A DNA stretch of 64,000 nucleotides, taken from the NCBI RefSeq assembly GCF_902809835.1, contig NZ_CADDWM010000015.1:434001-498000 (forward strand), written 5' to 3'. The notes beneath the pieces were generated by a model that worked only from the letters and a program-made list of their open reading frames with translations, searched no databases and was not told the DNA's origin. This document shows, in pieces, positions 1-64,000 of the stretch. The stretch comes from Agromyces sp. Marseille-P2726. Its GTDB lineage: Bacteria > Actinomycetota > Actinomycetes > Actinomycetales > Microbacteriaceae. The number at the start of each line of letters is the position of its first letter. Positions within the stretch are counted from its first letter, which is position 1. A program made the position numbers and the translations under genes.

Positions 1-1680
1 GCCGACCGCCGCGTACAGCGCCGACACGTCGTCGTAGCGCAGCTGAGCGGCGACCTCTGCGAAGGACTCCTGGCTCATGAGCTTCTGCAGCGGCAGGTTC
101 TGCTTGCGCATGGCACGCGCGATGGAATCGCGACCCTGCTCGATCGCCTCGTCTCGTCGCTCCTTGGTGAACCACTGGCGGATCTTGTTGCGGGCCCGGG
201 GGCTCTTCACGAACGTGAGCCAGTCCTGGCTCGGTCCGGAGTCGGGGTTCTTGGAGGTGAACACCTCGACGACGTCACCGCTCGTGAGTTCGCTCTCGAG
301 GGGGACCAGGCGGCCGTTCACCTTCGCGCCCATGGTGCGATGGCCGACCTCCGTGTGCACCGCGTACGCGAAGTCGATCGGCGTCGCCCCGGCGGGCAGG
401 CCGATGACCCGCCCCTTCGGTGTGAAGACGTAGACCTCCTTGGCGCCGATCTCGAACCGCAGCGAGTCCAGGAATTCGCCCGGATCGGCCGTCTCGGCCT
501 GCCAGTCGGAGATGTGCGCGAGCCACGCCATGTCGGTCTCGCTCGCGGTCGATCGATCGGTGGAACGGCCGGTCGCCATCCGCTCCTTGTACTTCCAGTG
601 CGCGGCGACACCGTACTCGGCCCGCTGGTGCATGTCGTGGGTGCGGATCTGGATCTCGACGGCGCGACCCTTCGGCCCGAGCACCGTCGTGTGCAGCGAC
701 TGGTACAGGTTGAACTTCGGGGTCGCGATGTAGTCCTTGAAGCGACCCGGCAACGGAGTCCACCGCGCGTGGATGGCGCCGAGCACGGCATAGCAGTCGC
801 GAACCGAGTTGACGAGGACGCGGATGCCGACGAGGTCGTAGATCTCGTCGAAGTCGCGCCCGCGCACGATCATCTTCTGGTAGATCGAGTAGTACTGCTT
901 GGGGCGGCCGACCACCTTGCCGCGGATCTTGGCGTTCTTCAGGTCTTCGCTCACGAGGTCGATGACCGTCTGCACGAACTCCTCGCGCTGCGGGGTGCGT
1001 TGCTTCACGAGACTCTCGATCTCGGCGTAGAGCTTCGGGTACAGCACCGCGAAGGAGAGATCCTCGAGCTCCCACTTGATGGCCTGGATGCCGAGGCGAT
1101 GTGCCAGCGGCGCGTAGATCTCGAGCGTCTCGGTCGCCTTGCGAGACGCCGATTCGGCCGGCACGAAGCCCCACGTGCGCGCGTTGTGGAGCCGGTCGGC
1201 GAGCTTGATGATGAGCACTCGGATGTCTTTCGACATCGCGACGATCATCTTGCGCACGGTCTCGGCCTGCGTGGAGTCGCCGTACTTCACCTTGTCGAGC
1301 TTGGTGACACCGTCGACGAGCATCGCGATCTCGTCGCCGAAGTCGGCGCGCACCTGATCCAGCGTGTACGCGGTGTCTTCGACGGTGTCGTGCAGGAGTG
1401 CCGCGGCGACCGTCTTCGACCCGATACCGAGGTCGGCGAGGATCTGCGCAACGGCGACCGGGTGGGTGATGTACGGCTCACCGCTCTTGCGCTTCTGGCC
1501 CTCGTGCGCGCGTTCGGCGACCGTGTAGGCCCGCTCGATGAGGCTCAGGTCGGCCTTGGGGTGGTGCATCCGCACCGTGCGCATGAGCGTGTCGACCGCG
1601 CCCGACGGCTGCGCCTTCGAGAAGATCCGGGGTACGAGGCGGCGCAGCGAAGCGGTCGAGTTGATTCCCGCCTCGGTCAT
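1..1680 (-). CDS. relA: RelA/SpoT-type bifunctional (p)ppGpp synthetase/hydrolase, C-terminus cut by window edge
   Basis: Makes and degrades the alarmone (p)ppGpp in the cytosol. 560 residues are visible from ATG at 1680 and the frame is open to base 1, so the ACT-containing C-terminus is missing. The HD hydrolase domain is seen as HPVAVAQIL, then LLHDTVEDT (metal-binding HD pair) and [10 protein letters not shown]. The synthetase region follows with [20 protein letters not shown] and [11 protein letters not shown], then the TGS domain starting at [10 protein letters not shown]. Both catalytic halves look intact. It is the last gene of the yebC-ruvCAB-yajC-secDF run, 71 bp after secF, an order common in Actinobacteria. 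Confidence 0.95.
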
Positions 1681-1751
1681 ACGCGCACCTCCAGAACTCA
1701 ATTATCGCTGCTCTGGACGGGGCACCGTGCCGCATTCGCCACGGGCGATCG

Positions 1752-2771
1752 TCACGCCGTGGGAACCGCCTCGACGGAGGCCGATCCGGTACCGGCACGC
1801 TCGCGCTCCTTCAGCACCTTCTGGTCGTGCTTGCGGATCGCCGGCTCCCCCTCGCGGAGCTGCGAGTACAACGGCGCCGCGAGGAACACGGTCGACCAGG
1901 TGCCGACGATGATGCCGATCAGCAGGGCGAGCGAGATGTCTCGCAGCGTGTCGGCCCCGAGCACGCCCGCGCCGATGAAGAGGATCGCGGCGACCGGGAG
2001 CGCGGCCACCACGCTCGTGTTGATCGAGCGCACGAGCGTCTGGTTCACGGCGAGGTTCACCGATTCCGCGAAAGTGCGTCGCGATTCATGACTCTCCTCG
2101 GCGGTGTTCTCCCGGATCTTGTCGAACACCACCACGGTGTCGTAGAGCGAGTACGCGAGGATGGTGAGGATTCCGATGGTCGCTGCGGGGCTGACCTCGA
2201 AGCCGACGGCCGCGTACACGCCGACCGTGACGATGAGGTCCGCGATGAGGGCGAGGATGGCCGCCAACGACATCTTCCATGTCCGGAAGTAGAGCGCCAT
2301 GATGATGCCCGCCAGCAGGAGGAACGCGACGAGCCCCACGAGCGCCTGGCGCGTGACATCCGCACCCCAGCTCGGTCCGATGAATGACGAGGTGACCTCG
2401 CTCTCGGGCACGTCGTACGCCTCGGCGAGCGCGGAGGTGACGGCGCGCGAGTCCGCCTGCTCGAGCTGGTCGGTCTGCACACGCACACCGTCACCGCCGA
2501 TGATGGTGACGTGAGCGGTGGCGTCGGGGACGACGGAGCTGACGGCATCGATGGCCGGCTGCGGCTCGGCGTTCTCGACGCCGAGGATCTGGAACTGCGA
2601 ACCGCCCCGGAACTCGATGCTGAAGTTGATTCCACGGAAGACCGGGATGAGCACCGACAGCAGGAGCAGCACCGCGATGGCCGCGTACCACTTCCTGCGG
2701 CCACCGACGAAGTTGAACGAGCGCTTGCCCGTATAGAGGTCGTTGCCGAATGTCGTGAGCCGGTTGGCCAT
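1752..2771 (-). CDS. secF: Protein translocase subunit SecF
   Basis: Accessory membrane subunit that works with SecD to pull exported proteins through SecYEG using the proton motive force. It has 339 residues and six predicted membrane spans: one near residues 29-47, then a periplasmic-type domain with FSIEFRGGSQFQI, then five clustered spans including YSLYDTVVVFDKIREN, the conserved SecF signature. The C-terminal tail is charged (ending near EREAGTG-type residues). Its ATG shares one base with the secD stop (TGATG at 2769-2773), so translation is coupled. Confidence 0.96.
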   Translation of the reverse strand: MANRLTTFGNDLYTGKRSFNFVGGRRKWYAAIAVLLLLSVLIPVFRGINFSIEFRGGSQFQILGVENAEPQPAIDAVSSVVPDATAHVTIIGGDGVRVQTDQLEQADSRAVTSALAEAYDVPESEVTSSFIGPSWGADVTRQALVGLVAFLLLAGIIMALYFRTWKMSLAAILALIADLIVTVGVYAAVGFEVSPAATIGILTILAYSLYDTVVVFDKIRENTAEESHESRRTFAESVNLAVNQTLVRSINTSVVAALPVAAILFIGAGVLGADTLRDISLALLIGIIVGTWSTVFLAAPLYSQLREGEPAIRKHDQKVLKERERAGTGSASVEAVPTA

Positions 2772-4510
2772 CAGGACTCCTTGCCTTCGCTCGTCCGGCC
2801 GCCGACGCCCGCAGTGGCCTTGCGCTCCGCGATGGTCTGACGCTTCTGCGCCTCCTTCGAGCTGGAGGCGACCTTGCTGGCCGGCACCGCGACGGGCTTG
2901 CGGAACTCAGCACGCCCACGGTAGACGGCACCGAGCGCATTGGGATCGAGACCCGACCACGGGTTGCCGCTCGAGAAGAACCTGGTCTGCGCGAGCAGCT
3001 GGAGCATGGGGTGCGTGAACAGGATCACGATGACCACGTCGATGATCGTGGTGAGTCCGAGGGTGTAGGCGAAGCCCTTCACGCTGCCCACGGCGAGGAT
3101 GAACAGCACGATCGCCGCGAGCAGGTTGGTGGCCTTCGACGCGAGCACCGTGCGGAACGCCCGCTTCCATCCGGCCTCGACCGCGCCGACGAGGGGGCGG
3201 CCGTCGCGGAGCTCGTCACGGACGCGTTCGAAGTAGATGATGAACGAGTCGGCGGTGAATCCGATCGCGACGATGAGGCCCGCGATGCCGGCCAACGACA
3301 GGCGGTAGCCCTCGCGCCACGAGAGGATCGTGATGACGAGGTAGGTGATCACTCCCGCGATCACCAGCGAGGCGATCGTGACGGACGCCAGCGCGCGGTA
3401 CTGGAAGATCGTGTAGCCCACGACGAGCAGCAGGCCGATGAGGCCGGCGATGAGGCCCGACTGCAACTGCGACGTGCCGAGGGTCGCGGAGATCGTGTCG
3501 GAGGACTGCACCGTGAAGCTGATCGGGAGCGCTCCGAACTTCAACTGGTCGGCCAGCGTCTTCGAGGACTCCTGCGTGAAGCTGCCGGTGATCTGCGGGC
3601 GTCCGTCGGTGATCGCCCCGTTCATCTGGGGTGCGGTGAGCACCGCACCGTCGAGGACGAACGCGAACTGGTCGCGAGGCGACGCTCCCTGGCCCTGCAG
3701 GCCGTACAGGCGCGTGCTCACCTTGGCGAAGTCTTCGGTGCCCTTGTCGTCGAACTGGATGTTCACCGCCCACTGACCGGTGTTCGCCCCGGTCTGGGTC
3801 GTCACCATTCCGTTGGTCGCGTCGACGATGTTGGCTCCGCTCGCCTCGACCGGGCCGAGCAGGTACTTCGCCATGCGGTCGATGTCGCAGGTGACGAGGG
3901 GCTCGTCGGCAGGCGCCACGTTCGTCTCGGCCTCGTCGAGCGCCGAGCAGTCGAAATTGTCGAACTCGTTCTGCAGCGCCGGCGTGACCCAGGCCAGGTC
4001 GCTGCCGTCGGTCGGCTCGGCCGTCGGCTCGGTCTCGAGCTCCTCGGCGGGCGCGGTCGGCTCGGGGCTCGCGCTGGGGTCGATCGCCTGGTTCGTCGCG
4101 GCACTGGCGAGGAGCACCGCGCGCAGCTCGAGCTTCGCGGATGATTCGATGCGGTCACGCGTCTGGTCGTCGAGCTCGCCGGGGATGCGGACGACGACGT
4201 TCGACCCCTCGGTGTTGATCTCGGACTCGGCGACGCCCGAGGCGTCGACACGCTGACGGATGATCGAGACCGCCTGATCGAGCTGCTCCTGCGAGACGGA
4301 CTCGCCCGTCTCGACCTTCGGGGCGAGGATGATCTGCGTGCCGCCCTCGAGGTCGAGGGCCAGTTTCGGCGTCCAGGAGCCGCCGCCCCAGATCACTCCT
4401 GCGGCGTTGATGGCGAAGAGCGCCGCGATGATGACGCCGAGCCAGGTGAGTGATCGCCATGCCTTGCGCACTGGAGTCGGTCGGGACGACCGCTTGGATG
4501 GTGCAGCCAC
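2771..4510 (-). CDS. secD: Protein translocase subunit SecD
   Basis: Partner of SecF in the SecDF motor that drives late steps of protein export. 579 residues with one N-terminal span (about residues 20-38), a large extracytoplasmic domain starting LDLEGGTQIIL, and five C-terminal spans including the GFTADSFIIYFERVRDE signature. A Ser/Pro/Glu/Thr-rich insert (about residues 140-170) interrupts the extracytoplasmic domain, as often seen in actinobacterial SecD. It lies 65 bp downstream of yajC, with a hairpin between them, and one base is shared with secF. Confidence 0.96.
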   Translation of the reverse strand: MAAPSKRSSRPTPVRKAWRSLTWLGVIIAALFAINAAGVIWGGGSWTPKLALDLEGGTQIILAPKVETGESVSQEQLDQAVSIIRQRVDASGVAESEINTEGSNVVVRIPGELDDQTRDRIESSAKLELRAVLLASAATNQAIDPSASPEPTAPAEELETEPTAEPTDGSDLAWVTPALQNEFDNFDCSALDEAETNVAPADEPLVTCDIDRMAKYLLGPVEASGANIVDATNGMVTTQTGANTGQWAVNIQFDDKGTEDFAKVSTRLYGLQGQGASPRDQFAFVLDGAVLTAPQMNGAITDGRPQITGSFTQESSKTLADQLKFGALPISFTVQSSDTISATLGTSQLQSGLIAGLIGLLLVVGYTIFQYRALASVTIASLVIAGVITYLVITILSWREGYRLSLAGIAGLIVAIGFTADSFIIYFERVRDELRDGRPLVGAVEAGWKRAFRTVLASKATNLLAAIVLFILAVGSVKGFAYTLGLTTIIDVVIVILFTHPMLQLLAQTRFFSSGNPWSGLDPNALGAVYRGRAEFRKPVAVPASKVASSSKEAQKRQTIAERKATAGVGGRTSEGKES

Positions 4511-4532
4511 GTGTTCTGCTTTCTCTGCTGGA

Positions 4533-4554
4533 GCCCGCGCGACGTCGCGCGGGC
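4533..4554 (-). terminator. Perfect 22-nt palindrome between yajC and secD (attenuator-like hairpin)
   Basis: GCCCGCGCGAC is followed directly by its exact reverse complement, giving a very GC-rich hairpin in the 65-bp yajC-secD gap. There is no following T-tract. It could act as a partial terminator or RNA-stability element that lowers secDF expression relative to the upstream genes. The role is inferred. Confidence 0.4.
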
Positions 4555-4575
4555 CGAGCCTCGACGGTCGTGGGC

Positions 4576-4962
4576 TCAGTCGTCCGACTTCTTGGTGTCG
4601 GGCGTCTCGTCGGTGGGTGCGTCGTCGACGCGCTCGCCGAACTCGGGCTCGACGCCGGTGTCGGCCGACCCGACCTCGGTCACCGCCGGGACGGCGCTCG
4701 GCTCGACGACGCGGGCCACGGTCTGGCGGTGCACCGTCAGCACCGTGCCGGGAGACGTCTCGAGGAGGACCTGGTTCTCGTCGTCGTCGATCGAGAGGAT
4801 GGTTCCGAAGACACCGAAGTTGGTCATGACCTTGGCGCCCGGCTGGACCTTCGCCTGCAGTTCACGAGCCTCTGCCTGCCGCTTGCGGGAGTTGCGGAAC
4901 ATGAAGAAGATCAGCACCGCCAGGACGGCGAGCATGATGATAGTGAACGGATCGAACGTCAT
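4576..4962 (-). CDS. yajC: Preprotein translocase subunit YajC
   Basis: Small membrane subunit of the SecDF-YajC complex. 128 residues: one N-terminal membrane span (about 8-22, IIMLAVLAVLIFFMF) followed by the cytoplasmic YajC domain with RNSRKRQ and the GAKVMTNFGVFGTI-type core. The C-terminal 40 residues are acidic and low in complexity, a usual actinobacterial extension. It sits between ruvB and secD in the same transcription direction, 72 bp after ruvB. Confidence 0.95.
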   Translation of the reverse strand: MTFDPFTIIMLAVLAVLIFFMFRNSRKRQAEARELQAKVQPGAKVMTNFGVFGTILSIDDDENQVLLETSPGTVLTVHRQTVARVVEPSAVPAVTEVGSADTGVEPEFGERVDDAPTDETPDTKKSDD

Positions 4963-5034
4963 GAGGGGGGTGAACCTTCCGGTGTGCGGGGAACCGCACG
5001 AAATCGACGGCGGCGAGGACGAAGCCTCATTGGA

Positions 5035-6087
5035 TTATAGGTCATCGATCGGAAGGGTCGCTGCGCCCCGTGGAGCACCCTCGGACAACCCGAAATGCCG
5101 CCACGCTGAGGGGGTCGCCACGCGCCCGCGGGGGGTGCGCGTGAGCAGTCCGATGCGCACAAGGAAGGGCTCCACGACCGCCTCGATCGTCTCGGCCTCC
5201 TCACCGACCGACACGGCCAGGGTGTTGAGCCCGACGGGTCCGCCGCCGAAACGGGTGAGGATCGTCTGCATGACGGCACGGTCGAGTCGGTCGAGGCCGA
5301 GCGCGTCGACGTCGTAGAGGTCGAGCGCGGCCTTGACGGCATCGACGCTCGCTCCTCCGCCGTGGACGAGCGCGTAGTCGCGGACGCGCCGGAGCAGTCG
5401 ATTCGCGATGCGCGGCGTGCCACGGCAGCGCCCCGCGATCTCGGCGATGGCCGGGCGGTCGATCTCGAGGCCCAGCATCGACGCGGCGCGGGCCAGGACC
5501 TGCTCGAGCTCGGCCTCGTCGTAGAACTCGAGATGGGCGGTGAACCCGAACCGATCACGCAGCGGATTCGGCAGCAGGCCTGCGCGGGTCGTCGCACCGA
5601 CGAGGGTGAAGGGGGCCAGGTCGAGCGGCACTGACGTGGCGCCCGCACCCTTGCCCACCATGATGTCGATTCTGAAGTCCTCCATGGCGAGGTACAGCAT
5701 CTCTTCGGCCGACCGCGCCATGCGATGGATCTCGTCGATGAAGAGCACCTCCCCCGGAACCAGCGAGCTGAGGACCGCGGCGAGGTCGCCGGCGTGCTGG
5801 ATGGCGGGGCCGCTCGACATGCGAAGGGGGCGACCGCCCTCGTGCGCGACGATCATCGCGAGGGTCGTCTTGCCGAGCCCGGGCGGGCCCGCAAGCAGGA
5901 TGTGGTCGGGCGTGCGCTGCTGCAGCGTCGCGGCCGTCAACAGGAGTTGCAGCTGCCCCCGTACACGGGTCTGCCCCACGAACTCGGCGAGAGTGCGAGG
6001 TCGGAGTGCGCCCTCGAATGCCAGCTCGGCCTCGGACGCGAGCGCCGGATCGGTGAGGTCGAGGTTCGGGTCGTCGACGCCGCTCAC
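5035..6087 (-). CDS. ruvB: Holliday junction branch migration DNA helicase RuvB
   Basis: Hexameric AAA+ motor of the RuvABC resolvasome that drives Holliday junction branch migration during recombination and repair. 350 residues, close to the family norm. Walker A is GPPGLGKTT (about residues 68-76), Walker B is FIDEIHR, sensor I is GATTRAG, the arginine-finger region is NPLRDRFG, and the winged-helix C-terminus contains RTPRGR. The GTG start overlaps the ruvA stop by four bases (GTGA), so the three ruv genes are translationally coupled. Confidence 0.97.
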
Positions 6088-6707
6088 CGTACCCTCCCGG
6101 CCTGTTGCGCCGGCCCGAGTCGGGAGAGCGTGAGCCTGAGCACCGTGGGCACGGATGCCGCCTCGCTCTCAGTCGCGCCGGCCATGGTCTCTTCGAGGGC
6201 CTCAGCGGCCACACGCTCGGTCCAGCCCAGTCCGGTGAGGGCGGCCAGGACGCTCTCGGCGACGCCGCCCGTCGCCACCGCGGCGCCGGTCGCGGGAGGG
6301 GTCGACGCCGCGACGAGCTTGCCCGCGAGCGATACGGTGATGAGCTTCGCCGTCTTCGGGCCGATGCCGCTCACCTTGCGGAACACCGCGTCGTCGTCGG
6401 CCTGGACGGCCGCCGCGACCTGCTCTGGCGACAGTGCCGAGAGCACGCCGAGAGCGGACTTGGGCCCGACCCCGGTGACACCGATCAGCAGTTCGAACAC
6501 GTCGAGTTCGGAGCGGGTGGCGAATCCGAAGAGGGTCAATGCGTCTTCGCGGACGATGAGGCTGGTGTGCACCGAGAGCTCGTCGCCCTCGCGGCTCGCC
6601 AGCGCGAGCGCCGGCGTGGTGTTCACCTGGAAGCCGACGCCGCCGACCTCGATGACGACCGAGCTGCCGGCCGCTGCGAGCACGCGGCCACGGAGAGAGG
6701 AGATCAC
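6084..6707 (-). CDS. ruvA: Holliday junction branch migration complex subunit RuvA
   Basis: Tetrameric junction-binding subunit that loads RuvB. 207 residues: an N-terminal OB-fold beginning MISSLRGRV, two helix-hairpin-helix repeats ([13 protein letters not shown] and [12 protein letters not shown]), and a C-terminal UBA-like domain containing [15 protein letters not shown] that contacts RuvB. The GTG start lies within the GTGA overlap with the ruvC stop. Its direct coupling to ruvC and ruvB is the standard order. Confidence 0.97.
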
Positions 6708-7312
6708 TCCTTCACCCTACGGGCGGCCCCCGACGCGGCAGCGGAGCGCTCCGCGGCGAGCCATGCACGCTGAGCCGGCGTGAGCGCCGACCCGTCTGCC
6801 GACTGGTCGTCTGCGCCGAGCCGTGCCGCACCGGGCGCGCCTCCGCTGCGCCACGCGTGGCAGATGGCGAGAGCGAGCGCGTCCGCGGCATCCGCCGGCT
6901 TGGGCACCGCCTCGAGGCCGAGGATCCGGGCCACCATCGCCCCGACCTGCGCTTTGTCGGCTCGCCCGTACCCGGTGATCGCGGCCTTCACCTCGCTCGG
7001 GGTGTGCAGAGCCACGGGCAGCACGCGGCGCGCCGCGATCAGCATGGCGACCCCCGAGATCTGGGCCGTGCCCATGATGGTCGACACGTCGCTTCGCGCG
7101 AACACGCGCTCGAGGGCGACCGCGTGCGGCCGATGCTCGTCGATGATCGCCTCGAGACCTTCGGCGATCCGCACGAGCCGAGCAGGGGTGTCGAGGGCGG
7201 CCGACGACCGCAGCACCACGACGTCGACCAGCCGCGCGGAGCGGTCGGGCTCGACGTCGACCACGCCGACGCCGCACCGCGTCAGACCCGGGTCGATGCC
7301 GAGCACGCGCAC
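6704..7312 (-). CDS. ruvC: Crossover junction endodeoxyribonuclease RuvC
   Basis: Endonuclease that resolves Holliday junctions by paired cuts. 202 residues, slightly longer than E. coli RuvC because of a basic, Ala-rich tail. It starts at GTG with [12 protein letters not shown]; the first catalytic Asp is in IDPG, the Glu is in ALERVFA, and the C-terminal acidic pair is in [12 protein letters not shown]. The interaction motif [20 protein letters not shown] is typical. It starts 9 bp after the yebC stop, so it is probably co-transcribed with yebC. Confidence 0.96.
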
Positions 7313-7321
7313 GGCGATCGG

Positions 7322-8080
7322 CTACTCCTCGGCTTCGAGCTCGGCCTGCGCCTCGGGGCTCAAGTCGAAGTTGCTGTAGATGTTCTGCACGTCGTCGCTG
7401 TCTTCGAGCGCGTCGATGAGCTTGAACACCCGTCGGGCGGTCTCGGCGTCGATCTCGACCTTGAGGTTCGGCACGAACGCCGCATCTGCCGAGTCGTAGT
7501 CGATGCCCGCCTCCTGCAGTGCCGTGCGCGCCGCGACCATGTCGGATGCCTCGGTGATGACCTCCAAGGTGTCGCCCTCGTTGGTGACCTCCTCAGCGCC
7601 GGCATCGAGCACCGCGGCGAGCACATCGTCTTCGCTCGTGCCCTCGGCGGGAACGACGATGACGCCCTTTCGGGCGAAGTTGTACGCGACACTGCCGGGG
7701 TCGGCCATGGTGCCACCGTTGCGGGTCATGAGCGTGCGCACCTCGGCGGCGGCGCGGTTCTTGTTGTCGGTGAGGCACTCGATGAGGAGGGCCACCCCGC
7801 TCGGCCCGTATCCCTCGTACATGATCGTCGTGTAGTCGACCGATTCACCCGTGAGACCTGCCCCGCGCTTGATCGCGCGATCGATGTTGTCGTTCGGGAC
7901 GGAGGTCTTCTTCGCCTTCTGCACGGCGTCGACGAGCGTGGGGTTGCCCGAGAGATCGGCGCCGCCGATCTTCGCGGCGACCTCGATGTTCTTGATCAGC
8001 TTGGCGAACGACTTGGCCCGGCGAGCGTCGATGACCGCCTTCTTGTGCTTGGTCGTGGCCCACTTGGAATGCCCTGACAT
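7322..8080 (-). CDS. YebC/PmpR family protein
   Basis: Widely conserved 252-residue protein of the YebC/PmpR family, described in different bacteria as a DNA-binding regulator or a ribosome-associated factor that helps translate proline-rich stretches. The N-terminus [14 protein letters not shown] is diagnostic and the rest ([31 protein letters not shown]) matches the family over full length. It is the first gene of the ruvC-ruvA-ruvB group, the order found in many Actinobacteria. No LexA-like box is evident upstream of it. Confidence 0.95.
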
Positions 8081-8187
8081 GCGTCTCCTGGATAGCGTCT
8101 CGGCGGGTCGGCCCGCCGACAGACCATTCTAAGGCAGCGGCCTTCGGGCCATGGGATCGACGAGCGGATGCCTCGAAGCGGCGCTCC

Positions 8188-8712
8188 TCACAGGAGCTTC
8201 TGCAGCGTGCGGAGGTTTCGATTCGTGGTCACGGGCTTGTACTTCGCCTTCGCGAGGAGCTTCGCGAAGGGGGTGTCGACCGTGGTGCCCTTGACCGGGT
8301 TCCAGTACACGACCCCGTTGCCGCGCTGGATCGGATCGACCTCGACGTCGGTCTCCCCGGCGGACTCCAGCAGCTCATCGAGCGCGGCCGGCTCGGACGC
8401 GAACACGACCCATGGCTGGCGCGACGCGTCGGCGGCATCGAAGGGGAAGGCGTCGATGACCCGCTCGAGCTCGTCGCGCGTGACGAGCACGATCCACGCC
8501 TCGTAGCCGAAGCGCTCGCCCAGCGATCGCTCGATGTCGCGCTTCAGCCCGGCGGCATCCGTTCGGTCGCTGTCGAAGACGACGTTGCCGCTCGCGAGCA
8601 CGGTGCGCACGTCATCGAACCCGAGGGATTCGAAGAGGTCTCGAAGGTCGGCCGACCTGATCGTGATGCCGCCGACGTTCACGCCGCGCAGCAGGGCGAT
8701 GTACCTGGTCAC
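8188..8712 (-). CDS. DUF1697 domain-containing protein
   Basis: A 174-residue cytosolic protein of unknown function. It begins with the family signature YIALLRGVNVGG and continues FESLGFDDVRTVLASGNVVFD, characteristic of DUF1697. I chose GTG at 8712 because the family starts right at this motif. An ATG at 8781 in the same frame would add 23 residues without family similarity but cannot be excluded. It is flanked by the hemerythrin gene upstream and yebC downstream, with no clear operon partner. Confidence 0.85.
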   Translation of the reverse strand: MTRYIALLRGVNVGGITIRSADLRDLFESLGFDDVRTVLASGNVVFDSDRTDAAGLKRDIERSLGERFGYEAWIVLVTRDELERVIDAFPFDAADASRQPWVVFASEPAALDELLESAGETDVEVDPIQRGNGVVYWNPVKGTTVDTPFAKLLAKAKYKPVTTNRNLRTLQKLL

Positions 8713-8787
8713 GACCCCGACGTTACTCGTGAGGCGGATCGGCGCACCCCGCTCGTTCCCGGTGCCGCCATCGACCGCCACCGCACC

Positions 8788-9516
8788 TCAGGCCGTGGCG
8801 GCGACGGCAATGGGTGTCGCCTGCGGGCGGAGCCGTCGGATGGCGCGCTCGTACTGGCGTCGCCCGGCGAGCCGGTACGCCACGCGGATCGGCGCGGGCA
8901 GCTCCTTCTCGAACCAAGCATCCCGCTCGGACTGCGGGATGCTCTCCATCATGAGCCCCAGGAGGACGAAGATCGGCAGCGGCGGCTTGTGACGCTTGGC
9001 GTGCTTGTGGATGTCGTCCCACTCCGCGTCGGAGAGGATCGCATCGAGCACGGGGAACGCGTCGCGCTCCTCATCGGCGAGGTGCTCGACGAGCAGGCGG
9101 TCGACTTCGTCGAGCTCGGCCGCGAGACGTTCGGCGGTCGCGGCATCCGCTTCGCCCGCCCAACTGGTGGCGGGCTCATCCGCGAGGTCGAGCCGGTCGG
9201 ACACCGCTCCGTGCTGGCGCCGCATCAGTGCGACATGGAGCCCGCAGGCGGGCGCGCGCTCGGTCATGCGGTCCCAGAAGTAGTCGTCCTCGGTGCGGTG
9301 GTGCACGTGGAGCAGGGCGATGATGCCGTGCAGGTGCTTCGCGACGTGCCCCGCGCGAGCGACGTCGCCGGGAGCCACGTCGCGCACGAGTGCGGGGGCC
9401 TCGGCGAACAGTCGCCGGAAGAGCCGGTGGATGACGACGACCTCGTCGCTGCGGCAGGTCGTGGCGGGTGCGGTGGCGGGTTCAGGCGCACCGGTGCTGG
9501 GAAGTCGAGTGGTCAT
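8788..9516 (-). CDS. Hemerythrin-domain protein (copy 1 of a tandem pair)
   Basis: A 242-residue soluble protein with an N-terminal hemerythrin HHE four-helix bundle, expected to bind a di-iron centre; such proteins are proposed to sense oxygen or nitric oxide. Iron-ligand candidates are His in VIHRLF, HxxxE-type residues in HVHHRTEDDYFW, His in MRRQHGAV, and HLADEERDAFP. A conserved C-terminal helix pair (LPAPIRVAYRLAGRRQYERAI) is shared with the next gene, so the two are paralogues. ATG 9516 is preferred; an ATG at 9543 adds only nine residues. No clear ribosome binding site is visible. Confidence 0.85.
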   Translation of the reverse strand: MTTRLPSTGAPEPATAPATTCRSDEVVVIHRLFRRLFAEAPALVRDVAPGDVARAGHVAKHLHGIIALLHVHHRTEDDYFWDRMTERAPACGLHVALMRRQHGAVSDRLDLADEPATSWAGEADAATAERLAAELDEVDRLLVEHLADEERDAFPVLDAILSDAEWDDIHKHAKRHKPPLPIFVLLGLMMESIPQSERDAWFEKELPAPIRVAYRLAGRRQYERAIRRLRPQATPIAVAATA

Positions 9517-9642
9517 GGCAGGCAAGCCAAGCGGATGCCGCACGCTGCCGGACCCGGGACCTCCCTCCGATCGCCCCCGGGAAGCCCCTGACCGCTGGAT
9601 CCCCCACCGAATCCACCACGGGATGGCGCGGAAGTCACCCGA

Positions 9643-10380
9643 TCACGGGATGGGTGGAACCGGGCGTCCGTCGTACAGTTCGTCCATCGCCCGCTCGTAT
9701 CGTCGCTTTAGGAGGAGGGCGTAGAGCAACCGGATCGGGGCCGGCAGATTGTGCTTGATCCATTCCGGGCGCTCGTCGAGCGGCACGGTCGCGAGCATGA
9801 GGCCGAGCTGGATGGCCATCACGTCCCTCGGCATGTCCCCCTTCGACTGCTGGATGCCGGTGCGCGCATGCTCACCCATCTCGTCCCACTCGGACTGGGT
9901 CAGTACCGCACCGGCAACCGGTACGATCTCCTCCTCTTCGCGTCCGAGGTGCACGATGAGCGTGTCCCGGATGCGTTCGACGCCCGTGGCGAGCAGGTCG
10001 CGGCTCGCCGCATCCGCATTCGCCCGCCAGGGTTCGACGAGTGGCTCGACCTTCGCGAGCTCCGCGGCCACCTCGGCGTGCTGGGCCTTCATGAGCTCGA
10101 CGTGCGGAACGCATCCCGGCGATCGATCGACCAGTCGGTCCCAGAGCACCAGGTCCTCGGTCTCGTGATGGAGGTGGAGACCGTAGAAGTCCATCGATGC
10201 GTAATCGGCGACGATGGCTGCGCGACTGACGTCGCCGTCGTCGACGCTTCGGATGAGCCCTGGGAGCTCACGATAGAGCCACCTGAAGATCCGGTGCACC
10301 TGGATGAGGTCGCTCGTATCGCAGCCGAGCGCCTCCCCATCCGGTCGAGGTTCCGATGAACTCGGCAGCTTCGTGACCAC
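9643..10380 (-). CDS. Hemerythrin-domain protein (copy 2 of a tandem pair)
   Basis: A 245-residue paralogue of the adjacent downstream gene with the same architecture: an HHE bundle (IQVHRIFRWLY, HLHHETEDLVLWD, MKAQHAEV, HLGREEEEIVP) and the C-terminal LPAPIRLLYALLLKRRYERAMDE block. GTG 10380 is chosen because AGGAGCGAGG lies just upstream and the upstream extension to 10413 is low-complexity. A TAGGCT -10-like hexamer (complement of 10459-10464) and an inverted repeat lie further upstream. The physiological signal is not known. Confidence 0.85.
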   Translation of the reverse strand: MVTKLPSSSEPRPDGEALGCDTSDLIQVHRIFRWLYRELPGLIRSVDDGDVSRAAIVADYASMDFYGLHLHHETEDLVLWDRLVDRSPGCVPHVELMKAQHAEVAAELAKVEPLVEPWRANADAASRDLLATGVERIRDTLIVHLGREEEEIVPVAGAVLTQSEWDEMGEHARTGIQQSKGDMPRDVMAIQLGLMLATVPLDERPEWIKHNLPAPIRLLYALLLKRRYERAMDELYDGRPVPPIP

Positions 10381-10484
10381 GCTGCACCTCGCTCCTGCAC
10401 CGCCAAGGCCCATCCGCTGCGACTGGTGCGGCGCGCCCCCACGCAGCAGTACAGCCGGAGCCTAGACGTCGGCGACCGTGGCCG

Positions 10485-10513
10485 CACCCGTTCACGTACC
10501 CCGTAAACGGGTG
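10485..10513. promoter_or_regulatory. Inverted repeat between hemerythrin gene and pdxT
   Basis: CACCCGTT (10485-10492) and AACGGGTG (10506-10513) form an 8-bp inverted repeat with a 13-bp spacer. It lies upstream of a putative -10 (TAGGCT complement, 10459-10464) of the minus-strand hemerythrin gene and downstream of pdxT. It could be an operator for the hemerythrin gene or a weak pdxT terminator. No T-tract is visible. Confidence 0.3.
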
Positions 10514-10555
10514 GCAAGATCTCGTACGGAACCCGACGTCGACAGGTGCGCGGTG

Positions 10556-11200
10556 CTACTCGACGGCGGCGACGACCCGTGCGCGCACCTTACCGAGGAA
10601 GTACTCGTGGAAGCGCACGTCGCCCTGGATCTCGGGGTGGAAGCTCGTGCCGAGGAGGTTGCCCTGCTCGACCGCCACGACGCGCCCGTCGGCCAGGGAG
10701 GCGAGCGGCGTCGCATTCTCTCCCACCGACTCGACCACCGGCCCGCGGATGAACACCGCGTGCACCGGCTGGTCGCCGAGCGCGGGAACCTGGAGATCGG
10801 TCTCGAACGACTGGTTCTGCGACCCGAAGGCGTTGCGGCGTACGACGACATCGAGCCCGCCGAGGTTCTGCTGTCCCTCGATCGTGTCGAGCAGCGTGTC
10901 GGCGATCATGATGAGGCCGGCGCACGTGCCGTACACCGGCATTCCCGCGGCGATGCGCTGCTTGAGGGGCTCGGCGACGCCGAACGCCCGGGACAGCTTG
11001 TCCATCACGGTGGACTCGCCGCCGGGGATCACGATGCCTTCGATCCCGTCGAGATCTTCGGCACGCCGCACGAGCACGACCTCGGCTCCGAGCTCGCGGA
11101 GCACGCGCGCGTGCTCGCGGAAGTCGCCCTGCAGGGCGAGCACGCCGACCCTGGGGCCCGGGGCGCCGGGCGCCGCGAGGGAATCGTCGCGAAGGGTCAC
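10556..11200 (-). CDS. pdxT: Pyridoxal 5'-phosphate synthase glutaminase subunit PdxT
   Basis: Class I glutamine amidotransferase that releases ammonia from glutamine and channels it to PdxS for de novo vitamin B6 synthesis. 214 residues. Visible motifs: [11 protein letters not shown] near the N-terminus, IPGGEST (oxyanion region), the nucleophile Cys in YGTCAGLI, and the His/Glu pair in SFHPE. The ATG overlaps the pdxS stop by four bases (11197-11200), so the subunits are translationally coupled. Confidence 0.97.
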
Positions 11201-12087
11201 CAGCCGCGCTCGGCGAGGCGGTGGGGCGCCGCCAGATCGCCGACGTTGATGCCGACCATCGCCTCACCGAGACCCCGCGAGACCTCGGCGATGACCGACG
11301 GGTCGTCGTAGAAGGTGGTCGCCTTCACGATCGCGGCGGCGCGCTGCTCGGGGTTGCCCGACTTGAAGATGCCGGAGCCCACGAACACGCCGTCGGCGCC
11401 GAGTTGCATCATCATCGCGGCATCCGCCGGCGTGGCGACGCCACCCGCGGTGAAGAGCACCACGGGCAGCTTCCCGGACTCGGCGACCTCGAGCACGAGC
11501 TCGTACGGTGCCTGCAGCTCCTTCGCGGCGACGTAGAGCTCGTCGCGCGTCATCGACCTGAGCTGGTTGATCTCGCTCGTGATCTTGCGGATGTGCTTCG
11601 TGGCCTCGGAGACGTCGCCGGTGCCGGCCTCGCCCTTCGAGCGGATCATGGCTGCGCCTTCGTTGATGCGACGGAGCGCCTCACCGAGATTGGTGGCACC
11701 GCACACGAAGGGCGTATCGAACGCCCACTTGTCGATGTGATTCACGTAGTCGGCCGGCGAGAGCACCTCGGACTCGTCGATGTAGTCGACGTCGAGCGCC
11801 TGCAGCACCTGCGCCTCGACGAAGTGCCCGATGCGGGCCTTCGCCATGACCGGGATCGACACCTCGGCGATGATCGCGTCGATGAGATCGGGATCGCTCA
11901 TGCGGGCGACGCCGCCCTGTGCGCGGATGTCGGCGGGCACACGTTCGAGGGCCATGACCGCGACCGCTCCGGCGTCTTCGGCGATGCGCGCCTGTTCGGC
12001 GGTGACGACATCCATGATGACACCGCCCTTCAGCATCTCGGCGAGGCCGCGCTTCACGCGGCTCGAGCCGGTCTCGGCAGTGCTCAT
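11197..12087 (-). CDS. pdxS: Pyridoxal 5'-phosphate synthase lyase subunit PdxS
   Basis: Forms pyridoxal 5'-phosphate from ribose 5-phosphate, glyceraldehyde 3-phosphate and ammonia supplied by PdxT. 296 residues from ATG 12087, chosen because AAGGGAA lies about 7 nt upstream and MSTAETGSS fits the family; an upstream ATG at 12117 is in frame. The lysines in [13 protein letters not shown][11 protein letters not shown] and the phosphate-binding [13 protein letters not shown] and [14 protein letters not shown] loops are present. It diverges from the pdxR-like gene across 109 bp carrying a likely operator. Confidence 0.96.
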
Positions 12088-12130
12088 CTGGGGTTCCCTT
12101 CGGTGGAGGACGCGCATGACGCAGACTCTC

Positions 12131-12159
12131 GGCCAATGCGATCGCTTGGCCTAGGCCAA
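12131..12159. promoter_or_regulatory. Candidate PdxR operator in the pdxS/pdxR divergent region
   Basis: Three copies of the hexamer GGCCAA lie in alternating orientation: GGCCAA at 12131-12136, TTGGCC at 12146-12151 and GGCCAA at 12154-12159. The last two make the perfect 14-bp palindrome TTGGCCTAGGCCAA (12146-12159), just upstream of a TAGCAT -10-like hexamer for the pdxR gene (12164-12169). The first two flank TGCGATCGC. This layout suits a dimeric MocR-type regulator controlling both directions. Binding by the adjacent gene product is inferred. Confidence 0.6.
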
Positions 12160-12196
12160 ACGGTAGCATGGACCGCGACCGACCACGGAGCAGCAA

Positions 12197-13549
12197 ATGG
12201 ATCATGAATCGACCCTCGAGATCTCCGGCCGAGCGGCCGCGGAGATCGCCGACAGCGTGCGCGCGCTCATCGAGCGCGGCGCGCTGCTGCCGGGCCAGCC
12301 GCTGCCCCCGGTTCGTACGCTGGCCGACACGCTCGGGGTGAACCGCAACACCGCCGTGGCGGCGTACCGGCAACTCACCCAGGCCGGCGTCGTGGTCACC
12401 CGCGGGCGGGGCGGCACCCACGTTGCCGACCGCTCCCCCGTGCCGCAGGAGGGATTCGCCGCCGACAACGTGCTTCGGGATGTCGCGACCGGCAACCCCG
12501 ACCCCGAGCTCATCCCCGACCCGTCTCGGGCGCTCGCCCGGGTGACGGGAAAGCCCGTGCTCTACGGCGAGACCGTCATCGATCCCGGGCTCGAGGCCTG
12601 GGCTCAGGCCTGGATGCGATCCGACCTCGCGCCAGAGGACCTGCGCCTGACGATCACCAGCGGGGCGGCCGACGCCGTCGAACGTCTGCTCGCCCAGGCG
12701 CTGGTCCGTGATGACCCGGTGGCCCTCGAGGACCCGTGCTTCCTCACGAGCATCCACACGGTGCGCGTCGGCGGGTACCGCGCCGTTCCGGTCGCGGTCG
12801 ACGACGAGGGCATGACCGTCGAGGGACTGCGGGCCGCGCTCGACCAGGGCGTACGTGCGATCGTGTGCACGCCGCGGGCACAGAATCCGACGGGCGTGAG
12901 CCTGACCGAGGGCCGCGCGGAAGAGCTGCGCGCCGTGCTCAGGGCCCATCCGTACGTCCTCGTGATCGAGGACGACCACTTCTCGATGCTGTCCCGCCAG
13001 CCGTTCCATTCGCTCATCGGACCCGACCACCGGCGCTGGGCCCTCGTGCGCTCGGTCTCGAAGTTCCTCGGACCCGACATGTGCCTCGCCGTCACGGCGT
13101 CCGACCCCGACACCGCCGAGCGTCTCGCCATGCGGCTCTCCCCGGGGACCACCTGGGTGAGCCACCTCCTGCAGCGCCTGACGCTCGCCCTCGTGACGGA
13201 TCCCGAGGTCGTCGCCGGGATCGAGGCCGCGGGTGCGCACTACGCCGAGCGGAACCGCGCGTTCGCTGCTCGATTGACCTCGGTCGGCGTGCCTGCCTCG
13301 GCCGGCGACGGGCTCAACCTCTGGATCGCCCTCCCGGTACCCGCTCGCGACGTGTCCGAGCAGCTGATGCGACGCGGATGGCTCGCGCGGGCCGGCGACG
13401 CGTTCGTGCTCGCGGACGCGCCCGCGGCTCGTCGACTTCGACTCACGGTCCACGACCTCGACGACGACGACGCCGGGCTGCTCGCAGCCGACATCGCGGC
13501 CGCCGTCCGCGCGGCGGGTGGACGTCTCGTCCCCGCCGGGATGGCATGA
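12197..13549 (+). CDS. pdxR: MocR/GntR-type PLP-dependent transcriptional regulator (PdxR-like)
   Basis: A 450-residue regulator: an N-terminal GntR winged helix (about 1-70, LPPVRTLADTLGVNRNTAVAAYRQL) fused to a fold-type I aminotransferase-like domain. The expected PLP-binding Lys is in VRSVSKFLGP, with TSGAADAVERLL and VCTPRAQNPTG matching the cofactor-binding regions. MocR-family PdxR proteins activate pdxST when PLP is low in Corynebacterium and several Firmicutes. Here it diverges from pdxST and is followed 7 bp later by pdxY, so its role in B6 control is well supported by context. Confidence 0.92.
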   Translation: MDHESTLEISGRAAAEIADSVRALIERGALLPGQPLPPVRTLADTLGVNRNTAVAAYRQLTQAGVVVTRGRGGTHVADRSPVPQEGFAADNVLRDVATGNPDPELIPDPSRALARVTGKPVLYGETVIDPGLEAWAQAWMRSDLAPEDLRLTITSGAADAVERLLAQALVRDDPVALEDPCFLTSIHTVRVGGYRAVPVAVDDEGMTVEGLRAALDQGVRAIVCTPRAQNPTGVSLTEGRAEELRAVLRAHPYVLVIEDDHFSMLSRQPFHSLIGPDHRRWALVRSVSKFLGPDMCLAVTASDPDTAERLAMRLSPGTTWVSHLLQRLTLALVTDPEVVAGIEAAGAHYAERNRAFAARLTSVGVPASAGDGLNLWIALPVPARDVSEQLMRRGWLARAGDAFVLADAPAARRLRLTVHDLDDDDAGLLAADIAAAVRAAGGRLVPAGMA

Positions 13550-13556
13550 TCGACCG

Positions 13557-14408
13557 GTGAAGATCCTCTCCATCCAGTCCGCCGTCGCGTATGGACACGT
13601 CGGCAACTCGGCCGCCGTGTTCCCACTCCAGCGCATCGGCGTCGAGGTCATGCCGGTCTACACCGTCAACTTCTCCAATCACACGGGGTACGGCGCGTGG
13701 CGAGGCCCGATGATCAGTCCCGATGACGTGCGCGACGTCATCTCGGGCATCGAGGACCGCGGTGCGTTCCCGCAGATCGACGTGGTGCTCTCGGGCTACC
13801 AGGGCGGCGAGGGCATCGCCGACGTCATCCTCGACGCCGTCGCCCGCGTCAAGGCTGCGAACCCGTCCGCGATCTACGCCTGCGATCCGGTGATGGGCAA
13901 TGCGAAGTCGGGATGCTTCGTGGCGCCCGCCATCCCGGTGCTGCTGCGCGACCGAGTCGTGCCGGCGGCCGACATCATCACGCCGAATCAGTTCGAGCTC
14001 GGCTTCCTGACCGGCACCGAGCCGACCACGCTGGAGTCGACCCTGGCGTCGGTCGACCTCGTGCGCGTCACCGGGCCGCGCACGGTGCTCGTGACGAGCG
14101 TCGAACGCCCCGACCGTGTTGAGGGCACGATCGAGATGCTCGCCGTCGACGATGCGGGCGCCTGGATCGTGCAGACCCCGCTGCTGCCGCTCAAGGCGAA
14201 CGGCTCGGGTGATGTGACCGCTGCCCTGTTCACGGCGCACTACCGGGACACCGGGGATGCCGCGGACGCCCTTGCACGCACGACCTCGAGCATCTTCGAC
14301 CTCCTCTCGATGACCCACGACGCGAGCGCCCGCGAGCTGCAGCTCATCGAGGCGCAGGACTTCTACGCGCACCCGCGCATGCAGTTCAACGTGCGTCAGG
14401 TGCGCTGA
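13557..14408 (+). CDS. pdxY: Pyridoxal kinase PdxY
   Basis: Phosphorylates pyridoxal to PLP, the salvage counterpart of the PdxST route. 283 residues of the ribokinase-like superfamily. GTG 13557 is chosen because VKILSIQSAVAYGHVGNSA is the family N-terminus; a longer frame from 13518 lies inside the regulator gene. Further motifs: LSGYQG, YACDPVMG, TPNQFELGFLTG and the nucleotide/anion-hole LKANGSGDVTAALF. It starts 7 bp after the pdxR stop and is surely co-transcribed with it. The 3' end abuts a 100-bp tandem repeat. Confidence 0.95.
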   Translation: MKILSIQSAVAYGHVGNSAAVFPLQRIGVEVMPVYTVNFSNHTGYGAWRGPMISPDDVRDVISGIEDRGAFPQIDVVLSGYQGGEGIADVILDAVARVKAANPSAIYACDPVMGNAKSGCFVAPAIPVLLRDRVVPAADIITPNQFELGFLTGTEPTTLESTLASVDLVRVTGPRTVLVTSVERPDRVEGTIEMLAVDDAGAWIVQTPLLPLKANGSGDVTAALFTAHYRDTGDAADALARTTSSIFDLLSMTHDASARELQLIEAQDFYAHPRMQFNVRQVR

Positions 14409-14420
14409 GCGCCGCGGGGA

Positions 14421-14620
14421 CCGGCGCCGCATACAGACGCAACCCGCTCTCGGAGGCGGCGGCGTGGACGCCGCCGGACGCACGGAGCACCCGTGCCGAC
14501 TGCGGTGCGCCGGGCGGGGACCGGCGCCGCCTGCAGACGCAACCCGCTCTCGGAGGCGGCGGCGTGAACGCCGCCGGACGCACGGAGCACCCGTGCCGAC
14601 TGCGGTGCGCCGGGCGGGGA
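14421..14620. repeat. Two tandem copies of a 100-bp hairpin-rich repeat
   Basis: Copy A (14421-14520) and copy B (14521-14620) differ at only three positions, with a third copy starting CCGGCGC at 14621 before diverging. Each unit contains a stem CGGCGGCGT/ACGCCGCCG, a GCACccGTGC stem and a GCGCCGG/CCGGCGC stem across the unit boundary. It fills the 225-bp gap between convergent pdxY and the HIT gene, so it may act as a bidirectional terminator or be an intergenic repeat family. No coding sequence is visible in it. Confidence 0.85.
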
Positions 14621-14633
14621 CCGGCGCACAAGC

Positions 14634-15197
14634 TCACGCAGGCCAGGCGTCGGCGATCTCCTGGCGCACCTCGCCGAGGAGGCGAGGAAGTGCCTTGGTG
14701 CCCGCGATGATCGGGAAGAAGTTCGAGTCGAGCGCCCACCTCGGCACGATGTGCTGGTGCAGGTGCTCGGCGATGCCGGCTCCCGCGATCCGCCCCTGGT
14801 TCATGCCGATGTTGAACCCGTCGCATCGCGAGACCTGCTTCACGACCCGCATCGCCAACTGCGTCAGCTCGCCGATCTCCGCGACCTCATCGGGGCTCGC
14901 CTCATCGTAGGTGGCGATGTGGCGGTACGGGCAGACGAGCAGGTGCCCACTGTTGTACGGGTACAGGTTGAGCAGCACGTACGCGTGCTCACCGCGCGCG
15001 ACGATGAGCGACTGCTCGTCGCTCAGCTCGGGCGCGCGGCAGAACGGGCAGGCGTGCTCGTCGGGCTGCTGGCCGTGCTGGATGTAGACCAGCCGGTGCG
15101 GGGTCCACAGTCGCTGGAACGCGTCGGGCACGCCCGCGAGGTCGGCCGCGGCATCCGTCGGCACTCCCTCGAACTCGTCGGGCTGGTAGGCCGTCAT
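14634..15197 (-). CDS. HIT domain-containing protein (AP4A phosphorylase/hydrolase-like)
   Basis: Histidine-triad nucleotide-binding protein, probably acting on dinucleoside polyphosphates in the cytosol. 187 residues: a CPFC motif with a downstream cysteine in a zinc-binding-like N-terminal segment, [13 protein letters not shown], and the catalytic triad motif [10 protein letters not shown]. Such proteins regularly follow thrS in Actinobacteria. The ATG overlaps the thrS stop by four bases, so translation is coupled. This fits a role in clearing Ap4A, a side product of aminoacyl-tRNA synthetases, though that link is an inference. Confidence 0.92.
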
Positions 15198-17185
15198 GCG
15201 AACAGGTCGTCTCTCGTGATCACCTGGCGTCGGTCGTCGATCGCCGCACGGATGCGTGCGATGGCGGCGTCGATCGGCACGCCGTTCTCCTGGCTGCCGT
15301 CGCGGAAGCGGAAGCTCACCGTCTGGCCCGCCCGGTCGTTCTCCCCGGCGATGAGCTGGAACGGCACCTTCTGAGTGGTGTGGGTGCGGATCTTCTTCTG
15401 CATGCGGTCGTCGCTGGTATCGAGCTCAGCGCGCACGCCCTCTTGGCGGAGTCGGTCGATGATGCCGCCGAGGTACTCGGCGTACTCGTCAGCTACGGGG
15501 ATGCCGACGGCCTGCACGGGCGCGAGCCAGACGGGGAACGCACCCGCGTAGTGCTCGAGCAGGATGGCGAAGAAGCGCTCGATCGAACCGAACAGCGCCC
15601 GGTGGATCATGATGGGACGCTTCCGTTCTCCGTCGCGGTCGGTGAACTCCAGCTCGAAGCGCTCGGGGAGGTTCGGGTCGACCTGCACCGTCGACAACTG
15701 CCAGGTACGGCCGATCGCGTCGCGCGTCTTGAGGTCGATCTTCGGTCCGTAGAACGCGGCCTCGCCGGGCATCTCGGTGAGCTTCAGGCCACTCGCGCGG
15801 GCGACATTGCGGAGTGCGTCGGTCGAGTGATCCCAGAACTCGTCCGACCCGATCCACTTGTCGCCCTGGTCGTCGCGCATCGAGAGTTCGAGCTCGAAAT
15901 CGTCGAGGCCGAAGTCGCGCAGCATCGAGATGACGAAGTGCAGGACCTTGGTCGCCTCCTCCTCGAGTTGGTCGGGGGTGACGAACAGGTGCGAGTCATC
16001 CTGCGTGAATCCCCGCACGCGCGTCAGGCCGTGGAGGGCACCCGAGAGCTCGTTCCGGTACACGGTGCCGTTCTCGGCGAGCCGCATCGGAAGGTCGCGG
16101 TAGCTGCGCGCCCGCTCCTTGTAGATCAGGATGTGCATCGGGCAGTTCATGGGCTTCAGGTAGTAGTCCTGGCCCGGCTTCGTGATGTTGCCCTCGGCAT
16201 CGCGCTCCTCGTCCATGACGATCGGGGGGAACATCCCCTCCTTGTACGTGACGAGGTGGTTCGACTGCAGGAAGAGGTCTTCCTTCGAGATGTGCGGGGT
16301 GTAGACGTACGTGTAGCCGTCGGCGATGTGACGGCGTCGAGCGTGCTGTTCCATCTCCATGCGCACGACGCCACCGCGTGGGTGCCACACCGAGAGTCCG
16401 GAGCCGATCTCGTCGGGGAAGCTGAACAGGTCGAGCTCGCGGCCGAGCTTGCGATGATCACGCTTCGCGGCCTCCTCGAGCCGGTGCTGGTACGCCCGCA
16501 ACTCGTCTTTCGTCGGCCAGGCGGTTCCGTAGATGCGCTGGAGTTGCGCATTCTTCTCGGATCCGCGCCAGTATGCGGCTGCGAGGCGCGTGAGCGCCCA
16601 GCCGTTGCCGATCATCCGCGTGTTCGGCAGGTGCGGCCCGCGGCAGAGGTCCTTCCAGGCCGTCTCGCCGCTCTTGGGGTCGACGTTGTCGTAGATGGTG
16701 AGTTCGCCCGCGCCCACCTCGACCGACTCATGGTCGTCGCCACTGCCCTCGCCGTGGCCTGCCGCACCCTTCAGCCCGATGAGCTCGAGCTTGTACGGTT
16801 CGTCGGCGAGCTCGGCGCGCGCCTCGTCGTCGGTCACCACACGGCGGACGAACCGCTGACCCTGCCGGATGATACGGGCCATCTCCTTGTCGATCGCCTT
16901 GAGGTCGTCGGGAGTGAAGGGCTCGGCCACGTCGAAGTCGTAATAGAAACCGTCGGACACGGGTGGCCCGATGCCGAGCTTCGCATCGGGGTTGATGCGC
17001 TGCACTGCCTGCGCGAGCACATGGGCGGTCGAGTGGCGCAGGATGTTCAACCCGTCGGGCGAGTCGATCGTGACGGGCTCGACGACGTCATCGTCGGCCA
17101 CCGTCGTGGCCAGGTCCCTGAGCTCGCCGTTGACGCGCATCGCGACAACGGATCGGTCGGTGAAGAGCTCGAAACCGTCGGTCAC
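15194..17185 (-). CDS. thrS: Threonyl-tRNA synthetase
   Basis: Charges tRNA-Thr with threonine. 663 residues in the full bacterial architecture: TGS domain (1-60), editing domain with [12 protein letters not shown] (His pair near residue 73), class II core with [17 protein letters not shown]-like motif 2 and the motif 3 region, and the anticodon-binding domain at the C-terminus ([15 protein letters not shown]). The GTG start at 17185 has AGGAAG about 10 nt upstream. No T-box leader is evident in the 125-bp gap to the divergent gene. Confidence 0.97.
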
Positions 17186-17274
17186 TGTGATCCACTTCCT
17201 GAGAGTCGAAACGAACCCTTCAACTGTAGTGGCGCGCCGTCGTACTCCCGTTCGGGACTTCCGTGCGCGTCGTG

Positions 17275-17303
17275 CTGACGCGGCGTCGTGCGGGTTCTAG
17301 AGT
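17275..17303 (+). promoter_or_regulatory. Leaderless promoter for the 17311 gene
   Basis: CTGACG (17275-17280) and TAGAGT (17298-17303) are separated by 17 bp, and the ATG at 17311 begins 7 nt after the -10. That spacing puts the transcription start at or next to the ATG, and no Shine-Dalgarno sequence is present. Leaderless mRNAs are common in Actinobacteria. Confidence 0.55.
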
Positions 17304-17310
17304 TTGGCTC

Positions 17311-17901
17311 ATGTTCAGTGCTGACACCAACGACGGCGACCGCATCGACGCGGCCGAGTCCGTCACGTTCGCCGATTTCGAGAGCGATCTCACCGCAGAG
17401 GACTGGATGACCAAGCGCCGGGCCGGCGAACTGGGTCCGGGTCCGATCTTCTGGGCGCCCATCGAGGTGCTCTCGCCGATCAAGACCGTGGGCAAGGGCC
17501 GCACGAATCTCACGGTCATCGCGCCGACGATCCTGCAGACGGACGCGACGGAACCATATGCGGGCTTCGACCTCCGAGAGTCACCGAACCGCAACCCGGT
17601 CGTCGCGGTGCACTTCAATCCCGGTGCCTACGGTGCGACGGGGCTGGGCACCTACGTCTTCACGTTCGCCGTCGAGGCCTACACGCGGTGCGGCTTCACG
17701 CCGAGCGGGTACGCCGGCAGCGGCACCGTCGATGCGCCGGGGTCGATCAGGTTCAGCGGGCGCCGGCTGATCACGATCATCCTGCGGAACGTGCAGCCGG
17801 GGCAGGACACCTGGACCTCCATCGAGCAGACTTCCGGTGAGAACTGGGCGTGGTTCAGCACGCGGATCAGTCATCCGCCGCTCGTCTTCGACCCGATCTA
17901 G
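17311..17901 (+). CDS. Hypothetical protein, leaderless
   Basis: A 196-residue protein I do not recognise. ATG 17311 is preferred over an upstream frame start at 17263 because a -35/-10 pair ends 7 nt before it. No signal peptide or membrane span is visible. The sequence is rich in beta-type segments (VVAVHFNPGAYGATGLGTYVFTFAVE; SIRFSGRRLITIILRNVQPGQDTWTSIEQ) and ends WFSTRISHPPLVFDPI, suggesting a beta-sandwich fold. It diverges from thrS and is probably a single-gene transcript. Confidence 0.75.
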   Translation: MFSADTNDGDRIDAAESVTFADFESDLTAEDWMTKRRAGELGPGPIFWAPIEVLSPIKTVGKGRTNLTVIAPTILQTDATEPYAGFDLRESPNRNPVVAVHFNPGAYGATGLGTYVFTFAVEAYTRCGFTPSGYAGSGTVDAPGSIRFSGRRLITIILRNVQPGQDTWTSIEQTSGENWAWFSTRISHPPLVFDPI

Positions 17902-18026
17902 GCGGGGGCGCACTCGGCGTAGCACCTCGTCATCGGTGTCGCAATCGGGTGGCGCGTCCAGGACGCCGGTGCTTGCCTCGTGAGGCGGATGGCGCACGGC
18001 CACCGTTTCCACGAGAGGAGCAGAGC

Positions 18027-18212
18027 ATGGCGAATCTCCCGATCGAGATACAGAAGTACCTGGGCGGCATCGACTACCCGGCATCCCGCGATGAGATCGT
18101 TCGGACCGCCGAAGGATCGGGCGCCGATCGCGAGGTGCTCGACGCGCTGCGCGGGCTCCCGGACCGCCAGTACGACGGCCCGACGGCGGTGAGCGAGGCC
18201 GTCTCGGGGTGA
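18027..18212 (+). CDS. DUF2795 domain small protein
   Basis: A 61-residue protein, nearly all of it a DUF2795 domain (LPIEIQKYLGGIDYPASRDEIV ... REVLDALRGLPDRQYDGP). The family is common in Actinobacteria and its function is unknown; several members lie beside stress genes. The ATG at 18027 has a good ribosome binding site (GAGAGGAG). A 13-bp-stem hairpin follows 24 bp after the stop, and a sigma factor gene lies further downstream. Confidence 0.88.
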   Translation: MANLPIEIQKYLGGIDYPASRDEIVRTAEGSGADREVLDALRGLPDRQYDGPTAVSEAVSG

Positions 18213-18236
18213 GACGGATCGTTCCCACGACCGAGG

Positions 18237-18265
18237 TTCGCCGGGCGGGTATCCCGCCCGGCGAA
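18237..18265 (+). terminator. Strong hairpin after the DUF2795 gene
   Basis: TTCGCCGGGCGGG (18237-18249) pairs perfectly with CCCGCCCGGCGAA (18253-18265) around a TAT loop. There is no T-tract, typical of high-GC actinobacterial terminators. It separates the DUF2795 gene from the sigma factor gene. The remaining sequence to 18394 holds a pyrimidine-rich CTACTCCTACTTC stretch but no gene. Confidence 0.7.
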
Positions 18266-18394
18266 CGTCGCTGTCGGGCGGGCCGCGGCCGGGCGACTAC
18301 TCCTACTTCTCCTACTTCGCAAGCACCTTACGACTCTCGGTGATCTCTGTTCTCCTTCGAGTACCAGAAGGTCTCGACTGGAGGGGAGGGTGCG

Positions 18395-19234
18395 ATGCAG
18401 GCGACACGGGCCCGGAACGATGAACGGCGTCATGCCGAATGGCGAGTCCAGCAACGGTGGACCCAGGCCAGACTCGCAGAGTTGGCCGGTCTGAGCGGGC
18501 GGTCGCGGCGCACCCTCGAGGAAGCCATCGTGCTGCGCCACTTGGACGTGGTCGACGGTGTGGTGCGCCGCCTGGCGTCGGGGTACCGCGAGCAGGAGGA
18601 CCTCCGGCAGGTCGGTCGCATCGGCCTGGTGCAGGCGGTGCGACGCTTCGATCTCGCTCGCGGAGACAGCTTCATCGCCTTCGCGATGCCGACGATCGCC
18701 GGTGAGATCAAGAGATACCTGCGCGATTGCGGATGGTTCGTCCGGCCGCCCCGCCCCGTCCAGGAACTGGCCGCCGAGGCGCAGTCCGCCGGCGAGGAGC
18801 TCGTGCAGCGGCTGGGTCGCCAACCGAGCACGAGGGAGATCGCAGAGCAGCTCAACCGGCCGCGAGCGCTGGTCGCCGAGGCGGTCGTGGCTCACGAGAA
18901 CCTCAGGCCGGTGTCGCTGGATGTCGCCGGCGATGACGACGAGGCGTGGGTCTCGTCATTCGGCCGTCAGGATCCTCGGCTCGAGCGCGCGGACCTCCGA
19001 TTGTCGCTCCGGCAGGCGCTGGCTCGCCTGCGGCCGCGCGAACGACGCATCGTGTTCCTCCGCTTCGTCGAGGAACGCACCCAACGCGAGATCGCCGCCG
19101 ACATCGGTGTCACCCAGATGCAGGTCTCCCGGCTGCTCGCCGGCATCCTCGAGCGGCTGCGCCGGGAGCTCGAGGAGCCCGCGGCGGGCGCCCAGCCCGA
19201 TCCGATGCACCCCACGCGGAGCATCGCGGCCTGA
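18395..19234 (+). CDS. RNA polymerase sigma factor, group 3 (SigB/SigF-like)
   Basis: A 279-residue alternative sigma factor. Region 2 is REQEDLRQVGRIGLVQAVRRFDLARGDSFIAFAMPTIAGEIKR (about 65-110, split here only by reading), region 3 contains LGRQPSTREIAEQL, and region 4 is LRPRERRIVFLRFVEERTQREIAADIGVTQMQVSRLL. This matches the SigB/SigF/SigG stress and development group. An approximately 50-residue basic N-terminal extension precedes region 2. No anti-sigma or anti-anti-sigma gene is next to it, so post-translational control, if any, is encoded elsewhere. The ribosome binding site GGAGGG is 6 nt before the ATG. Confidence 0.92.
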   Translation: MQATRARNDERRHAEWRVQQRWTQARLAELAGLSGRSRRTLEEAIVLRHLDVVDGVVRRLASGYREQEDLRQVGRIGLVQAVRRFDLARGDSFIAFAMPTIAGEIKRYLRDCGWFVRPPRPVQELAAEAQSAGEELVQRLGRQPSTREIAEQLNRPRALVAEAVVAHENLRPVSLDVAGDDDEAWVSSFGRQDPRLERADLRLSLRQALARLRPRERRIVFLRFVEERTQREIAADIGVTQMQVSRLLAGILERLRRELEEPAAGAQPDPMHPTRSIAA

Positions 19235-19245
19235 TCGTGCGTGCC

Positions 19246-20211
19246 TCACAGGTGGTCGCCGACTCGGGACGAGGTCTCCAGGACCCGCTCGGCAGCCGCC
19301 AGCACCTCGGGAGGCCGGACGGCGAGCAATGCCGGATCGGGCTCGTCGGCGAAGATGTCTCCCCGACGACGCGCCTCATCGGTGAGCACGATGTGCGGGC
19401 CGGCCGGCGGGCCCCACTCCTCGGGCGGCGCAGGTCCGAACAGCACGACCGACGGCCGATGATAGGCCGACGCGAGATGCGCAGCGCCCGTGTCGCCCGA
19501 CACGACGAGCGCGGCATCCGCGATGACGGCCGCCAGCCCGTGCAGGTCGAGGCGGCCGGCGAGCACCGACGTGTCGGGAAGGGCGGCATGGGACGCCACC
19601 GCCTCGGCGCGGTCGCGTTCCTCGGGGCCCGCAGTAACGACCACGTCGAGGCCACGGCGCCGCAGGCCGCTCGCGACCGTCCCGAACCGGGCGACGGGCC
19701 ACCGGCGTGCCCCGTAGAACGCGCCGACGTGCACCACGGCCGCGCCCGGCGCGACGGAGCGCACCTCGGGCTTCGCGATGGCGAGGTCCGCGGCATCCGC
19801 GGGGATGCCCCACGCGCTGACGAGCCGCGCCCAGCGCTCGCGTTCGTTGATCCCGTCGACCCACTCGGGTCCCTCGGGCGCGTCGGGCGCGTGGGCGAGG
19901 AGGCGCCCGGGCGCGAGTTCGGTCAGCAGGCGGCCGCTCTCGGGGCCTCGGCCGTGCAGGTTCACGGCGACGTCGACGTCGCGCCCATCGAGGTCGAGCG
20001 AGGCATCAAGACCCTGTGCCGGCAGGAGTTCGTCGACGGCGTCGACAAGCTCGACGATCGGCGCGAGCCACCCGGTCGTCGCGAGCACGATCCGGTGCCG
20101 CGGGAAGCCCCTGCGCAGGGCACGCAACGCTGGCACGGCCACGAGCAGGTCGCCGAGCTTGAGCGCGCGAAGTGCGACCAGGATCGGCCGCGGGTCATCC
20201 CTGGCGGACAT
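19246..20211 (-). CDS. GT9-family glycosyltransferase (heptosyltransferase-like), copy 1
   Basis: A 321-residue GT-B glycosyltransferase of family GT9, the family of ADP-heptose:LPS heptosyltransferases. N-terminal ILVALRALKLGDLLVAVPALRAL is the typical GDxL..P.L start; the donor-binding half has VHVGAFYGARRWP and VSGDTGAAHLASA, the family D-T/S-G-x-x-H-L motif. ATG 20211 is chosen because the family similarity begins there. It diverges from the gmhB operon across 87 bp and converges closely on the sigma factor gene (11 bp), so it belongs to the heptose island. Confidence 0.88.
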   Translation of the reverse strand: MSARDDPRPILVALRALKLGDLLVAVPALRALRRGFPRHRIVLATTGWLAPIVELVDAVDELLPAQGLDASLDLDGRDVDVAVNLHGRGPESGRLLTELAPGRLLAHAPDAPEGPEWVDGINERERWARLVSAWGIPADAADLAIAKPEVRSVAPGAAVVHVGAFYGARRWPVARFGTVASGLRRRGLDVVVTAGPEERDRAEAVASHAALPDTSVLAGRLDLHGLAAVIADAALVVSGDTGAAHLASAYHRPSVVLFGPAPPEEWGPPAGPHIVLTDEARRRGDIFADEPDPALLAVRPPEVLAAAERVLETSSRVGDHL

Positions 20212-20298
20212 CCCGCCAGCATCGCAGGTCGCGTCGCACGTGCGGAAGCCCGGCCCTCGCGACGTTTGGGTGCCCGAGAAGTGGGTATCGAAACGAGT

Positions 20299-20835
20299 AT
20301 GGCGACTCGCGTACCACGCGCCGTGCTGTTCGATCGCGACGGCACGCTGATCCGTGACGTGCCGTACAACGGCGACCCCGAGTACGTCGTGCCGATGCCC
20401 ACCGTGGCCGATGCGCTCGGGGCACTTCGCCGCCGAGGCGTGCTCGTCGGGGTGGTGTCGAATCAGTCGGGGATCGCTCGCGGGCTGCTCACCCGGCGTG
20501 AGGTGGACGCCGTCAACGCGCGGGTCGACGGGTTGCGGGGTCCGTTCGATGTCTGGCGCATCTGCCCCCAGGGCGAGGACGACGGCTGCGCCTGCCGCAA
20601 GCCGGCGCCGGGAATGGTGGTCTCCGCGTGCCGGGCACTGGGTGTCGCCCCGTCGGAGACCGCGCTGATCGGCGACATCGCGGCGGACATGGGTGCCGCA
20701 TCCGCGGCGGGCGTGCACGGCATCCTCGTGCCGAACACGACGACCCGGCGCGACGAGGTGCGAGGCGCGGCCGAGGTCGCCGCCACCGTGGGCGAGGCGG
20801 TCCGACGCCTGCTCGGGGAGGGCGGGAGCACATGA
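20299..20835 (+). CDS. gmhB: D-glycero-beta-D-manno-heptose-1,7-bisphosphate 7-phosphatase-like HAD (GmhB)
   Basis: A 178-residue HAD-IIIA phosphatase of the GmhB/HisB-N type, predicted to remove the 7-phosphate from heptose 1,7-bisphosphate. The nucleophile motif is LFDRDGTLIRDV (near residue 12), motif II is VVSNQSG, and RKPAPGM plus LIGDIAADM complete the active site. The zinc loop has Cys89, Cys97 and Cys99, but the usual His two residues after the first Cys is Gln91. It is the first gene of a coupled operon: its stop overlaps the next ATG. Confidence 0.85.
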   Translation: MATRVPRAVLFDRDGTLIRDVPYNGDPEYVVPMPTVADALGALRRRGVLVGVVSNQSGIARGLLTRREVDAVNARVDGLRGPFDVWRICPQGEDDGCACRKPAPGMVVSACRALGVAPSETALIGDIAADMGAASAAGVHGILVPNTTTRRDEVRGAAEVAATVGEAVRRLLGEGGST

Positions 20836-21923
20836 CGCGGGAACGACGCCGTCGGGTGCTCGTGGCCCGGCTCGACAGCATGGGGGACGTGCTCCTCTGC
20901 GGGCCCGCCGTTCGCGCCGTGGCCGCGTGCGCCGAGGTCCACCTCCTGTGCGGGCCGCGAGGTGCGGCCGCCGGGCGGATGCTGCCGGGGGTGGCGGCGA
21001 AGCACGTGTGGGACGCGCCGTGGATCGCAGCGGAGCCGGCGCCGCCGGCCTCGCACGCCCACATCGCTGCCCTCGAGACGATCGTCGAGGAAGCGCGCCC
21101 GGACGCGGCCGTCATCCTCACGTCCTTCCACCAGAGCCCGCTGCCGTTGGCCCTCCTGCTCCGCATGAACGGGGTCGCGCACGTGACCGGCGCGTCGGTG
21201 GACTACGCGGGCTCCCTGCTCGACGTGCGCCTCCGACCCGGCGAGGACTTTCCCGAGGAGCAGTCCGAGGTGGCCCGAGCGCTCACGATCGCCCGAGCCG
21301 GCGGGTTCGAACTTCCTCCCGGAGACGACGGCCGGCTGGCGGTCGTCACCGCCCCGGGCCGTCCGCCCGGCCTCCCGAAGGATTACGTGGTCATCCACCC
21401 GGGCGCTGCCGTGGAGTCCCGCGCCTGGCCGGCCGAGCGGCACCGCGAACTCGTCGCACTCCTGCGCGCCGCCGCGATCGAGGTCGTCGTGACCGGCGGT
21501 CCCGACGAGCGGGAGCTCGTGTCTCGGGTCGCCGGCGGAGGGGCCACCGATCTCGGAGGACGCACACCGCTCCCCGACCTCGCGCGCGTGCTCCGCGCTG
21601 CCGACGTCGTCGTCGCCGGCAACACCGGCGCAGCGCACCTGGCGGCCGCCGTCGGGACACCGGTGGTGAGCCTTTTCTCCCCCGTCGTGTCGGAACGGTG
21701 CTGGCGTCCGTTCGGCGTGCCGACCGTCGTGTTCGGGCGAACGGATGTCGCGTGCGCGGGCACTCGAGCACGGACATGTCCGGTACCCGGACATCCGTGC
21801 CTCGCGGACGTGCTCCCGTCCTCGGTCGCGGCGGCGGTGCTGGCGCTCCGGCCTGCAGCGCCGGGCGCAGCATCCGACTCCTCGGCCCCGGTCGAGCGAT
21901 CGGCGGAAGCGGTGCCGGCATGA
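20832..21923 (+). CDS. GT9-family glycosyltransferase (heptosyltransferase-like), copy 2
   Basis: A 363-residue GT9 enzyme expected to transfer a heptosyl residue from an ADP-heptose donor. VLVARLDSMGDVLLCGPAVRAV opens the N-terminal domain; VIHPGAAVESRAWP and VAGNTGAAHLAAAVGTPVV are the donor-site motifs. The ATG overlaps the gmhB stop (ATGA at 20832-20835), and its own stop overlaps the next start. The C-terminal 35 residues are Ala/Ser-rich and probably disordered. The acceptor is not known. Confidence 0.88.
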   Translation: MTRERRRRVLVARLDSMGDVLLCGPAVRAVAACAEVHLLCGPRGAAAGRMLPGVAAKHVWDAPWIAAEPAPPASHAHIAALETIVEEARPDAAVILTSFHQSPLPLALLLRMNGVAHVTGASVDYAGSLLDVRLRPGEDFPEEQSEVARALTIARAGGFELPPGDDGRLAVVTAPGRPPGLPKDYVVIHPGAAVESRAWPAERHRELVALLRAAAIEVVVTGGPDERELVSRVAGGGATDLGGRTPLPDLARVLRAADVVVAGNTGAAHLAAAVGTPVVSLFSPVVSERCWRPFGVPTVVFGRTDVACAGTRARTCPVPGHPCLADVLPSSVAAAVLALRPAAPGAASDSSAPVERSAEAVPA

Positions 21924-22951
21924 GGATCCTGCTCTGGCACGTGCATGGCGGCTGGACCGACGCGTTCGTCCGTGGTCGGCACGACTACGTGCTGCCCGTC
22001 GACGAGCGCCGCGGTCCTTGGGGGCTCGGCCTCGCAGGTCGTCCGTGGCCGCATGCGGTGGAGGTTCCATTCTCCGACCTCCGCTACGAGGACATCGACC
22101 TCGTGCTGCTGCAGCGCACGGAGGATCTCGTGCTCGCAGAGGCGCTGCTCGGACGGGTCCCCGGCGTCGACGTGCCCGCGGTGTTCGTCGAGCACAACAC
22201 GCCGAAGCCGTACGCGGCCACGACGCGGCATCCGCTCGCCGACCGTGACGACCTGCTCATCGTCCATGTCACCCACTTCAACCAGTTGATGTGGGACGTC
22301 GGCAGTACGAGGTCGACCGTCATCGAACACGGCCTGCCGGATCCGGGCCTACGGTATCGGGGCGACCTCGAGCGCATGGCGGTGGTGGTCAACGAACCCG
22401 TCCGCCGCGGCCGGATCACCGGCACGGACCTGCTTCCCCACTTCACCCGTGCGGGCCGCCTCGACCTGTTCGGCATGGGCGTCGACGCCGTCCCGTCAGC
22501 GCTCGGTGTCGACCCCGTCCTGATCCGTCCCTGCGGAGAGCTGCCGACGCCCCAGCTGCATGACGCCCTCGCGCATCGGCGCCTCTACCTCCACACGACC
22601 CGATGGACCTCCCTCGGCCTGTCCCTCATCGAGGCGATGCTCCTCGGGATGCCGGTCGTCGTGCTGCAGTCCACCGACGCCGCCAGAGCGGTGCCTCCCG
22701 GCGCCGGATTCGTCTCGGCCGACCTCGGCGAACTCGTGTCCGCCGCGCGGTGGCTGCTCGAGGATCCCGAGCAAGCTGCGGTCGTGGGCCGAACCGCCCG
22801 TGAGACCGCGCTCGAACGGTACCGGCTGTCGCGATTCCTGGCGGACTGGGATGCCCTCATCGGGGACGAGGTCGGTCGACCCGTGGGCCGCGGACGCGCC
22901 GTCGCGTTCGATGCGGCCGGGTTCGGGTCGACCGAATGGAAGGAGACATGA
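21920..22951 (+). CDS. GT-B glycosyltransferase (group 1-like)
   Basis: A 343-residue glycosyltransferase. It begins [19 protein letters not shown] and has a C-terminal donor-binding region with [20 protein letters not shown], the E-x7-type motif of group 1 GT-B enzymes. [22 protein letters not shown] and [13 protein letters not shown] lie in the acceptor half. It is the third gene of the coupled operon (ATGA overlap at 21920-21923). Proteins of this type occur in actinobacterial glycan clusters; donor and acceptor cannot be assigned from sequence. Confidence 0.8.
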
Positions 22952-24198
22952 TGCGCATCGCGATGATCTCGGAGCACGCCAGCCCTCTCGCGACCTTGGG
23001 CGGCGTGGATGCCGGCGGCCAGAACGTGCACGTCGCCGCGCTGTCCACCGCCCTCGCCCGCCGCGGGCACCAGGTTCGGGTGTACACGCGCCGCGACGAC
23101 GCCACGCTGCCCCGCACGGTCACCTTCGCCCCGGGCGTCGACGTGGTGCACGTCGCAGCGGGAGCGCCAGAGCACATCCCCAAGGACGCGCTGCTCCCCC
23201 ACATGGCGGCGCTCGCTGCCGGCATCGCCGAGGACTGGCGGGTCTGGCGGCCGGATGTCGCGCACGGGCACTTCTGGATGTCGGGGCTCGCGACCCTCGA
23301 CGCGGCCGCAGCGATACCTGAGCCACCGGCGGTCCTGCAGACCTTCCATGCACTCGGCGTTGTCAAGCGACGCCACCAGGGTCCGGCCGACACCAGTCCT
23401 CGGGAACGCGAGTGGCTGGAGCCGGATGTCGGGCGTCGCGCCGACCGAGTCGTCGCGACCTGCTCCGACGAGGCGTTCGAGCTCAAGAAACTCGGCGTGC
23501 AGCAGGATCGCATCTCGGTGATCCCGTGCGGCGTCGATCTCGACCATTTCCGGCCGGAGGGTGATGGTGAGGCGAAACGGCGCCCGTACCGCGTGCTCAT
23601 CGTCGGTCGTCTCGTGCCGCGGAAGGGCGTCGGCACGGTGATCGAGGCGATCTCGCAGCTCGCAGCCGACGGCATCGACGCCGAGCTCGTCATCGTCGGC
23701 GGCGGGGCTCCTGCCGGCGGGGGCGACCCGGAACTCACCCGGCTCGCGGAACTCGCCGACCGGTTCGGTGTGACGGATCGGGTCGAGCTCCGGGGTCAGG
23801 TCCCGCAGTCCGACCTGCCGCCCGTCTACCGGTCGGCGGATGTCGTGGTGTGCGCGCCCTGGTACGAGCCATTCGGTATCGTGCCGCTCGAGGCGATGGC
23901 GAGCGGCCGGGCCGTGGTGGCGTCGTCGGTCGGAGGGCTCATCGACACCGTGGTGCACGCCCGGACGGGACTCCACGTACCGCCACGTGACCCCACGGCC
24001 GTCGCGGGTGCCATCCGCGAACTGCTCGAAGACCCTGCGAGAGCCGACCGGCTCGGCTCAGCGGGTCGCCGCCGCGTCGAGTCGCGCTACTCCTGGGACC
24101 GTGTCGCGGCAGATACCGAACGCGCGTACCGCACGGCGCTTCGGCGGCCGCGGCTCGCGGCCGCGGGAGGCTCGGCAGCCCGGGGAGTGGGGCGATGA
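22948..24198 (+). CDS. GT4-family glycosyltransferase
   Basis: A 416-residue GT-B enzyme of family GT4. The N-terminal [24 protein letters not shown] loop resembles MshA and sucrose-phosphate synthase-type enzymes, and the C-terminal half has [17 protein letters not shown] and [23 protein letters not shown] 22948 is chosen because GGAAGGAG lies just upstream and it makes the ATGA overlap used throughout this operon; an ATG at 22936 is possible. It lies immediately before gmhA. The sugar donor is unknown, and the family uses several UDP/GDP-sugars. Confidence 0.88.
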
Positions 24199-24836
24199 AC
24201 GCCATCGGCATCTCCGGCGCGGCCTCGAGCGCCCGACTGGCCGGTGCCTCCCGTGCGGTCGCGACCGAGGCGTCACCCGTCGCGGCGCATCTCTCGGAGG
24301 CGGTCGCCGCGGTCGCCGCGCTGGCGGACGAGGCCGAGCACATCACGCGCTGGGGACGAGAGCTCGCAGGCCGACTCGCTGGCGGCGGCAGGCTGCTCGT
24401 CGCCGGCAACGGCGGATCCGCCGCGGAGGCCCAGCACCTCGCTGCCGAGCTCACGGGTCGCTTCCGCGAGGACCGGCCCCCGTTCTCGGCGATCGCCTTG
24501 AACACCGACACCTCGGCCATCACCGCGATCGGCAACGATTACGGGTTCTCCGAGGTCTTCGCACGTCAGGTCAGGGCGCACGGCCGCCGTGGTGACATCC
24601 TCCTGCTGCTCTCGACGAGTGGTGCCAGTGCGAACCTGCTGCGCGCCGCCGCTGCCGCCGCCGAACTCGACATGGTGCGGTGGAGCATGACGGGGTCCGC
24701 GCCCAATCCGCTGCGCGCTGCGTGCGACGACGGCATCTCCCTTTGCGGGCCGAGCGCCAACGTCCAGGAAGCCGAACTCGTGGCAGTGCACGCGTTGTGC
24801 GTGGCCTTCGAAGAGGCGTTGGAGGGGTCCCCGTGA
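24195..24836 (+). CDS. gmhA: Sedoheptulose-7-phosphate isomerase-like SIS protein (GmhA)
   Basis: A 213-residue SIS-domain protein predicted to convert sedoheptulose 7-phosphate to D-glycero-D-manno-heptose 7-phosphate, the first committed step to nucleotide heptoses. [24 protein letters not shown] is the GmhA signature with the substrate-binding Ser and zinc/substrate His; [15 protein letters not shown] and [13 protein letters not shown] follow. The final [12 protein letters not shown] carries the expected E/H pair. The N-terminal 25 residues are extra. Four-base overlaps tie it to the GT4 gene and to the PfkB kinase. Confidence 0.9.
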
Positions 24837-25765
24837 ACCCGCGCATCCTCGTGCTCGGCGACGTCCTGCTCGACGTCGACCTGGCCGGCGGCGCGAGCCG
24901 GCTCTCACCCGACGGGCCGGTGCCGGTTGTCGACGTCACCGAGCGAGTGGAGCGTGCGGGCGGCGCCGGGCTGGTCGCGACGTTCCTCGCCGCGGATGGC
25001 GCCGAGGTCACGCTCGCCACCGCGATCGCGGAAGACGCCCGTGGTCAGCGGATCCGAACGCTCCTGCATGGCGTGCGGCTCGCGGCAGCGGAGCTCGCGG
25101 CCCCCACGCCGACGAAGACCCGCGTGCACGCCGGGGCTCATCCGGTGGCCCGCATCGACGAGGGATGCGGGGCGCCCGGACGCATCCGGCGGATGAGCGT
25201 GGTCATCGAGGAGATCCGCACGGCGGACCTCGTCGTGGCCGCCGACTACGGCCGTGGACTCCTCGCCGGCGAGCAGGTGCGAACCGCACTCGCCCGGCGC
25301 GCCGAGGACATCCCCATCGTGTGGGATCCCCACCCGCGCGGAACCAGTCCGGTACCGGGGTGCCGTCTCGTCACCCCGAATCGCGCGGAGGCGGCCGGGA
25401 TCGAGGGCATCGCCGTCGACGACGCCCGGCACGCGCTCGACGTGGCGGCGGACCTGAGGGTGCGATGGAACGCGCGCTGCGTCGCAGTGACCCTCGACGC
25501 GGACGGCGCCGCGGTCGCCCTCGACGACGGCAGCCACTCGTTGCTGCCCACGCGTCGCGTGCAGGTCACGGACTCCTGTGGGGCGGGCGATCGGCTCGCC
25601 TCCGCGGCGGCCCTGCAGCTCGCATCGGGCGCGCCCGTGCTCGACGCCGTGCGGTCCGGAGTGGCCCTTGCGACGGACTTCCTCGAAGCCGGTGGTGTCG
25701 CCGCGCTACCCAGGCACCGTGCCGGGCCGTTTGAACGCCGGCCTCCCCTCGCCGCGGTCGGCTGA
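24833..25765 (+). CDS. PfkB-family kinase related to the heptose-7-phosphate kinase domain, divergent
   Basis: A 310-residue ribokinase-family protein resembling the kinase half of HldE (ILVLGDVLLDVDL, SPDGPVPVVDV, PTKTRVHAG, AADYGRGLL). Two key regions differ: the GGxxxN substrate motif reads GGAGLVAT (about residues 43-50), lacking the Asn, and the anion-hole motif reads CGAGDRLAS in place of GAGDT, though the catalytic Asp stays. The GTG start makes a GTGA overlap with gmhA. A true HldE is encoded 2 kb downstream, so this copy may use another substrate or have a regulatory role. Confidence 0.82.
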   Translation: MNPRILVLGDVLLDVDLAGGASRLSPDGPVPVVDVTERVERAGGAGLVATFLAADGAEVTLATAIAEDARGQRIRTLLHGVRLAAAELAAPTPTKTRVHAGAHPVARIDEGCGAPGRIRRMSVVIEEIRTADLVVAADYGRGLLAGEQVRTALARRAEDIPIVWDPHPRGTSPVPGCRLVTPNRAEAAGIEGIAVDDARHALDVAADLRVRWNARCVAVTLDADGAAVALDDGSHSLLPTRRVQVTDSCGAGDRLASAAALQLASGAPVLDAVRSGVALATDFLEAGGVAALPRHRAGPFERRPPLAAVG

Positions 25766-25818
25766 ACCCGCACCGCTCTCGAATCGAACACATCGCATCC
25801 GCGACGAAAGGAGCATCC

Positions 25819-26562
25819 ATGTCCGACACCATGGTGAACGAGCAGACCCGCCGTTCGACGCGCCGGGCGGTCCGTGAGGACCGCAACCCGGGGCGCACGA
25901 TCATCACCGGTGGAGCGGCGGGCCTCGGCGCGGCGATCGCCGACGCCGTGGCCTCAGCAGGCGGCATCCCGATCGTCTTCGATCTGGCCGAGTCGGCAGA
26001 TCACGAGTCGCACGCGGTCGACGTGTCGGCGACACGTGAGCTCGAGGCTGTGGTCACCGAGGTCGCGGCCCTGCACGGCGGCCTCGACTCGGTGGTGACC
26101 GCGGCCGGAATCGACCGGTGCGGGCCGCTGGACGCGGTCGCCCCGAGCGAGTGGGAGCGAGTGATCGCGGTCAACCTGCTCGGCACGGCCGCGACCGTGC
26201 GCGCCGCATTGCCCCACTTGATGGAGTCGCGCGGCAGGGTGGTCACGGTCACCTCGACGCTCGCCCTGCGCGGCGCGGCCGACGCCACCGCCTACTGCGC
26301 CTCGAAGTTCGGCGTGCTCGGATTCACCCGCGCGCTCGCGGCGGAGACGGCCGGACGGGTGGGAGTCAGCGCGCTCATCCCCGGTGGCATGCGGACCGGG
26401 TTCTTCGACGACCGCGCCGAGCAGTACCGTCCGGGACCCGACGCCGACCTGAACGATCCGGCCGACGTGGCCGACGCGGTGGTGTTCGCGCTCACCCGGC
26501 CCGTCGGATTCGAGGTCCGCGAGCTGCTGGTGTGCCCGGCCGGCGAGACGTCGTGGCCATGA
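25819..26562 (+). CDS. Short-chain dehydrogenase/reductase
   Basis: A 247-residue classical SDR with an N-terminal Rossmann fold (TIITGGAAGLGAAIADAV), the catalytic Ser in TVTSTLAL, and YCASK (Tyr/Lys pair). The acidic FDLAE after strand 2 favours NAD over NADP. It lies 53 bp after the PfkB gene with its own ribosome binding site (AAAGGAG). It is a classical, not extended, SDR and so is not an HldD-type heptose epimerase. It may oxidise or reduce a sugar in the same pathway; the substrate is unknown. The 3' end overlaps the convergent GT9 gene by 71 bp. Confidence 0.85.
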   Translation: MSDTMVNEQTRRSTRRAVREDRNPGRTIITGGAAGLGAAIADAVASAGGIPIVFDLAESADHESHAVDVSATRELEAVVTEVAALHGGLDSVVTAAGIDRCGPLDAVAPSEWERVIAVNLLGTAATVRAALPHLMESRGRVVTVTSTLALRGAADATAYCASKFGVLGFTRALAAETAGRVGVSALIPGGMRTGFFDDRAEQYRPGPDADLNDPADVADAVVFALTRPVGFEVRELLVCPAGETSWP

Positions 26563-27640
26563 GCAGGCGGGCGTCGGCGAGTACGGCATCGGCCTCGACG
26601 TCGGCGACGAATGAGACGTCGTGCTCGCAGCGCTCGGCCGTCCATCCCACCTGCGTGATGTCCACCGCGCACACGGGGCAGTGCGTCGTGAAGGACAGGT
26701 GCACTCGATGACGTCCGCGGCCGAACGGCGCGGCGTTCACGACGTTGCCGAACCAGAACACGCCGACGGTGGGTGCCCCGACCGCTTGAGCCAGGTGGCG
26801 GGGGCCGCTGTCGTCCGCCACGACGAGATCGGCCCGTTCGAGCACTGCCGCCGTCTCACCCAGCTGCAGTCGGCCTGCCAGCCGCAGGATGCCGCGGCCA
26901 GCGGCTCCCGACTGCTGCACGATGTCGGCCTCGATGGCACGATCCGACTCGTCACCGACGATCGCGACCCGCGCGCCGTCGTCGAGGAGCCCTCGGACCA
27001 CGTGCGCGAAGCGGTCGGACGGCCATCGACGCCGCGGATCCGTCGCGCCGGGGTGGACGACGACGAGGGGCTGCTCCCCGGTCGGGAGGAGCTCGGCGGC
27101 GCGTGCACGCTCACCGGGCAGCACCGCGAACGTGGGCTCGAGCTCGACGGGCGGCGCCCCGGCGAGCCCCGCCAGCTCGAGGCCGCGGACGACCTCGTGC
27201 TGGTAGTACGCGTACGGCAGGGTCCGCTCCAACGGTGGAGCGTCCTCCGTCGCCGACCCCACCGTGTGCCGGGCGCCGAGCGCGAGCACGAACGGGTTCG
27301 AGTTGCGGCCGCCACCGTGGAGCTGCACGGCGAGATCGAACCGCAGGCCGCGCATCCGCTCGAGGAACGCCTCCTCGTCCTCCCCCATCGTTCCCGCAGC
27401 GTCACGAATGCCGGGCGCGTGCGGCAGGACCTCGACGCGGTCCACCGGCCCCGGACGCCCGCTGAGCAGTCGGGCGTGCAGCGGCGTGCCAAGCAGCACG
27501 ATCTCGGCGTCGGGGTACGCCGCCTCGAGGGCGGTCAGCGCCGGCATCGCGAACAGCAGGTCACCGATCCCGCCGCCGCGCAGCACGGCGATCCGCCGCA
27601 CATCGTCGAACCGGTCCTCGAGCGGTGCCACGCCCTGCAT
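26492..27640 (-). CDS. GT9-family glycosyltransferase (heptosyltransferase-like), copy 3
   Basis: A 382-residue GT9 enzyme. IAVLRGGGIGDLLFAMPALTALEAAYP is the N-terminal signature; VVVHPGATDPRRRWP and VADDSGPRHLAQAVGAPTV form the donor site. Cysteines in THCPVCAVDITQ resemble the Cys motif of some GT9 enzymes. ATG 27640 has AGGAGG 5 nt upstream. It diverges from hldE across 106 bp and overlaps the convergent SDR gene for 71 bp at the 3' end. Three GT9 genes in one island suggest several successive heptose additions. Confidence 0.88.
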   Translation of the reverse strand: MQGVAPLEDRFDDVRRIAVLRGGGIGDLLFAMPALTALEAAYPDAEIVLLGTPLHARLLSGRPGPVDRVEVLPHAPGIRDAAGTMGEDEEAFLERMRGLRFDLAVQLHGGGRNSNPFVLALGARHTVGSATEDAPPLERTLPYAYYQHEVVRGLELAGLAGAPPVELEPTFAVLPGERARAAELLPTGEQPLVVVHPGATDPRRRWPSDRFAHVVRGLLDDGARVAIVGDESDRAIEADIVQQSGAAGRGILRLAGRLQLGETAAVLERADLVVADDSGPRHLAQAVGAPTVGVFWFGNVVNAAPFGRGRHRVHLSFTTHCPVCAVDITQVGWTAERCEHDVSFVADVEADAVLADARLLMATTSRRPGTPAARGPRIRRAG

Positions 27641-27746
27641 TCGTCCTCCTGCCGTGTCGGTCGGAAAGCTGCCAGTCACCTTCCCCGGATCGGGCGTGCT
27701 GAAACCCGGCGCATGCGTGTTGCCGGCGATGGGTAGGGAGTCGCAC

Positions 27747-29231
27747 ATGGAGACGACCGCAGCCGCCGCAGAGCAGATTCGTCATCGCCGCCCACGCGTC
27801 GTCGTCGTCGGCGATGCGCTCCTCGATCGCTGGTGGAACGGCCGAAGCCGGCGCCTCAGCCGCGAAGCGCCCGCACCGGTCGTCGAGCTCGCCGACGTGC
27901 TCGAGGCACCCGGCGGCGCAGCGAACACGGCGGCGAATGTCGCCGCGCTCGGCGCGCGCTGCGAGCTGGTGGCGGGCATCGGGCGGGATGCGGCGGGTGA
28001 GGCCCTCATCGCAGCGCTGGATCGTGTCGGCGCATCGACCCGGTACGTGCGCCGTGACCCCGGACGCCGGACGGTCACCAAGACGCGGATCGTCGCCGAC
28101 GACCAGGTTCTCGCACGCGTCGACGACGCCCGGCCGGTCGACCATCCGGGCCCGAGCCGTGACCCCGGCGAGCTCGCCGACCACCTCACCGCGGCGCTCC
28201 GGGGCGCGGACGCACTCATCGTGAGCGACTACGGATCGAGCACCCTCCCCGATGTGGTGCACGAAGCGCTCGAGAGGGTGGCGCATCCGCCGGTGGTTCT
28301 CGTCGATGCGCACGACCTCGCCCGCTGGCACCGACTCCACCCTGACGTGGTCGTGCCGAACGCCGACGAGGCGGGCCGACTGCTGGGAACGAGCCTGGGC
28401 GAATCGCGGGACCGGCGCCGGACTGCGACCCGCGCGTCGTCCGAGCTGCTCGATCGCTCCGGCGCGCGTGCGGTCATCGTCACACTCGACCGCGACGGAG
28501 CGGTGCTGCTGCGACGAGGCGCCGAGCCGGTCGTCACGTCGGCGCACCCGGTCTCCGAGCGATTCGCCGCAGGCGCCGGCGACACCTTCGCGGCCGCGAT
28601 CGCCACGGCCCTGGCCTCGGATGTGCCGCTACCCATGGCGATGCGGCTCGCCCAGGGCGCCGCCGATGTCGCGCTCGCCCACGAGGGGACGACGGTGTGC
28701 ACCGGAGACGAGCTGATGCGCCGCCTGGCGCACCCGCCCGCCGCGCTCCTGGATGCCGCGACGGTGCACGAGCAGATCGACCGTCATCGTGCGGACGGGC
28801 AGCGAGTCGTGTTCACGAACGGATGTTTCGACGTGCTGCACGTGGGCCACACGACGTACCTCAAGCAGGCCCGCGAGCTCGGCGATGTGCTGGTGGTCGG
28901 GGTGAACAGCGACGACTCCGTCCGGCGGTTGAAGGGGCCGGCGCGACCGGTCAATTCCGCAGAAGACCGTGCCGGGCTCCTCGCGGCGCTCGAGTGGGTG
29001 GACTACGTCACCGTCTTCGACGAGGACACCCCGATCGCGCTGATCGAGCGCCTGCGCCCCGACGTCTACGTCAAGGGCGGCGACTACAGCCCCGAGATGC
29101 TCGCCGAGACGCCGGTCGTCGAGGCGTACGGGGGCGAGGTCCGGTTGGTCGACTATGTGCCCGATCACTCCACGACGGCGCTCGTCGAGCGGATCAGGTC
29201 GACGACGCAGCCGGCCGAGGAACTGCGATGA
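27747..29231 (+). CDS. hldE: Bifunctional heptose-7-phosphate kinase / heptose-1-phosphate adenylyltransferase (HldE)
   Basis: A 494-residue fusion. The N-terminal PfkB kinase (about 15-320) has VVVGDALLDRWWNG, an intact GGAANTAANVAALGA substrate motif and FAAGAGDTFAA. The C-terminal cytidylyltransferase-like domain (about 345-494) has TNGCFDVLHVGHTTYLKQAR and VYVKGGDYSPE. The kinase phosphorylates D-glycero-beta-D-manno-heptose 7-phosphate at C1; the second domain makes ADP-heptose after GmhB acts. This is the same fusion order as proteobacterial HldE. ATG 27747 follows AGGGAG, and its stop overlaps the GT2 start. Confidence 0.93.
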   Translation: METTAAAAEQIRHRRPRVVVVGDALLDRWWNGRSRRLSREAPAPVVELADVLEAPGGAANTAANVAALGARCELVAGIGRDAAGEALIAALDRVGASTRYVRRDPGRRTVTKTRIVADDQVLARVDDARPVDHPGPSRDPGELADHLTAALRGADALIVSDYGSSTLPDVVHEALERVAHPPVVLVDAHDLARWHRLHPDVVVPNADEAGRLLGTSLGESRDRRRTATRASSELLDRSGARAVIVTLDRDGAVLLRRGAEPVVTSAHPVSERFAAGAGDTFAAAIATALASDVPLPMAMRLAQGAADVALAHEGTTVCTGDELMRRLAHPPAALLDAATVHEQIDRHRADGQRVVFTNGCFDVLHVGHTTYLKQARELGDVLVVGVNSDDSVRRLKGPARPVNSAEDRAGLLAALEWVDYVTVFDEDTPIALIERLRPDVYVKGGDYSPEMLAETPVVEAYGGEVRLVDYVPDHSTTALVERIRSTTQPAEELR

Positions 29232-30094
29232 CGCGTTCCGCTCGGCGCTGGTCGGGTGAGTGGGGGCGGGTCCTCCCACCGGAGGAGGACGTCGAGGTCG
29301 ACGTCCTGATCCCGACGGTGGGTCGCATCCCGGAACTGGCTGCAACCCTCGCGGGGCTCGCTGCCCAGGACGCGCCGCGGTTCGGCGTGATCATCGGCGA
29401 TCAGTCCTCGGATGCCGCGACCGCGCGCCATCCGGTCATCGCCTCCCTGCTCCGGGTCCTCGAGGCGGAGGGGCATCCCGTGTCCGTGCTCCCCCACACC
29501 GAGCGCCGCGGACTGGCGGAGCATCGCCAGTTCCTCCTGGACCGGGCGTCGGCGCCGGCGGTGCTGTTCCTCGACGACGACGTCTGGCTCGAGCCGGGTG
29601 CCCTGGAGCGCATGCACGATGCGCTCCGGGAACTCGGGTGCGGGTTCGTGGGGCAGGCCGTCCAGGGACTGTCGTACCTGCCCGACCGTCGCGACCACGA
29701 GGCGCGCAGCTTCGAGCTCTGGGACGGGCCGGTGAACCCCGAGCGCATCCGCCCCGACTCGCCCGAGTTCGAGCGGTGGCGGTTGCACAACGCGGCGAAC
29801 CTCGCGCACGTCGCGAGCCGCCTCGAGGTGCCCGACGGCGGTTGGCGCGCGTACCGCATCGCATGGGTCGGCGCGTGCGTCCTGTTCGACCGGCGAGCGC
29901 TCGTCGAGTGCGGCGGGTTCGGCTTCTGGCGTGATCTGCCGACGGACCACGCCGGCGAGGACGTCGTGGCGCAGTGGCGGGTGATGGAGCGCTACGGGGG
30001 CGCGGGGCTCGTCCCGAGCGGCGCCGTGCACCTGGAGTCGCCGACCACCGTGACCGACCGGCGCACGGAGGCGTCACGGGCGCTGCGCGTGTGA
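29228..30094 (+). CDS. GT2-family glycosyltransferase
   Basis: A 288-residue GT-A enzyme. VDVLIPTVGRIPELAATLAGLAAQ is the N-terminal nucleotide-sugar fold, VLFLDDDVWLEPGAL carries the DxD-type metal motif, and GGFGFWRDLPTDHAGEDV provides the ED catalytic-base region. No membrane span is visible. The ATG overlaps the hldE stop (ATGA at 29228-29231), which ties it to heptose metabolism. A bidirectional terminator follows 17 bp after the stop. Donor and acceptor are unknown. Confidence 0.87.
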   Translation: MTRSARRWSGEWGRVLPPEEDVEVDVLIPTVGRIPELAATLAGLAAQDAPRFGVIIGDQSSDAATARHPVIASLLRVLEAEGHPVSVLPHTERRGLAEHRQFLLDRASAPAVLFLDDDVWLEPGALERMHDALRELGCGFVGQAVQGLSYLPDRRDHEARSFELWDGPVNPERIRPDSPEFERWRLHNAANLAHVASRLEVPDGGWRAYRIAWVGACVLFDRRALVECGGFGFWRDLPTDHAGEDVVAQWRVMERYGGAGLVPSGAVHLESPTTVTDRRTEASRALRV

Positions 30095-30111
30095 CTGCTC
30101 CCGAACGACGA

Positions 30112-30137
30112 AACACCCCGGCCGCAGCCGGGGTGTT
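30112..30137. terminator. Bidirectional terminator after the GT2 gene
   Basis: AACACCCCGGC (30112-30122) pairs perfectly with GCCGGGGTGTT (30127-30137) around a CGCA loop. It lies between the plus-strand hldE-GT2 operon and the minus-strand tRNA-Val and can serve both. Confidence 0.8.
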
Positions 30138-30144
30138 GTCGTGG

Positions 30145-30216
30145 TGGGCGATACTGGGTTCGAACCAGTGACCTCTTCCGTGTCAGGGAAGCGCGCTACC
30201 GCTGCGCCAATCGCCC
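30145..30216 (-). tRNA. tRNA-Val (anticodon GAC)
   Basis: A 72-nt cloverleaf on the minus strand: acceptor GGGCGAT/ATCGCCC, D arm GCGCAGCGGTAGCGC, anticodon stem CTTCC/GGAAG with loop CTGACAC (anticodon GAC), T loop GGTTCGAACCC, discriminator A. No CCA is encoded. It is the last of three minus-strand tRNAs that share one promoter. Confidence 0.96.
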
Positions 30217-30241
30217 AAGTCCGAGATGCTCTCGGCTTGAG

Positions 30242-30312
30242 AGGTGGATACGGGATTCGAACCCGTGTATACGGCTTTGCAGGCCGCTGCCTCGCCTCTC
30301 GGCCAATCCACC
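30242..30312 (-). tRNA. tRNA-Cys (anticodon GCA)
   Basis: A 71-nt minus-strand tRNA: acceptor GGTGGAT/ATCCACC, anticodon loop CTGCAAA (GCA), T arm GGGTTCGAATCCC and discriminator U73, the identity base of cysteine tRNAs. It lies between tRNA-Gly and tRNA-Val in one transcript. Confidence 0.96.
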
Positions 30313-30369
30313 GTGTCTGGGTTCACCACCATGAGAACAGGAATCGGGCTCACGCCCGATCCTGATCAG

Positions 30370-30442
30370 AGCGGATGACGAGACTCGAACTCGCGACCCT
30401 CACCTTGGCAAGGTGATGCGCTACCAACTGCGCCACATCCGC
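30370..30442 (-). tRNA. tRNA-Gly (anticodon GCC)
   Basis: A 73-nt minus-strand tRNA: acceptor GCGGATG/CATCCGC, anticodon stem CACCT/AGGTG with loop TGCCA-type sequence giving GCC, T loop GTTCGAGTC, discriminator U. It is the first of the Gly-Cys-Val transcript. Confidence 0.96.
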
Positions 30443-30469
30443 GTTGCCCGCATTTCTGCGTGCAGAGAG

Positions 30470-30499
30470 ACTCTAACGGATACCCCGATCGATTCACAA
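30470..30499 (-). promoter_or_regulatory. Promoter of the tRNA Gly-Cys-Val transcript
   Basis: Reading the minus strand, TTGTGA (30499-30494) and TAGAGT (30475-30470) are 18 bp apart, a good -35/-10 pair, about 30 bp upstream of tRNA-Gly. Confidence 0.65.
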
Positions 30500-30534
30500 A
30501 CCGAACGGACGCGTGACACGATCGCTCGCCGATG

Positions 30535-30563
30535 TGCAAACGCACGGCGCGGTCGGCTAGTAT
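30535..30563 (+). promoter_or_regulatory. Promoter of tRNA-Val(CAC)
   Basis: TGCAAA (30535-30540) and TAGTAT (30558-30563) are separated by 17 bp, with tRNA-Val starting 35 bp downstream. It diverges from the Gly-Cys-Val promoter. Confidence 0.65.
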
Positions 30564-30598
30564 CGAGTCCGCGGTCGGAGCGATTCGGCCCATCCTTC

Positions 30599-30671
30599 GG
30601 GCGATTGGCGCAGCTGGTAGCGCGCTTCCTTCACACGGAAGAGGTCGTCGGTTCGAGCCCGGCATCGCCCA
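30599..30671 (+). tRNA. tRNA-Val (anticodon CAC)
   Basis: A 73-nt plus-strand tRNA: acceptor GGGCGAT/ATCGCCC, anticodon stem CTTCC/GGAAG with loop TTCACAC (CAC), T loop GGTTCGAGCCC, discriminator A. Its acceptor and anticodon stems are the same as in the GAC isoacceptor, which lies inverted about 0.4 kb away. Confidence 0.96.
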
Positions 30672-30702
30672 CGAACGCCCCCACTCCACTGGGGGCGTTC
30701 GT
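30671..30702 (+). terminator. Terminator after tRNA-Val(CAC)
   Basis: ACGAACGCCCCCA (30671-30683) pairs perfectly with TGGGGGCGTTCGT (30690-30702) around a six-base loop, starting at the tRNA's last base. It should end the tRNA-Val(CAC) transcript. Confidence 0.85.
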
Positions 30703-30798
30703 CGTTCACCGGCGCACGCCGTTGTGGCATCCACAGCGCCCGCCTACCCTGACGCCCGTACCCGCACGAGTGTCGAGGAGGCAGCCAGCACCGGCGAG

Positions 30799-31063
30799 GT
30801 GTCGTTCATCGAGTTCGGCGGTCGGGACGCAACGGCGGCCCGCCGCTTCTACGGAGAGCTGTTCGGGTGGACGTTCGATGTCGGACCCGGCGGCGATGGG
30901 TGCGATCGACGGCGTCGGCGTACCGGCGGGTGTCCACGGCGGCGACGAGGGAGCGGCGCCCTCCGTGTTCTTCCGGGTGGACGACCTCGATGCCGCAGTG
31001 GTCGCCCTTCGGGCTGCATCGACCGCCACACCGCTGAACGCGATCGGCGAGCCGCTCCTGAGA
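30799..31063 (+). pseudogene. VOC (glyoxalase/bleomycin-resistance) family protein, frameshifted and truncated
   Basis: From GTG 30799 one frame reads VSFIEFGGRDATAARRFYGELFGWTFDVGPGG, the start of a VOC domain. At about 30890 the family match moves to the next frame: MGAIDGVGVPAGVHGGDEGAAPSVFFRVDDLDAAVVALRAAST. Intact relatives usually have a few more residues at the junction and about 35 more at the C-terminus (the metal-binding Glu region), both absent here. The remnant ends where the PemK-like gene stops. It is a decayed gene beside a tRNA; a sequencing error would explain the frameshift but not the truncation. Confidence 0.7.
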
Positions 31064-31633
31064 TCAGCGCCAGCCGTACCGGTCACGGAGTGCGCCGGTG
31101 ATGCGCGCGTACCGGGCGGCGTCGAGCGACGCGGCTTCCCGTCGCATTCCGCCGCTGCGCACTCGGAACACGCGGTCGATTCGCGCCCAGCTGGGACGAC
31201 CGGAGGCATCCCAGGCGCCGTGGCCCAATGCCACGTAGTCGCGATCGCCGTCGTGCGGCCTGCTCGTCAGCTGGACCGCGAGGAAGTCACCGTCTCGGGA
31301 CGCCGCGACGATCGCCACGGGACGATCCTTGCCTCGTCCGTCCCGCTCCTCGTACGGCACCCAGGTCCACACGATCTCACCGGGGTCGGGATCGCCGTCT
31401 CGCGACGGGGCGTACGCCAGGCGCACGCGCTGGAGTCGTGAGGGATCCACCTCGATGGTCGCGTCGGGCCCTGCCTGCCCGGGCGACAGGAGCCCCGTGC
31501 CGGTCGACGTCCCCGTCGATGTCGCCGACGCGGCATCGGACCCGGGCTGTGAACGTGCGGCCGATCTGCGACTGCCCGACAGCGAGCGGATGACACGACC
31601 GAGGGCGGTGAGGAAGCGACTGGTGTCCGACAC
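31064..31633 (-). CDS. PemK/MazF-like protein, solitary
   Basis: A 189-residue protein. The C-terminal two-thirds match the PemK/MazF toxin fold: PDPGEIVWTWVPYEERDGRGKDRPVAIVA is the opening strand and loop, followed by VQLTSRPHDGDRDYVALG. The first 75 residues are Ser/Thr/Gly-rich and look disordered. No antitoxin gene is adjacent: upstream is amt (51 bp away) and downstream is a VOC remnant. MazF-type toxins are ribosome-independent endoribonucleases; without an antitoxin this homologue may be domesticated or inactive. Confidence 0.75.
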   Translation of the reverse strand: MSDTSRFLTALGRVIRSLSGSRRSAARSQPGSDAASATSTGTSTGTGLLSPGQAGPDATIEVDPSRLQRVRLAYAPSRDGDPDPGEIVWTWVPYEERDGRGKDRPVAIVAASRDGDFLAVQLTSRPHDGDRDYVALGHGAWDASGRPSWARIDRVFRVRSGGMRREAASLDAARYARITGALRDRYGWR

Positions 31634-31684
31634 ACCCGCACACTATCCCACCGCCCTCTCCGCGCTCCGAGGCGGACGGACCGG

Positions 31685-32905
31685 TCACACGCTCTCGAGC
31701 TGATAGCCCTCGTGCCCGTGCACCACCGTGTCGATGCCGGCGATCTCGTCCTCGTTCTTCACGCGGAATCCGATCGACTTCTCGATCGCGAAGCCGAGGA
31801 TCCAGGCGACGACGAACGAGAAGGCCATGACCGCGACCGCTGCGATGGCCTGCACCGCGAGCTGTCCGAGGCCGCCACCCGTGAACAGGCCGGTGTCGAT
31901 CGCGAAGAAGCCGAGGTACAGCGTGCCGATGAGGCCGCCGACGAGGTGGATGCCCACCACGTCGAGCGAGTCGTCGAAGCCGAACTTGAACTTCAGCTCG
32001 ATCGCGAAGGCGCACAGGGCTCCCGCGACGACACCCAGCAGGAGCGCCCAACCGGGCTCGAGGTTGGCGCACGCCGGCGTGATCGCCACCAGGCCGGCGA
32101 CCGCGCCGGAGGCGGCACCGACCGCGGTCGGCTTGCCGTCCTTGAACTTCTCGACGACGAGCCATCCGAGGATCGCTGCGGCGGTCGCGCCGAGGGTGTT
32201 GATGACGATGAGGCCCGAGTTGGCGAGACCGTTCAGCCATTCGGCCCCGGCGTTGAACCCGAACCAGCCGAACCACAGCACCGCGGCGCCGAGGAGCGTC
32301 AGGGGCACGTTGTGCGGCTTGTCCATGCCCTTCTGGAATCCGACGCGCTTGCCGAGGACGAGCGCCAACGCGAGTGCCGCCGCACCGGCGTTGATGTGCA
32401 CCGCCGTACCGCCCGCATAGTCGATGACCGCGGGCAATCCGAGCGACTCCCCGAGGTTCAGGATCCACCCGCCACCCCAGACCCAGGCCGCAACCGGGAA
32501 GTAGACCACCGTCGCCCAGATCCCGGCGAAGATCATCCACGAACCGAACTTCGCTCGGTCGGCGATCGCACCCGAGATCAGTGCGACCGTGATGATCGCG
32601 AAGGTCGCGCCGAACGCGACGCCGATGAGGTCGGTGTTCGCCGACTCACCCGTCGCGAGCCCGCCGAGTGCGAAGTCCGAGAAGGGGTTGCCCGCGAAAT
32701 CCCACACGCTTCCGACGGCGCTCATGTTGAAGCCGTAGAGCACCCAGAGCACGCTCACGAGCCCAAGTGCCCCGAAGCTCATCATCATCATGCTGACGAC
32801 GCTCTTGGCCTTGACGAGACCTCCGTAGAAGAAGGCGACGCCCGGTGTCATGAACAGCACGAGTGCGGTGGCCGTGATCGCCCACGCGATGCTTCCGGTA
32901 TCCAT
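31685..32905 (-). CDS. amt: Ammonium transporter Amt
   Basis: Trimeric membrane channel for ammonium uptake. 406 residues with about 11 membrane spans. Landmarks: TPGVAFFYGGLVKAKSVVS in the first spans, the conserved Asp and first pore His in VIDYAGGTAVHINAGAAA, and the second pore His in GIHLVGGLIGTLYLG. The C-terminal tail (IGFRVKNEDEIAGIDTVVHGHEGY) is the regulatory GlnK-contact helix. No glnK gene follows. GlnR-like sites lie 120-166 bp upstream, consistent with nitrogen control. The ATG has GAGG about 9 nt upstream. Confidence 0.95.
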   Translation of the reverse strand: MDTGSIAWAITATALVLFMTPGVAFFYGGLVKAKSVVSMMMMSFGALGLVSVLWVLYGFNMSAVGSVWDFAGNPFSDFALGGLATGESANTDLIGVAFGATFAIITVALISGAIADRAKFGSWMIFAGIWATVVYFPVAAWVWGGGWILNLGESLGLPAVIDYAGGTAVHINAGAAALALALVLGKRVGFQKGMDKPHNVPLTLLGAAVLWFGWFGFNAGAEWLNGLANSGLIVINTLGATAAAILGWLVVEKFKDGKPTAVGAASGAVAGLVAITPACANLEPGWALLLGVVAGALCAFAIELKFKFGFDDSLDVVGIHLVGGLIGTLYLGFFAIDTGLFTGGGLGQLAVQAIAAVAVMAFSFVVAWILGFAIEKSIGFRVKNEDEIAGIDTVVHGHEGYQLESV

Positions 32906-33024
32906 CTGAAATCCTCACACCTCTTGAACCTGCAGGGGACGTACCGCGAGGCGATCGAGCCAGCGTCGGCCCCGGGTACGGGTTCAGGATGGTGCGGGCA
33001 CGTTTCGGCGGAGCTCCCGCAATC

Positions 33025-33071
33025 GTTTCGTGTCCGTTACGAACACGGGCCGCAGGTAACGAGCATGTTTC
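33025..33071 (-). promoter_or_regulatory. Two GlnR-like binding modules upstream of amt
   Basis: On the minus strand the order is GAAAC-n6-GTTAC (33071-33056), a 15-bp spacer, then GTAAC-n6-GAAAC (33040-33025). The second module fits the actinobacterial GlnR half-box pattern GTnAC-n6-GAAAC, and the first is its mirror arrangement. They lie 120-166 bp before the amt start, between zapE and amt. amt is a standard GlnR target in Streptomyces and Mycobacterium. Whether this organism encodes GlnR cannot be seen in the window. Confidence 0.6.
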
Positions 33072-33087
33072 GGATGCCGCGCAGTGA

Positions 33088-34143
33088 TCAGTCGTGCGGT
33101 GGGAGCTCACCGGTCGTCAAGGCGATCATGCGGCTCATCGACCGCAGGTACTTCTTGCGGTAACCGCCCGCCATCATGTCGTCGGCGAAGGACTGGTCGA
33201 GCGGAAGCCCGCTCGCGATGATCGGGATCTCGGCGTCGTAGACCCGGTCGATGAACGCGACGAGGCGCAGCGCGGCGTTCTGGTCGTCGAGCTCTCCGAC
33301 GCCGGCGAGTGCGATGAAGTCGATGCCCTCGATGAGCTTGATGTACTTCGACGGATGCACCGTCGCGAGGTGCGCGATGAGCTCGTCGAACGTATCGAGG
33401 GAGACGCGATGACCGCGCTCGGCGAGCGCCGTCGCGGCGCGCTCGACATCGGCGTCGTCGGGGAGCGTCTCGGCGTGTCCCTCGGTGTCGCGTCGCCGGT
33501 AGTCGAGCCCGTCGATCCGCAGCGTCTCGAAGTTCGATGCCAGGCCGTGGATCTCGCGGAGGAAGTCGGCGGCAGCGAACCGCCCCTCGCCGAGCGCGTT
33601 CGGCGGCGTGTTCGAGGTGGCCGCCACGCGGGTTCCGCCGGCCATGAGTTCGCTGAGGAATCGCGTCATGAGCATCGTGTCGCCCGGATCGTCGAGCTCG
33701 AACTCGTCGATGCAGATCAGCCGGGCCCCGGAGAGGAGCTTCACGGCATTCGCGTAGCCGAGCGCGCCGACGAGGGCGGTGTACTCGATGAAGGTGCCGA
33801 AGTACTTCGGCCCGTGGGCGACGTGCCAGAGTGCGGCGAGCAGGTGGGTCTTGCCCACGCCGAACCCGCCGTCGAGGTAGACGCCCGGAAGCTCGATGCG
33901 TGCCGGACGCTTGCGCGAGAAGAATCCGCCGGGCCGCTGCGCCGCGCGCCACGCGCCGGCGAACGTCTTGAGTCGGTCGAGGGCCGCCTGCTGCGAGGGA
34001 TACTCGGGATCGGGCCGGTACGACTCGAACGACGCGTGCTCGAACTGCGGCGGCGGCACGAGCTCGGAGGCGATCTCCTCACCGGTGATCGACGGATTCC
34101 GCTCGACGAGTCGAAGGAGGGCATGAGTCGATACCGTGGTCAT
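33088..34143 (-). CDS. zapE: Cell division protein ZapE (AFG1-like ATPase)
   Basis: A 351-residue P-loop ATPase of the AFG1/ZapE family, linked to Z-ring dynamics in Proteobacteria; its job in Actinobacteria is less clear. Walker A is GGFGVGKTHLLAAL, Walker B is RLICIDEFELDDPGD, sensor I is VAATSNTPP, and the arginine region is FLREIHGLASNFE. ATG 34143 is preferred over the in-frame TTG at 34167 because MTTVSTHALLR is the usual start and GGGAG lies upstream. It diverges from the sulfurtransferase gene. Confidence 0.9.
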   Translation of the reverse strand: MTTVSTHALLRLVERNPSITGEEIASELVPPPQFEHASFESYRPDPEYPSQQAALDRLKTFAGAWRAAQRPGGFFSRKRPARIELPGVYLDGGFGVGKTHLLAALWHVAHGPKYFGTFIEYTALVGALGYANAVKLLSGARLICIDEFELDDPGDTMLMTRFLSELMAGGTRVAATSNTPPNALGEGRFAAADFLREIHGLASNFETLRIDGLDYRRRDTEGHAETLPDDADVERAATALAERGHRVSLDTFDELIAHLATVHPSKYIKLIEGIDFIALAGVGELDDQNAALRLVAFIDRVYDAEIPIIASGLPLDQSFADDMMAGGYRKKYLRSMSRMIALTTGELPPHD

Positions 34144-34286
34144 GCTGGAGAGGCTCCCGTGTTGCAACGGATGTCGGACATGCTGACTTCCACCTGCACG
34201 CCGCGTAGATTCGTTGGTGGACTGCTCACCAGCCTAGTCCGCTCCCCGCCCAGCCGTCCGACCGGACGATCCCAGGAGGTCTGCCG

Positions 34287-35186
34287 ATGCCCGCCGAGTT
34301 CGATCCTGCTGCCAAGTTCGCCGAGTACGCGCATCCCGAGCGCCTCGTCTCAACCGATTGGCTCGCGGAGCACCTCGGAGAGCCGGGCCTCGTCGTCGTG
34401 GAATCCGACGAGGACGTGCTGCTCTACGAGACCGGACACATCCCGGGCGCCGTGAAGATCGACTGGCACACGGAGCTCAACGACCCGGTCGTCCGCGACT
34501 ACGTGAACGGCGAGCAGTTCGCGGCACTCGTCGGCTCGAAGGGAATCGCGCGCGACACCACGGTCGTCATCTACGGCGACAAGAACAACTGGTGGGCTGC
34601 GTACGCCCTGTGGGTGTTCACCCTGTTCGGGCATGAAGACGTGCGGCTCCTCGACGGCGGACGCGACCTGTGGATCGCCGAGGGGCGCCCCATCACGACC
34701 GAGCCACCGCAGGTCACGCCGGTCGAGTACCCGGTCGTCGAGCGCGACGATTCGGTGGTCCGGGCCTTCAAGGAGGACGTGCTCGAGCACCTCGGCAAGC
34801 CGCTCATCGACGTCCGCTCCCCCGAGGAGTACACCGGTGAGCGCACGAGCGCCCCCGCGTACCCCGAGGAGGGCGCGCTCCGGGCGGGGCACATTCCCAC
34901 CGCGGCATCCGTGCCCTGGGCCCGTGCGGCGGCCGGCGACGGCACGTTCAAGACCCGCGCCGAGCTCGACTCCATCTACCGCGACGAGGTCGGGCTGTCC
35001 GACGGCGACGAGGTCATCGCGTACTGCCGCATCGGTGAGCGCTCGAGCCACACGTGGTTCGTGCTGCAGTACCTGCTCGGGTTCGAGAACGTGCGGAACT
35101 ACGACGGCTCCTGGACCGAGTGGGGTAGCGCAGTACGCGTGCCCATCGTCACCGGTGCCGACCGCGGAGAGCCGCCCGCCGGCTGA
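34287..35186 (+). CDS. Sulfurtransferase with two rhodanese domains
   Basis: A 299-residue tandem rhodanese (thiosulfate or 3-mercaptopyruvate sulfurtransferase; SseA/CysA type). The N-terminal inactive-type domain has [20 protein letters not shown]-like core residues; the C-terminal domain has [13 protein letters not shown] and the active-site loop [12 protein letters not shown] with the catalytic Cys. It is followed 42 bp later by a SufE gene. That pairing suggests it supplies or handles sulfane sulfur for Fe-S or thiol metabolism. Confidence 0.93.
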
Positions 35187-35228
35187 TTTCCGGGGCGATC
35201 GGCGGGCCGGTGGGCCCGGAGTGGGACA

Positions 35229-35675
35229 ATGGTCGTGATGGATGCCACGACACTTCCCGCCGCGCTCGCCGAGACGCGCGACGATTTCCTCGCACTCGAT
35301 GTGCGCGACCGCCTGCAGCTGCTGCTCGAGTTCGCCAACGAGCTGCCCGATCTCCCCGAGCGCTACGCCGACCACCCCGAGCTGCTGGAGCGGGTCGTGG
35401 AGTGCCAGTCGCCCGTGTACATGTTCGTCGAGGTCGTCGACGGCCTCGTGCACCTGCACGCGACCGCGCCCGCCGAGTCGCCGACCACCCGGGGCTTCGC
35501 TTCGATCCTCGCCCAGGGCGTCGAGGGCCTCACCGTCGACGAGGTGCTCGACATCCCCGACGACTACCCCCAGTCACTCGGACTCAACGAGGCCGTCTCG
35601 CCGCTGCGTGTTCGCGGCATGACCGGCATGCTCGCGCGGGCGAAGCGGCAGCTCCGCGACCACGTCGCCGCCTGA
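35229..35675 (+). CDS. sufE: SufE family Fe-S cluster assembly protein
   Basis: A 148-residue sulfur-acceptor protein. SufE proteins take persulfide from a cysteine desulfurase and pass it to a scaffold. The acceptor Cys is in ERVVECQSPVYMFVEV, and GLTVDEVLDIPDDYPQSLGLNEAVSPLRVRGMTGML matches the C-terminal half in order. Both ATG 35229 and ATG 35238 are possible. It sits next to the rhodanese gene, a frequent actinobacterial pairing, rather than in a suf operon. Confidence 0.93.
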   Translation: MVVMDATTLPAALAETRDDFLALDVRDRLQLLLEFANELPDLPERYADHPELLERVVECQSPVYMFVEVVDGLVHLHATAPAESPTTRGFASILAQGVEGLTVDEVLDIPDDYPQSLGLNEAVSPLRVRGMTGMLARAKRQLRDHVAA

Positions 35676-35682
35676 TCGGCGA

Positions 35683-36894
35683 TCAGCCCGCGATCTCGGC
35701 CTCCTCGTCGAGTCGTGGCACGTCCTCCATGCTGCGCTCGAGCCATCCTCGAACAAGCTCCGTCCACCGTTCGGGGTCGTGGTTCCACAGCTTCGTGTGG
35801 CGGGCGCCCTCGAAGACCTCGAACTGGATGAGGTCGGGCCGTGCCGCCGCGAATCGCCTCGACCCGTCGATGGGCACGAACCCGTCGTCGACGCTGTGCA
35901 TGATGAGGATCGGCACCGAGAACTCGTCGGCCCGGGCGACCGGATCGAGCTCCTCCACGGAGATCGGCGCCGCGACGCCCGTGAGCCCGCCGCTCCACGG
36001 GCCGCCGAGCAGCCGCGCGACCACGTCGCCCAGTCGTTCGGGCAGGTTCAGCAGCGCGCCCTGGAACCGGAGGATGTCCGTCCAGTCGATGGCCGGCGAG
36101 TCGAGGATCACACCGACGAGTCGCTCGCGCACCGTTTCCGATCGCAGGACCGCCTGCAGCGCGATCGCGCCGCCCATCGACCACCCCATGAGCATGATCC
36201 GCTCGGCGCCGTGCTCTTCCGCGTAGCGGACGGCCGCGACGACGTCGGCCCATTCGGTGCCGCCGAGTCCGTATCGGCGATCTTCGCTCTCGGGTGCCTC
36301 GCCGTCGTTGCGGTACGAGATCAGCAGCGTGTTCCAGCCCGCCGCTCGCGCCGGTTCGACCGCCCGCAGCCCTTCCTGCCGCTTGGCACCACGGCCGTGC
36401 ACCTGGATGACCCAGTCGGTCGACGCCTCGGCAGCCGGCACGAACCACGCGGGTGCCGGGCCGAGCGGCGTCTCGACGAGCACGTTCTCGTAGGGGTGGC
36501 CGAGCTCCCACGGTCCGAGGTGGTACCAGCCGCTCATCCGGCCGCGCTCAGCGCGCTCGAGCCGGCCGAAGTCGACGACGTCCAGGCGCCGGCGTACCAC
36601 CCGGCCGTCGTCCGCGATCACGTCGCCGAGCCGCGCGTGGCCCGAGTCCCGCTCGAACCAGAACCCGTAGCGTCCCCGCATCCGGGTCTCGTCGGATGCC
36701 GCGAGCACGACCTCCTCGCTGGCCAGGTCGACGGAGACGACCCGCTCGTCCTCGGGGCGCGTGATCGGCGGGGTCACCACGCGTCGGGCCATCGTGACCG
36801 TGATCACCGCGGCAGTCGCTCCGACGGCGGCAGCGAGCAATCCGACCGCCGCGGCGGCGATCCCGATCGGGCCTGCGCCTCTGCGACTTCCCAT
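35683..36894 (-). CDS. Membrane-anchored alpha/beta hydrolase
   Basis: A 403-residue protein: an N-terminal membrane span (about 10-35, GIAAAAVGLLAAAVGATAAVITV) and an alpha/beta hydrolase domain with the oxyanion region VIQVHGRG, the nucleophile elbow MLMGWSMGGAIAL (Ser), the acid in IMHSVDDGFV and the His in GARHTKLW. The catalytic triad is complete. ATG 36894 is preferred to upstream frames because AGGAGG lies 9 nt before it. The substrate is unknown; this resembles the BAAT/acyl-CoA or CocE-like surface hydrolases annotated in Microbacteriaceae. Confidence 0.87.
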   Translation of the reverse strand: MGSRRGAGPIGIAAAAVGLLAAAVGATAAVITVTMARRVVTPPITRPEDERVVSVDLASEEVVLAASDETRMRGRYGFWFERDSGHARLGDVIADDGRVVRRRLDVVDFGRLERAERGRMSGWYHLGPWELGHPYENVLVETPLGPAPAWFVPAAEASTDWVIQVHGRGAKRQEGLRAVEPARAAGWNTLLISYRNDGEAPESEDRRYGLGGTEWADVVAAVRYAEEHGAERIMLMGWSMGGAIALQAVLRSETVRERLVGVILDSPAIDWTDILRFQGALLNLPERLGDVVARLLGGPWSGGLTGVAAPISVEELDPVARADEFSVPILIMHSVDDGFVPIDGSRRFAAARPDLIQFEVFEGARHTKLWNHDPERWTELVRGWLERSMEDVPRLDEEAEIAG

Positions 36895-36987
36895 TCGTAT
36901 GCCCCTCCTCGCGAAGCGTTCCTCCGTGTGGGGTGCGGCGCGGCGTGCCGCCGACATCCGCTCCATCCGAGACTCTAGTCTGCACAC

Positions 36988-37578
36988 GTGCCCGACTCAG
37001 CGATGCTTCAGCCACCCGAGTTCGCGGCCGCACTCGATGCGCTGCGTGCGGCCTCGCCGCGATCGGAGTTGCGCATCACCGAGATCCCCGCACCCGGGTC
37101 GCTGGCCCCGTTCGCGGCCGCGCTCGCAGCCGACGTGGCGCCCGGGCGGCACGGCGAGGACTCCGAGCTCGGAACCGGGCGCTTCGTGCTGCTCTACGAC
37201 CCCGATGAGCCCGAGGCGTGGGGCGGGCGGTTCCGAATCGTCTGCTTCGCCCAGGCGCCGCTCGAGACGGACATCGGGCTCGACCCGTTCCTCGCGGATG
37301 TCGCATGGTCGTGGCTCGTCGATGCGCTCGACGCGCGGGGTGCCCGATACATCGCGGCATCCGGGACCGCGACCAAGATCCTCTCCACCGGCTTCGGAGA
37401 ATTGGCGAGGCAGGGTGACGGCGCGCAGATCGAGGTCCGAGCCTCTTGGACGCCGCTCGATGCCGATGTCGGGCCGCATGTGGAAGGCTGGGGCGAGTTG
37501 TTGTGCATGCTCGCAGGGCTGCCACCCCGTTCCGAGGGGGTGACGGCGCTGCCCCGACGGAGGAAGAACCGTGGATGA
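36988..37578 (+). CDS. DUF3000 domain-containing protein
   Basis: A 196-residue actinobacterial protein of unknown function, matching DUF3000 over full length (PPEFAAALDALRAA at the start, DPFLADVAWSWLVDALDARGA in the middle). It starts at GTG, 6 nt after a TAGTCT -10-like hexamer (36976-36981), so the mRNA is probably leaderless. It overlaps the RNase D start by 8 bp. The DUF3000-RNase D pair is conserved in many Actinobacteria, suggesting a shared RNA-related role (inference). Confidence 0.9.
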   Translation: MPDSAMLQPPEFAAALDALRAASPRSELRITEIPAPGSLAPFAAALAADVAPGRHGEDSELGTGRFVLLYDPDEPEAWGGRFRIVCFAQAPLETDIGLDPFLADVAWSWLVDALDARGARYIAASGTATKILSTGFGELARQGDGAQIEVRASWTPLDADVGPHVEGWGELLCMLAGLPPRSEGVTALPRRRKNRG

Positions 37579-38767
37579 GTTCCGGGTGATCGAGTCACCC
37601 GCCGAGTTCCGTGACGCGGTTCGACGCCTCGCGGACGGCGACGGCCCCGTCGCCGTCGACGCGGAGCGCGCCAGTGGATTCCGCTACTCGCAGCGTGCGT
37701 ATCTCATCCAGATGTATCGCCGCGAAGCCGGCACCTTCCTCTTCGACCCGCCGCAGATTCCCGACTTCGGGGAGCTCCAGCAGGCCGTCGCCTCCGAAGA
37801 GTGGGTCCTGCACGCGGCGAGCCAGGATCTCGCCTGCCTGCGCGAGGTCGGCCTCGACCCCGACCACATCTTCGACACCGAGCTCGCCGCCCGGCTGCTC
37901 GGGATGCCGCGGGTCGGCCTCGCGTCGGTCGTCGAGGAACTGCTGGACATCAAGCTGGCCAAGGAGCACTCGGCCGCCGACTGGTCCACGCGACCGCTCC
38001 CGCAGGCCTGGCTCACGTACGCGGCCCTCGATGTCGAGTTGCTCGTCGACGTCCGCGACCGGCTCGCCGAGCGGCTTGCCGAGACCGAGAAGCTCGAACT
38101 CGCCAGGCAGGAGTTCGACGCGGTGCTCCATCGCGAGGCGAAGGCGCCCTCCGCTGAACCGTGGCGCCGGCTCTCGGGCATCCACGCCGTTCGCAATCCC
38201 CGCAATCTCGCGGTCGCCAGAGAGCTCTGGCTCGCTCGTGACGCGCGCGCCGCCGAACTCGACGTCGCTCCCGGGCGCATGATTCCGGATGCCGCGATCC
38301 TCGCCGTCGCGAAGTCGCTGCCGCGCAGCCGTCGTGCGCTCGCAGACCTCCGGGAGTTCACCGGTCGCGCGAGTCGAACGGAGCTCGACCGGTGGTGGAC
38401 GGCGGTGGAGCGCGGACTCGCATCCGAGGAGCTGCCCGCGCTGCGCGTGCCGACCGACTCGCCTCCCCCGCCCCGTGTCTGGGCGATGCGCAATCCCGAG
38501 GCCGATGCCAGGCTTCGGCTCGCGAAGACCGCGCTCGCCGAGATCGCGGAGCAGCTCGAGATGCCCGTCGAGAACCTGTTGACCCCCGACCACCTTCGCC
38601 GTGTGGCGTGGACCCCGCCCCCGACGCCCGATGCCTCCTCCATCGGCGCCGCCCTGTCCGACCTCGGGTCACGCCCGTGGCAGGTTGAGGCGACCGCACA
38701 GACGATCGCGGATGCCTTTGTCGAGGCATCACAAACCGTGCAAGACGCCGTGACGGACGCTTCGTAG
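37571..38767 (+). CDS. rnd: Ribonuclease D (HRDC domain)
   Basis: A 398-residue 3'-5' exoribonuclease of the DEDD family. The acidic residues are in VAVDAERASGFRYSQ (DxE), LHAASQDLACL (D) and WLTYAALDVELLVDV (Y...D). The HRDC domain follows (about 205-290), with a second helical C-terminal domain. It acts in structured RNA and tRNA 3' processing. The start is GTG 37571, inside the 3' end of the DUF3000 gene. Confidence 0.92.
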   Translation: MDEFRVIESPAEFRDAVRRLADGDGPVAVDAERASGFRYSQRAYLIQMYRREAGTFLFDPPQIPDFGELQQAVASEEWVLHAASQDLACLREVGLDPDHIFDTELAARLLGMPRVGLASVVEELLDIKLAKEHSAADWSTRPLPQAWLTYAALDVELLVDVRDRLAERLAETEKLELARQEFDAVLHREAKAPSAEPWRRLSGIHAVRNPRNLAVARELWLARDARAAELDVAPGRMIPDAAILAVAKSLPRSRRALADLREFTGRASRTELDRWWTAVERGLASEELPALRVPTDSPPPPRVWAMRNPEADARLRLAKTALAEIAEQLEMPVENLLTPDHLRRVAWTPPPTPDASSIGAALSDLGSRPWQVEATAQTIADAFVEASQTVQDAVTDAS

Positions 38768-38845
38768 GTTCCAGCAACCGATTCAGCACGCCTCGAAGGC
38801 GTTCGTAGGATCGAGGGACCGTGACCGAAGACAGGGAGCTGCAGC

Positions 38846-40060
38846 GTGGCTGAACGAGCTGAAGTCGTGTTCGTCGACGGGGTCCGCACCCCGTTCGGGC
38901 GAGCCGGCGAAAAGGGCATGTACTGGAACACAAGGGCCGATGATCTCGTCGTGAAGGCGATCGTCGGGCTCCTCGAGCGCAACCCCAACGTGCCGAAAGA
39001 CCGCATCGACGACGTCGCGATCGCGGCCACCACGCAGACCGGCGACCAGGGCCTGACCATCGGGCGATCGGCCGCGATCCTCGCGGGCATCCCGAAGACC
39101 GTGCCGGGCTTCGCGATCGATCGCATGTGCGCCGGGGCGATGACCTCGGCCGCGATGATGGCCGGCTCCATCGGCTTCGGCATGTACGACCTCGCCATCG
39201 CGGGCGGCGTGGAGCACATGGGGCACCACCCGATGGGCTCGGGGGTCGACCCCAACCCACGATTCCTGAGCGAGAAGCTGGTCGGAGAGGACGCGCTCGT
39301 GATGGGCGCCACGGCTGAGCGGATCCACGACCGGTTCCCGCAGCTCACCAAGGAGCGCAGCGACCGCTACGCGCTCGCCAGCCAGCAGAAGACGGCCGCC
39401 GCCTACGAGGCCGGCAAGATCCAGCAGGACCTCGTGCAGGTCGCCATCCGCACCGAGGAGGGCTGGGGACTGGCGACGCGCGACGAGGCCATGCGACCCG
39501 AAACCACCCTCGAGGGCCTCGCCACGCTGAAGACCCCGTTCCGCCCGCACGGGCGCATCACGGCCGGCAACGCCTCGGGCCTGAACGATGGTGCGACGGC
39601 CGCGATCCTCGCCTCCGGCGCCGCGGCGAAGGAGCTCGGCCTCACTCCCAAGATGAAGCTCGTCAGCTACGCGTTCGCCGGAGTGGACCCCGAGATCATG
39701 GGGATCGGGCCGATCCCGTCGACCGAGAAGGCCCTCCGCAAAGCCGGCCTCACGATCGACGACATCGACCTCTTCGAGATCAACGAGGCGTTCGCGGTCC
39801 AGGTGCTCTCGTTCCTCGACCTCTACGGCATCGCCGACGACGACCCGCGGGTGAACCCGTGGGGCGGCGCGATCGCCGTCGGCCACCCGCTCGCCTCGTC
39901 CGGGGTGCGCCTCATGAACCAGCTCGCGAGCCAGTTCACCGAGCGCCCCGATGTGCGCTACGGCATCACGACCATGTGCGTCGGCCTCGGGCAGGGCGGC
40001 ACGATGATCTGGGAGAACCCGAACTTCGACAAGAAGGCAGCGAAGAAGGCACGCCGATGA
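38846..40060 (+). CDS. fadA: Thiolase (acetyl-CoA acyltransferase, FadA-like)
   Basis: Beta-ketoacyl-CoA thiolase of fatty acid beta-oxidation. 404 residues; nucleophile Cys in IDRMCAGAMTS, His in AVGHPLASSGVR and second Cys in TTMCVGLGQGG, so the catalytic set is complete. The start is GTG 38846 with AGGGAG upstream. The stop overlaps the fadB ATG (ATGA), as expected for the two subunits of the trifunctional-type complex. No acyl-CoA dehydrogenase or ligase gene is nearby. Confidence 0.94.
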   Translation: MAERAEVVFVDGVRTPFGRAGEKGMYWNTRADDLVVKAIVGLLERNPNVPKDRIDDVAIAATTQTGDQGLTIGRSAAILAGIPKTVPGFAIDRMCAGAMTSAAMMAGSIGFGMYDLAIAGGVEHMGHHPMGSGVDPNPRFLSEKLVGEDALVMGATAERIHDRFPQLTKERSDRYALASQQKTAAAYEAGKIQQDLVQVAIRTEEGWGLATRDEAMRPETTLEGLATLKTPFRPHGRITAGNASGLNDGATAAILASGAAAKELGLTPKMKLVSYAFAGVDPEIMGIGPIPSTEKALRKAGLTIDDIDLFEINEAFAVQVLSFLDLYGIADDDPRVNPWGGAIAVGHPLASSGVRLMNQLASQFTERPDVRYGITTMCVGLGQGGTMIWENPNFDKKAAKKARR

Positions 40061-42198
40061 CGGACTACACGACCATCGACTTCGACGCCCTGGTGGCGCT
40101 CGCCGGTGACGACGAGGTCGTGACCCACTCGTATGTGCGAGACGTGCCACTCTCGTCGGGCAGGACGCTCGCCCTCGTCACGCTCGACAACGGCCGCGAC
40201 CACACCCGGCCCAACACGTTGGGCGCCGCCACGCTGCTCGAGTACGCGAGAACGCTCGACGACCTGAAGTCGCGTGCCGCGGCCGATGAGATTCACGCGG
40301 TCGCCGTCACGGGCAAGCCGTTCATCCTCGCCGCCGGCGCCGACCTCTCGAAGGTCGCCGACATCCCCGACAAGGAGACGGCGAAGAAGTTCGTGCAGCT
40401 CGGCCACTACGCACTCGCCAAGCTCGGCGAGGTCGGCGTGCCGTCCTTCACGTTCTACAACGGTCTGGCGCTCGGCGGCGGCCTCGAGATCGGCCTGCAC
40501 GCCGACTACCGCACGGTCGATGCCTCCGCGCCGGCGCTCGCGCTGCCCGAGGTGTTCCTCGGCCTCATCCCCGGCTGGGGCGGGGCAACGATCCTGCCGA
40601 ACCTCATCGGCATCGAGAACGCCCTCAAGGTGATCATCGAGAACCCCCTCAAGCAGAACCGCACCCTCAAGGGCCAGGACGCCTTCGACCTCGGAATCGC
40701 CGACGCGATCTTCCCCTCGGTGAACTTCCTCGAGGACTCCATCCGGTGGGCCGACGACGTGATCTCGGGCCGCATCAAGGTGAAGCGGCCCAACGAACCG
40801 GGCAAGGTGGAGCGCCTCGTGAAGTGGGACGCGGCCATCGGCATCGCCACCAAGATGCTGAAGGCCCGCATCGGGTCGGTTCCGCAGTCCCCGTACGCGG
40901 CGCTCGACCTCATGAAGGCGGCGAAGAGCGGCACCCGCGCCGAGGGGTTCCGGCGGGAAGACGAAATGCTCGCCGACCTCATCGCCGGAGACCAGCTCCA
41001 GGCATCCGTCTACGCATTCAACCTCGTGCAGAAGCGCACGAAGCGCCCGGCCGGGGCACCCGACAAGGAGCTGGCCAAGAAGGTCACCAAGGTCGGCGTG
41101 CTCGGCGCGGGATACATGGCGGGCCAGCTCGCACTGCTCTTCGTTCGGCGCCTGCGCGTGCCGGTGGTGATCACCGACATCGACCAGGAGCGCGTCGACA
41201 AGGGCGTCGGGTACATCACGAGCGAGATCGACGCGCTGCTCGGCAAGGGCCGCATCTCGCCCGACGAAGCCAGCCGCCTGAGGGCGCTCGTCACCGGAAC
41301 GACCGACAAGGCCGACTTCGCCGACTGCGACTGGGTCATCGAGGCCGTCTTCGAGGAGCTCCAGATCAAGCAGGACGTGTTCGCGGAGATCGAGAAGGTG
41401 GTCTCGCCCGAGGCCGTGCTCGCGACGAACACCTCGTCGCTCTCGGTGGAGCAGATCGGCGCGAAGCTCGAGCACCCTGAGCGCCTCGTCGGGTTCCACT
41501 TCTTCACGCCGGTGGCAGTCATGCCGTTGATCGAGGTCGTGAAGACGCCGCAGACCGATGACGCCACGCTGGCGACGGCGATGGTCACCGCGAAGAACCT
41601 GAAGAAGAACGCCGTCATCACCGCAGACACCCCGGGTTTCGTCGTCAACCGGCTGCTCGCGGTGCTCCTCGGAGAGGCGATGCGGGCGGTCGACGAGGGC
41701 ACGTCCTTCGAGACCGTCGACCAGGCGATCGCACCGCTCGGACTGCCGATGGCGCCGTCGACGCTGCTCGACCTCGTCGGCCTGAAGGTGGGCGCCCACG
41801 TGCTCGACACGCACCACGCGGCATTCCCCGACCGGTTCTATCGCAGCGAGAACCTGCACAAGCTCGCCGAATACGGCACCCTGCTCGACAAGGACGACAA
41901 GGGCAAGGTCAAGGGCTTCGACAGGGGCGCCCTGAAGATCGTGTCGGGTGGCAGGAATCCGCGGAGCGCCGACGACATCCTGATCGCCCTCCAAGACGGC
42001 CTGGCGCGTGAAGCACGGCTCATGCTCGACGACGGCGTGGTTGCGGCCCCCGAGGACATCGACCTCTGCATGATCCTCGGCGCAGGGTTCCCGTTGCAGA
42101 TGGGCGGCCTCACCCCCTATCTCGATCGGGTCGGTGCGTCCGAGCGGGTCTTCGGCGACACGTTCCACCACCCACCCGTGAAGGGCGTGGGCGCGTAG
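40057..42198 (+). CDS. fadB: 3-hydroxyacyl-CoA dehydrogenase/enoyl-CoA hydratase multifunctional protein (FadB-like)
   Basis: A 713-residue two-enzyme protein. The N-terminal crotonase domain (about 1-240) has AGADLSKVADI and GLALGGGLEIGLHADYR with EVFLGLIPGWGG supplying the catalytic acid region. The C-terminal 3-hydroxyacyl-CoA dehydrogenase has VGVLGAGYMAGQLA (Rossmann) and the HFFTPVAVMPLIEVV active-site motif. It performs the hydration and NAD-linked oxidation steps, with FadA doing thiolysis. It is translationally coupled to fadA and ends at a strong terminator. Confidence 0.95.
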   Translation: MTDYTTIDFDALVALAGDDEVVTHSYVRDVPLSSGRTLALVTLDNGRDHTRPNTLGAATLLEYARTLDDLKSRAAADEIHAVAVTGKPFILAAGADLSKVADIPDKETAKKFVQLGHYALAKLGEVGVPSFTFYNGLALGGGLEIGLHADYRTVDASAPALALPEVFLGLIPGWGGATILPNLIGIENALKVIIENPLKQNRTLKGQDAFDLGIADAIFPSVNFLEDSIRWADDVISGRIKVKRPNEPGKVERLVKWDAAIGIATKMLKARIGSVPQSPYAALDLMKAAKSGTRAEGFRREDEMLADLIAGDQLQASVYAFNLVQKRTKRPAGAPDKELAKKVTKVGVLGAGYMAGQLALLFVRRLRVPVVITDIDQERVDKGVGYITSEIDALLGKGRISPDEASRLRALVTGTTDKADFADCDWVIEAVFEELQIKQDVFAEIEKVVSPEAVLATNTSSLSVEQIGAKLEHPERLVGFHFFTPVAVMPLIEVVKTPQTDDATLATAMVTAKNLKKNAVITADTPGFVVNRLLAVLLGEAMRAVDEGTSFETVDQAIAPLGLPMAPSTLLDLVGLKVGAHVLDTHHAAFPDRFYRSENLHKLAEYGTLLDKDDKGKVKGFDRGALKIVSGGRNPRSADDILIALQDGLAREARLMLDDGVVAAPEDIDLCMILGAGFPLQMGGLTPYLDRVGASERVFGDTFHHPPVKGVGA

Positions 42199-42212
42199 GA
42201 GCGCGATCGACG

Positions 42213-42252
42213 AAACGGCCTCCGGGTTCCGACATGGATCCGGAGGCCGTTT
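42213..42252. terminator. Bidirectional terminator between fadB and dxs
   Basis: AAACGGCCTCCGG (42213-42225) pairs perfectly with CCGGAGGCCGTTT (42240-42252), flanked by A and T runs on the two sides. The genes converge here, so it can serve both. Confidence 0.85.
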
Positions 42253-42271
42253 CCGTTCGTGTCGGGATGCC

Positions 42272-44218
42272 TCAGACGCGCGGTTGCGGGCGTGTATCCG
42301 TCGAGACGTGCTCGAGACCGGCGCCCCGTGCGTGCGGAAGCTTGGAGCCCAGCACCATCCCAGTCACGTCCCGAGCGATCTGCTGCGGAGTGAGACCGAC
42401 TCGCTCGAGGATGTCGTTGCGCGAGCCGTGCTCGAGGAACTCGTCGGGTAGGCCGATCTCGGTGACGGCGGTGTCGACGTCTGCTTCCCGCAGGTCCTGA
42501 CGGATGCGCGTGCCGATGCCGCCCACGCGGACACCGTCCTCGATGCTCACCACGATCCGATGGTCGCGGGCCAGGCCGATGACGCTCGTCGGAACCGGCA
42601 CCACCCAGCGCGGGTCGACGACGGTCGCGCCGATGCCCTGAGCACCCAGTCGCTCGGCGACCTGGAGGCCGATGCCGGCCATCGGTCCGACCGTGACGAG
42701 CAGCACGTCCTTGCGGTCGGACTCGGCGAGCACATCCACGCCATCGTCGGTGCGGCGAAGTGCCGGATACTCGACGCCGACCGTGCCCTTCGGGAACCGC
42801 AGGACGGTCGGACCGTCGTCGACGGCGACCGCCTCACCGAGCTCCTCGGCCAATCGCACGGAATCGCGCGGAGCCGCGAGCCGGATGCCCGGCACGACCT
42901 GCAGGATCGAGAGGTCCCAGACGCCGTGGTGGCTCGGACCGTCGGGGCCGGTGACGCCCGCGCGGTCGAGCACGAACGTGACCCCGGCCTTGTGCAACGC
43001 GACATCCATCAGCACTTGATCGAACGCGCGATTGATGAACGTGGCGTAGACGGCGACCACGGGGTGCAGCCCGCCGAACGCGAGGCCGGCGGCCGAAGTC
43101 GCGGCGTGCTGCTCTGCGATTCCGACGTCGAAGACCCGGTTGGGGAAGCGTTCGGCCATGCGGTGCAGACCCGTCGGGCGCAACATCGCCGCGGTGATCC
43201 CGACGAGGCGCTCATCGTTCTCGGCGAGACGCACGAGTTCATCGGCGAACACGCTCGTCCAGGATGGAGCGGAGCTCGACTCCAGCGATTCCCCCGTCTC
43301 GGGGTCGATCTGACCCACCGCGTGGAACTGGTCGGCGACGTCGCGCCGCGCCGGCTCGTAGCCGCGACCCTTGTCGGTGATGGCGTGCACGATCACCGGG
43401 GCGCCGTAGTCCTTGGCCTGTCGCAGCGCCTCCTCCATCGCCCGCTCGTCGTGGCCGTCGATGGGGCCCACGTACTTGATATCGAGGTTGGAGTAGAGCG
43501 CCTCGTTGTCGGTGAATCGGCTGAGGAAGCCGTGGAGGCCGCCGCGCACGCCCCGATAGAAGGCACGGCCGGGGGCGCCGAGCCGGTCGAAGGCCCGTCG
43601 GCTCGACAGGTGCAGGTTGCGGTAGCCCTGCTTGGTGCGCACGGAATTGAGGAACCGCGCCATGCCGCCGATGGTGGGGGCGTACGAACGACCGTTGTCG
43701 TTGACGACGACGATGAGCTTTCGCGTGTTGTCGTCGGAGATGTTGTTGAGGGCCTCCCACGTCATGCCGCCCGTGAGTGCACCGTCGCCGACGACCGCGA
43801 TGACGTGGCGGTCGTGTTGACCGGTCATCTCGAACGCCTTCGAGATTCCGTCGGCCCACGACAGGGAGCTCGACGCGTGGGAGCTCTCCACGATGTCGTG
43901 CTCCGACTCCGCCCGCTGCGGATAACCGGCCAGTCCACCCGTCTGGCGCAGCGTGGAGAGATCGCGGCGACCGGTCAGCAGCTTGTGGACGTACGACTGG
44001 TGCCCGGTGTCGAAGACGATGGCGTCACGTGGCGAGTCGAAGACGCGGTGGATGGCGATCGTCATCTCGACGACACCGAGGTTCGGCCCGAGGTGTCCGC
44101 CCGTCTTCGAGACCGACGCGACGAGGTACTCGCGAATCTCGCGCGCGAGTCGGTCGAGTTCGTCGGGACGCAGCGCGTCGAGATCGCGCGGTCCTGAGAT
44201 GTTCTCGAGCAGCGTCAT
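42272..44218 (-). CDS. dxs: 1-deoxy-D-xylulose-5-phosphate synthase
   Basis: Thiamine diphosphate enzyme joining pyruvate and glyceraldehyde 3-phosphate, the first step of the MEP isoprenoid pathway. 648 residues. Landmarks: GHLGPNLGVVEMTIAIHRVF, the ThDP motif GDGALTGGMTWEALNN, GPIDGHD, and the transketolase-like central domain with DVGIAEQHAATSAAGLA. A TAGACT -10-like hexamer (complement of 44266-44271) and a 14-bp palindrome (44241-44254, GCGGCGATCGCCGC) lie upstream. It stands alone, converging on fadB. Confidence 0.96.
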   Translation of the reverse strand: MTLLENISGPRDLDALRPDELDRLAREIREYLVASVSKTGGHLGPNLGVVEMTIAIHRVFDSPRDAIVFDTGHQSYVHKLLTGRRDLSTLRQTGGLAGYPQRAESEHDIVESSHASSSLSWADGISKAFEMTGQHDRHVIAVVGDGALTGGMTWEALNNISDDNTRKLIVVVNDNGRSYAPTIGGMARFLNSVRTKQGYRNLHLSSRRAFDRLGAPGRAFYRGVRGGLHGFLSRFTDNEALYSNLDIKYVGPIDGHDERAMEEALRQAKDYGAPVIVHAITDKGRGYEPARRDVADQFHAVGQIDPETGESLESSSAPSWTSVFADELVRLAENDERLVGITAAMLRPTGLHRMAERFPNRVFDVGIAEQHAATSAAGLAFGGLHPVVAVYATFINRAFDQVLMDVALHKAGVTFVLDRAGVTGPDGPSHHGVWDLSILQVVPGIRLAAPRDSVRLAEELGEAVAVDDGPTVLRFPKGTVGVEYPALRRTDDGVDVLAESDRKDVLLVTVGPMAGIGLQVAERLGAQGIGATVVDPRWVVPVPTSVIGLARDHRIVVSIEDGVRVGGIGTRIRQDLREADVDTAVTEIGLPDEFLEHGSRNDILERVGLTPQQIARDVTGMVLGSKLPHARGAGLEHVSTDTRPQPRV

Positions 44219-44297
44219 GCGGTAGGGCCTTCGTGGTCGGGCGGCGATCGCCGCGATCGGGGTCGAGTCTACGCCGCACAGACTGGGAGGCAGAGAA

Positions 44298-44339
44298 GAG
44301 TCCGGGGCGGCGACATCACGGTGTCGCCGCCCCGGACTC
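44298..44339 (-). terminator. Terminator after acnA
   Basis: Positions 44298-44315 (GAGTCCGGGGCGGCGACA) and 44322-44339 are perfect reverse complements: an 18-bp stem with a six-base loop. It lies 45 bp after the acnA stop and upstream of the dxs promoter, so it insulates the two. Confidence 0.88.
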
Positions 44340-44383
44340 GAGACCCACTCGGACGTGGGACTGGAGGACGCGCGTTCTCGCTC

Positions 44384-47200
<2,817 letters not shown>

Positions 47201-47330
47201 GATGTCCTCTCCTTCGCGGATGCCACGCGAACACGCCGCCGGCACTCCATCCTTGCGCCAGCCAACGGGGGCGGTCCAGCAAGGGTCACCTAAGCGCCTG
47301 CCCCGCCATCAGTCCACGCAGTTCGCGGAT

Positions 47331-47350
47331 TTATCTTGATATCGAGATAA
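47331..47350. promoter_or_regulatory. AT-rich 20-bp palindrome upstream of acnA
   Basis: TTATCTTGAT followed by ATCGAGATAA: the two 10-bp halves are reverse complements except for one position. It stands out as AT-rich in GC-rich DNA, 131-150 bp before the acnA start and just past the end of the DUF3159 gene. It looks like the operator of a dimeric regulator; I cannot assign it to a known regulator. Confidence 0.55.
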
Positions 47351-47355
47351 CTGTA

Positions 47356-48252
47356 TCACTCGCTCGCGTGGGTGCGCGACGGGTAGACGGCGCGCACGAC
47401 GAGCCACGTGAAGACGAGCAGAAGGGCATAGAGCGGCACACCCATGAGCAGGCGGGTGACGCCGAGCGCCTCGACGTTGTCGGCGAGGTAGAGCGGCACC
47501 TGCACGACGAGGCGGGCGATGAAGAACCCGATCCAGACGAGCGTGAGGAACTGGGCGGCGCGGTACCGGCGCCGGTCGGCACGCCACGCCGTCCCGTCTC
47601 CCATGAGGAACCCGACGACCAGCCCGACCGCGGGCCAGCGTACGAGGATCGAGATGAACAGGGCGACCGCGTACGCCGCGTTCGTGAAGAACCCCAGCAC
47701 GTAGTTGTCGCGGGCGTCGCCGGTCCAGAGCGCGAGGCCGGCCGAGGCGATCACCCCGATGAGGCCGGCGATCGCCTGGGTCGGCTGGCCCTTCGTCGCG
47801 ATGCGCACGACGGTGAAGACGACGGCGAGGCCGACGGATGCCGCGAGCGCCGGCACGAGCGCGGCCTGCGGATCCTGCCCGACGACGCTCGTGAGCACGC
47901 TGTAGGTCACGAGGAACACGAGGCCGGGCAGCAGCGCCTCGAGGATGCCGCGCACTCCCCCGACCGCCGCGACCAGGTCGCGGGCATCCAGCTTCTCCTC
48001 ACGCGCGAGCGCCCCGAGGCCGCTCTTCTCGGCGGCGGCCGCGAACTGGCTTGCGAAGTCCGCGGAGTCGGGGCGACCGGCGGCACCGGCGTCGTCGCCG
48101 CCGGCGTTCGCGTCGGCCGAGAGGTCGTGCGTCGGCTGACCGGCCGGGCCGTCGTCGGCGCGACCGGGTGTCGCTCGCGCCGGCGGCGGCGCCGCGGCAT
48201 CCGCCCTCTCGTCGTGACCGGGGTCGTCGGCGGCCTGGGGTCTCTGCATCAC
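47356..48252 (-). CDS. DUF3159 domain-containing membrane protein
   Basis: A 298-residue membrane protein. The first 70 residues are Ala/Asp/Pro-rich and disordered; the DUF3159 domain follows with about six membrane spans (VRGILEALLPGLVFLVTYSVL, then LVPALAASVGLAVVFTVVRIA, and so on to ALLLVFTWLVVRAVYP). The function is unknown. The ATG lies within the last codons of the DUF3710 gene (48249-48252), and DUF3710-DUF3159 pairs are conserved in Actinobacteria next to dut, as here. Confidence 0.88.
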   Translation of the reverse strand: MMQRPQAADDPGHDERADAAAPPPARATPGRADDGPAGQPTHDLSADANAGGDDAGAAGRPDSADFASQFAAAAEKSGLGALAREEKLDARDLVAAVGGVRGILEALLPGLVFLVTYSVLTSVVGQDPQAALVPALAASVGLAVVFTVVRIATKGQPTQAIAGLIGVIASAGLALWTGDARDNYVLGFFTNAAYAVALFISILVRWPAVGLVVGFLMGDGTAWRADRRRYRAAQFLTLVWIGFFIARLVVQVPLYLADNVEALGVTRLLMGVPLYALLLVFTWLVVRAVYPSRTHASE

Positions 48253-48872
48253 TGGGCCGGGGGTGCGCCGGTCGAGGCGGCCGGCATGCGCAGCGGGATG
48301 AGGTCGCGGGGCGGCATCGGGGTCGAACCGCGGACGACCACGATGGAACGGAAGAGCTCCTCGACCTGGGCGGCGGCGGCGGGGTCGACGGCGGCCTCGC
48401 CCGCGATGACGCCACGGAGGAACCAGCGGGGGCCGTCGACGCCGATGAAGCGCGCCAGCCGCATGTGCCCGGCCTGGCCCTCGGCGGCGGCCACCGGGAT
48501 CTGGGCGAGCAGTTCGGGGCCGAACGCTCCCTCGCGCACGGTGGTGGTACCGCCCTGACGGGCGATCTGGTCGGCGATCTGCGCTCTGATCTCATGCCAG
48601 AGTCCGCTGCTTCGCGGGGCGGCGAACGGCTGCACCTGCAGCGTCGAGTTGGCATAGTCGAGCCCGATCGCGACGACGCGCTTGGTGCCCTCCTCCACTT
48701 CGAGGCGCAGGTGAAGCCCCTCGCGGGGCAGCACCTTCACACCGCCGAGATCGACGTACGGGCGAACCGGATTCGCCTCGGACTCGTCGAAGGGCCCCGC
48801 GACCGCACGGTCGTCGGGTGCCGACTTGGGCTGATCGACCGGGGTGTCGTCGACGTTCTCGATGTCGCTCAT
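48249..48872 (-). CDS. DUF3710 domain-containing protein
   Basis: A 207-residue soluble protein of unknown function, matching DUF3710 (VDLGGVKVLPREGLHLRLEVE; GLWHEIRAQIADQIARQGG; ARFIGVDGPRWFLRGVIAG). It is actinobacteria-specific and lies in the usual dut-DUF3710-DUF3159 order. A four-base overlap with the DUF3159 gene indicates translational coupling. The acidic N-terminal 35 residues are poorly conserved. Confidence 0.9.
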   Translation of the reverse strand: MSDIENVDDTPVDQPKSAPDDRAVAGPFDESEANPVRPYVDLGGVKVLPREGLHLRLEVEEGTKRVVAIGLDYANSTLQVQPFAAPRSSGLWHEIRAQIADQIARQGGTTTVREGAFGPELLAQIPVAAAEGQAGHMRLARFIGVDGPRWFLRGVIAGEAAVDPAAAAQVEELFRSIVVVRGSTPMPPRDLIPLRMPAASTGAPPAQ

Positions 48873-48942
48873 TGTGCTCCTCCTGTCACGCCGCAGCTCC
48901 CGCGGCGCGACGTTCGCATGCGCCGTATCCAGGGCCGGATGC

Positions 48943-49401
48943 TCACACGTTCACTCCTGACCTGTGCTCCCCGAAGCCCGTGGACCCGAATCCCCCTTCG
49001 CCGCGTGTGCTTCCCGGCAGCCGCTCGACCTGCACGAATCGGGCGCGGCTCACCGGCATGACGACGAGTTGCGCGATCCGATCGCCGGCCGCGATCTCGT
49101 ACGACTCGTGCGCGTCGGTGTTCAACAGGGCGACCCGGATCTCACCACGGTATCCCGCGTCGACCGTGCCCGGCGCGTTCACGATCGTGATGCCGTGCTT
49201 GAAGGCGAGGCCCGATCGCGGCACGACGAAGGCGACGTAGCCGTCGGGCAGGGCGATCGCGACACCGGTTCCGACGGTGGCGCGACTTCCGGGGGCGAGG
49301 ACGACGCCCTCTGCCGCATGGAGATCCGCTCCGGCGTCGCCCGGGTGGGCGTACGTGGGGACGCGGTCGGCCGTGATCAGCACATCGACGGAATCGGTCA
49401 C
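48943..49401 (-). CDS. dut: Deoxyuridine 5'-triphosphate nucleotidohydrolase (dUTPase)
   Basis: Trimeric dUTPase that hydrolyses dUTP to dUMP, keeping uracil out of DNA and feeding dTMP synthesis. 152 residues with all five motifs: AGADLHAAE (I), PRSGLAFKHGI (II), GTVDAGYRGEIRVALLN (III), GDRIAQLVV (IV) and RGEGGFGSTG (V, the C-terminal lid). It diverges from the DUF3093 gene with a 38-bp gap, and DUF3710-DUF3159 follow 70 bp downstream. Confidence 0.96.
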   Translation of the reverse strand: MTDSVDVLITADRVPTYAHPGDAGADLHAAEGVVLAPGSRATVGTGVAIALPDGYVAFVVPRSGLAFKHGITIVNAPGTVDAGYRGEIRVALLNTDAHESYEIAAGDRIAQLVVMPVSRARFVQVERLPGSTRGEGGFGSTGFGEHRSGVNV

Positions 49402-49439
49402 TGTTCGAGGCTAGTCCAGAAGTCTGATCGAATAGGCCC

Positions 49440-49904
49440 ATGCCCGATTACCGCGAGAAGCTGTGGCCGACGCCATGGATCTACATCGCCTGCCTGCTGC
49501 TCGTGCCGGCGAGCATTCTCGTGCTCGCTCCCGTGTCGTTGCCCGCCGGCATCGTGACGGGCGTCATCCTCTACCTCGCGGTGGTGGGCTCGCTCACCAT
49601 GACGGCACCGGTCATCGAGGTGGCCGATGGGGTGCTTCGCGCCGGTCGCGCCGAGATCCCGTTGGCCCAGACGGGCGAGGCGGTGGCGGCGGATGCCGTC
49701 GCAGCGCGTCTCGAGCGGGGAACCGGGCTCGACGCCCGGGCCTTCCTGGTGATCCGCGGCTGGATCGCGCCGGTGGTTCGCGTACCCATCACCGATCCGG
49801 GGGACCCTGCCCCGTACTGGTTGCTGTCCAGTCGGCGGCCGGAAGAACTGGCCGCCGCGATCAATCGATCGCGACGGCCTGAGCGTACGGAGGACGGCCT
49901 CTAA
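49440..49904 (+). CDS. DUF3093 domain-containing membrane protein
   Basis: A 154-residue protein with two N-terminal membrane spans (PWIYIACLLLVPASILVL and GIVTGVILYLAVVGSLTM) and a C-terminal soluble domain ending in the LVIRGWIAPVVRVPITDPGDPAPYWLLSSRRP signature of DUF3093, split here only by description. The function is unknown. It regularly neighbours dut and DUF4193 in Actinobacteria. Its stop codon overlaps the DUF4193 stop on the opposite strand by four bases. Confidence 0.88.
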   Translation: MPDYREKLWPTPWIYIACLLLVPASILVLAPVSLPAGIVTGVILYLAVVGSLTMTAPVIEVADGVLRAGRAEIPLAQTGEAVAADAVAARLERGTGLDARAFLVIRGWIAPVVRVPITDPGDPAPYWLLSSRRPEELAAAINRSRRPERTEDGL

Positions 49905-50194
49905 GAGGCGCATTCCAGGCAGATCGGCCCGACTTTCGTCTCGTGGTCGATCTGCGAACGGTGCTTCACGAGGAAGCAGTTCACGCAGGTGAACTCGTCT
50001 GCCTGTGGCGGGAGCACGACTACGTCGAGCTCGACGTCGGAGAGATCCGCACCGGGGAGGTCGAAGCCTCCGGGGTTGTCGGCATCGTCGACGTCCACCA
50101 CTCCCGACATCTTGTCGGGCACGCGCTCCTTGAGGGCCTCGATCGACTCGGAGTCGTCCTCGGTCTTCCGCGGTGCGTCGTAATCCGTTGCCAT
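49901..50194 (-). CDS. DUF4193 zinc-ribbon protein
   Basis: A 97-residue acidic protein with a C-terminal zinc ribbon: CVNC (about residues 70-73) and CLEC (about 92-95). The N-terminal MATDYDAPRK...D-rich segment is typical of DUF4193, a family found throughout Actinobacteria and sometimes linked to RNA polymerase-associated small proteins; the function is unproven. ATG 50194 is chosen as the family start, with GGATGGGA upstream; a longer frame from 50245 adds 17 unrelated residues. Confidence 0.88.
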   Translation of the reverse strand: MATDYDAPRKTEDDSESIEALKERVPDKMSGVVDVDDADNPGGFDLPGADLSDVELDVVVLPPQADEFTCVNCFLVKHRSQIDHETKVGPICLECAS

Positions 50195-50386
50195 TCCCAT
50201 CCATTTCTTCATCGCCGGAGATTCGGCGGGCATAGTCTGCATCAAATCAGTTGCGTAAGCAAACCACCTTGACTCACGTCCAACTGCTCACTCGTCAACA
50301 TCCGGCGCGCCCGCGCTATTCCCCGTCGCGCCTTCGCGTGCGTGGCATTCTTGGGCGGAGACGAAGGCACGGAAGGGCTTGTCGCG

Positions 50387-51463
50387 ATGCAGGAACTCAA
50401 GGTAATCGGGGTCGAGAACGGCGCGCTGCTCGCCGCCTCCGACGACGGCGCACGCTTCCGGATCGAGATCGACGAGGTCCTGCAGTCGCGGCTCCGCCAG
50501 GCGCAGCCCGAACCGCACACCGGCCCGAAGCCCTCGCCTCGCGAGGTGCAGGCGCTCATCCGCTCCGGCCTCTCCGCTGAGGACGTGGCGCAGGTCACGG
50601 GCGCTTCGGTCGAGTACGTGCGGCGCTTCGAGGGGCCGGTGCTCGCCGAACGCGAACACGTCGTGACCTCGGCCCTCGCGGTGCCCGTCCACGTGACGAC
50701 CGACATCGATCCCGCCGAGGAGCTGGCCACGTTCGGCAGCGTCATCCGCGACCGCCTGGCGAAGCTCAACGCTCACGGGGAGCGCTGGGCGAGCTGGAAG
50801 GACGAGGAACGCGGATGGATGGTCAAGCTCGAGTTCACCGCCGACTCGATCGACCACGACGCGCGGTGGGGATTCGAGCCGCGCACGCAGTCGCTGCATC
50901 CGCTCAATTCCGAGGCGACAACACTGTCGCAGCAGGGTGAGCTGAAGGGCGGACTGATCCCGCGGCTGCGGGCGGTCGGCCCCGAGGTCGACCCCTCGTC
51001 GCGGTTCGACAGCGGCGCGTTCACGTTCGAGGAGCCCGAGCACGGCGAGCACGACACCGCGCCGCACCTCGAACCGCTGCCCTATGCGCGGAGCACTCCC
51101 CCGGCGTCGAGCCCGGCGGTCGCTCGGGCGGCCATCAAGCGGGCGGACGAGCCGAAGCAGTCCCTCGGCGAGACCGCCGATCTCCTCGAGGCCCTGCGCC
51201 GGCGCCGCGGCGAACGGGAGGCCGCCGTCGTTGGTCCCGAGCATCCCGAGCTTCCGATTCCACCGGATCCCGGCACCGACGATCCTGACGACCTCGCGCC
51301 GCCCGCAGAGGAGAAGCCCGGAGCCGCTGCCCGGAGCCTCTGGGGTGGCAAGGCCGCGGGCACCGCGACCGGCCCGGCTCGCGGAGCGAAGAAGGGCCGG
51401 GCATCGATGCCGAGCTGGGACGAGATCGTCTTCGGCGCCCGGAGCGACGACGACCTCGCCTGA
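50387..51463 (+). CDS. sepH: Septation protein SepH
   Basis: A 358-residue cell-division regulator that stimulates FtsZ assembly in Streptomyces and Mycobacterium. The N-terminal DUF3071 domain (about 1-170) starts MQELKVIGVENGALLAASDDG and contains a helix-turn-helix-like segment (SPREVQALIRSGLSAEDVAQVTGASVEYVRRFEGPV). The C-terminal half is Pro/Ala/Glu-rich, unordered and ends SWDEIVFGARSDDDLA, the conserved tail. ATG 50387 is chosen as the family start, with GGAAGGG upstream. Confidence 0.93.
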   Translation: MQELKVIGVENGALLAASDDGARFRIEIDEVLQSRLRQAQPEPHTGPKPSPREVQALIRSGLSAEDVAQVTGASVEYVRRFEGPVLAEREHVVTSALAVPVHVTTDIDPAEELATFGSVIRDRLAKLNAHGERWASWKDEERGWMVKLEFTADSIDHDARWGFEPRTQSLHPLNSEATTLSQQGELKGGLIPRLRAVGPEVDPSSRFDSGAFTFEEPEHGEHDTAPHLEPLPYARSTPPASSPAVARAAIKRADEPKQSLGETADLLEALRRRRGEREAAVVGPEHPELPIPPDPGTDDPDDLAPPAEEKPGAAARSLWGGKAAGTATGPARGAKKGRASMPSWDEIVFGARSDDDLA

Positions 51464-51497
51464 TCCCTGCTCCGGGCTCGCCTTCCGGTGCTAGCAT

Positions 51498-51513
51498 TCG
51501 AACAGAGTTTCGA
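51498..51513 (+). promoter_or_regulatory. LexA (SOS) box-like operator
   Basis: TCGAACAGAGTTTCGA at 51498-51513 differs at one base from the actinobacterial LexA consensus TCGAAC-n4-GTTCGA, and is part of a larger ATTCGAA...TTCGAAT inverted repeat (51496-51515). It sits immediately after an extended -10 (TGCTAGCAT, 51489-51497 region), where LexA would block transcription of the next gene. Confidence 0.65.
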
Positions 51514-51531
51514 ATCATCGGGGAGGTCGTC

Positions 51532-51816
51532 ATGGCGGCGCTGCGCGAGTCCGTCGAGGTCTGGACCGGCGATGCGGGCGAGCCCGAACGCCTCGTCTGG
51601 CGTGCCCGTCGTTTCCGGGTCACCGACATGCCGACCTCGCTCGTCGGGCCGAGCGAGTGGTGGGCGCCGTTCGCGGGGCACGACATCTCGCCGGGCCGTG
51701 TGCCCCTCACGATCGCGGGTTGGCGCTTCCAGGCGAGCACCGACGACGGCGAGACGCACGTGTTCGACGTCGCACACGACGGTCGGCACTGGTGTGTGCT
51801 GCGCGTCTTCGACTGA
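51532..51816 (+). CDS. DUF6504-like small protein under a LexA-like box
   Basis: A 94-residue protein: SVEVWTGDAGEPERLVWRARRFRVTDMP at the start and WRFQASTDDGETHVFDVAHDGRHWCVLRVFD at the end, a layout I associate with the DUF6504 family. Relatives often lie beside Y-family DNA polymerase (ImuB/DinB) genes and are suspected of SOS-linked roles. Here it stands alone between sepH and clpX, but a LexA-like site overlaps its promoter. GGGAGG lies 7 nt before the ATG. The molecular function is unknown. Confidence 0.78.
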   Translation: MAALRESVEVWTGDAGEPERLVWRARRFRVTDMPTSLVGPSEWWAPFAGHDISPGRVPLTIAGWRFQASTDDGETHVFDVAHDGRHWCVLRVFD

Positions 51817-51830
51817 GCTGCTGGCCCGAC

Positions 51831-53108
51831 CTACGCCGACTTCTCGGCCCGGCGCGGCTTGTGCGGAACGATCGTCGGCGCGGCATTGTCGAGCACGGCC
51901 GCCTTGGTGACGACGACGCGTGCGACGCCTGTCGACGACGGGACCTCGAACATGATCGGGCCCAGCACTTCTTCGAGGATCGCGCGAAGGCCGCGAGCAC
52001 CGGTCTGCCGCAGCACCGCCAGGTCGGCGATCGCCTCGAGTGCCGAGGGCTCGAAATCGAGCTCGACCCCGTCGAGTTCGAACATGCGCTGGTACTGCCG
52101 CACGAGCGCGTTCTTCGGCTCGGTGAGGATCTCGATGAGCGCGTCGCGATCGAGCGGCGTGACCGTCGCCACGACGGGCAGGCGCCCGATGAACTCGGGG
52201 ATGAGGCCGAACTTGTGCAGGTCTTCGGGAAGCACCTCGCTGAAGATGTCGGCCTCGGCCTCTTTGCTGTGCAGCGGAGCCCCGAACCCGATGCCGCGCT
52301 TTCCGGCGCGAGAGGAGATGATGTCTTCCAGTCCGGCGAAGGCACCCGCCACGATGAACAGGACGTTCGTGGTGTCGATCTGGATGAACTCCTGATGCGG
52401 ATGCTTCCGCCCGCCCTGCGGCGGCACGGATGCGACGGTGCCCTCGAGGATCTTCAGCAGCGCCTGCTGGACTCCCTCGCCCGAGACATCGCGGGTGATC
52501 GACGGGTTCTCGGCCTTGCGGGCGATCTTGTCGACCTCGTCGATGTAGATGATGCCGGTCTCGGCACGCTTCACGTCGTAATCGGCAGCCTGGATGAGCT
52601 TCAGGAGGATGTTCTCGACGTCTTCGCCGACGTACCCGGCCTCGGTCAGCGCGGTCGCGTCTGCGACCGCGAACGGAACGTTCAGCTGCTTCGCCAGCGT
52701 CTGCGCGAGGTAGGTCTTGCCGCAGCCGGTCGGCCCGATGAGCAGGATGTTCGACTTCGCGATCTCGACGTCGTCACGCGCGTGGTCGGCCGACGTCAAC
52801 GTCGTGCGAGCTCGCACGCGCTTGTAGTGGTTGTACACGGCGACAGCCAGCGCGCGCTTCGCGGCGTCTTGCCCGATGACGTATTCCTCGAGGAAGGCGA
52901 AGATCTCTTTCGGCTTCGGCAGCACGAACTCGCCCGCATCGGTTTCGCCGGCCTCGGCGAGTCGCTCCTCGATGATCTCGTTGCACAGTTCGACGCACTC
53001 GTCGCAGATGTAGACGCCCGGCCCCGCGATGAGCTGCTGGACCTGCTTCTGGCTCTTTCCGCAGAACGAGCACTTGAGCAGGTCGGCACTCTCCCCGATG
53101 CGTGCCAT
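51831..53108 (-). CDS. clpX: ATP-dependent Clp protease ATP-binding subunit ClpX
   Basis: AAA+ unfoldase that feeds substrates to ClpP. 425 residues. The N-terminal zinc-binding domain is [10 protein letters not shown]...[10 protein letters not shown] (four Cys); Walker A is [12 protein letters not shown], Walker B is IYIDEVDKI, the pore loop is GYVGED, and the ClpP-docking IGF loop is [12 protein letters not shown] 53108 is chosen because AGGGAGG lies just upstream and [17 protein letters not shown] is the family start. It follows clpP1-clpP2 but is separated by a terminator and probably has its own promoter. Confidence 0.97.
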
Positions 53109-53240
53109 CGAACCTCCCTGTCGACGAGTCTGTTCCGAGCCTAGCCCGAGATTCGGGCGGCGGGTCATGGCGCGCCCGGATTGTGAACGGTGATGTTCCG
53201 CGCACAGCGAATCGGCCTCGACCCGAGGTGCGCGCGCCGC

Positions 53241-53278
53241 GCGAACGGCCCGGACGCAGGGGCATCCGGGCCGTTCGC
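53241..53278 (-). terminator. Terminator after clpP2
   Basis: GCGAACGGCCCGGA (53241-53254) pairs perfectly with TCCGGGCCGTTCGC (53265-53278) around a ten-base loop. It lies 15 bp after the clpP2 stop and separates clpP1P2 from clpX. The rest of the 184-bp gap holds a TAGGCT -10-like element for clpX. Confidence 0.82.
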
Positions 53279-53292
53279 TCGATCGGGGGATC

Positions 53293-53961
53293 TTACGCGG
53301 TCAGTGCGGGGACGCTCTTGCGGGAGCTGAGCACCTGGTCGATGAGGCCGTACTCGAGCGCCTCCTCGGCCGACAGGATCTTGTCGCGGTCGATGTCGAG
53401 GTTGACCTGCTCCTGCGTGCGGTTCGAGTGGCGCGCCAGCGTCTCCTCGAGCCAGGAGCGCATGCGCATGATCTCGGCGGCCTGGATCTCGATGTCGGAC
53501 GCCTGGCCGTGACCCGCCTCGCCCATGGCCGGCTGGTGGATGAGCACCCGGGCGTTCGGCAACGCGAGCCGCTTGCCGGGCGTTCCGGCCGCCGCGATCA
53601 CTGCCGCGGCCGACGCGGCCTGGCCGAGCACGACGGTCTGGATCTGCGGTCGGATGTACTGCATCGTGTCGTAGATCGCGGTCATCGCCGTGAACGAGCC
53701 GCCGGGCGAGTTGATGTAGAGGATGATGTCGCGGTCGGGGTCCATGGACTCGAGCACCAGCAGCTGCGCCATGATGTCGTCGGCCGAGGCGTCGTCGACC
53801 TGCACGCCGAGGAAGATGATGCGGTCCTCGAAGAGCTTCGCGTAGGGGTCTTGGCGCTTGTAGCCGTAGGCGGTGCGCTCCTCGAAGCTCGGCAGGATGT
53901 AGCGCGAGCCGGGGGCCTGGACGCCGTCGAAGGCGGTGCCGCCGAAAGCAGGGATGTTCAT
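53293..53961 (-). CDS. clpP2: ATP-dependent Clp protease proteolytic subunit ClpP2
   Basis: Serine protease ring subunit that forms a mixed ClpP1P2 tetradecamer in Actinobacteria. 222 residues: [23 protein letters not shown], catalytic Ser in [11 protein letters not shown], His in [14 protein letters not shown], and Asp in the [10 protein letters not shown] region. ATG 53961 is chosen because [11 protein letters not shown] begins the family N-terminus and GAGAGAACGAG lies upstream. It starts 26 bp after clpP1 and is surely co-transcribed with it. Confidence 0.95.
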
Positions 53962-53987
53962 TCGCTCGTTCTCTCTTCTCTCGGTGC

Positions 53988-54575
53988 CTATGCCTGGTCG
54001 GTTCCGCCGCCGCCGGACACGTCGAGTGCCGACTCGCGGATGTGGTCGACGAAGCCGTACTCGAGGGCCTCTTGGGCGTTGAACCAACGGTCGCGGTCGC
54101 CGTCGGCGTTGATCTGCTCGACCGACTTGCCGGTCTGCGCCGCGGTGATCTCGGCGAGGCGCTTCTTCATGTCGAGGATGAGCTGCGCCTGCGTCTGGAT
54201 GTCGCTCGCCGTGCCGCCGAAGCCGCCGTGCGGCTGGTGCAGCAGGACCCGGGCATTGGGGGTGATGTACCGCTTCCCCTTGGTGCCGGCGGTCAGGAGC
54301 AGCTGACCCATCGAGGCCGCCATGCCGATGCCGACCGTGACGATGTCGTTCGGAACGAACTGCATCGTGTCGTAGATGGCCATGCCCGCCGTGATGGAGC
54401 CACCCGGCGAGTTGATGTAGAGGTAGATGTCCTTCTTCGAGTCCTCTGCAGCGAGGAGCAGGAGCTTCGCCGCGATCTCATTGGCGTTCTCATCACGAAC
54501 CTCTGAACCCAGCCAGATGATGCGGTCCTTCAGCAGTTGATCGAAAACACCGGGGCTGGGTGTCACTTCGGCCAT
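53988..54575 (-). CDS. clpP1: ATP-dependent Clp protease proteolytic subunit ClpP1
   Basis: First subunit of the ClpP1P2 protease. 195 residues: [23 protein letters not shown], catalytic Ser in [13 protein letters not shown], His in [11 protein letters not shown], Asp in [12 protein letters not shown] 54575 fits family length and has GGAG about 9 nt upstream; an ATG at 54605 is in frame. A ClgR-like box lies 70-80 bp upstream, at the end of the TPR gene. In Corynebacterium, Streptomyces and Mycobacterium, ClgR activates clpP1P2. Confidence 0.96.
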
Positions 54576-54644
54576 GTGTCGCTCCGTTTCCGTTATCGCG
54601 TTCACTCGAATCTATCCGTTGCAACACACGCGAACCGGGCTGTT

Positions 54645-54655
54645 CGCCCTAGGCG
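54645..54655 (-). promoter_or_regulatory. ClgR-like box upstream of clpP1
   Basis: On the minus strand the sequence is CGCCTAGGGCGAAC, matching the ClgR core CGCYNANRGCG plus the WWS flank. It overlaps the stop codon of the upstream TPR gene and lies 70-80 bp before the clpP1 ATG. ClgR activation of clpP1P2 is established in several Actinobacteria; use here is inferred. Confidence 0.6.
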
Positions 54656-55209
54656 GATGACGTGGTGCTGCGAGCCTCCGCCGTGGCCTCCGCGACCGGG
54701 TCGGCGTCTCCGGCACGGTCGCCGGAGACCAGCTCCGCGGCGTACGCCGTCATCGACCGCGTGTAGCGCCGGAGGTGCGGAGCGAGGGCCGTCAGTGCGA
54801 TGGATGCTCCTCGGCGAGCGTCACCCGCGCTCACGAGGGCGAGCGCGAGGAACGCGGCGACCTCGTCGCGATACGGCGCATCGGGGTGGTCGCGATGCTC
54901 GTGCTCGATGAGCCTGAGGGCCTCGGCGACGTCGCCCAGGTTGCGGACGCTGCTCGCGAGCTGCACGACCGCCTGCGGGCGATGCTCGTCGTCGAGGCCC
55001 AGCTCGAGGGCCCGGCGGTACAGGGGCACGGCCTGATCGGGGCGACCCGCCGAATCACGGGCACCCGCCCGCTCGAAGACGGCGCGCGCGTCGCTGTCGC
55101 CCCGCTCGGCGGCGATCTCGTCGATCCGGGTGATCAGCTCGTCGTCGACGGGCGACCCCGCGGCCTCCTCCCAGACCTCGGCGATGCGCCGCTCCCAGTC
55201 GTCGGTCAT
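54649..55209 (-). CDS. Tetratricopeptide repeat protein
   Basis: A 186-residue soluble all-helical protein. Helix pairs ARAVFERAGARDSAGRPDQAVPLYRRALELG, QAVVQLASSVRNLGDVAEALRLIEHE and RDEVAAFLALALVSAGDARRGASIAL (given here as landmarks) form two to three TPR-like units of the TPR_5 type common in Actinobacteria. A partner cannot be predicted. It lies between tig and clpP1 on the same strand, after the tig terminator; its stop codon is inside the ClgR-like box. Confidence 0.85.
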   Translation of the reverse strand: MTDDWERRIAEVWEEAAGSPVDDELITRIDEIAAERGDSDARAVFERAGARDSAGRPDQAVPLYRRALELGLDDEHRPQAVVQLASSVRNLGDVAEALRLIEHEHRDHPDAPYRDEVAAFLALALVSAGDARRGASIALTALAPHLRRYTRSMTAYAAELVSGDRAGDADPVAEATAEARSTTSSA

Positions 55210-55231
55210 GCGCTTCCTCCTCGAATGCGGA

Positions 55232-55261
55232 AGGGCCGGATGCCACGCGGCATCCGGCCCT
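55232..55261 (-). terminator. Terminator after tig
   Basis: AGGGCCGGATGCC (55232-55244) pairs perfectly with GGCATCCGGCCCT (55249-55261) around ACGC. It lies 13 bp after the tig stop and just before the TPR gene. Confidence 0.85.
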
Positions 55262-55274
55262 CGCGGCGGGGCTG

Positions 55275-56699
55275 TTACTCGGTCTCAGCGTTCTTCCGGC
55301 TCGCGCGCTTCTTCTTCGCGGCGGGCTTCTCCTCGACGACCTCGGCATCGTCGGCGGCCTCAGCCTCGACGATCTCCTCGGCCTGCTCGCCGACCTCGGG
55401 CCCGCCCTCGGTCTGCTCATCGGCGACGGCGGTGAACTCGGAGAGGTCGACGGCATTGCCGGCGGCATCCGTCACGGTGACCTTGCCGAGGGCGATCGCG
55501 AGTGCCTTGTTGCGCGCGACCTCGCCGACCATGGCGGGGATCTGGCCGTTCTGGCTGAGGATCTGCACGAACTCGTTCGGGTCCATGCCGTACTGGGCGG
55601 CGCCCTGCACCAGGTACTGGGTCAGCTCGTCCTGGCTGACCTGCACCTTCTCCTTCTCGGCGATCGCGTCGAGCACGATCTGGGTCTTGAAGGCCTTCGT
55701 GCTGGACTCGGTGACCTCGGCGCGGTGCTCGTCGTCTTCGAGCCGGCCCTCGGACTCGAGGTGGCGATGCACCTCGTCTTCGATGACGCTGTCGGCGACC
55801 GGCACGTCGACGAGTTCGAGGAGCTTGTCGACCAGGAGGTCGCGCGCCTGGGTGCCCTGCCCGAACGACTTGTTGCGGGCGACCTGCTCCCTGAGGCTCT
55901 CGGTGAGCTCCTCGAGCGTGTCGAACTCGCTGGCGATCTGCGCGAAGTCGTCGTCGGCCTCGGGAAGCTCACGCTCCTTGACCGCGGTGACGGTCACGGT
56001 GATCTCGGCGGTCTCGCCCTCGTGGTCGCCGCCGAGCAGCTTCGACTCGAAGGTCGTGGTCTCGTCGGCGGTCAGCGAGTCGAGGGCCTCGTCGATGCCC
56101 TCGAGGAGCTCGCCGGAGCCCAGCTCGTACGAGATGCCGCTCGCCGTGTCGACTTCGGTGCCGTCGATCGTGGCGACGAGGTCGAGCGTGACGAAGTCGC
56201 CGGTCTTCGCGGGGCGGTCGACGGTGATGAGCGTGCCGAACCGGCTGCGGAGGCGCTCGAGTTCTTCGTTCACCTCTTCATCGCCGATCTCGACGGAGTC
56301 GACGGTCAGCTCGAGGCCTTCGTAGTCGGGCAGCTCGACCTCGGGGCGCACGTCGACCTCGATGGCGAGCAGGAGGTCGCCCGAGAAGTCCTTCTCGTTG
56401 GGCCACTCGACGATGTCGGCCTCGGGTCGGCCGAGGGGACGCAGCTCGTGCTCGGTGACCGCCGCGCGGTAGAAGCCGTCGAGGCCCTCGTTCACCGCGT
56501 GCTCGAGCACGGCGGCCTTGCCGACCCGCTGGTCGATGATGGGCGGCGGAACCTTTCCCTTGCGGAAGCCCGGCACATTGATCTGCTCGGCGATGTGCTC
56601 GTAGGCGTGGGTGATGCTGGGCTTCAGCTCCTCGGGCGTCACCGAGATGGTGAGCTTGGCGCGCGTCGGGCTCAGCTTCTCAACCGAAGTGGTCGGCAT
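55275..56699 (-). CDS. tig: Trigger factor
   Basis: Ribosome-bound chaperone and peptidyl-prolyl isomerase. 474 residues. The N-terminal ribosome-binding domain has the GFRKGKVP signature (FRK loop, about residues 45-52); the FKBP-type PPIase domain begins around [19 protein letters not shown]; and the helical C-terminal chaperone domain follows. The last 50 residues are acidic then Lys-rich, a usual actinobacterial extension. It lies directly after tRNA-Pro and upstream of the clp genes, a conserved protein-quality-control neighbourhood. Confidence 0.96.
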
Positions 56700-56750
56700 G
56701 TGGAAGATCTCCTGTTGTGTGGAAGTTCGTGTCGAGACTCGGGCGACCCG

Positions 56751-56824
56751 TCGGGGCGACAGGATTTGAACCTGCGACCTCCCGCTCCCAAAGCGGGCGC
56801 TCTACCAAGCTGAGCTACGCCCCG
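56751..56824 (-). tRNA. tRNA-Pro (anticodon TGG)
   Basis: A 74-nt minus-strand tRNA: acceptor CGGGGCG/CGCCCCG, anticodon stem CCCGC/GCGGG with loop TTTGGGA (TGG), T loop GGTTCAAATCC, discriminator A. It lies 51 bp upstream of tig on the same strand. Confidence 0.96.
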
Positions 56825-57016
56825 AGTCGCTGACTCAACTCGTCGGTTCACCCTCACGGGCACGCCGAAACATGCGGCAGCGCGGATGAACCCACGAAAG
56901 TCTACTGCACGGGCGCCCGTGGCTGCTGTGCGCGACGGGCACCGTCTCGGCCCGGCGCACCCATGGCGCTGTGGATCATGCGCTGCCCGTGTGACCGGGC
57001 GTGGCAGAGTGTGCCC

Positions 57017-60000
57017 ATGACCGACCGTTCCCGCGCCCTCGCGCCCGGCCTACGTCGCTGGCCGTCCGATCCGGCGCAGTTCGTCGACACGACTCGTTGC
57101 CCGGCGTGCTTCAGCATGCTCCGCTCGCCGCGCTGCACCGAGTGCGGCCTCGACCTGCGGGCCCCCGAGGCGGCGCGGCTATTCCAGGTGTCGGCCCGCG
57201 TCTACGAGGGCGAGCTCGAGCGTCAGTCGCTGATCGATCGGATGTGGCGGGCACAGGATGCCGCGGCGCGCCCGGCCCCGAGGCCCGAACCGATCCCCGT
57301 GCCCGTGCCGGTGCCGGTCGCCGCTGCCGCACTGGCACCTGTCGCGACGACGTCGGCGCCGCCTACCGCGACCTTCGATCCTCCGATCGCCGCTCCGGAT
57401 GCTGCGGCGCCGCGTCGCTCCGGCGTGCAGGTGCTGCTCCTGACGCTCGGAGTCGTGCTGATCTCGGTCACCGCGATCGTGTTCCTCTTCGTCGCCTATC
57501 TCGTGGCGAGCCAGGAGGTGCGCTCGATCATCATCGCCGGAGCGAGCGTGCTCGTGCTCGCACTCGCGTGGCTGCTTCGAGCACGTCGGCTCCCCGGCAC
57601 CGCCGAGGGCGTGGCATCCGTCGCCGTCGTGCTGGGGCTGCTCGACGTGTGGATCGTGCGGGCGAACGACCTGTTCGGCACGGCGGCGCTCGGGGTGTCG
57701 GTGTACACCGGAATCGCGTTCGCCGTCGTCGCCATGGTGCTCGCGGCCACACGCGCAGTGAGCGGCATCCGGATCGTCGGGTTCGCCGCCGCGGCGCTGA
57801 CGCCGATCGCCGCCTTCCTGCTCGGCTTCGCCATCGACCCCGGTACCGCGACGGGCGCATGGCTCGGTGGGCTGGTCGCGCTCCTGGCCGGCGTCGGCGT
57901 CGGCGCGGGGCTGCGAGCCGGGCTTCCCGAGCGGTCCATCCTCATCTCCGCGGGCTTCGCCGGCGGAGTCGCTGCGCTCGCAGGTGCGGGGTGGGCGCTG
58001 CACAGCGTGCCGTGGGGCGTGCTGTGGGCGTTCCTCGGCGTCGCCGCATCGCTGGTCGTCGTGATCGTCGTACTTCGGCTTCGCGGATCGCCCGCCGAGC
58101 GCGGGTTCGGCATCGCCGCAGCGATCGGCGTCGGCCTCGCTGCCGCCCTCGGCCTCGCGATCGGCGTCGCCGTCGAGCTCGAGCGCTCGATCGCGATCTG
58201 GTCGGCTCCGGCACTCGCCGCCGTGGTGGCCTGCGTCTGCGCGGCGCTCGTCCGGGTCGGCGGGCGCACTGCTCAGGAGGCCCGAGCATCGCTCATCGCG
58301 GCAGCCGCCGTCGCGCTGGCAGCGGCTGCGCCCGGCGCGCTCGTGGCATTCGCCGGGATCGGGGGCTGGCTGCTCGCCGCCATTCCTCCGTGGGGCGGCG
58401 ACACCGCCAACGTGATCGTCGTCGACCAGCCCGACATCGTTCCCGGCGTGGCACTCGTCCCGTTCATGGTCGCGGGGGGCGCGTTCGTCGTGGCCCTGCT
58501 GCTCGGTCAGCTCCGGCGAGCCGCAACCGTTCCGATCGGTGCTGCGGTCGCCGGAGGCGTCGTCCTTGCGACGCTGGCCCCCGATGCCGCGCTTGCCGCG
58601 GTCGGCTACGGTGCGGTCGGCGCGGTCGGCCTCGGCGTCGCCGCGGTCGCGCAGCGGCACCGAGTCCCGGGTCTCGTGCCGACGCTGGCCCTGCTCGGAA
58701 TGAGCTCGGCAGCCCTCGGCGCATGGACGGCCTACGCGAGCGTCCCCGCGTGGCCGTGGGTCACGGCGCTCGTGATCGTGACTGCGGTCGCCGGTCGCGT
58801 GGTAGCGGGTCGGGTGTGGTCCGATTCCGTCGCCCCCGCCGCCGGCGCGACGCATGTCGTGATCGCCAGCCTGCTCGGCGCCATCGCCGTCGTGTCGATC
58901 CCATCGTGGTCGGATGCCGCGGGCTCGCCGCTCACGTCGCCATGGGACTCACCGTGGATGTGGCTCGGCGTGGTCGGCGCCGCCATGTCGGCGGCCGCCC
59001 TCGCGTCCCCGAGGCTCACCGCCGCAGACCGCACGAGCATCGCGGTTCCCTGGCTCGGCGCCGCCACGACCGGGGCATTCGCCGTCGCGTTCGACGGGGG
59101 CGTCGATCCGGGCTGGATTCCCGCCGCACTCGTCGCGGTCGTCTCCATCGCCGCCCTCCGATTCACCACGGTGCGGCCGGTCTGCGTCCTGCTCGCCGTC
59201 GTGGGCCCGCTCCTGCTCGCCGTCGCGCTCGGGCGACTGCTCGTCGACATCCCAGGCGGTGCTCCCGCGGGCATCGGCGTGGCGGCCGGCGTGCTCCTCT
59301 CCGCCGGCTTGGCTCACATCGTGCTGCCCAGACGCGACACCGCGACGAAGGTCGCCTGGAACGCCGCACTCGGCGTTGCCGGCCTCGGCGCGCTCGCCTC
59401 GGTGACCGCGGCAGGAGATCAGCAGTGGCTGCTGTTGCTGGTACTCGCTCCAGTGCCAGTGCTCGTGGCCGCCCTCGACGGCGATCCCATCGGCGGCGAG
59501 GCGCAGAGCAGGCTCCTGTCCTGGCTCAGCATCCCGCCCGCGGTCGGCGCGGTCTGGTCGTGGCTCGCGGGCGACGGAGTCGACGACATCGAGGCGTACA
59601 CCCTGCCGCTCGCGGCCTTCCTCCTCGCCGCGGGGGCCCTGATCGCGTGGCGGCGCGACGCGCACTCGTCGTACGCGGCTGGCCGCACGACGCTCGTCGC
59701 CACCGCCGCGGCCATCGCCGTGCTGCCGAGCGTCGCATCAAGTGCGGACTCCGAGCTGCGCACGCTCATCCTCGTCAGCGCGGGCGCGGTCGTCGCGCTC
59801 GCAGCGGCCTTCCTTCCCGAGACCGCCCGAGCGATCCCGCTGCGCCTCATCGCCGCGCTCACCGGATGGACGGCGGTCACCGGAACGGCGGTCGTGCGAG
59901 GAAGCGCCGTGGCCCTCGGCGAATCGAGCGATCTCGTCGTCGAGTTCTGGCCGCTGCTCGCGCTGGTCACGGGCGCGATGGTCGCCGTCGGGTGGGCCCG

Positions 60001-60697
60001 CACGTCGTCGCGGCCCGCGTGGATCGCGGAAGCGCTGCTCGCGGCATCCGTCATCGCCTTCTCGGTTCCGACGATGCTCGCGATCATCGATGGAAACCAG
60101 GCGACGACGCGCACCGTGGTGCTGTTCCCGCTGCTCGCGATCCTCCATGTCGCGGCCGTGGCGACGACCGCGCGGCCGGTGGGCGGGCCGATGCTCAGCT
60201 GGGCCAGCCTGGCACTGCTCGTGCTCGGCGGCACCGCCGTGCTCGGCGTCGCGAGAGTCGATCCATTCGACCTCGTGACCGCATCGATCGCCGCGGCGCT
60301 CCTCGGCGCCGGTGTGTTCCGGATGCGCCGCTCCCCTGCACTCGGCAGCTGGCCGGCGCTCGGTCCGGGCCTCGCGGTCCTCCTGATCCCGGCGCTCATC
60401 GCCGACTTCACGGATCCCGAGCTGTGGCGACTCATCGCCCTCGGCGTCGTTGCCGCGGCGGCGGTCGTCGTCGGCGCCCTGCGTCGGCTCCAGGCACCGT
60501 TGATCCTCGGCGGCGGCGTGCTCCTCGTACATGCCGTCGCACAGCTCTGGCCCTGGATCACGTGGCTCTACGAGGCGGTGTGGTGGTGGCTGTGGCTCGG
60601 CATCGCCGGCGTCGTGCTCGTGGCCCTCGCGGCGACCTACGAGCGACAGCTCCGACTCGCGCGAGGCGTCGTGCAGACGGTCGCCGAGCTCAGGTAG
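57017..60697 (+). CDS. Very large polytopic membrane protein with N-terminal zinc ribbon (SCO7613-type)
   Basis: 1226 residues. A short cytoplasmic head carries a zinc ribbon (CPACFSMLRSPRCTECG, about residues 28-44), then a Pro/Val-rich linker (about 90-140), then roughly 1,050 residues that are almost entirely membrane spans, probably 30 or more. The last spans are Trp-rich (WPWITWLYEAVWWWLWLG). It resembles SCO7613 C-terminal-domain membrane proteins annotated in Actinobacteria; no function is known. ATG 57017 is chosen because the ribbon follows it directly; an ATG at 56963 is in frame. It appears to be monocistronic. Confidence 0.85.
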   Translation: MTDRSRALAPGLRRWPSDPAQFVDTTRCPACFSMLRSPRCTECGLDLRAPEAARLFQVSARVYEGELERQSLIDRMWRAQDAAARPAPRPEPIPVPVPVPVAAAALAPVATTSAPPTATFDPPIAAPDAAAPRRSGVQVLLLTLGVVLISVTAIVFLFVAYLVASQEVRSIIIAGASVLVLALAWLLRARRLPGTAEGVASVAVVLGLLDVWIVRANDLFGTAALGVSVYTGIAFAVVAMVLAATRAVSGIRIVGFAAAALTPIAAFLLGFAIDPGTATGAWLGGLVALLAGVGVGAGLRAGLPERSILISAGFAGGVAALAGAGWALHSVPWGVLWAFLGVAASLVVVIVVLRLRGSPAERGFGIAAAIGVGLAAALGLAIGVAVELERSIAIWSAPALAAVVACVCAALVRVGGRTAQEARASLIAAAAVALAAAAPGALVAFAGIGGWLLAAIPPWGGDTANVIVVDQPDIVPGVALVPFMVAGGAFVVALLLGQLRRAATVPIGAAVAGGVVLATLAPDAALAAVGYGAVGAVGLGVAAVAQRHRVPGLVPTLALLGMSSAALGAWTAYASVPAWPWVTALVIVTAVAGRVVAGRVWSDSVAPAAGATHVVIASLLGAIAVVSIPSWSDAAGSPLTSPWDSPWMWLGVVGAAMSAAALASPRLTAADRTSIAVPWLGAATTGAFAVAFDGGVDPGWIPAALVAVVSIAALRFTTVRPVCVLLAVVGPLLLAVALGRLLVDIPGGAPAGIGVAAGVLLSAGLAHIVLPRRDTATKVAWNAALGVAGLGALASVTAAGDQQWLLLLVLAPVPVLVAALDGDPIGGEAQSRLLSWLSIPPAVGAVWSWLAGDGVDDIEAYTLPLAAFLLAAGALIAWRRDAHSSYAAGRTTLVATAAAIAVLPSVASSADSELRTLILVSAGAVVALAAAFLPETARAIPLRLIAALTGWTAVTGTAVVRGSAVALGESSDLVVEFWPLLALVTGAMVAVGWARTSSRPAWIAEALLAASVIAFSVPTMLAIIDGNQATTRTVVLFPLLAILHVAAVATTARPVGGPMLSWASLALLVLGGTAVLGVARVDPFDLVTASIAAALLGAGVFRMRRSPALGSWPALGPGLAVLLIPALIADFTDPELWRLIALGVVAAAAVVVGALRRLQAPLILGGGVLLVHAVAQLWPWITWLYEAVWWWLWLGIAGVVLVALAATYERQLRLARGVVQTVAELR

Positions 60698-60706
60698 GCG
60701 GCAGGA

Positions 60707-61078
60707 TCACATCCGCTCGACCCATTCGCTTCGCCAGTCGGGCGCCTCGAACGGCAGCGACCAGTAGGCCGTCTCGCGCGCGATCTTCTCGCCCCGCAGC
60801 TCGAAGATGAAGGTCGCGAGGTACTCCGCCTCATCGCCGTAGTCGAGCGTGGCCTCCACGACCCACAGGTCGCCCTCGCCGACGATGCGACGCGGCGTGA
60901 TCGTCGGCAGCTGGGGGAACGCGTTGTACACGCTCCGCCGGTTGTCGCCGCCGACGATGCGCTCACCCGATTGCGGCCACTCCATGACCGCGTCTTCGTG
61001 GAACACGTCGTCCATCCCGCCGACGTCACCGGCATTCAGCGTCGCGATCAACGCCTCGACGGTCTCTCTCCCACTCAT
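60707..61078 (-). CDS. SnoaL-like / nuclear transport factor 2 family protein
   Basis: A 123-residue protein with the cone-like NTF2 fold: ETVEALIATLNAGDVGGMDDVFHEDAVMEWPQSG at the start and IFELRGEKIARETAYWSLPFEAPDWRSEWV at the end. Members include small isomerases and hydrolases and many uncharacterised proteins, so the reaction cannot be assigned. ATG 61078 is chosen because GAGGGAG lies upstream; a frame from 61120 adds 14 unrelated residues. It converges on the large membrane protein gene. Confidence 0.85.
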   Translation of the reverse strand: MSGRETVEALIATLNAGDVGGMDDVFHEDAVMEWPQSGERIVGGDNRRSVYNAFPQLPTITPRRIVGEGDLWVVEATLDYGDEAEYLATFIFELRGEKIARETAYWSLPFEAPDWRSEWVERM

Positions 61079-61173
61079 ACGCGTGCTCCCTCGAACGGAT
61101 GCCGCGCGCACGCCGTGCACGGAGTGGACTGTGCCGTGTACTACGATGATCCAGTGCCCGAACGCGGGCGCTC

Positions 61174-61244
61174 GCGGATGTAGCTCAATGGTAGAGCCTC
61201 AGTCTTCCAAACTGATGGTGCGGGTTCGATTCCCGTCATCCGCT
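61174..61244 (+). tRNA. tRNA-Gly (anticodon TCC)
   Basis: A 71-nt plus-strand tRNA: acceptor GCGGATG/CATCCGC, D arm TAGCTCAATGGTAGAG, anticodon stem TCAGT/ACTGA with loop CTTCCAA (TCC), T loop GGTTCGATTCC, discriminator U. A TACGAT -10-like hexamer lies about 27 bp upstream. Confidence 0.96.
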
Positions 61245-61282
61245 CCACTGGCGTTCGATTGGGGGCCGCATTCGCGCGCTGC

Positions 61283-61744
61283 TCATGGCTCGAGGTATGC
61301 CGCGAGGTTCGCCAGCGACGACATGATCCCTTCGGCGTGGTCGCGCGCGCGAATACCCGCCGGGACGTTGGTCGCCAGGACCTCGACGACGGTCCCCTCG
61401 TCTGCGGCGTGCAGCAGCCACTCCATCCGCATGGTCCCCTGAAGCGCGGGGTCGTCGGACTCGAAGTCGATGTCCTGCACGATTCGATGGCCAGGGATGA
61501 TCCGGGAGATACGGACGTCCGACACGTCGGAGTCAGCAGAGGTCTTGCCTGGAGCGTCGGATGCATCCTCGTAGGTCAGCACCAGGCGGAACGAGCCGCC
61601 GTCGCGAAGGTCGAATCGCTCGAACCTGCCCAGCATGCCCTTCGGGGGCAGCCACTTGAGCAGCGCTTCACGATCGGTCAAGGCGGCGTACACGACGTCG
61701 GGGTCGACGTGGATGAGAAGACTCGCCCGATCCGTCCTGCCCAT
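61283..61744 (-). CDS. SRPBCC (AHSA1-like) family protein
   Basis: A 153-residue START-like protein: SLLIHVDPDVVYAALTDREALLKWLPPKGM at the N-terminus and GTMRMEWLLHAADEGTVVEVLATNVP near the C-terminus match activator-of-Hsp90-ATPase-1-like SRPBCC domains, which bind hydrophobic ligands. The function is unknown. ATG 61744 is taken; a GTG directly before it is in frame. It lies between tRNA-Gly and the divergent FMN reductase gene, with no operon partner. Confidence 0.85.
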   Translation of the reverse strand: MGRTDRASLLIHVDPDVVYAALTDREALLKWLPPKGMLGRFERFDLRDGGSFRLVLTYEDASDAPGKTSADSDVSDVRISRIIPGHRIVQDIDFESDDPALQGTMRMEWLLHAADEGTVVEVLATNVPAGIRARDHAEGIMSSLANLAAYLEP

Positions 61745-61923
61745 CACCCGACGGTACCGCCGGCGAGGCGCCGCATGGACCGGAGCGAACGAATTGCAAG
61801 GTCTGGCGACCGATCCGGCGGCCTGCCTACGGTGGAGTGTCCGAGACGGATGCGGGACGCGTCACCGCCGGTGCGATCCACGCGCCGGGCCGTCACGCCC
61901 GAATCGGGCGGAAGGAGCACGCG

Positions 61924-62526
61924 ATGTCCACCTTCAAGATCGGGTACTTCGTCGGAAGCCTCTCGTCGACGTCCATCAACAGAACCCTCTCCAAGGCGCT
62001 CATCAAGCTCGCGCCGCCGGAACTCGAGTTCACCGAGATCCCGATCGGGAACCTTCCCCTCTACAGTCAGGACTACGACGCGGCCTACCCACCTGAAGCT
62101 CAAGCGCTGAAGCAGGCGATCGAGGCATCCGATGGCATCCTCTTCGTCTCCCCCGAATACAACCGATCGATCCCCGGCGCACTGAAGAACGCGATCGACT
62201 GGGGCTCCCGGCCTTGGGGTACCAACTCCTTCGCCCGGAAGCCGACCGGCATCGTCGGTGCATCCGGCGGCAACATCGGCACCGCCGTGATGCAGTCGTC
62301 GATGCGGAGTGTCCTGAGCTTCCTGGATGCCCCGCAGTTGAACTCCCCCGAGGTCTACATCAAGTTCGAGCCCGACGTCTACGGGGCCGACGGCGACGTG
62401 AGCAATGAGGACTCCGCGGCCTTCCTGCGCCACTACATGGAGGAGTACGCCGCCTTCGTGGAGCGTGTGCTCGCGGCGACCGCACCCGGGCACATCGGCG
62501 ATCAGCAGGCGGGCAAGTGGAAGTGA
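61924..62526 (+). CDS. NADPH-dependent FMN reductase family protein
   Basis: A 200-residue flavodoxin-like oxidoreductase. The phosphate-binding loop for FMN is GSLSSTSINRTL, followed by IPIGNLPLYSQDYD, and the SPEYNRSIPGALKNAIDWGSR block is typical of NAD(P)H-quinone or chromate/azo-reductase-like enzymes. It probably does two-electron reduction of quinones or FMN in the cytosol. ATG 61924 is chosen because GGAAGGAG lies upstream. It stands 50 bp before dps in the same direction, so an oxidative-stress context is plausible. Confidence 0.9.
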   Translation: MSTFKIGYFVGSLSSTSINRTLSKALIKLAPPELEFTEIPIGNLPLYSQDYDAAYPPEAQALKQAIEASDGILFVSPEYNRSIPGALKNAIDWGSRPWGTNSFARKPTGIVGASGGNIGTAVMQSSMRSVLSFLDAPQLNSPEVYIKFEPDVYGADGDVSNEDSAAFLRHYMEEYAAFVERVLAATAPGHIGDQQAGKWK

Positions 62527-62576
62527 CCGCGTAGCGTGGAGAACAGACGCACGCCAAAGGGAAAGGTGGACGCACG

Positions 62577-63092
62577 ATGACCGATACCAAGTCCGACACC
62601 AAGGCCGCAGCCAGGAGTCCGAAGGCGCCGAAGGGCACCGAAGCCGACGTCGCCTCAGGCGTCGCCCAGTTTCTCACGCCCGTCGTGCAGGAGCTCATCG
62701 CACTCGCGGTCAACGGCAAGCAGGCGCACTGGCATGTGCGCGGCGTGAACTTCATCGCCGTGCACGAACTCCTCGACGAGGTCGTCGCGCACGCCCAGGA
62801 GTGGGCCGACCTCGCGGCCGAGAGGGTCGTGGCGCTGGGGCTCCCGGTCGACGGCCGCCTGAAGTCCGTCTCCGACAAGAGCGGGGCCGTGAACCCGCAG
62901 CTGGGCTTCCAGCCGTACGACGAGGCGATCGCCGACGTCGTGGCGCAGATCGACCGCGCGACCGAGCGGGTCAACGAGGCCATCGAGGGACTCGAGGAGC
63001 TCGATCCGCCGAGCCAGGACGTCGTCATCGAGATCCGGCGCGGTCTCGACAAGGACCGTTGGTTCCTGTTCTCGCACATCGCGAAGAAGTAG
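62577..63092 (+). CDS. dps: DNA starvation/stationary-phase protection protein Dps
   Basis: A 171-residue ferritin-like protein that forms dodecamers, oxidises and stores iron and shields DNA. Inter-subunit ferroxidase ligands are in NGKQAHWHVRGVNFIAVHELLDE and the following EWADLAAERV (His, His, Asp, Glu set). The first 25 residues are Lys/Ala-rich (TKSDTKAAARSPKAPK), suited to DNA binding. AAAGG lies about 10 nt before the ATG. The C-terminus is short. Confidence 0.94.
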   Translation: MTDTKSDTKAAARSPKAPKGTEADVASGVAQFLTPVVQELIALAVNGKQAHWHVRGVNFIAVHELLDEVVAHAQEWADLAAERVVALGLPVDGRLKSVSDKSGAVNPQLGFQPYDEAIADVVAQIDRATERVNEAIEGLEELDPPSQDVVIEIRRGLDKDRWFLFSHIAKK

Positions 63093-63133
63093 GCGCCGTA
63101 GCGGGCTGACGGGCCCGGGTGCAGAATGCCGCT

Positions 63134-63835
63134 ATGACGGCGGATGCATCCGGGCCCGACTCGTCCCGCGAGGATGACGGCGCAGGCCTCACCGACGCCC
63201 AGAAGTCGCTCCGCGCCCAGATGCTCGCGACCGAGCACTGGAGCCTGCTCGCGTCGCGATCGACGACGCAGAGCGAGGTGCTCACGCGGATCGCCATCTT
63301 CCTGACCCTCGTCTCGGCGGGCCTGGTGACGCTCGGCGTGCTCGGCAATGCGACGCAATTCCGCGGCTGGTTCGGCGTGGCCGCGCTCGGAGTGCTGCTC
63401 CTGCTCATGCTGCTCGGACTGGTGACCCAGCTCCGCGTGTACAACACGGCCACGGAGGACCTGATGTACGTCGTGGCGATGAACCGCCTTCGAGGCGCGT
63501 ACCTCGACCTGGATCCGGGGCTCGCCCCGTACCTGCTCATGTCGCCGAACGACGACCGTGCCGGCGCCGAGCGCACCTACCACTACTTCTTCCCGCGCGG
63601 TCAGAGCCAGGTGCTCGCGAGCTCGATGATGGTCATCACCGTCGTCACCGCCGTGGTTGCTGGTCTGTTCGCCGGCAGCCTCGCCCTTGCACTCGGGGTG
63701 TTCGCGTGGGTGGCCGTCGCCATCGGGGCCGTCGTCGCGCTCGCCCTGTTCGCAGGCAGCCTCGCCCGCGGCTACCGGCTCTACCTGCGTTCATGGGCTG
63801 AGCACGAACCGCTTCGGCGAACGTCGGCCGACTGA
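63134..63835 (+). CDS. Hypothetical membrane protein with four predicted spans
   Basis: A 233-residue protein I do not recognise. It has an acidic N-terminus, then two spans (IAIFLTLVSAGLVTLGVLG and FGVAALGVLLLLMLLGLV), a soluble loop with TATEDLMYVVAMNRLRGAYLDLDP, and two further spans (SMMVITVVTAVVAGLFAGS and GVFAWVAVAIGAVVALALFAG). The layout resembles small membrane proteins with a conserved ED-YVxxxNRxR loop in Actinobacteria. A GTG at 63119 is an alternative start. It faces a convergent LuxR-type regulator. Confidence 0.75.
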   Translation: MTADASGPDSSREDDGAGLTDAQKSLRAQMLATEHWSLLASRSTTQSEVLTRIAIFLTLVSAGLVTLGVLGNATQFRGWFGVAALGVLLLLMLLGLVTQLRVYNTATEDLMYVVAMNRLRGAYLDLDPGLAPYLLMSPNDDRAGAERTYHYFFPRGQSQVLASSMMVITVVTAVVAGLFAGSLALALGVFAWVAVAIGAVVALALFAGSLARGYRLYLRSWAEHEPLRRTSAD

Positions 63836-63845
63836 AGCCTGACGA

Positions 63846-64000
63846 CTAGCGCTGCAGCCAGGTGAGCACGGCGAGCACTCGGCGGTGGTCGGTGCCCGAG
63901 TCCTCGAGGCCGAGCTTCTGGAAGATCGAGGTCACGTTCTTCTCCACGGCACCGACGCCGATGTACAGCTGCTTCGCGATGCCGGCGTTGGTGCGGCCCT
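63846..64000 (-). CDS. LuxR-type response regulator, C-terminal fragment cut by window edge
   Basis: The visible 51 residues are the end of a LuxR/NarL helix-turn-helix: GRTNAGIAKQLYIGVGAVEKNVTSIFQKLGLEDSG, then DHRRVLAVLTWLQR and a TAG stop. NAGIAKQL and GAVEKNVTSIFQKL are the turn and recognition helix. The receiver domain and any partner kinase lie beyond the right edge, so two-component membership is inferred. Confidence 0.85.
   Translation of the reverse strand, partial: GRTNAGIAKQLYIGVGAVEKNVTSIFQKLGLEDSGTDHRRVLAVLTWLQR

Follow-up and report, generated by a model that had tools for sequence, protein, structure and literature searches.

Why would a bacterium whose lineage implies that it has no lipopolysaccharide carry genes of the kind that make and transfer nucleotide-activated heptose? 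The question arises from a stretch of 64,000 nucleotides of Agromyces sp. Marseille-P2726 DNA (the window), in which positions 19246-30094 hold eleven genes, all with intact reading frames. They encode, in order, a GT9 glycosyltransferase, a GmhB-like phosphatase, a second GT9, a further glycosyltransferase, an MshA-like GT4, GmhA, a lone HldE-type kinase, a short-chain dehydrogenase (SDR), a third GT9, an HldE and a GT2 glycosyltransferase. Family scans recovered everything that the initial annotation had listed here, namely gmhA-, gmhB- and hldE-type genes, three GT9 genes, a GT-B pair, a GT2 gene and an SDR gene. The four-base overlaps that it had placed at most junctions are exact at 6 of the 10 (five ATGA and one GTGA), while the SDR and third GT9 genes are convergent and overlap by 71 bases.

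Does this arrangement belong to a known family of loci? The core GmhB-GT9-GT-GT4-GmhA-HldE is collinear with positions 4-9 of a named 12-gene Streptomyces plasmid operon, at 45-63% identity. Against the plasmid-operon proteins, designated here by their cwg positions, GT9a (19246..20211, minus strand) is 45% identical to that at cwgJ, the HAD-IIIA phosphatase (20299..20835, plus strand) 53% to cwgD, GT9b (20832..21923, plus) 57% to cwgE, GTd (21920..22951, plus), a GT-B enzyme of GT4 type and the hallmark gene of the cluster, 55% to cwgF, GT4e (22948..24198, plus) 51% to cwgG, and the SIS protein GmhA (24195..24836, plus) 63% to cwgH. The order of the plasmid operon fits 7 of the 8 annotations printed for S. 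coelicolor cwg in the available parts of the literature, and the equivalence to S. coelicolor runs through this operon, by gene order and printed annotation. The one name at odds is the 'dehydratase' printed for cwgD, a position held here by a HAD phosphatase. On these grounds, we take the cluster to be related to S. coelicolor cwg, in rearranged form.

In the available parts of the papers, the cwg ('cell wall glycan') operon, SCO6179-SCO6190, is described as a vancomycin-induced target of sigma-E that is 'predicted' or 'tentatively' involved in making a cell wall glycan. Words starting with 'heptose' are absent from the available main texts on cwg regulation, 'phosphoheptose isomerase' stands in a table of another paper, and the titles and abstract openings listed include no report of a heptose cell-wall glycan in actinobacteria. 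The name of the operon is already in print; the apparent link to heptose and the rearranged Agromyces version are read from the sequence.

The core recurs patchily across the Actinomycetota. The order GT9b-GTd-GT4-GmhA-HldE2 was found in 52 of the 62 named loci, in 12 of 18 at phylum level and in 16 of 25 from the family, and GmhA, HldE and GT9 accompany GTd in 55/62 named, 17/18 phylum-level and 16/17 GTd-bearing family loci. Because the gene order recurs in all three sets and dN/dS against the nearest relative is 0.16-0.43 across ten genes (highest, 0.43, in GmhB), the cluster is not a chance assembly. In the Micrococcales and a few others the core is joined by a third GT9 and a second HldE; an aldehyde dehydrogenase is often present too. 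An SDR match occurs in 58 of the 62 named loci, and other versions contain carbamoyltransferase genes (8/62 named, 14/18 phylum-level) or pyruvyltransferase genes (4/62 and 4/18). A possible regulator is linked to the cluster: a sigma factor gene (Pfam Sigma70_r2/r3/r4, covering regions 2, 3 and 4; 18395..19234, plus strand, in the window), which adjoins GT9a in 9/25 family and 33/62 named loci and in 0/18 phylum-level loci. Within the genus, GTd is present in 6 of 60 Agromyces genomes, one of which has a lone GTd, so the cluster is dispensable.

Could the enzymes make a nucleotide-heptose? The best PDB matches of the cluster proteins include phosphoheptose isomerases, a heptose 7-phosphate kinase and heptose bisphosphate phosphatases. 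GmhA, a putative sedoheptulose 7-phosphate isomerase, matches PDB 5i01 (E 1.6e-41), and its top model is phosphoheptose isomerase at 164.5 bits, below the equivalog cut-off of 276. The GmhB-like protein scores 106.1 bits with the GmhB model (cut-off 178) and exceeds the cut-offs of both the HAD-IIIA domain (109.5 vs 44.6) and the histidinol-phosphatase domain (102.8 vs 84.15); its top PDB match is named only as a putative HAD hydrolase. It keeps the DxD aspartate and three cysteines, and has glutamine at the equivalent of the zinc ligand His94, which is histidine in 20 of 20 others. HldE1 (27747..29231, plus strand), a predicted bifunctional heptose 7-phosphate kinase/heptose 1-phosphate nucleotidyltransferase, is 37% identical to E. 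coli HldE across 470 aa; its nucleotidyltransferase domain passes the NCBIfam cut-off (TIGR02199, 209.2 vs 181.5 bits) and its kinase domain, at 201.2 bits, lies below the equivalog cut-off of 345.

Which nucleotide-heptose would result? The best match to the HldD epimerase in the organism's own genome scores 101 bits against a cut-off of 274.6, a level exceeded in 2 of 14 control genomes. In the absence of an HldD-type epimerase over the cut-off, the predicted donor is likely to be ADP-D-glycero-D-manno-heptose. The SDR (25819..26562, plus strand; PF00106, 126.1 bits) was rejected as the missing epimerase: it fits classical short SDR families, and no protein of the genome passes the HldD cut-off. 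The GDP-alpha-heptose pathway employs a GHMP kinase, and no GHMP-type kinase of that pathway (HddA/HddC type) is found among the 11 cluster proteins.

The second kinase, which the initial annotation had called simply a PfkB kinase, can be described more closely. Encoded at 24833..25765 (plus strand), at the cwgI position, it is 310 aa long and consists of a kinase domain only (TIGR02198, 159 bits, cut-off 345) that matches the heptose 7-phosphate kinase PDB 4e84 (E 1.2e-21); no nucleotidyltransferase signature was found up to 1 kb downstream. Both domains of this HldE2 are present in 92 called relatives, and Agromyces salentinus carries the complete HldE2. An unrelated PfkB kinase was discarded as an explanation, since heptose 7-phosphate kinases match best and the relatives mostly have a full HldE at the same position. 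To judge from these matches, the kinase is a truncated CwgI-type HldE, the kinase half of HldE2. The kinase-only form is shared with Microbacterium ureisolvens, and the two group together at support 100.

In a tree, the nucleotidyltransferases of the two HldE types separate, with HldE1 outside the CwgI-type clade. NDP-heptose synthases with an STTR5 motif, (F/L)xxGRSTT, have been described in which the arginine is tied to NTP promiscuity (PMC11573728). This arginine is present in 78 of 85 HldE2/CwgI-type domains and 22 of 63 HldE1-type domains, counted with near-duplicate rows retained and 10 untyped rows (7 with the arginine) excluded; STTR5 thus reflects a tendency, and was dropped as a clean divider of the types. 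HldE1 of the window ends in YVPDHSTT, and the STTR5 arginine is absent. Where the Micrococcales cluster is complete, each HldE type would feed a nucleotide-heptose pool of its own. Of the two nucleotidyltransferases, just the one that has no promiscuity motif is retained in the window, which also lacks the dehydrogenase and the GmhB zinc ligand, with no frameshifts. Relocation of the dehydrogenase elsewhere in the genome was rejected, as the best match there, at 39% identity, is no clear orthologue.

Are the three GT9 proteins heptosyltransferases? GT9a, GT9b and GT9c (26492..27640, minus strand) score 84.4, 85.9 and 104.4 bits with Pfam GT9 (PF01075, cut-off 22 bits), and they are the only hits at E <= 0.001 in a profile search of their own genome; 5 of 14 control genomes had hits in that search. 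All three match the heptosyltransferase I, II and III equivalog models, none at the cut-off, and the GT9 family uses diverse donors. GT9a keeps the equivalents of WaaC D13, D261 and H266, as do 58 of 58 relatives compared, and GT9c keeps the same positions (D13 and D261 in 47/47 relatives, H266 in 46/47). GT9b has asparagine at the D261 position in 48 of 48 relatives. Because this change is fixed, it is not safe to speak of three heptosyltransferases. The initial proposal of a heptose-containing surface glycan is partly supported: what stands is a nucleotide-heptose pathway beside GT9 enzymes in a monoderm actinobacterium, with a heptose glycoconjugate as the best reading. The other transferases are GTd (AlphaFold mean pLDDT 85.3; top Foldseek match 7qsg_A), the MshA-like GT4e (TIGR03449, 247 bits, below the cut-off of 462.5) and the GT2 (29228..30094, plus strand; PF00535, 56.3 bits).

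How might these proteins act together? We favor, with a probability of about 0.58, a cwg-like heptose glycan cluster with a predicted role in envelope stress. C1 phosphorylation would be carried out by the HldE1 kinase domain, the lone HldE2 kinase or both, and the 7-phosphate removed by the GmhB-like HAD enzyme. The HldE1 nucleotidyltransferase would then yield ADP-D-glycero-D-manno-heptose, with no HldD-type epimerization. GT9a and GT9c, perhaps also GT9b, would transfer the heptose, and GTd, the MshA-like GT4 and the GT2 would add other sugars. The oligosaccharide or glycolipid, assembled in the cytosol, would be exported to the envelope through a transporter whose gene lies outside the cluster. 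Its predicted role, from the analogy with S. coelicolor cwg, is in cell-envelope stress, perhaps under the linked sigma factor. The sequence itself shows which genes are there and in what order, how they are conserved, which active-site residues they keep and which parts are missing; we infer the substrates, the heptose in the product, the surface location and the stress role; the location has to be inferred because none of the 11 cluster proteins belongs to a flippase, polymerase or ligase family.

Several observations count against the favored reading, among them the missing cwgA-C. The GmhA, GmhB, kinase and heptosyltransferase models stay below their cut-offs, the phosphatase passes the histidinol-phosphatase cut-off and has lost the zinc-ligand histidine, and GT9b carries D261N in a donor-diverse family. 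On these last points, the enzymes may have drifted to other sugars and build an envelope glycan without heptose. We consider this unlikely, since GmhA, HldE and GT9 stay together with GTd phylum-wide, the key residues of GT9a and GT9c are kept and the HldE nucleotidyltransferase passes its cut-off. The lack of a flippase or polymerase would suit a different product, a small heptose-containing secondary metabolite like hygromycin B or septacidin, the latter a bacterial heptose natural product (PMC11573728); the SDR, together with the aldehyde dehydrogenase of relatives, could tailor such a molecule. However, the cluster has six glycosyltransferases and a broad phylogenetic spread, it shares its gene order with an operon controlled by envelope stress, and the carbamoyltransferase and pyruvyltransferase genes of other versions suit a decorated glycan. 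Its enzymes are sugar enzymes and an SDR, with no peptide synthetase, polyketide synthase or aminotransferase among the matches listed, so that a secondary metabolite seems distinctly improbable.

Is the window version instead a decaying remnant of a fuller pathway whose product has been lost? The missing HldE2 nucleotidyltransferase domain and dehydrogenase orthologue, the lost zinc ligand and the dN/dS of GmhB, the highest of the ten, would fit, as would the same site in congeners, where one has the lone GTd and two have no called gene between thrS and a PemK-like gene. Nevertheless, 11 of 11 frames are intact, dN/dS stays within the range given above in all ten genes compared, and the well-supported grouping with M. 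ureisolvens shows the kinase-only form outside this genome. Decay is accordingly the least probable of these accounts.

If the heptose glycan reading is right, envelope heptose glycans occur beyond Gram-negatives and Gram-positives may supply ALPK1 ligands. The tie between cwg and a cluster that spans the phylum, with GT9 enzymes and a nearly complete set of nucleotide-heptose genes, makes the cwg product searchable as a heptose glycan. A broader and more tentative proposal, possible but doubtful as a whole, is that actinobacterial cwg-type clusters make heptosylated envelope glycans as a wall-stress response in monoderms, that Micrococcales have two nucleotide-heptose pools, one from a CwgI-type HldE that is promiscuous and the other from a second, stricter HldE, and that the window lineage lost one pool and kept the kinase. 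Nucleotide-heptoses that activate ALPK1 would in that case come from Gram-positives of soil and phyllosphere.

How does the cluster compare with known systems? It resembles the Gram-negative ADP-heptose pathway in its GmhA, HldE and GmhB homologues, and the WaaC/WaaF heptosyltransferases in its GT9 family with matching active-site positions; it differs in lacking an HldD-type epimerase over the cut-off and in the D261N change of GT9b. Hygromycin B and septacidin are made in Streptomyces by heptose routes that draw on sedoheptulose 7-phosphate. As in the hygromycin B and septacidin pathways, heptose would be made in an actinobacterium, but unlike those natural product clusters the neighborhood here consists of glycosyltransferases and heptose enzymes. 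The HldE2/CwgI relatives resemble the STTR5 synthases (PMC11573728) in usually carrying the arginine, whereas the sole complete HldE of the window does not. By contrast with cwg, the window has no equivalent of CwgA-C (epimerase, carbamoyltransferase and first glycosyltransferase; no such families in the cluster and no window match at E <= 1e-5), and its CwgI is a kinase only. GT9a, downstream in cwg, is divergent here. Around the shared collinear core and the CwgJ-like GT9, the Agromyces version carries an SDR, a third GT9 and a second HldE, with a sigma factor gene linked to it.

Eleven intact genes fill the island at 19246-30094 of the window. They encode, in order, GT9a (minus strand), a GmhB-like HAD protein, GT9b, the CwgF-like GT-B enzyme GTd, the MshA-like GT4 enzyme GT4e, GmhA, a lone HldE-type kinase (HldE2, 24833-25765), an SDR, GT9c (minus strand), the bifunctional HldE1 (27747-29231) and a GT2 enzyme. 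The gmhA-, gmhB- and hldE-type genes, three GT9 genes, GT2 and SDR of the initial annotation are all there with their frames intact, and the four-base ATGA/GTGA overlaps it had described for most junctions are exact at six of ten. What it had called a second PfkB kinase is a kinase, but an HldE-type, CwgI-like one; its best solved structure, like that of the HldE1 kinase domain, is a heptose 7-phosphate kinase. The SDR and GT9c genes are convergent and overlap by 71 bases. Upstream lies a sigma factor gene (18395-19234). Four tRNA genes (Val, Cys, Gly, Val; 30142-30672) stand directly downstream, followed by a PemK/MazF-like gene (31064-31426), which other genomes of the genus also carry here, and by a membrane transporter gene whose sequence reads as a putative ammonium transporter.

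Which sugar do these enzymes handle? The nucleotidyltransferase domain of HldE1 scores 209.2 bits against a curated cut-off of 181.5, and its best solved structure is 5x9q, labelled 'putative cytidylyltransferase'. Heptose families are among the best matches of GmhA, GmhB and both kinase domains, all below the equivalog cut-offs, and the best solved-structure matches of GmhA are phosphoheptose isomerases. In a full-length scan the GmhB-like protein (20299-20835) passes the cut-off of a histidinol-phosphatase domain; among its solved-structure matches, a heptose bisphosphate phosphatase ranks second to a putative HAD hydrolase. Three Cys and the two Asp of its DxD motif are retained, and Gln stands at the equivalent of His94, where 20 of 20 others compared have His; the His94 and Cys positions are zinc ligands. 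No HldD-type epimerase passes the cut-off in the window's genome (best 101 versus 274.6 bits), so heptose is expected in its D,D form. A second, weak heptose-nucleotidyltransferase-like domain of this genome, outside the island (G000:C14:296690-297085; 75 bits, below the cut-off), is likely another cytidylyltransferase.

An own-genome search gave three GT9 matches, all inside the island, and all three proteins match the solved structures of WaaC, WaaF and another GT9 entry. D13, D261 and H266 of WaaC are catalytic or donor-binding residues. Relatives were compared with E. coli WaaC as ORF-caller proteins within a length range, thinned by the removal of five duplicate loci and nothing more: all three positions are conserved in 58 of 58 GT9a relatives, and of 47 GT9c relatives all have D13 and D261 and 46 have H266. 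In GT9b (20832-21923) and its relatives, Asn replaces D261 (48/48), giving GNTG rather than GDTG, and D13 is conserved in 45 of 48, with three gaps. The same Asn occurs in the Streptomyces protein at the CwgE position (8997-10004 of locus L161), and this GT9b/CwgE branch may use another donor. Structure prediction (mean pLDDT 85.3) makes GTd a GT4-type GT-B enzyme, and its best Foldseek match is to a methylmannose polysaccharide mannosyltransferase.

In the proposed pathway, GmhA, a kinase, GmhB and the HldE1 nucleotidyltransferase would produce ADP-D-glycero-D-manno-heptose. In the cytosol, the GT9 and other transferases would then assemble an oligosaccharide or glycolipid that contains heptose, for export by a system encoded outside the island. 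Family scans placed none of the 11 island proteins in a membrane-protein family. In a plain hydropathy scan, 19-residue means exceed 1.6 in GTd (2.00), GT9a (1.75) and the SDR (1.69); in the structure model the GTd stretch folds into a helix and a strand.

Co-occurrence of such genes in Microbacteriaceae, proposed in the initial annotation as a check, is borne out. An HldE nucleotidyltransferase passes the cut-off in 24 of 150 family genomes, the window's included, and in 3 of 14 control genomes; in 18 of the 24, as read from the list, two strong HldE matches share a contig and lie no more than about 31 kb apart. GTd, which served as the hallmark gene, occurs in 39 of 396 genomes of a phylum sample (E <= 1e-30), 41 of 297 of the order and 6 of 60 of the genus, the window's genome counted each time. 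Genome contigs hold at least 580 GTd relatives, and the best 80 all carry Actinomycetota genus names. Three sets of loci were compared: 62 of 80 named loci (those of at least 19 kb) and 18 of 20 phylum-level loci (one short and one duplicate left out), both chosen by GTd, and 25 family regions of 20 kb, chosen by HldE, from 23 of the 24 HldE-bearing genomes; the counts thus describe what travels with the hallmark and not cluster frequency. GmhA is found in 58 named loci, an HldE in 56 and at least one GT9 in 60. The strict order GT9b-GTd-GT4-GmhA-HldE2 is kept in 52/62 named, 12/18 phylum-level and 16/25 family loci. The usual family layout is [sigma]-GT9a(-)-GmhB-GT9b-GTd-GT4-GmhA-HldE2-SDR-GT9c(-)-aldehyde dehydrogenase-HldE1-GT2; among regions that depart from it, several begin inside the cluster, four (L024, L028, L033, L038) are partial and one (L029) is a different heptose locus. 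Carbamoyltransferase genes (8/62 named, 14/18 phylum-level) and pyruvyltransferase genes (4/62 and 4/18) may serve to decorate the product in other actinobacteria.

Distant GTd relatives (35-39% identity) occur on ten Burkholderiaceae replicons. The one whose neighbourhood was inspected, a Paraburkholderia sprentiae plasmid (L163), carries HAD, waaF-like, carbamoyltransferase, GT and GT9 genes, the GTd relative and a UDP-glucuronate decarboxylase, adjoining an ATP-binding cassette gene; transfer between Gram-positives and Gram-negatives is possible. On Clavibacter californiensis plasmid pCCa (L162), a GTd relative lies near relaxase and sigma factor genes, and its surroundings show no other annotated cluster gene.

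The two HldE types, told apart by a short motif where the domain begins, separate in a nucleotidyltransferase-domain tree, for which an 80% identity filter left 78 of 162 domains. All 39 HldE2/CwgI-type domains, the Streptomyces one included, share a clade (support 100) that excludes the other 38 and E. coli HldE. PMC11573728 ties one arginine to the use of several NTPs in heptose nucleotidyltransferases. With 10 untyped rows set apart and near-duplicates kept, it is present in 78/85 HldE2-type versus 22/63 HldE1-type domains; HldE1 of the window has His. Both HldE2 domains are present in 92 called relatives. Kinase-only proteins are found in the window (310 aa), Microbacterium ureisolvens (309 aa) and two further loci, L041 (288 aa) and L127 (320 aa), and no nucleotidyltransferase signature follows any of these genes within 1 kb. 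HldE1 is present in 39/62 named versus 2/18 phylum-level loci. The window has no aldehyde dehydrogenase of this kind (39% identity for the best match elsewhere in its genome), and several relatives, other Agromyces among them, lack it too.

When eight concatenated proteins from 37 loci (41 less 4 duplicates) are placed in a tree, the window and M. ureisolvens are joined with support 100 and four other Agromyces loci adjoin, a grouping that suggests lateral exchange of the island within the family. Between these two, dN/dS is 0.16-0.43 for ten genes, GmhB highest and GT2, not found in the M. ureisolvens locus, left out; thus none of the ten looks dead.

Is the island a recent arrival at its site? 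The gene thrS flanks the cluster in all four other fetched carriers of the genus. The transporter side was placed in three of them; in one of these three, G582, cluster and transporter are separated by other genes over about 20 kb. In a fifth congener only a lone GTd (L151:7814 onward), apparently a remnant of the cluster, stands between thrS on one side and the PemK-like and transporter genes on the other. Among five congeners without GTd, the site holds other genes in three and no called gene in two. Read from maps of a codon-score ORF caller that can miss genes, this pattern fits an old cluster with several losses better than a recent insertion.

Among the closest described systems is the cwg operon of Streptomyces coelicolor (SCO6179-SCO6190), a 12-gene, vancomycin-induced sigma-E target with predicted cell wall glycan synthesis, according to PMC6767563. 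Eight labels appear in the accessible part of PMC5839063: cwgB, C, E, G and J, transferases; cwgD, dehydratase; cwgH, phosphoheptose isomerase; cwgI, bifunctional synthase/transferase. A named Streptomyces plasmid has a 12-gene operon of epimerase, carbamoyltransferase, GT, HAD, GT9, GT, GT, SIS, rfaE, GT9, GT and GT, an order identical in a class-level genome (L130) and in agreement with seven of these eight printed labels, including positions 8 and 9 (cwgH, cwgI). Six genes of the window correspond, in the same sequence, to positions 4-9 (identities of 53, 57, 55, 51, 63 and 45%), and GT9a corresponds to position 10 (45%). Because of this collinearity with an operon whose order fits the printed labels, we call the island cwg-like. 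The eighth label, cwgD 'dehydratase', does not by name suit a HAD phosphatase; a weak match of the GmhB-like family to the bifunctional HisB histidinol-phosphatase/dehydratase model (45 versus 443 bits) could, at a guess, account for it.

The best explanation is a cwg-like heptose glycan cluster, to which we give a probability of roughly 60%; its heptose chemistry is a well-founded prediction. That the enzymes have drifted to other sugars, making an envelope glycan without heptose, is unlikely; this alternative is slightly strengthened, and the heptose reading slightly weakened, by the phosphatase that passes the histidinol-phosphatase cut-off and by the misfit of the cwgD label. A sigma factor gene adjoins GT9a in 33/62 named, 9/25 family and 0/18 phylum-level loci, and from this linkage and the likeness to cwg we infer, by analogy, a stress role for the product of the heptose glycan cluster. 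Compared with cwg, the island lacks equivalents of cwgA-C and the CwgI nucleotidyltransferase, and for this reason it is not a strict cwg operon; it is a real, conserved island under selection, and a variant of the cwg kind.
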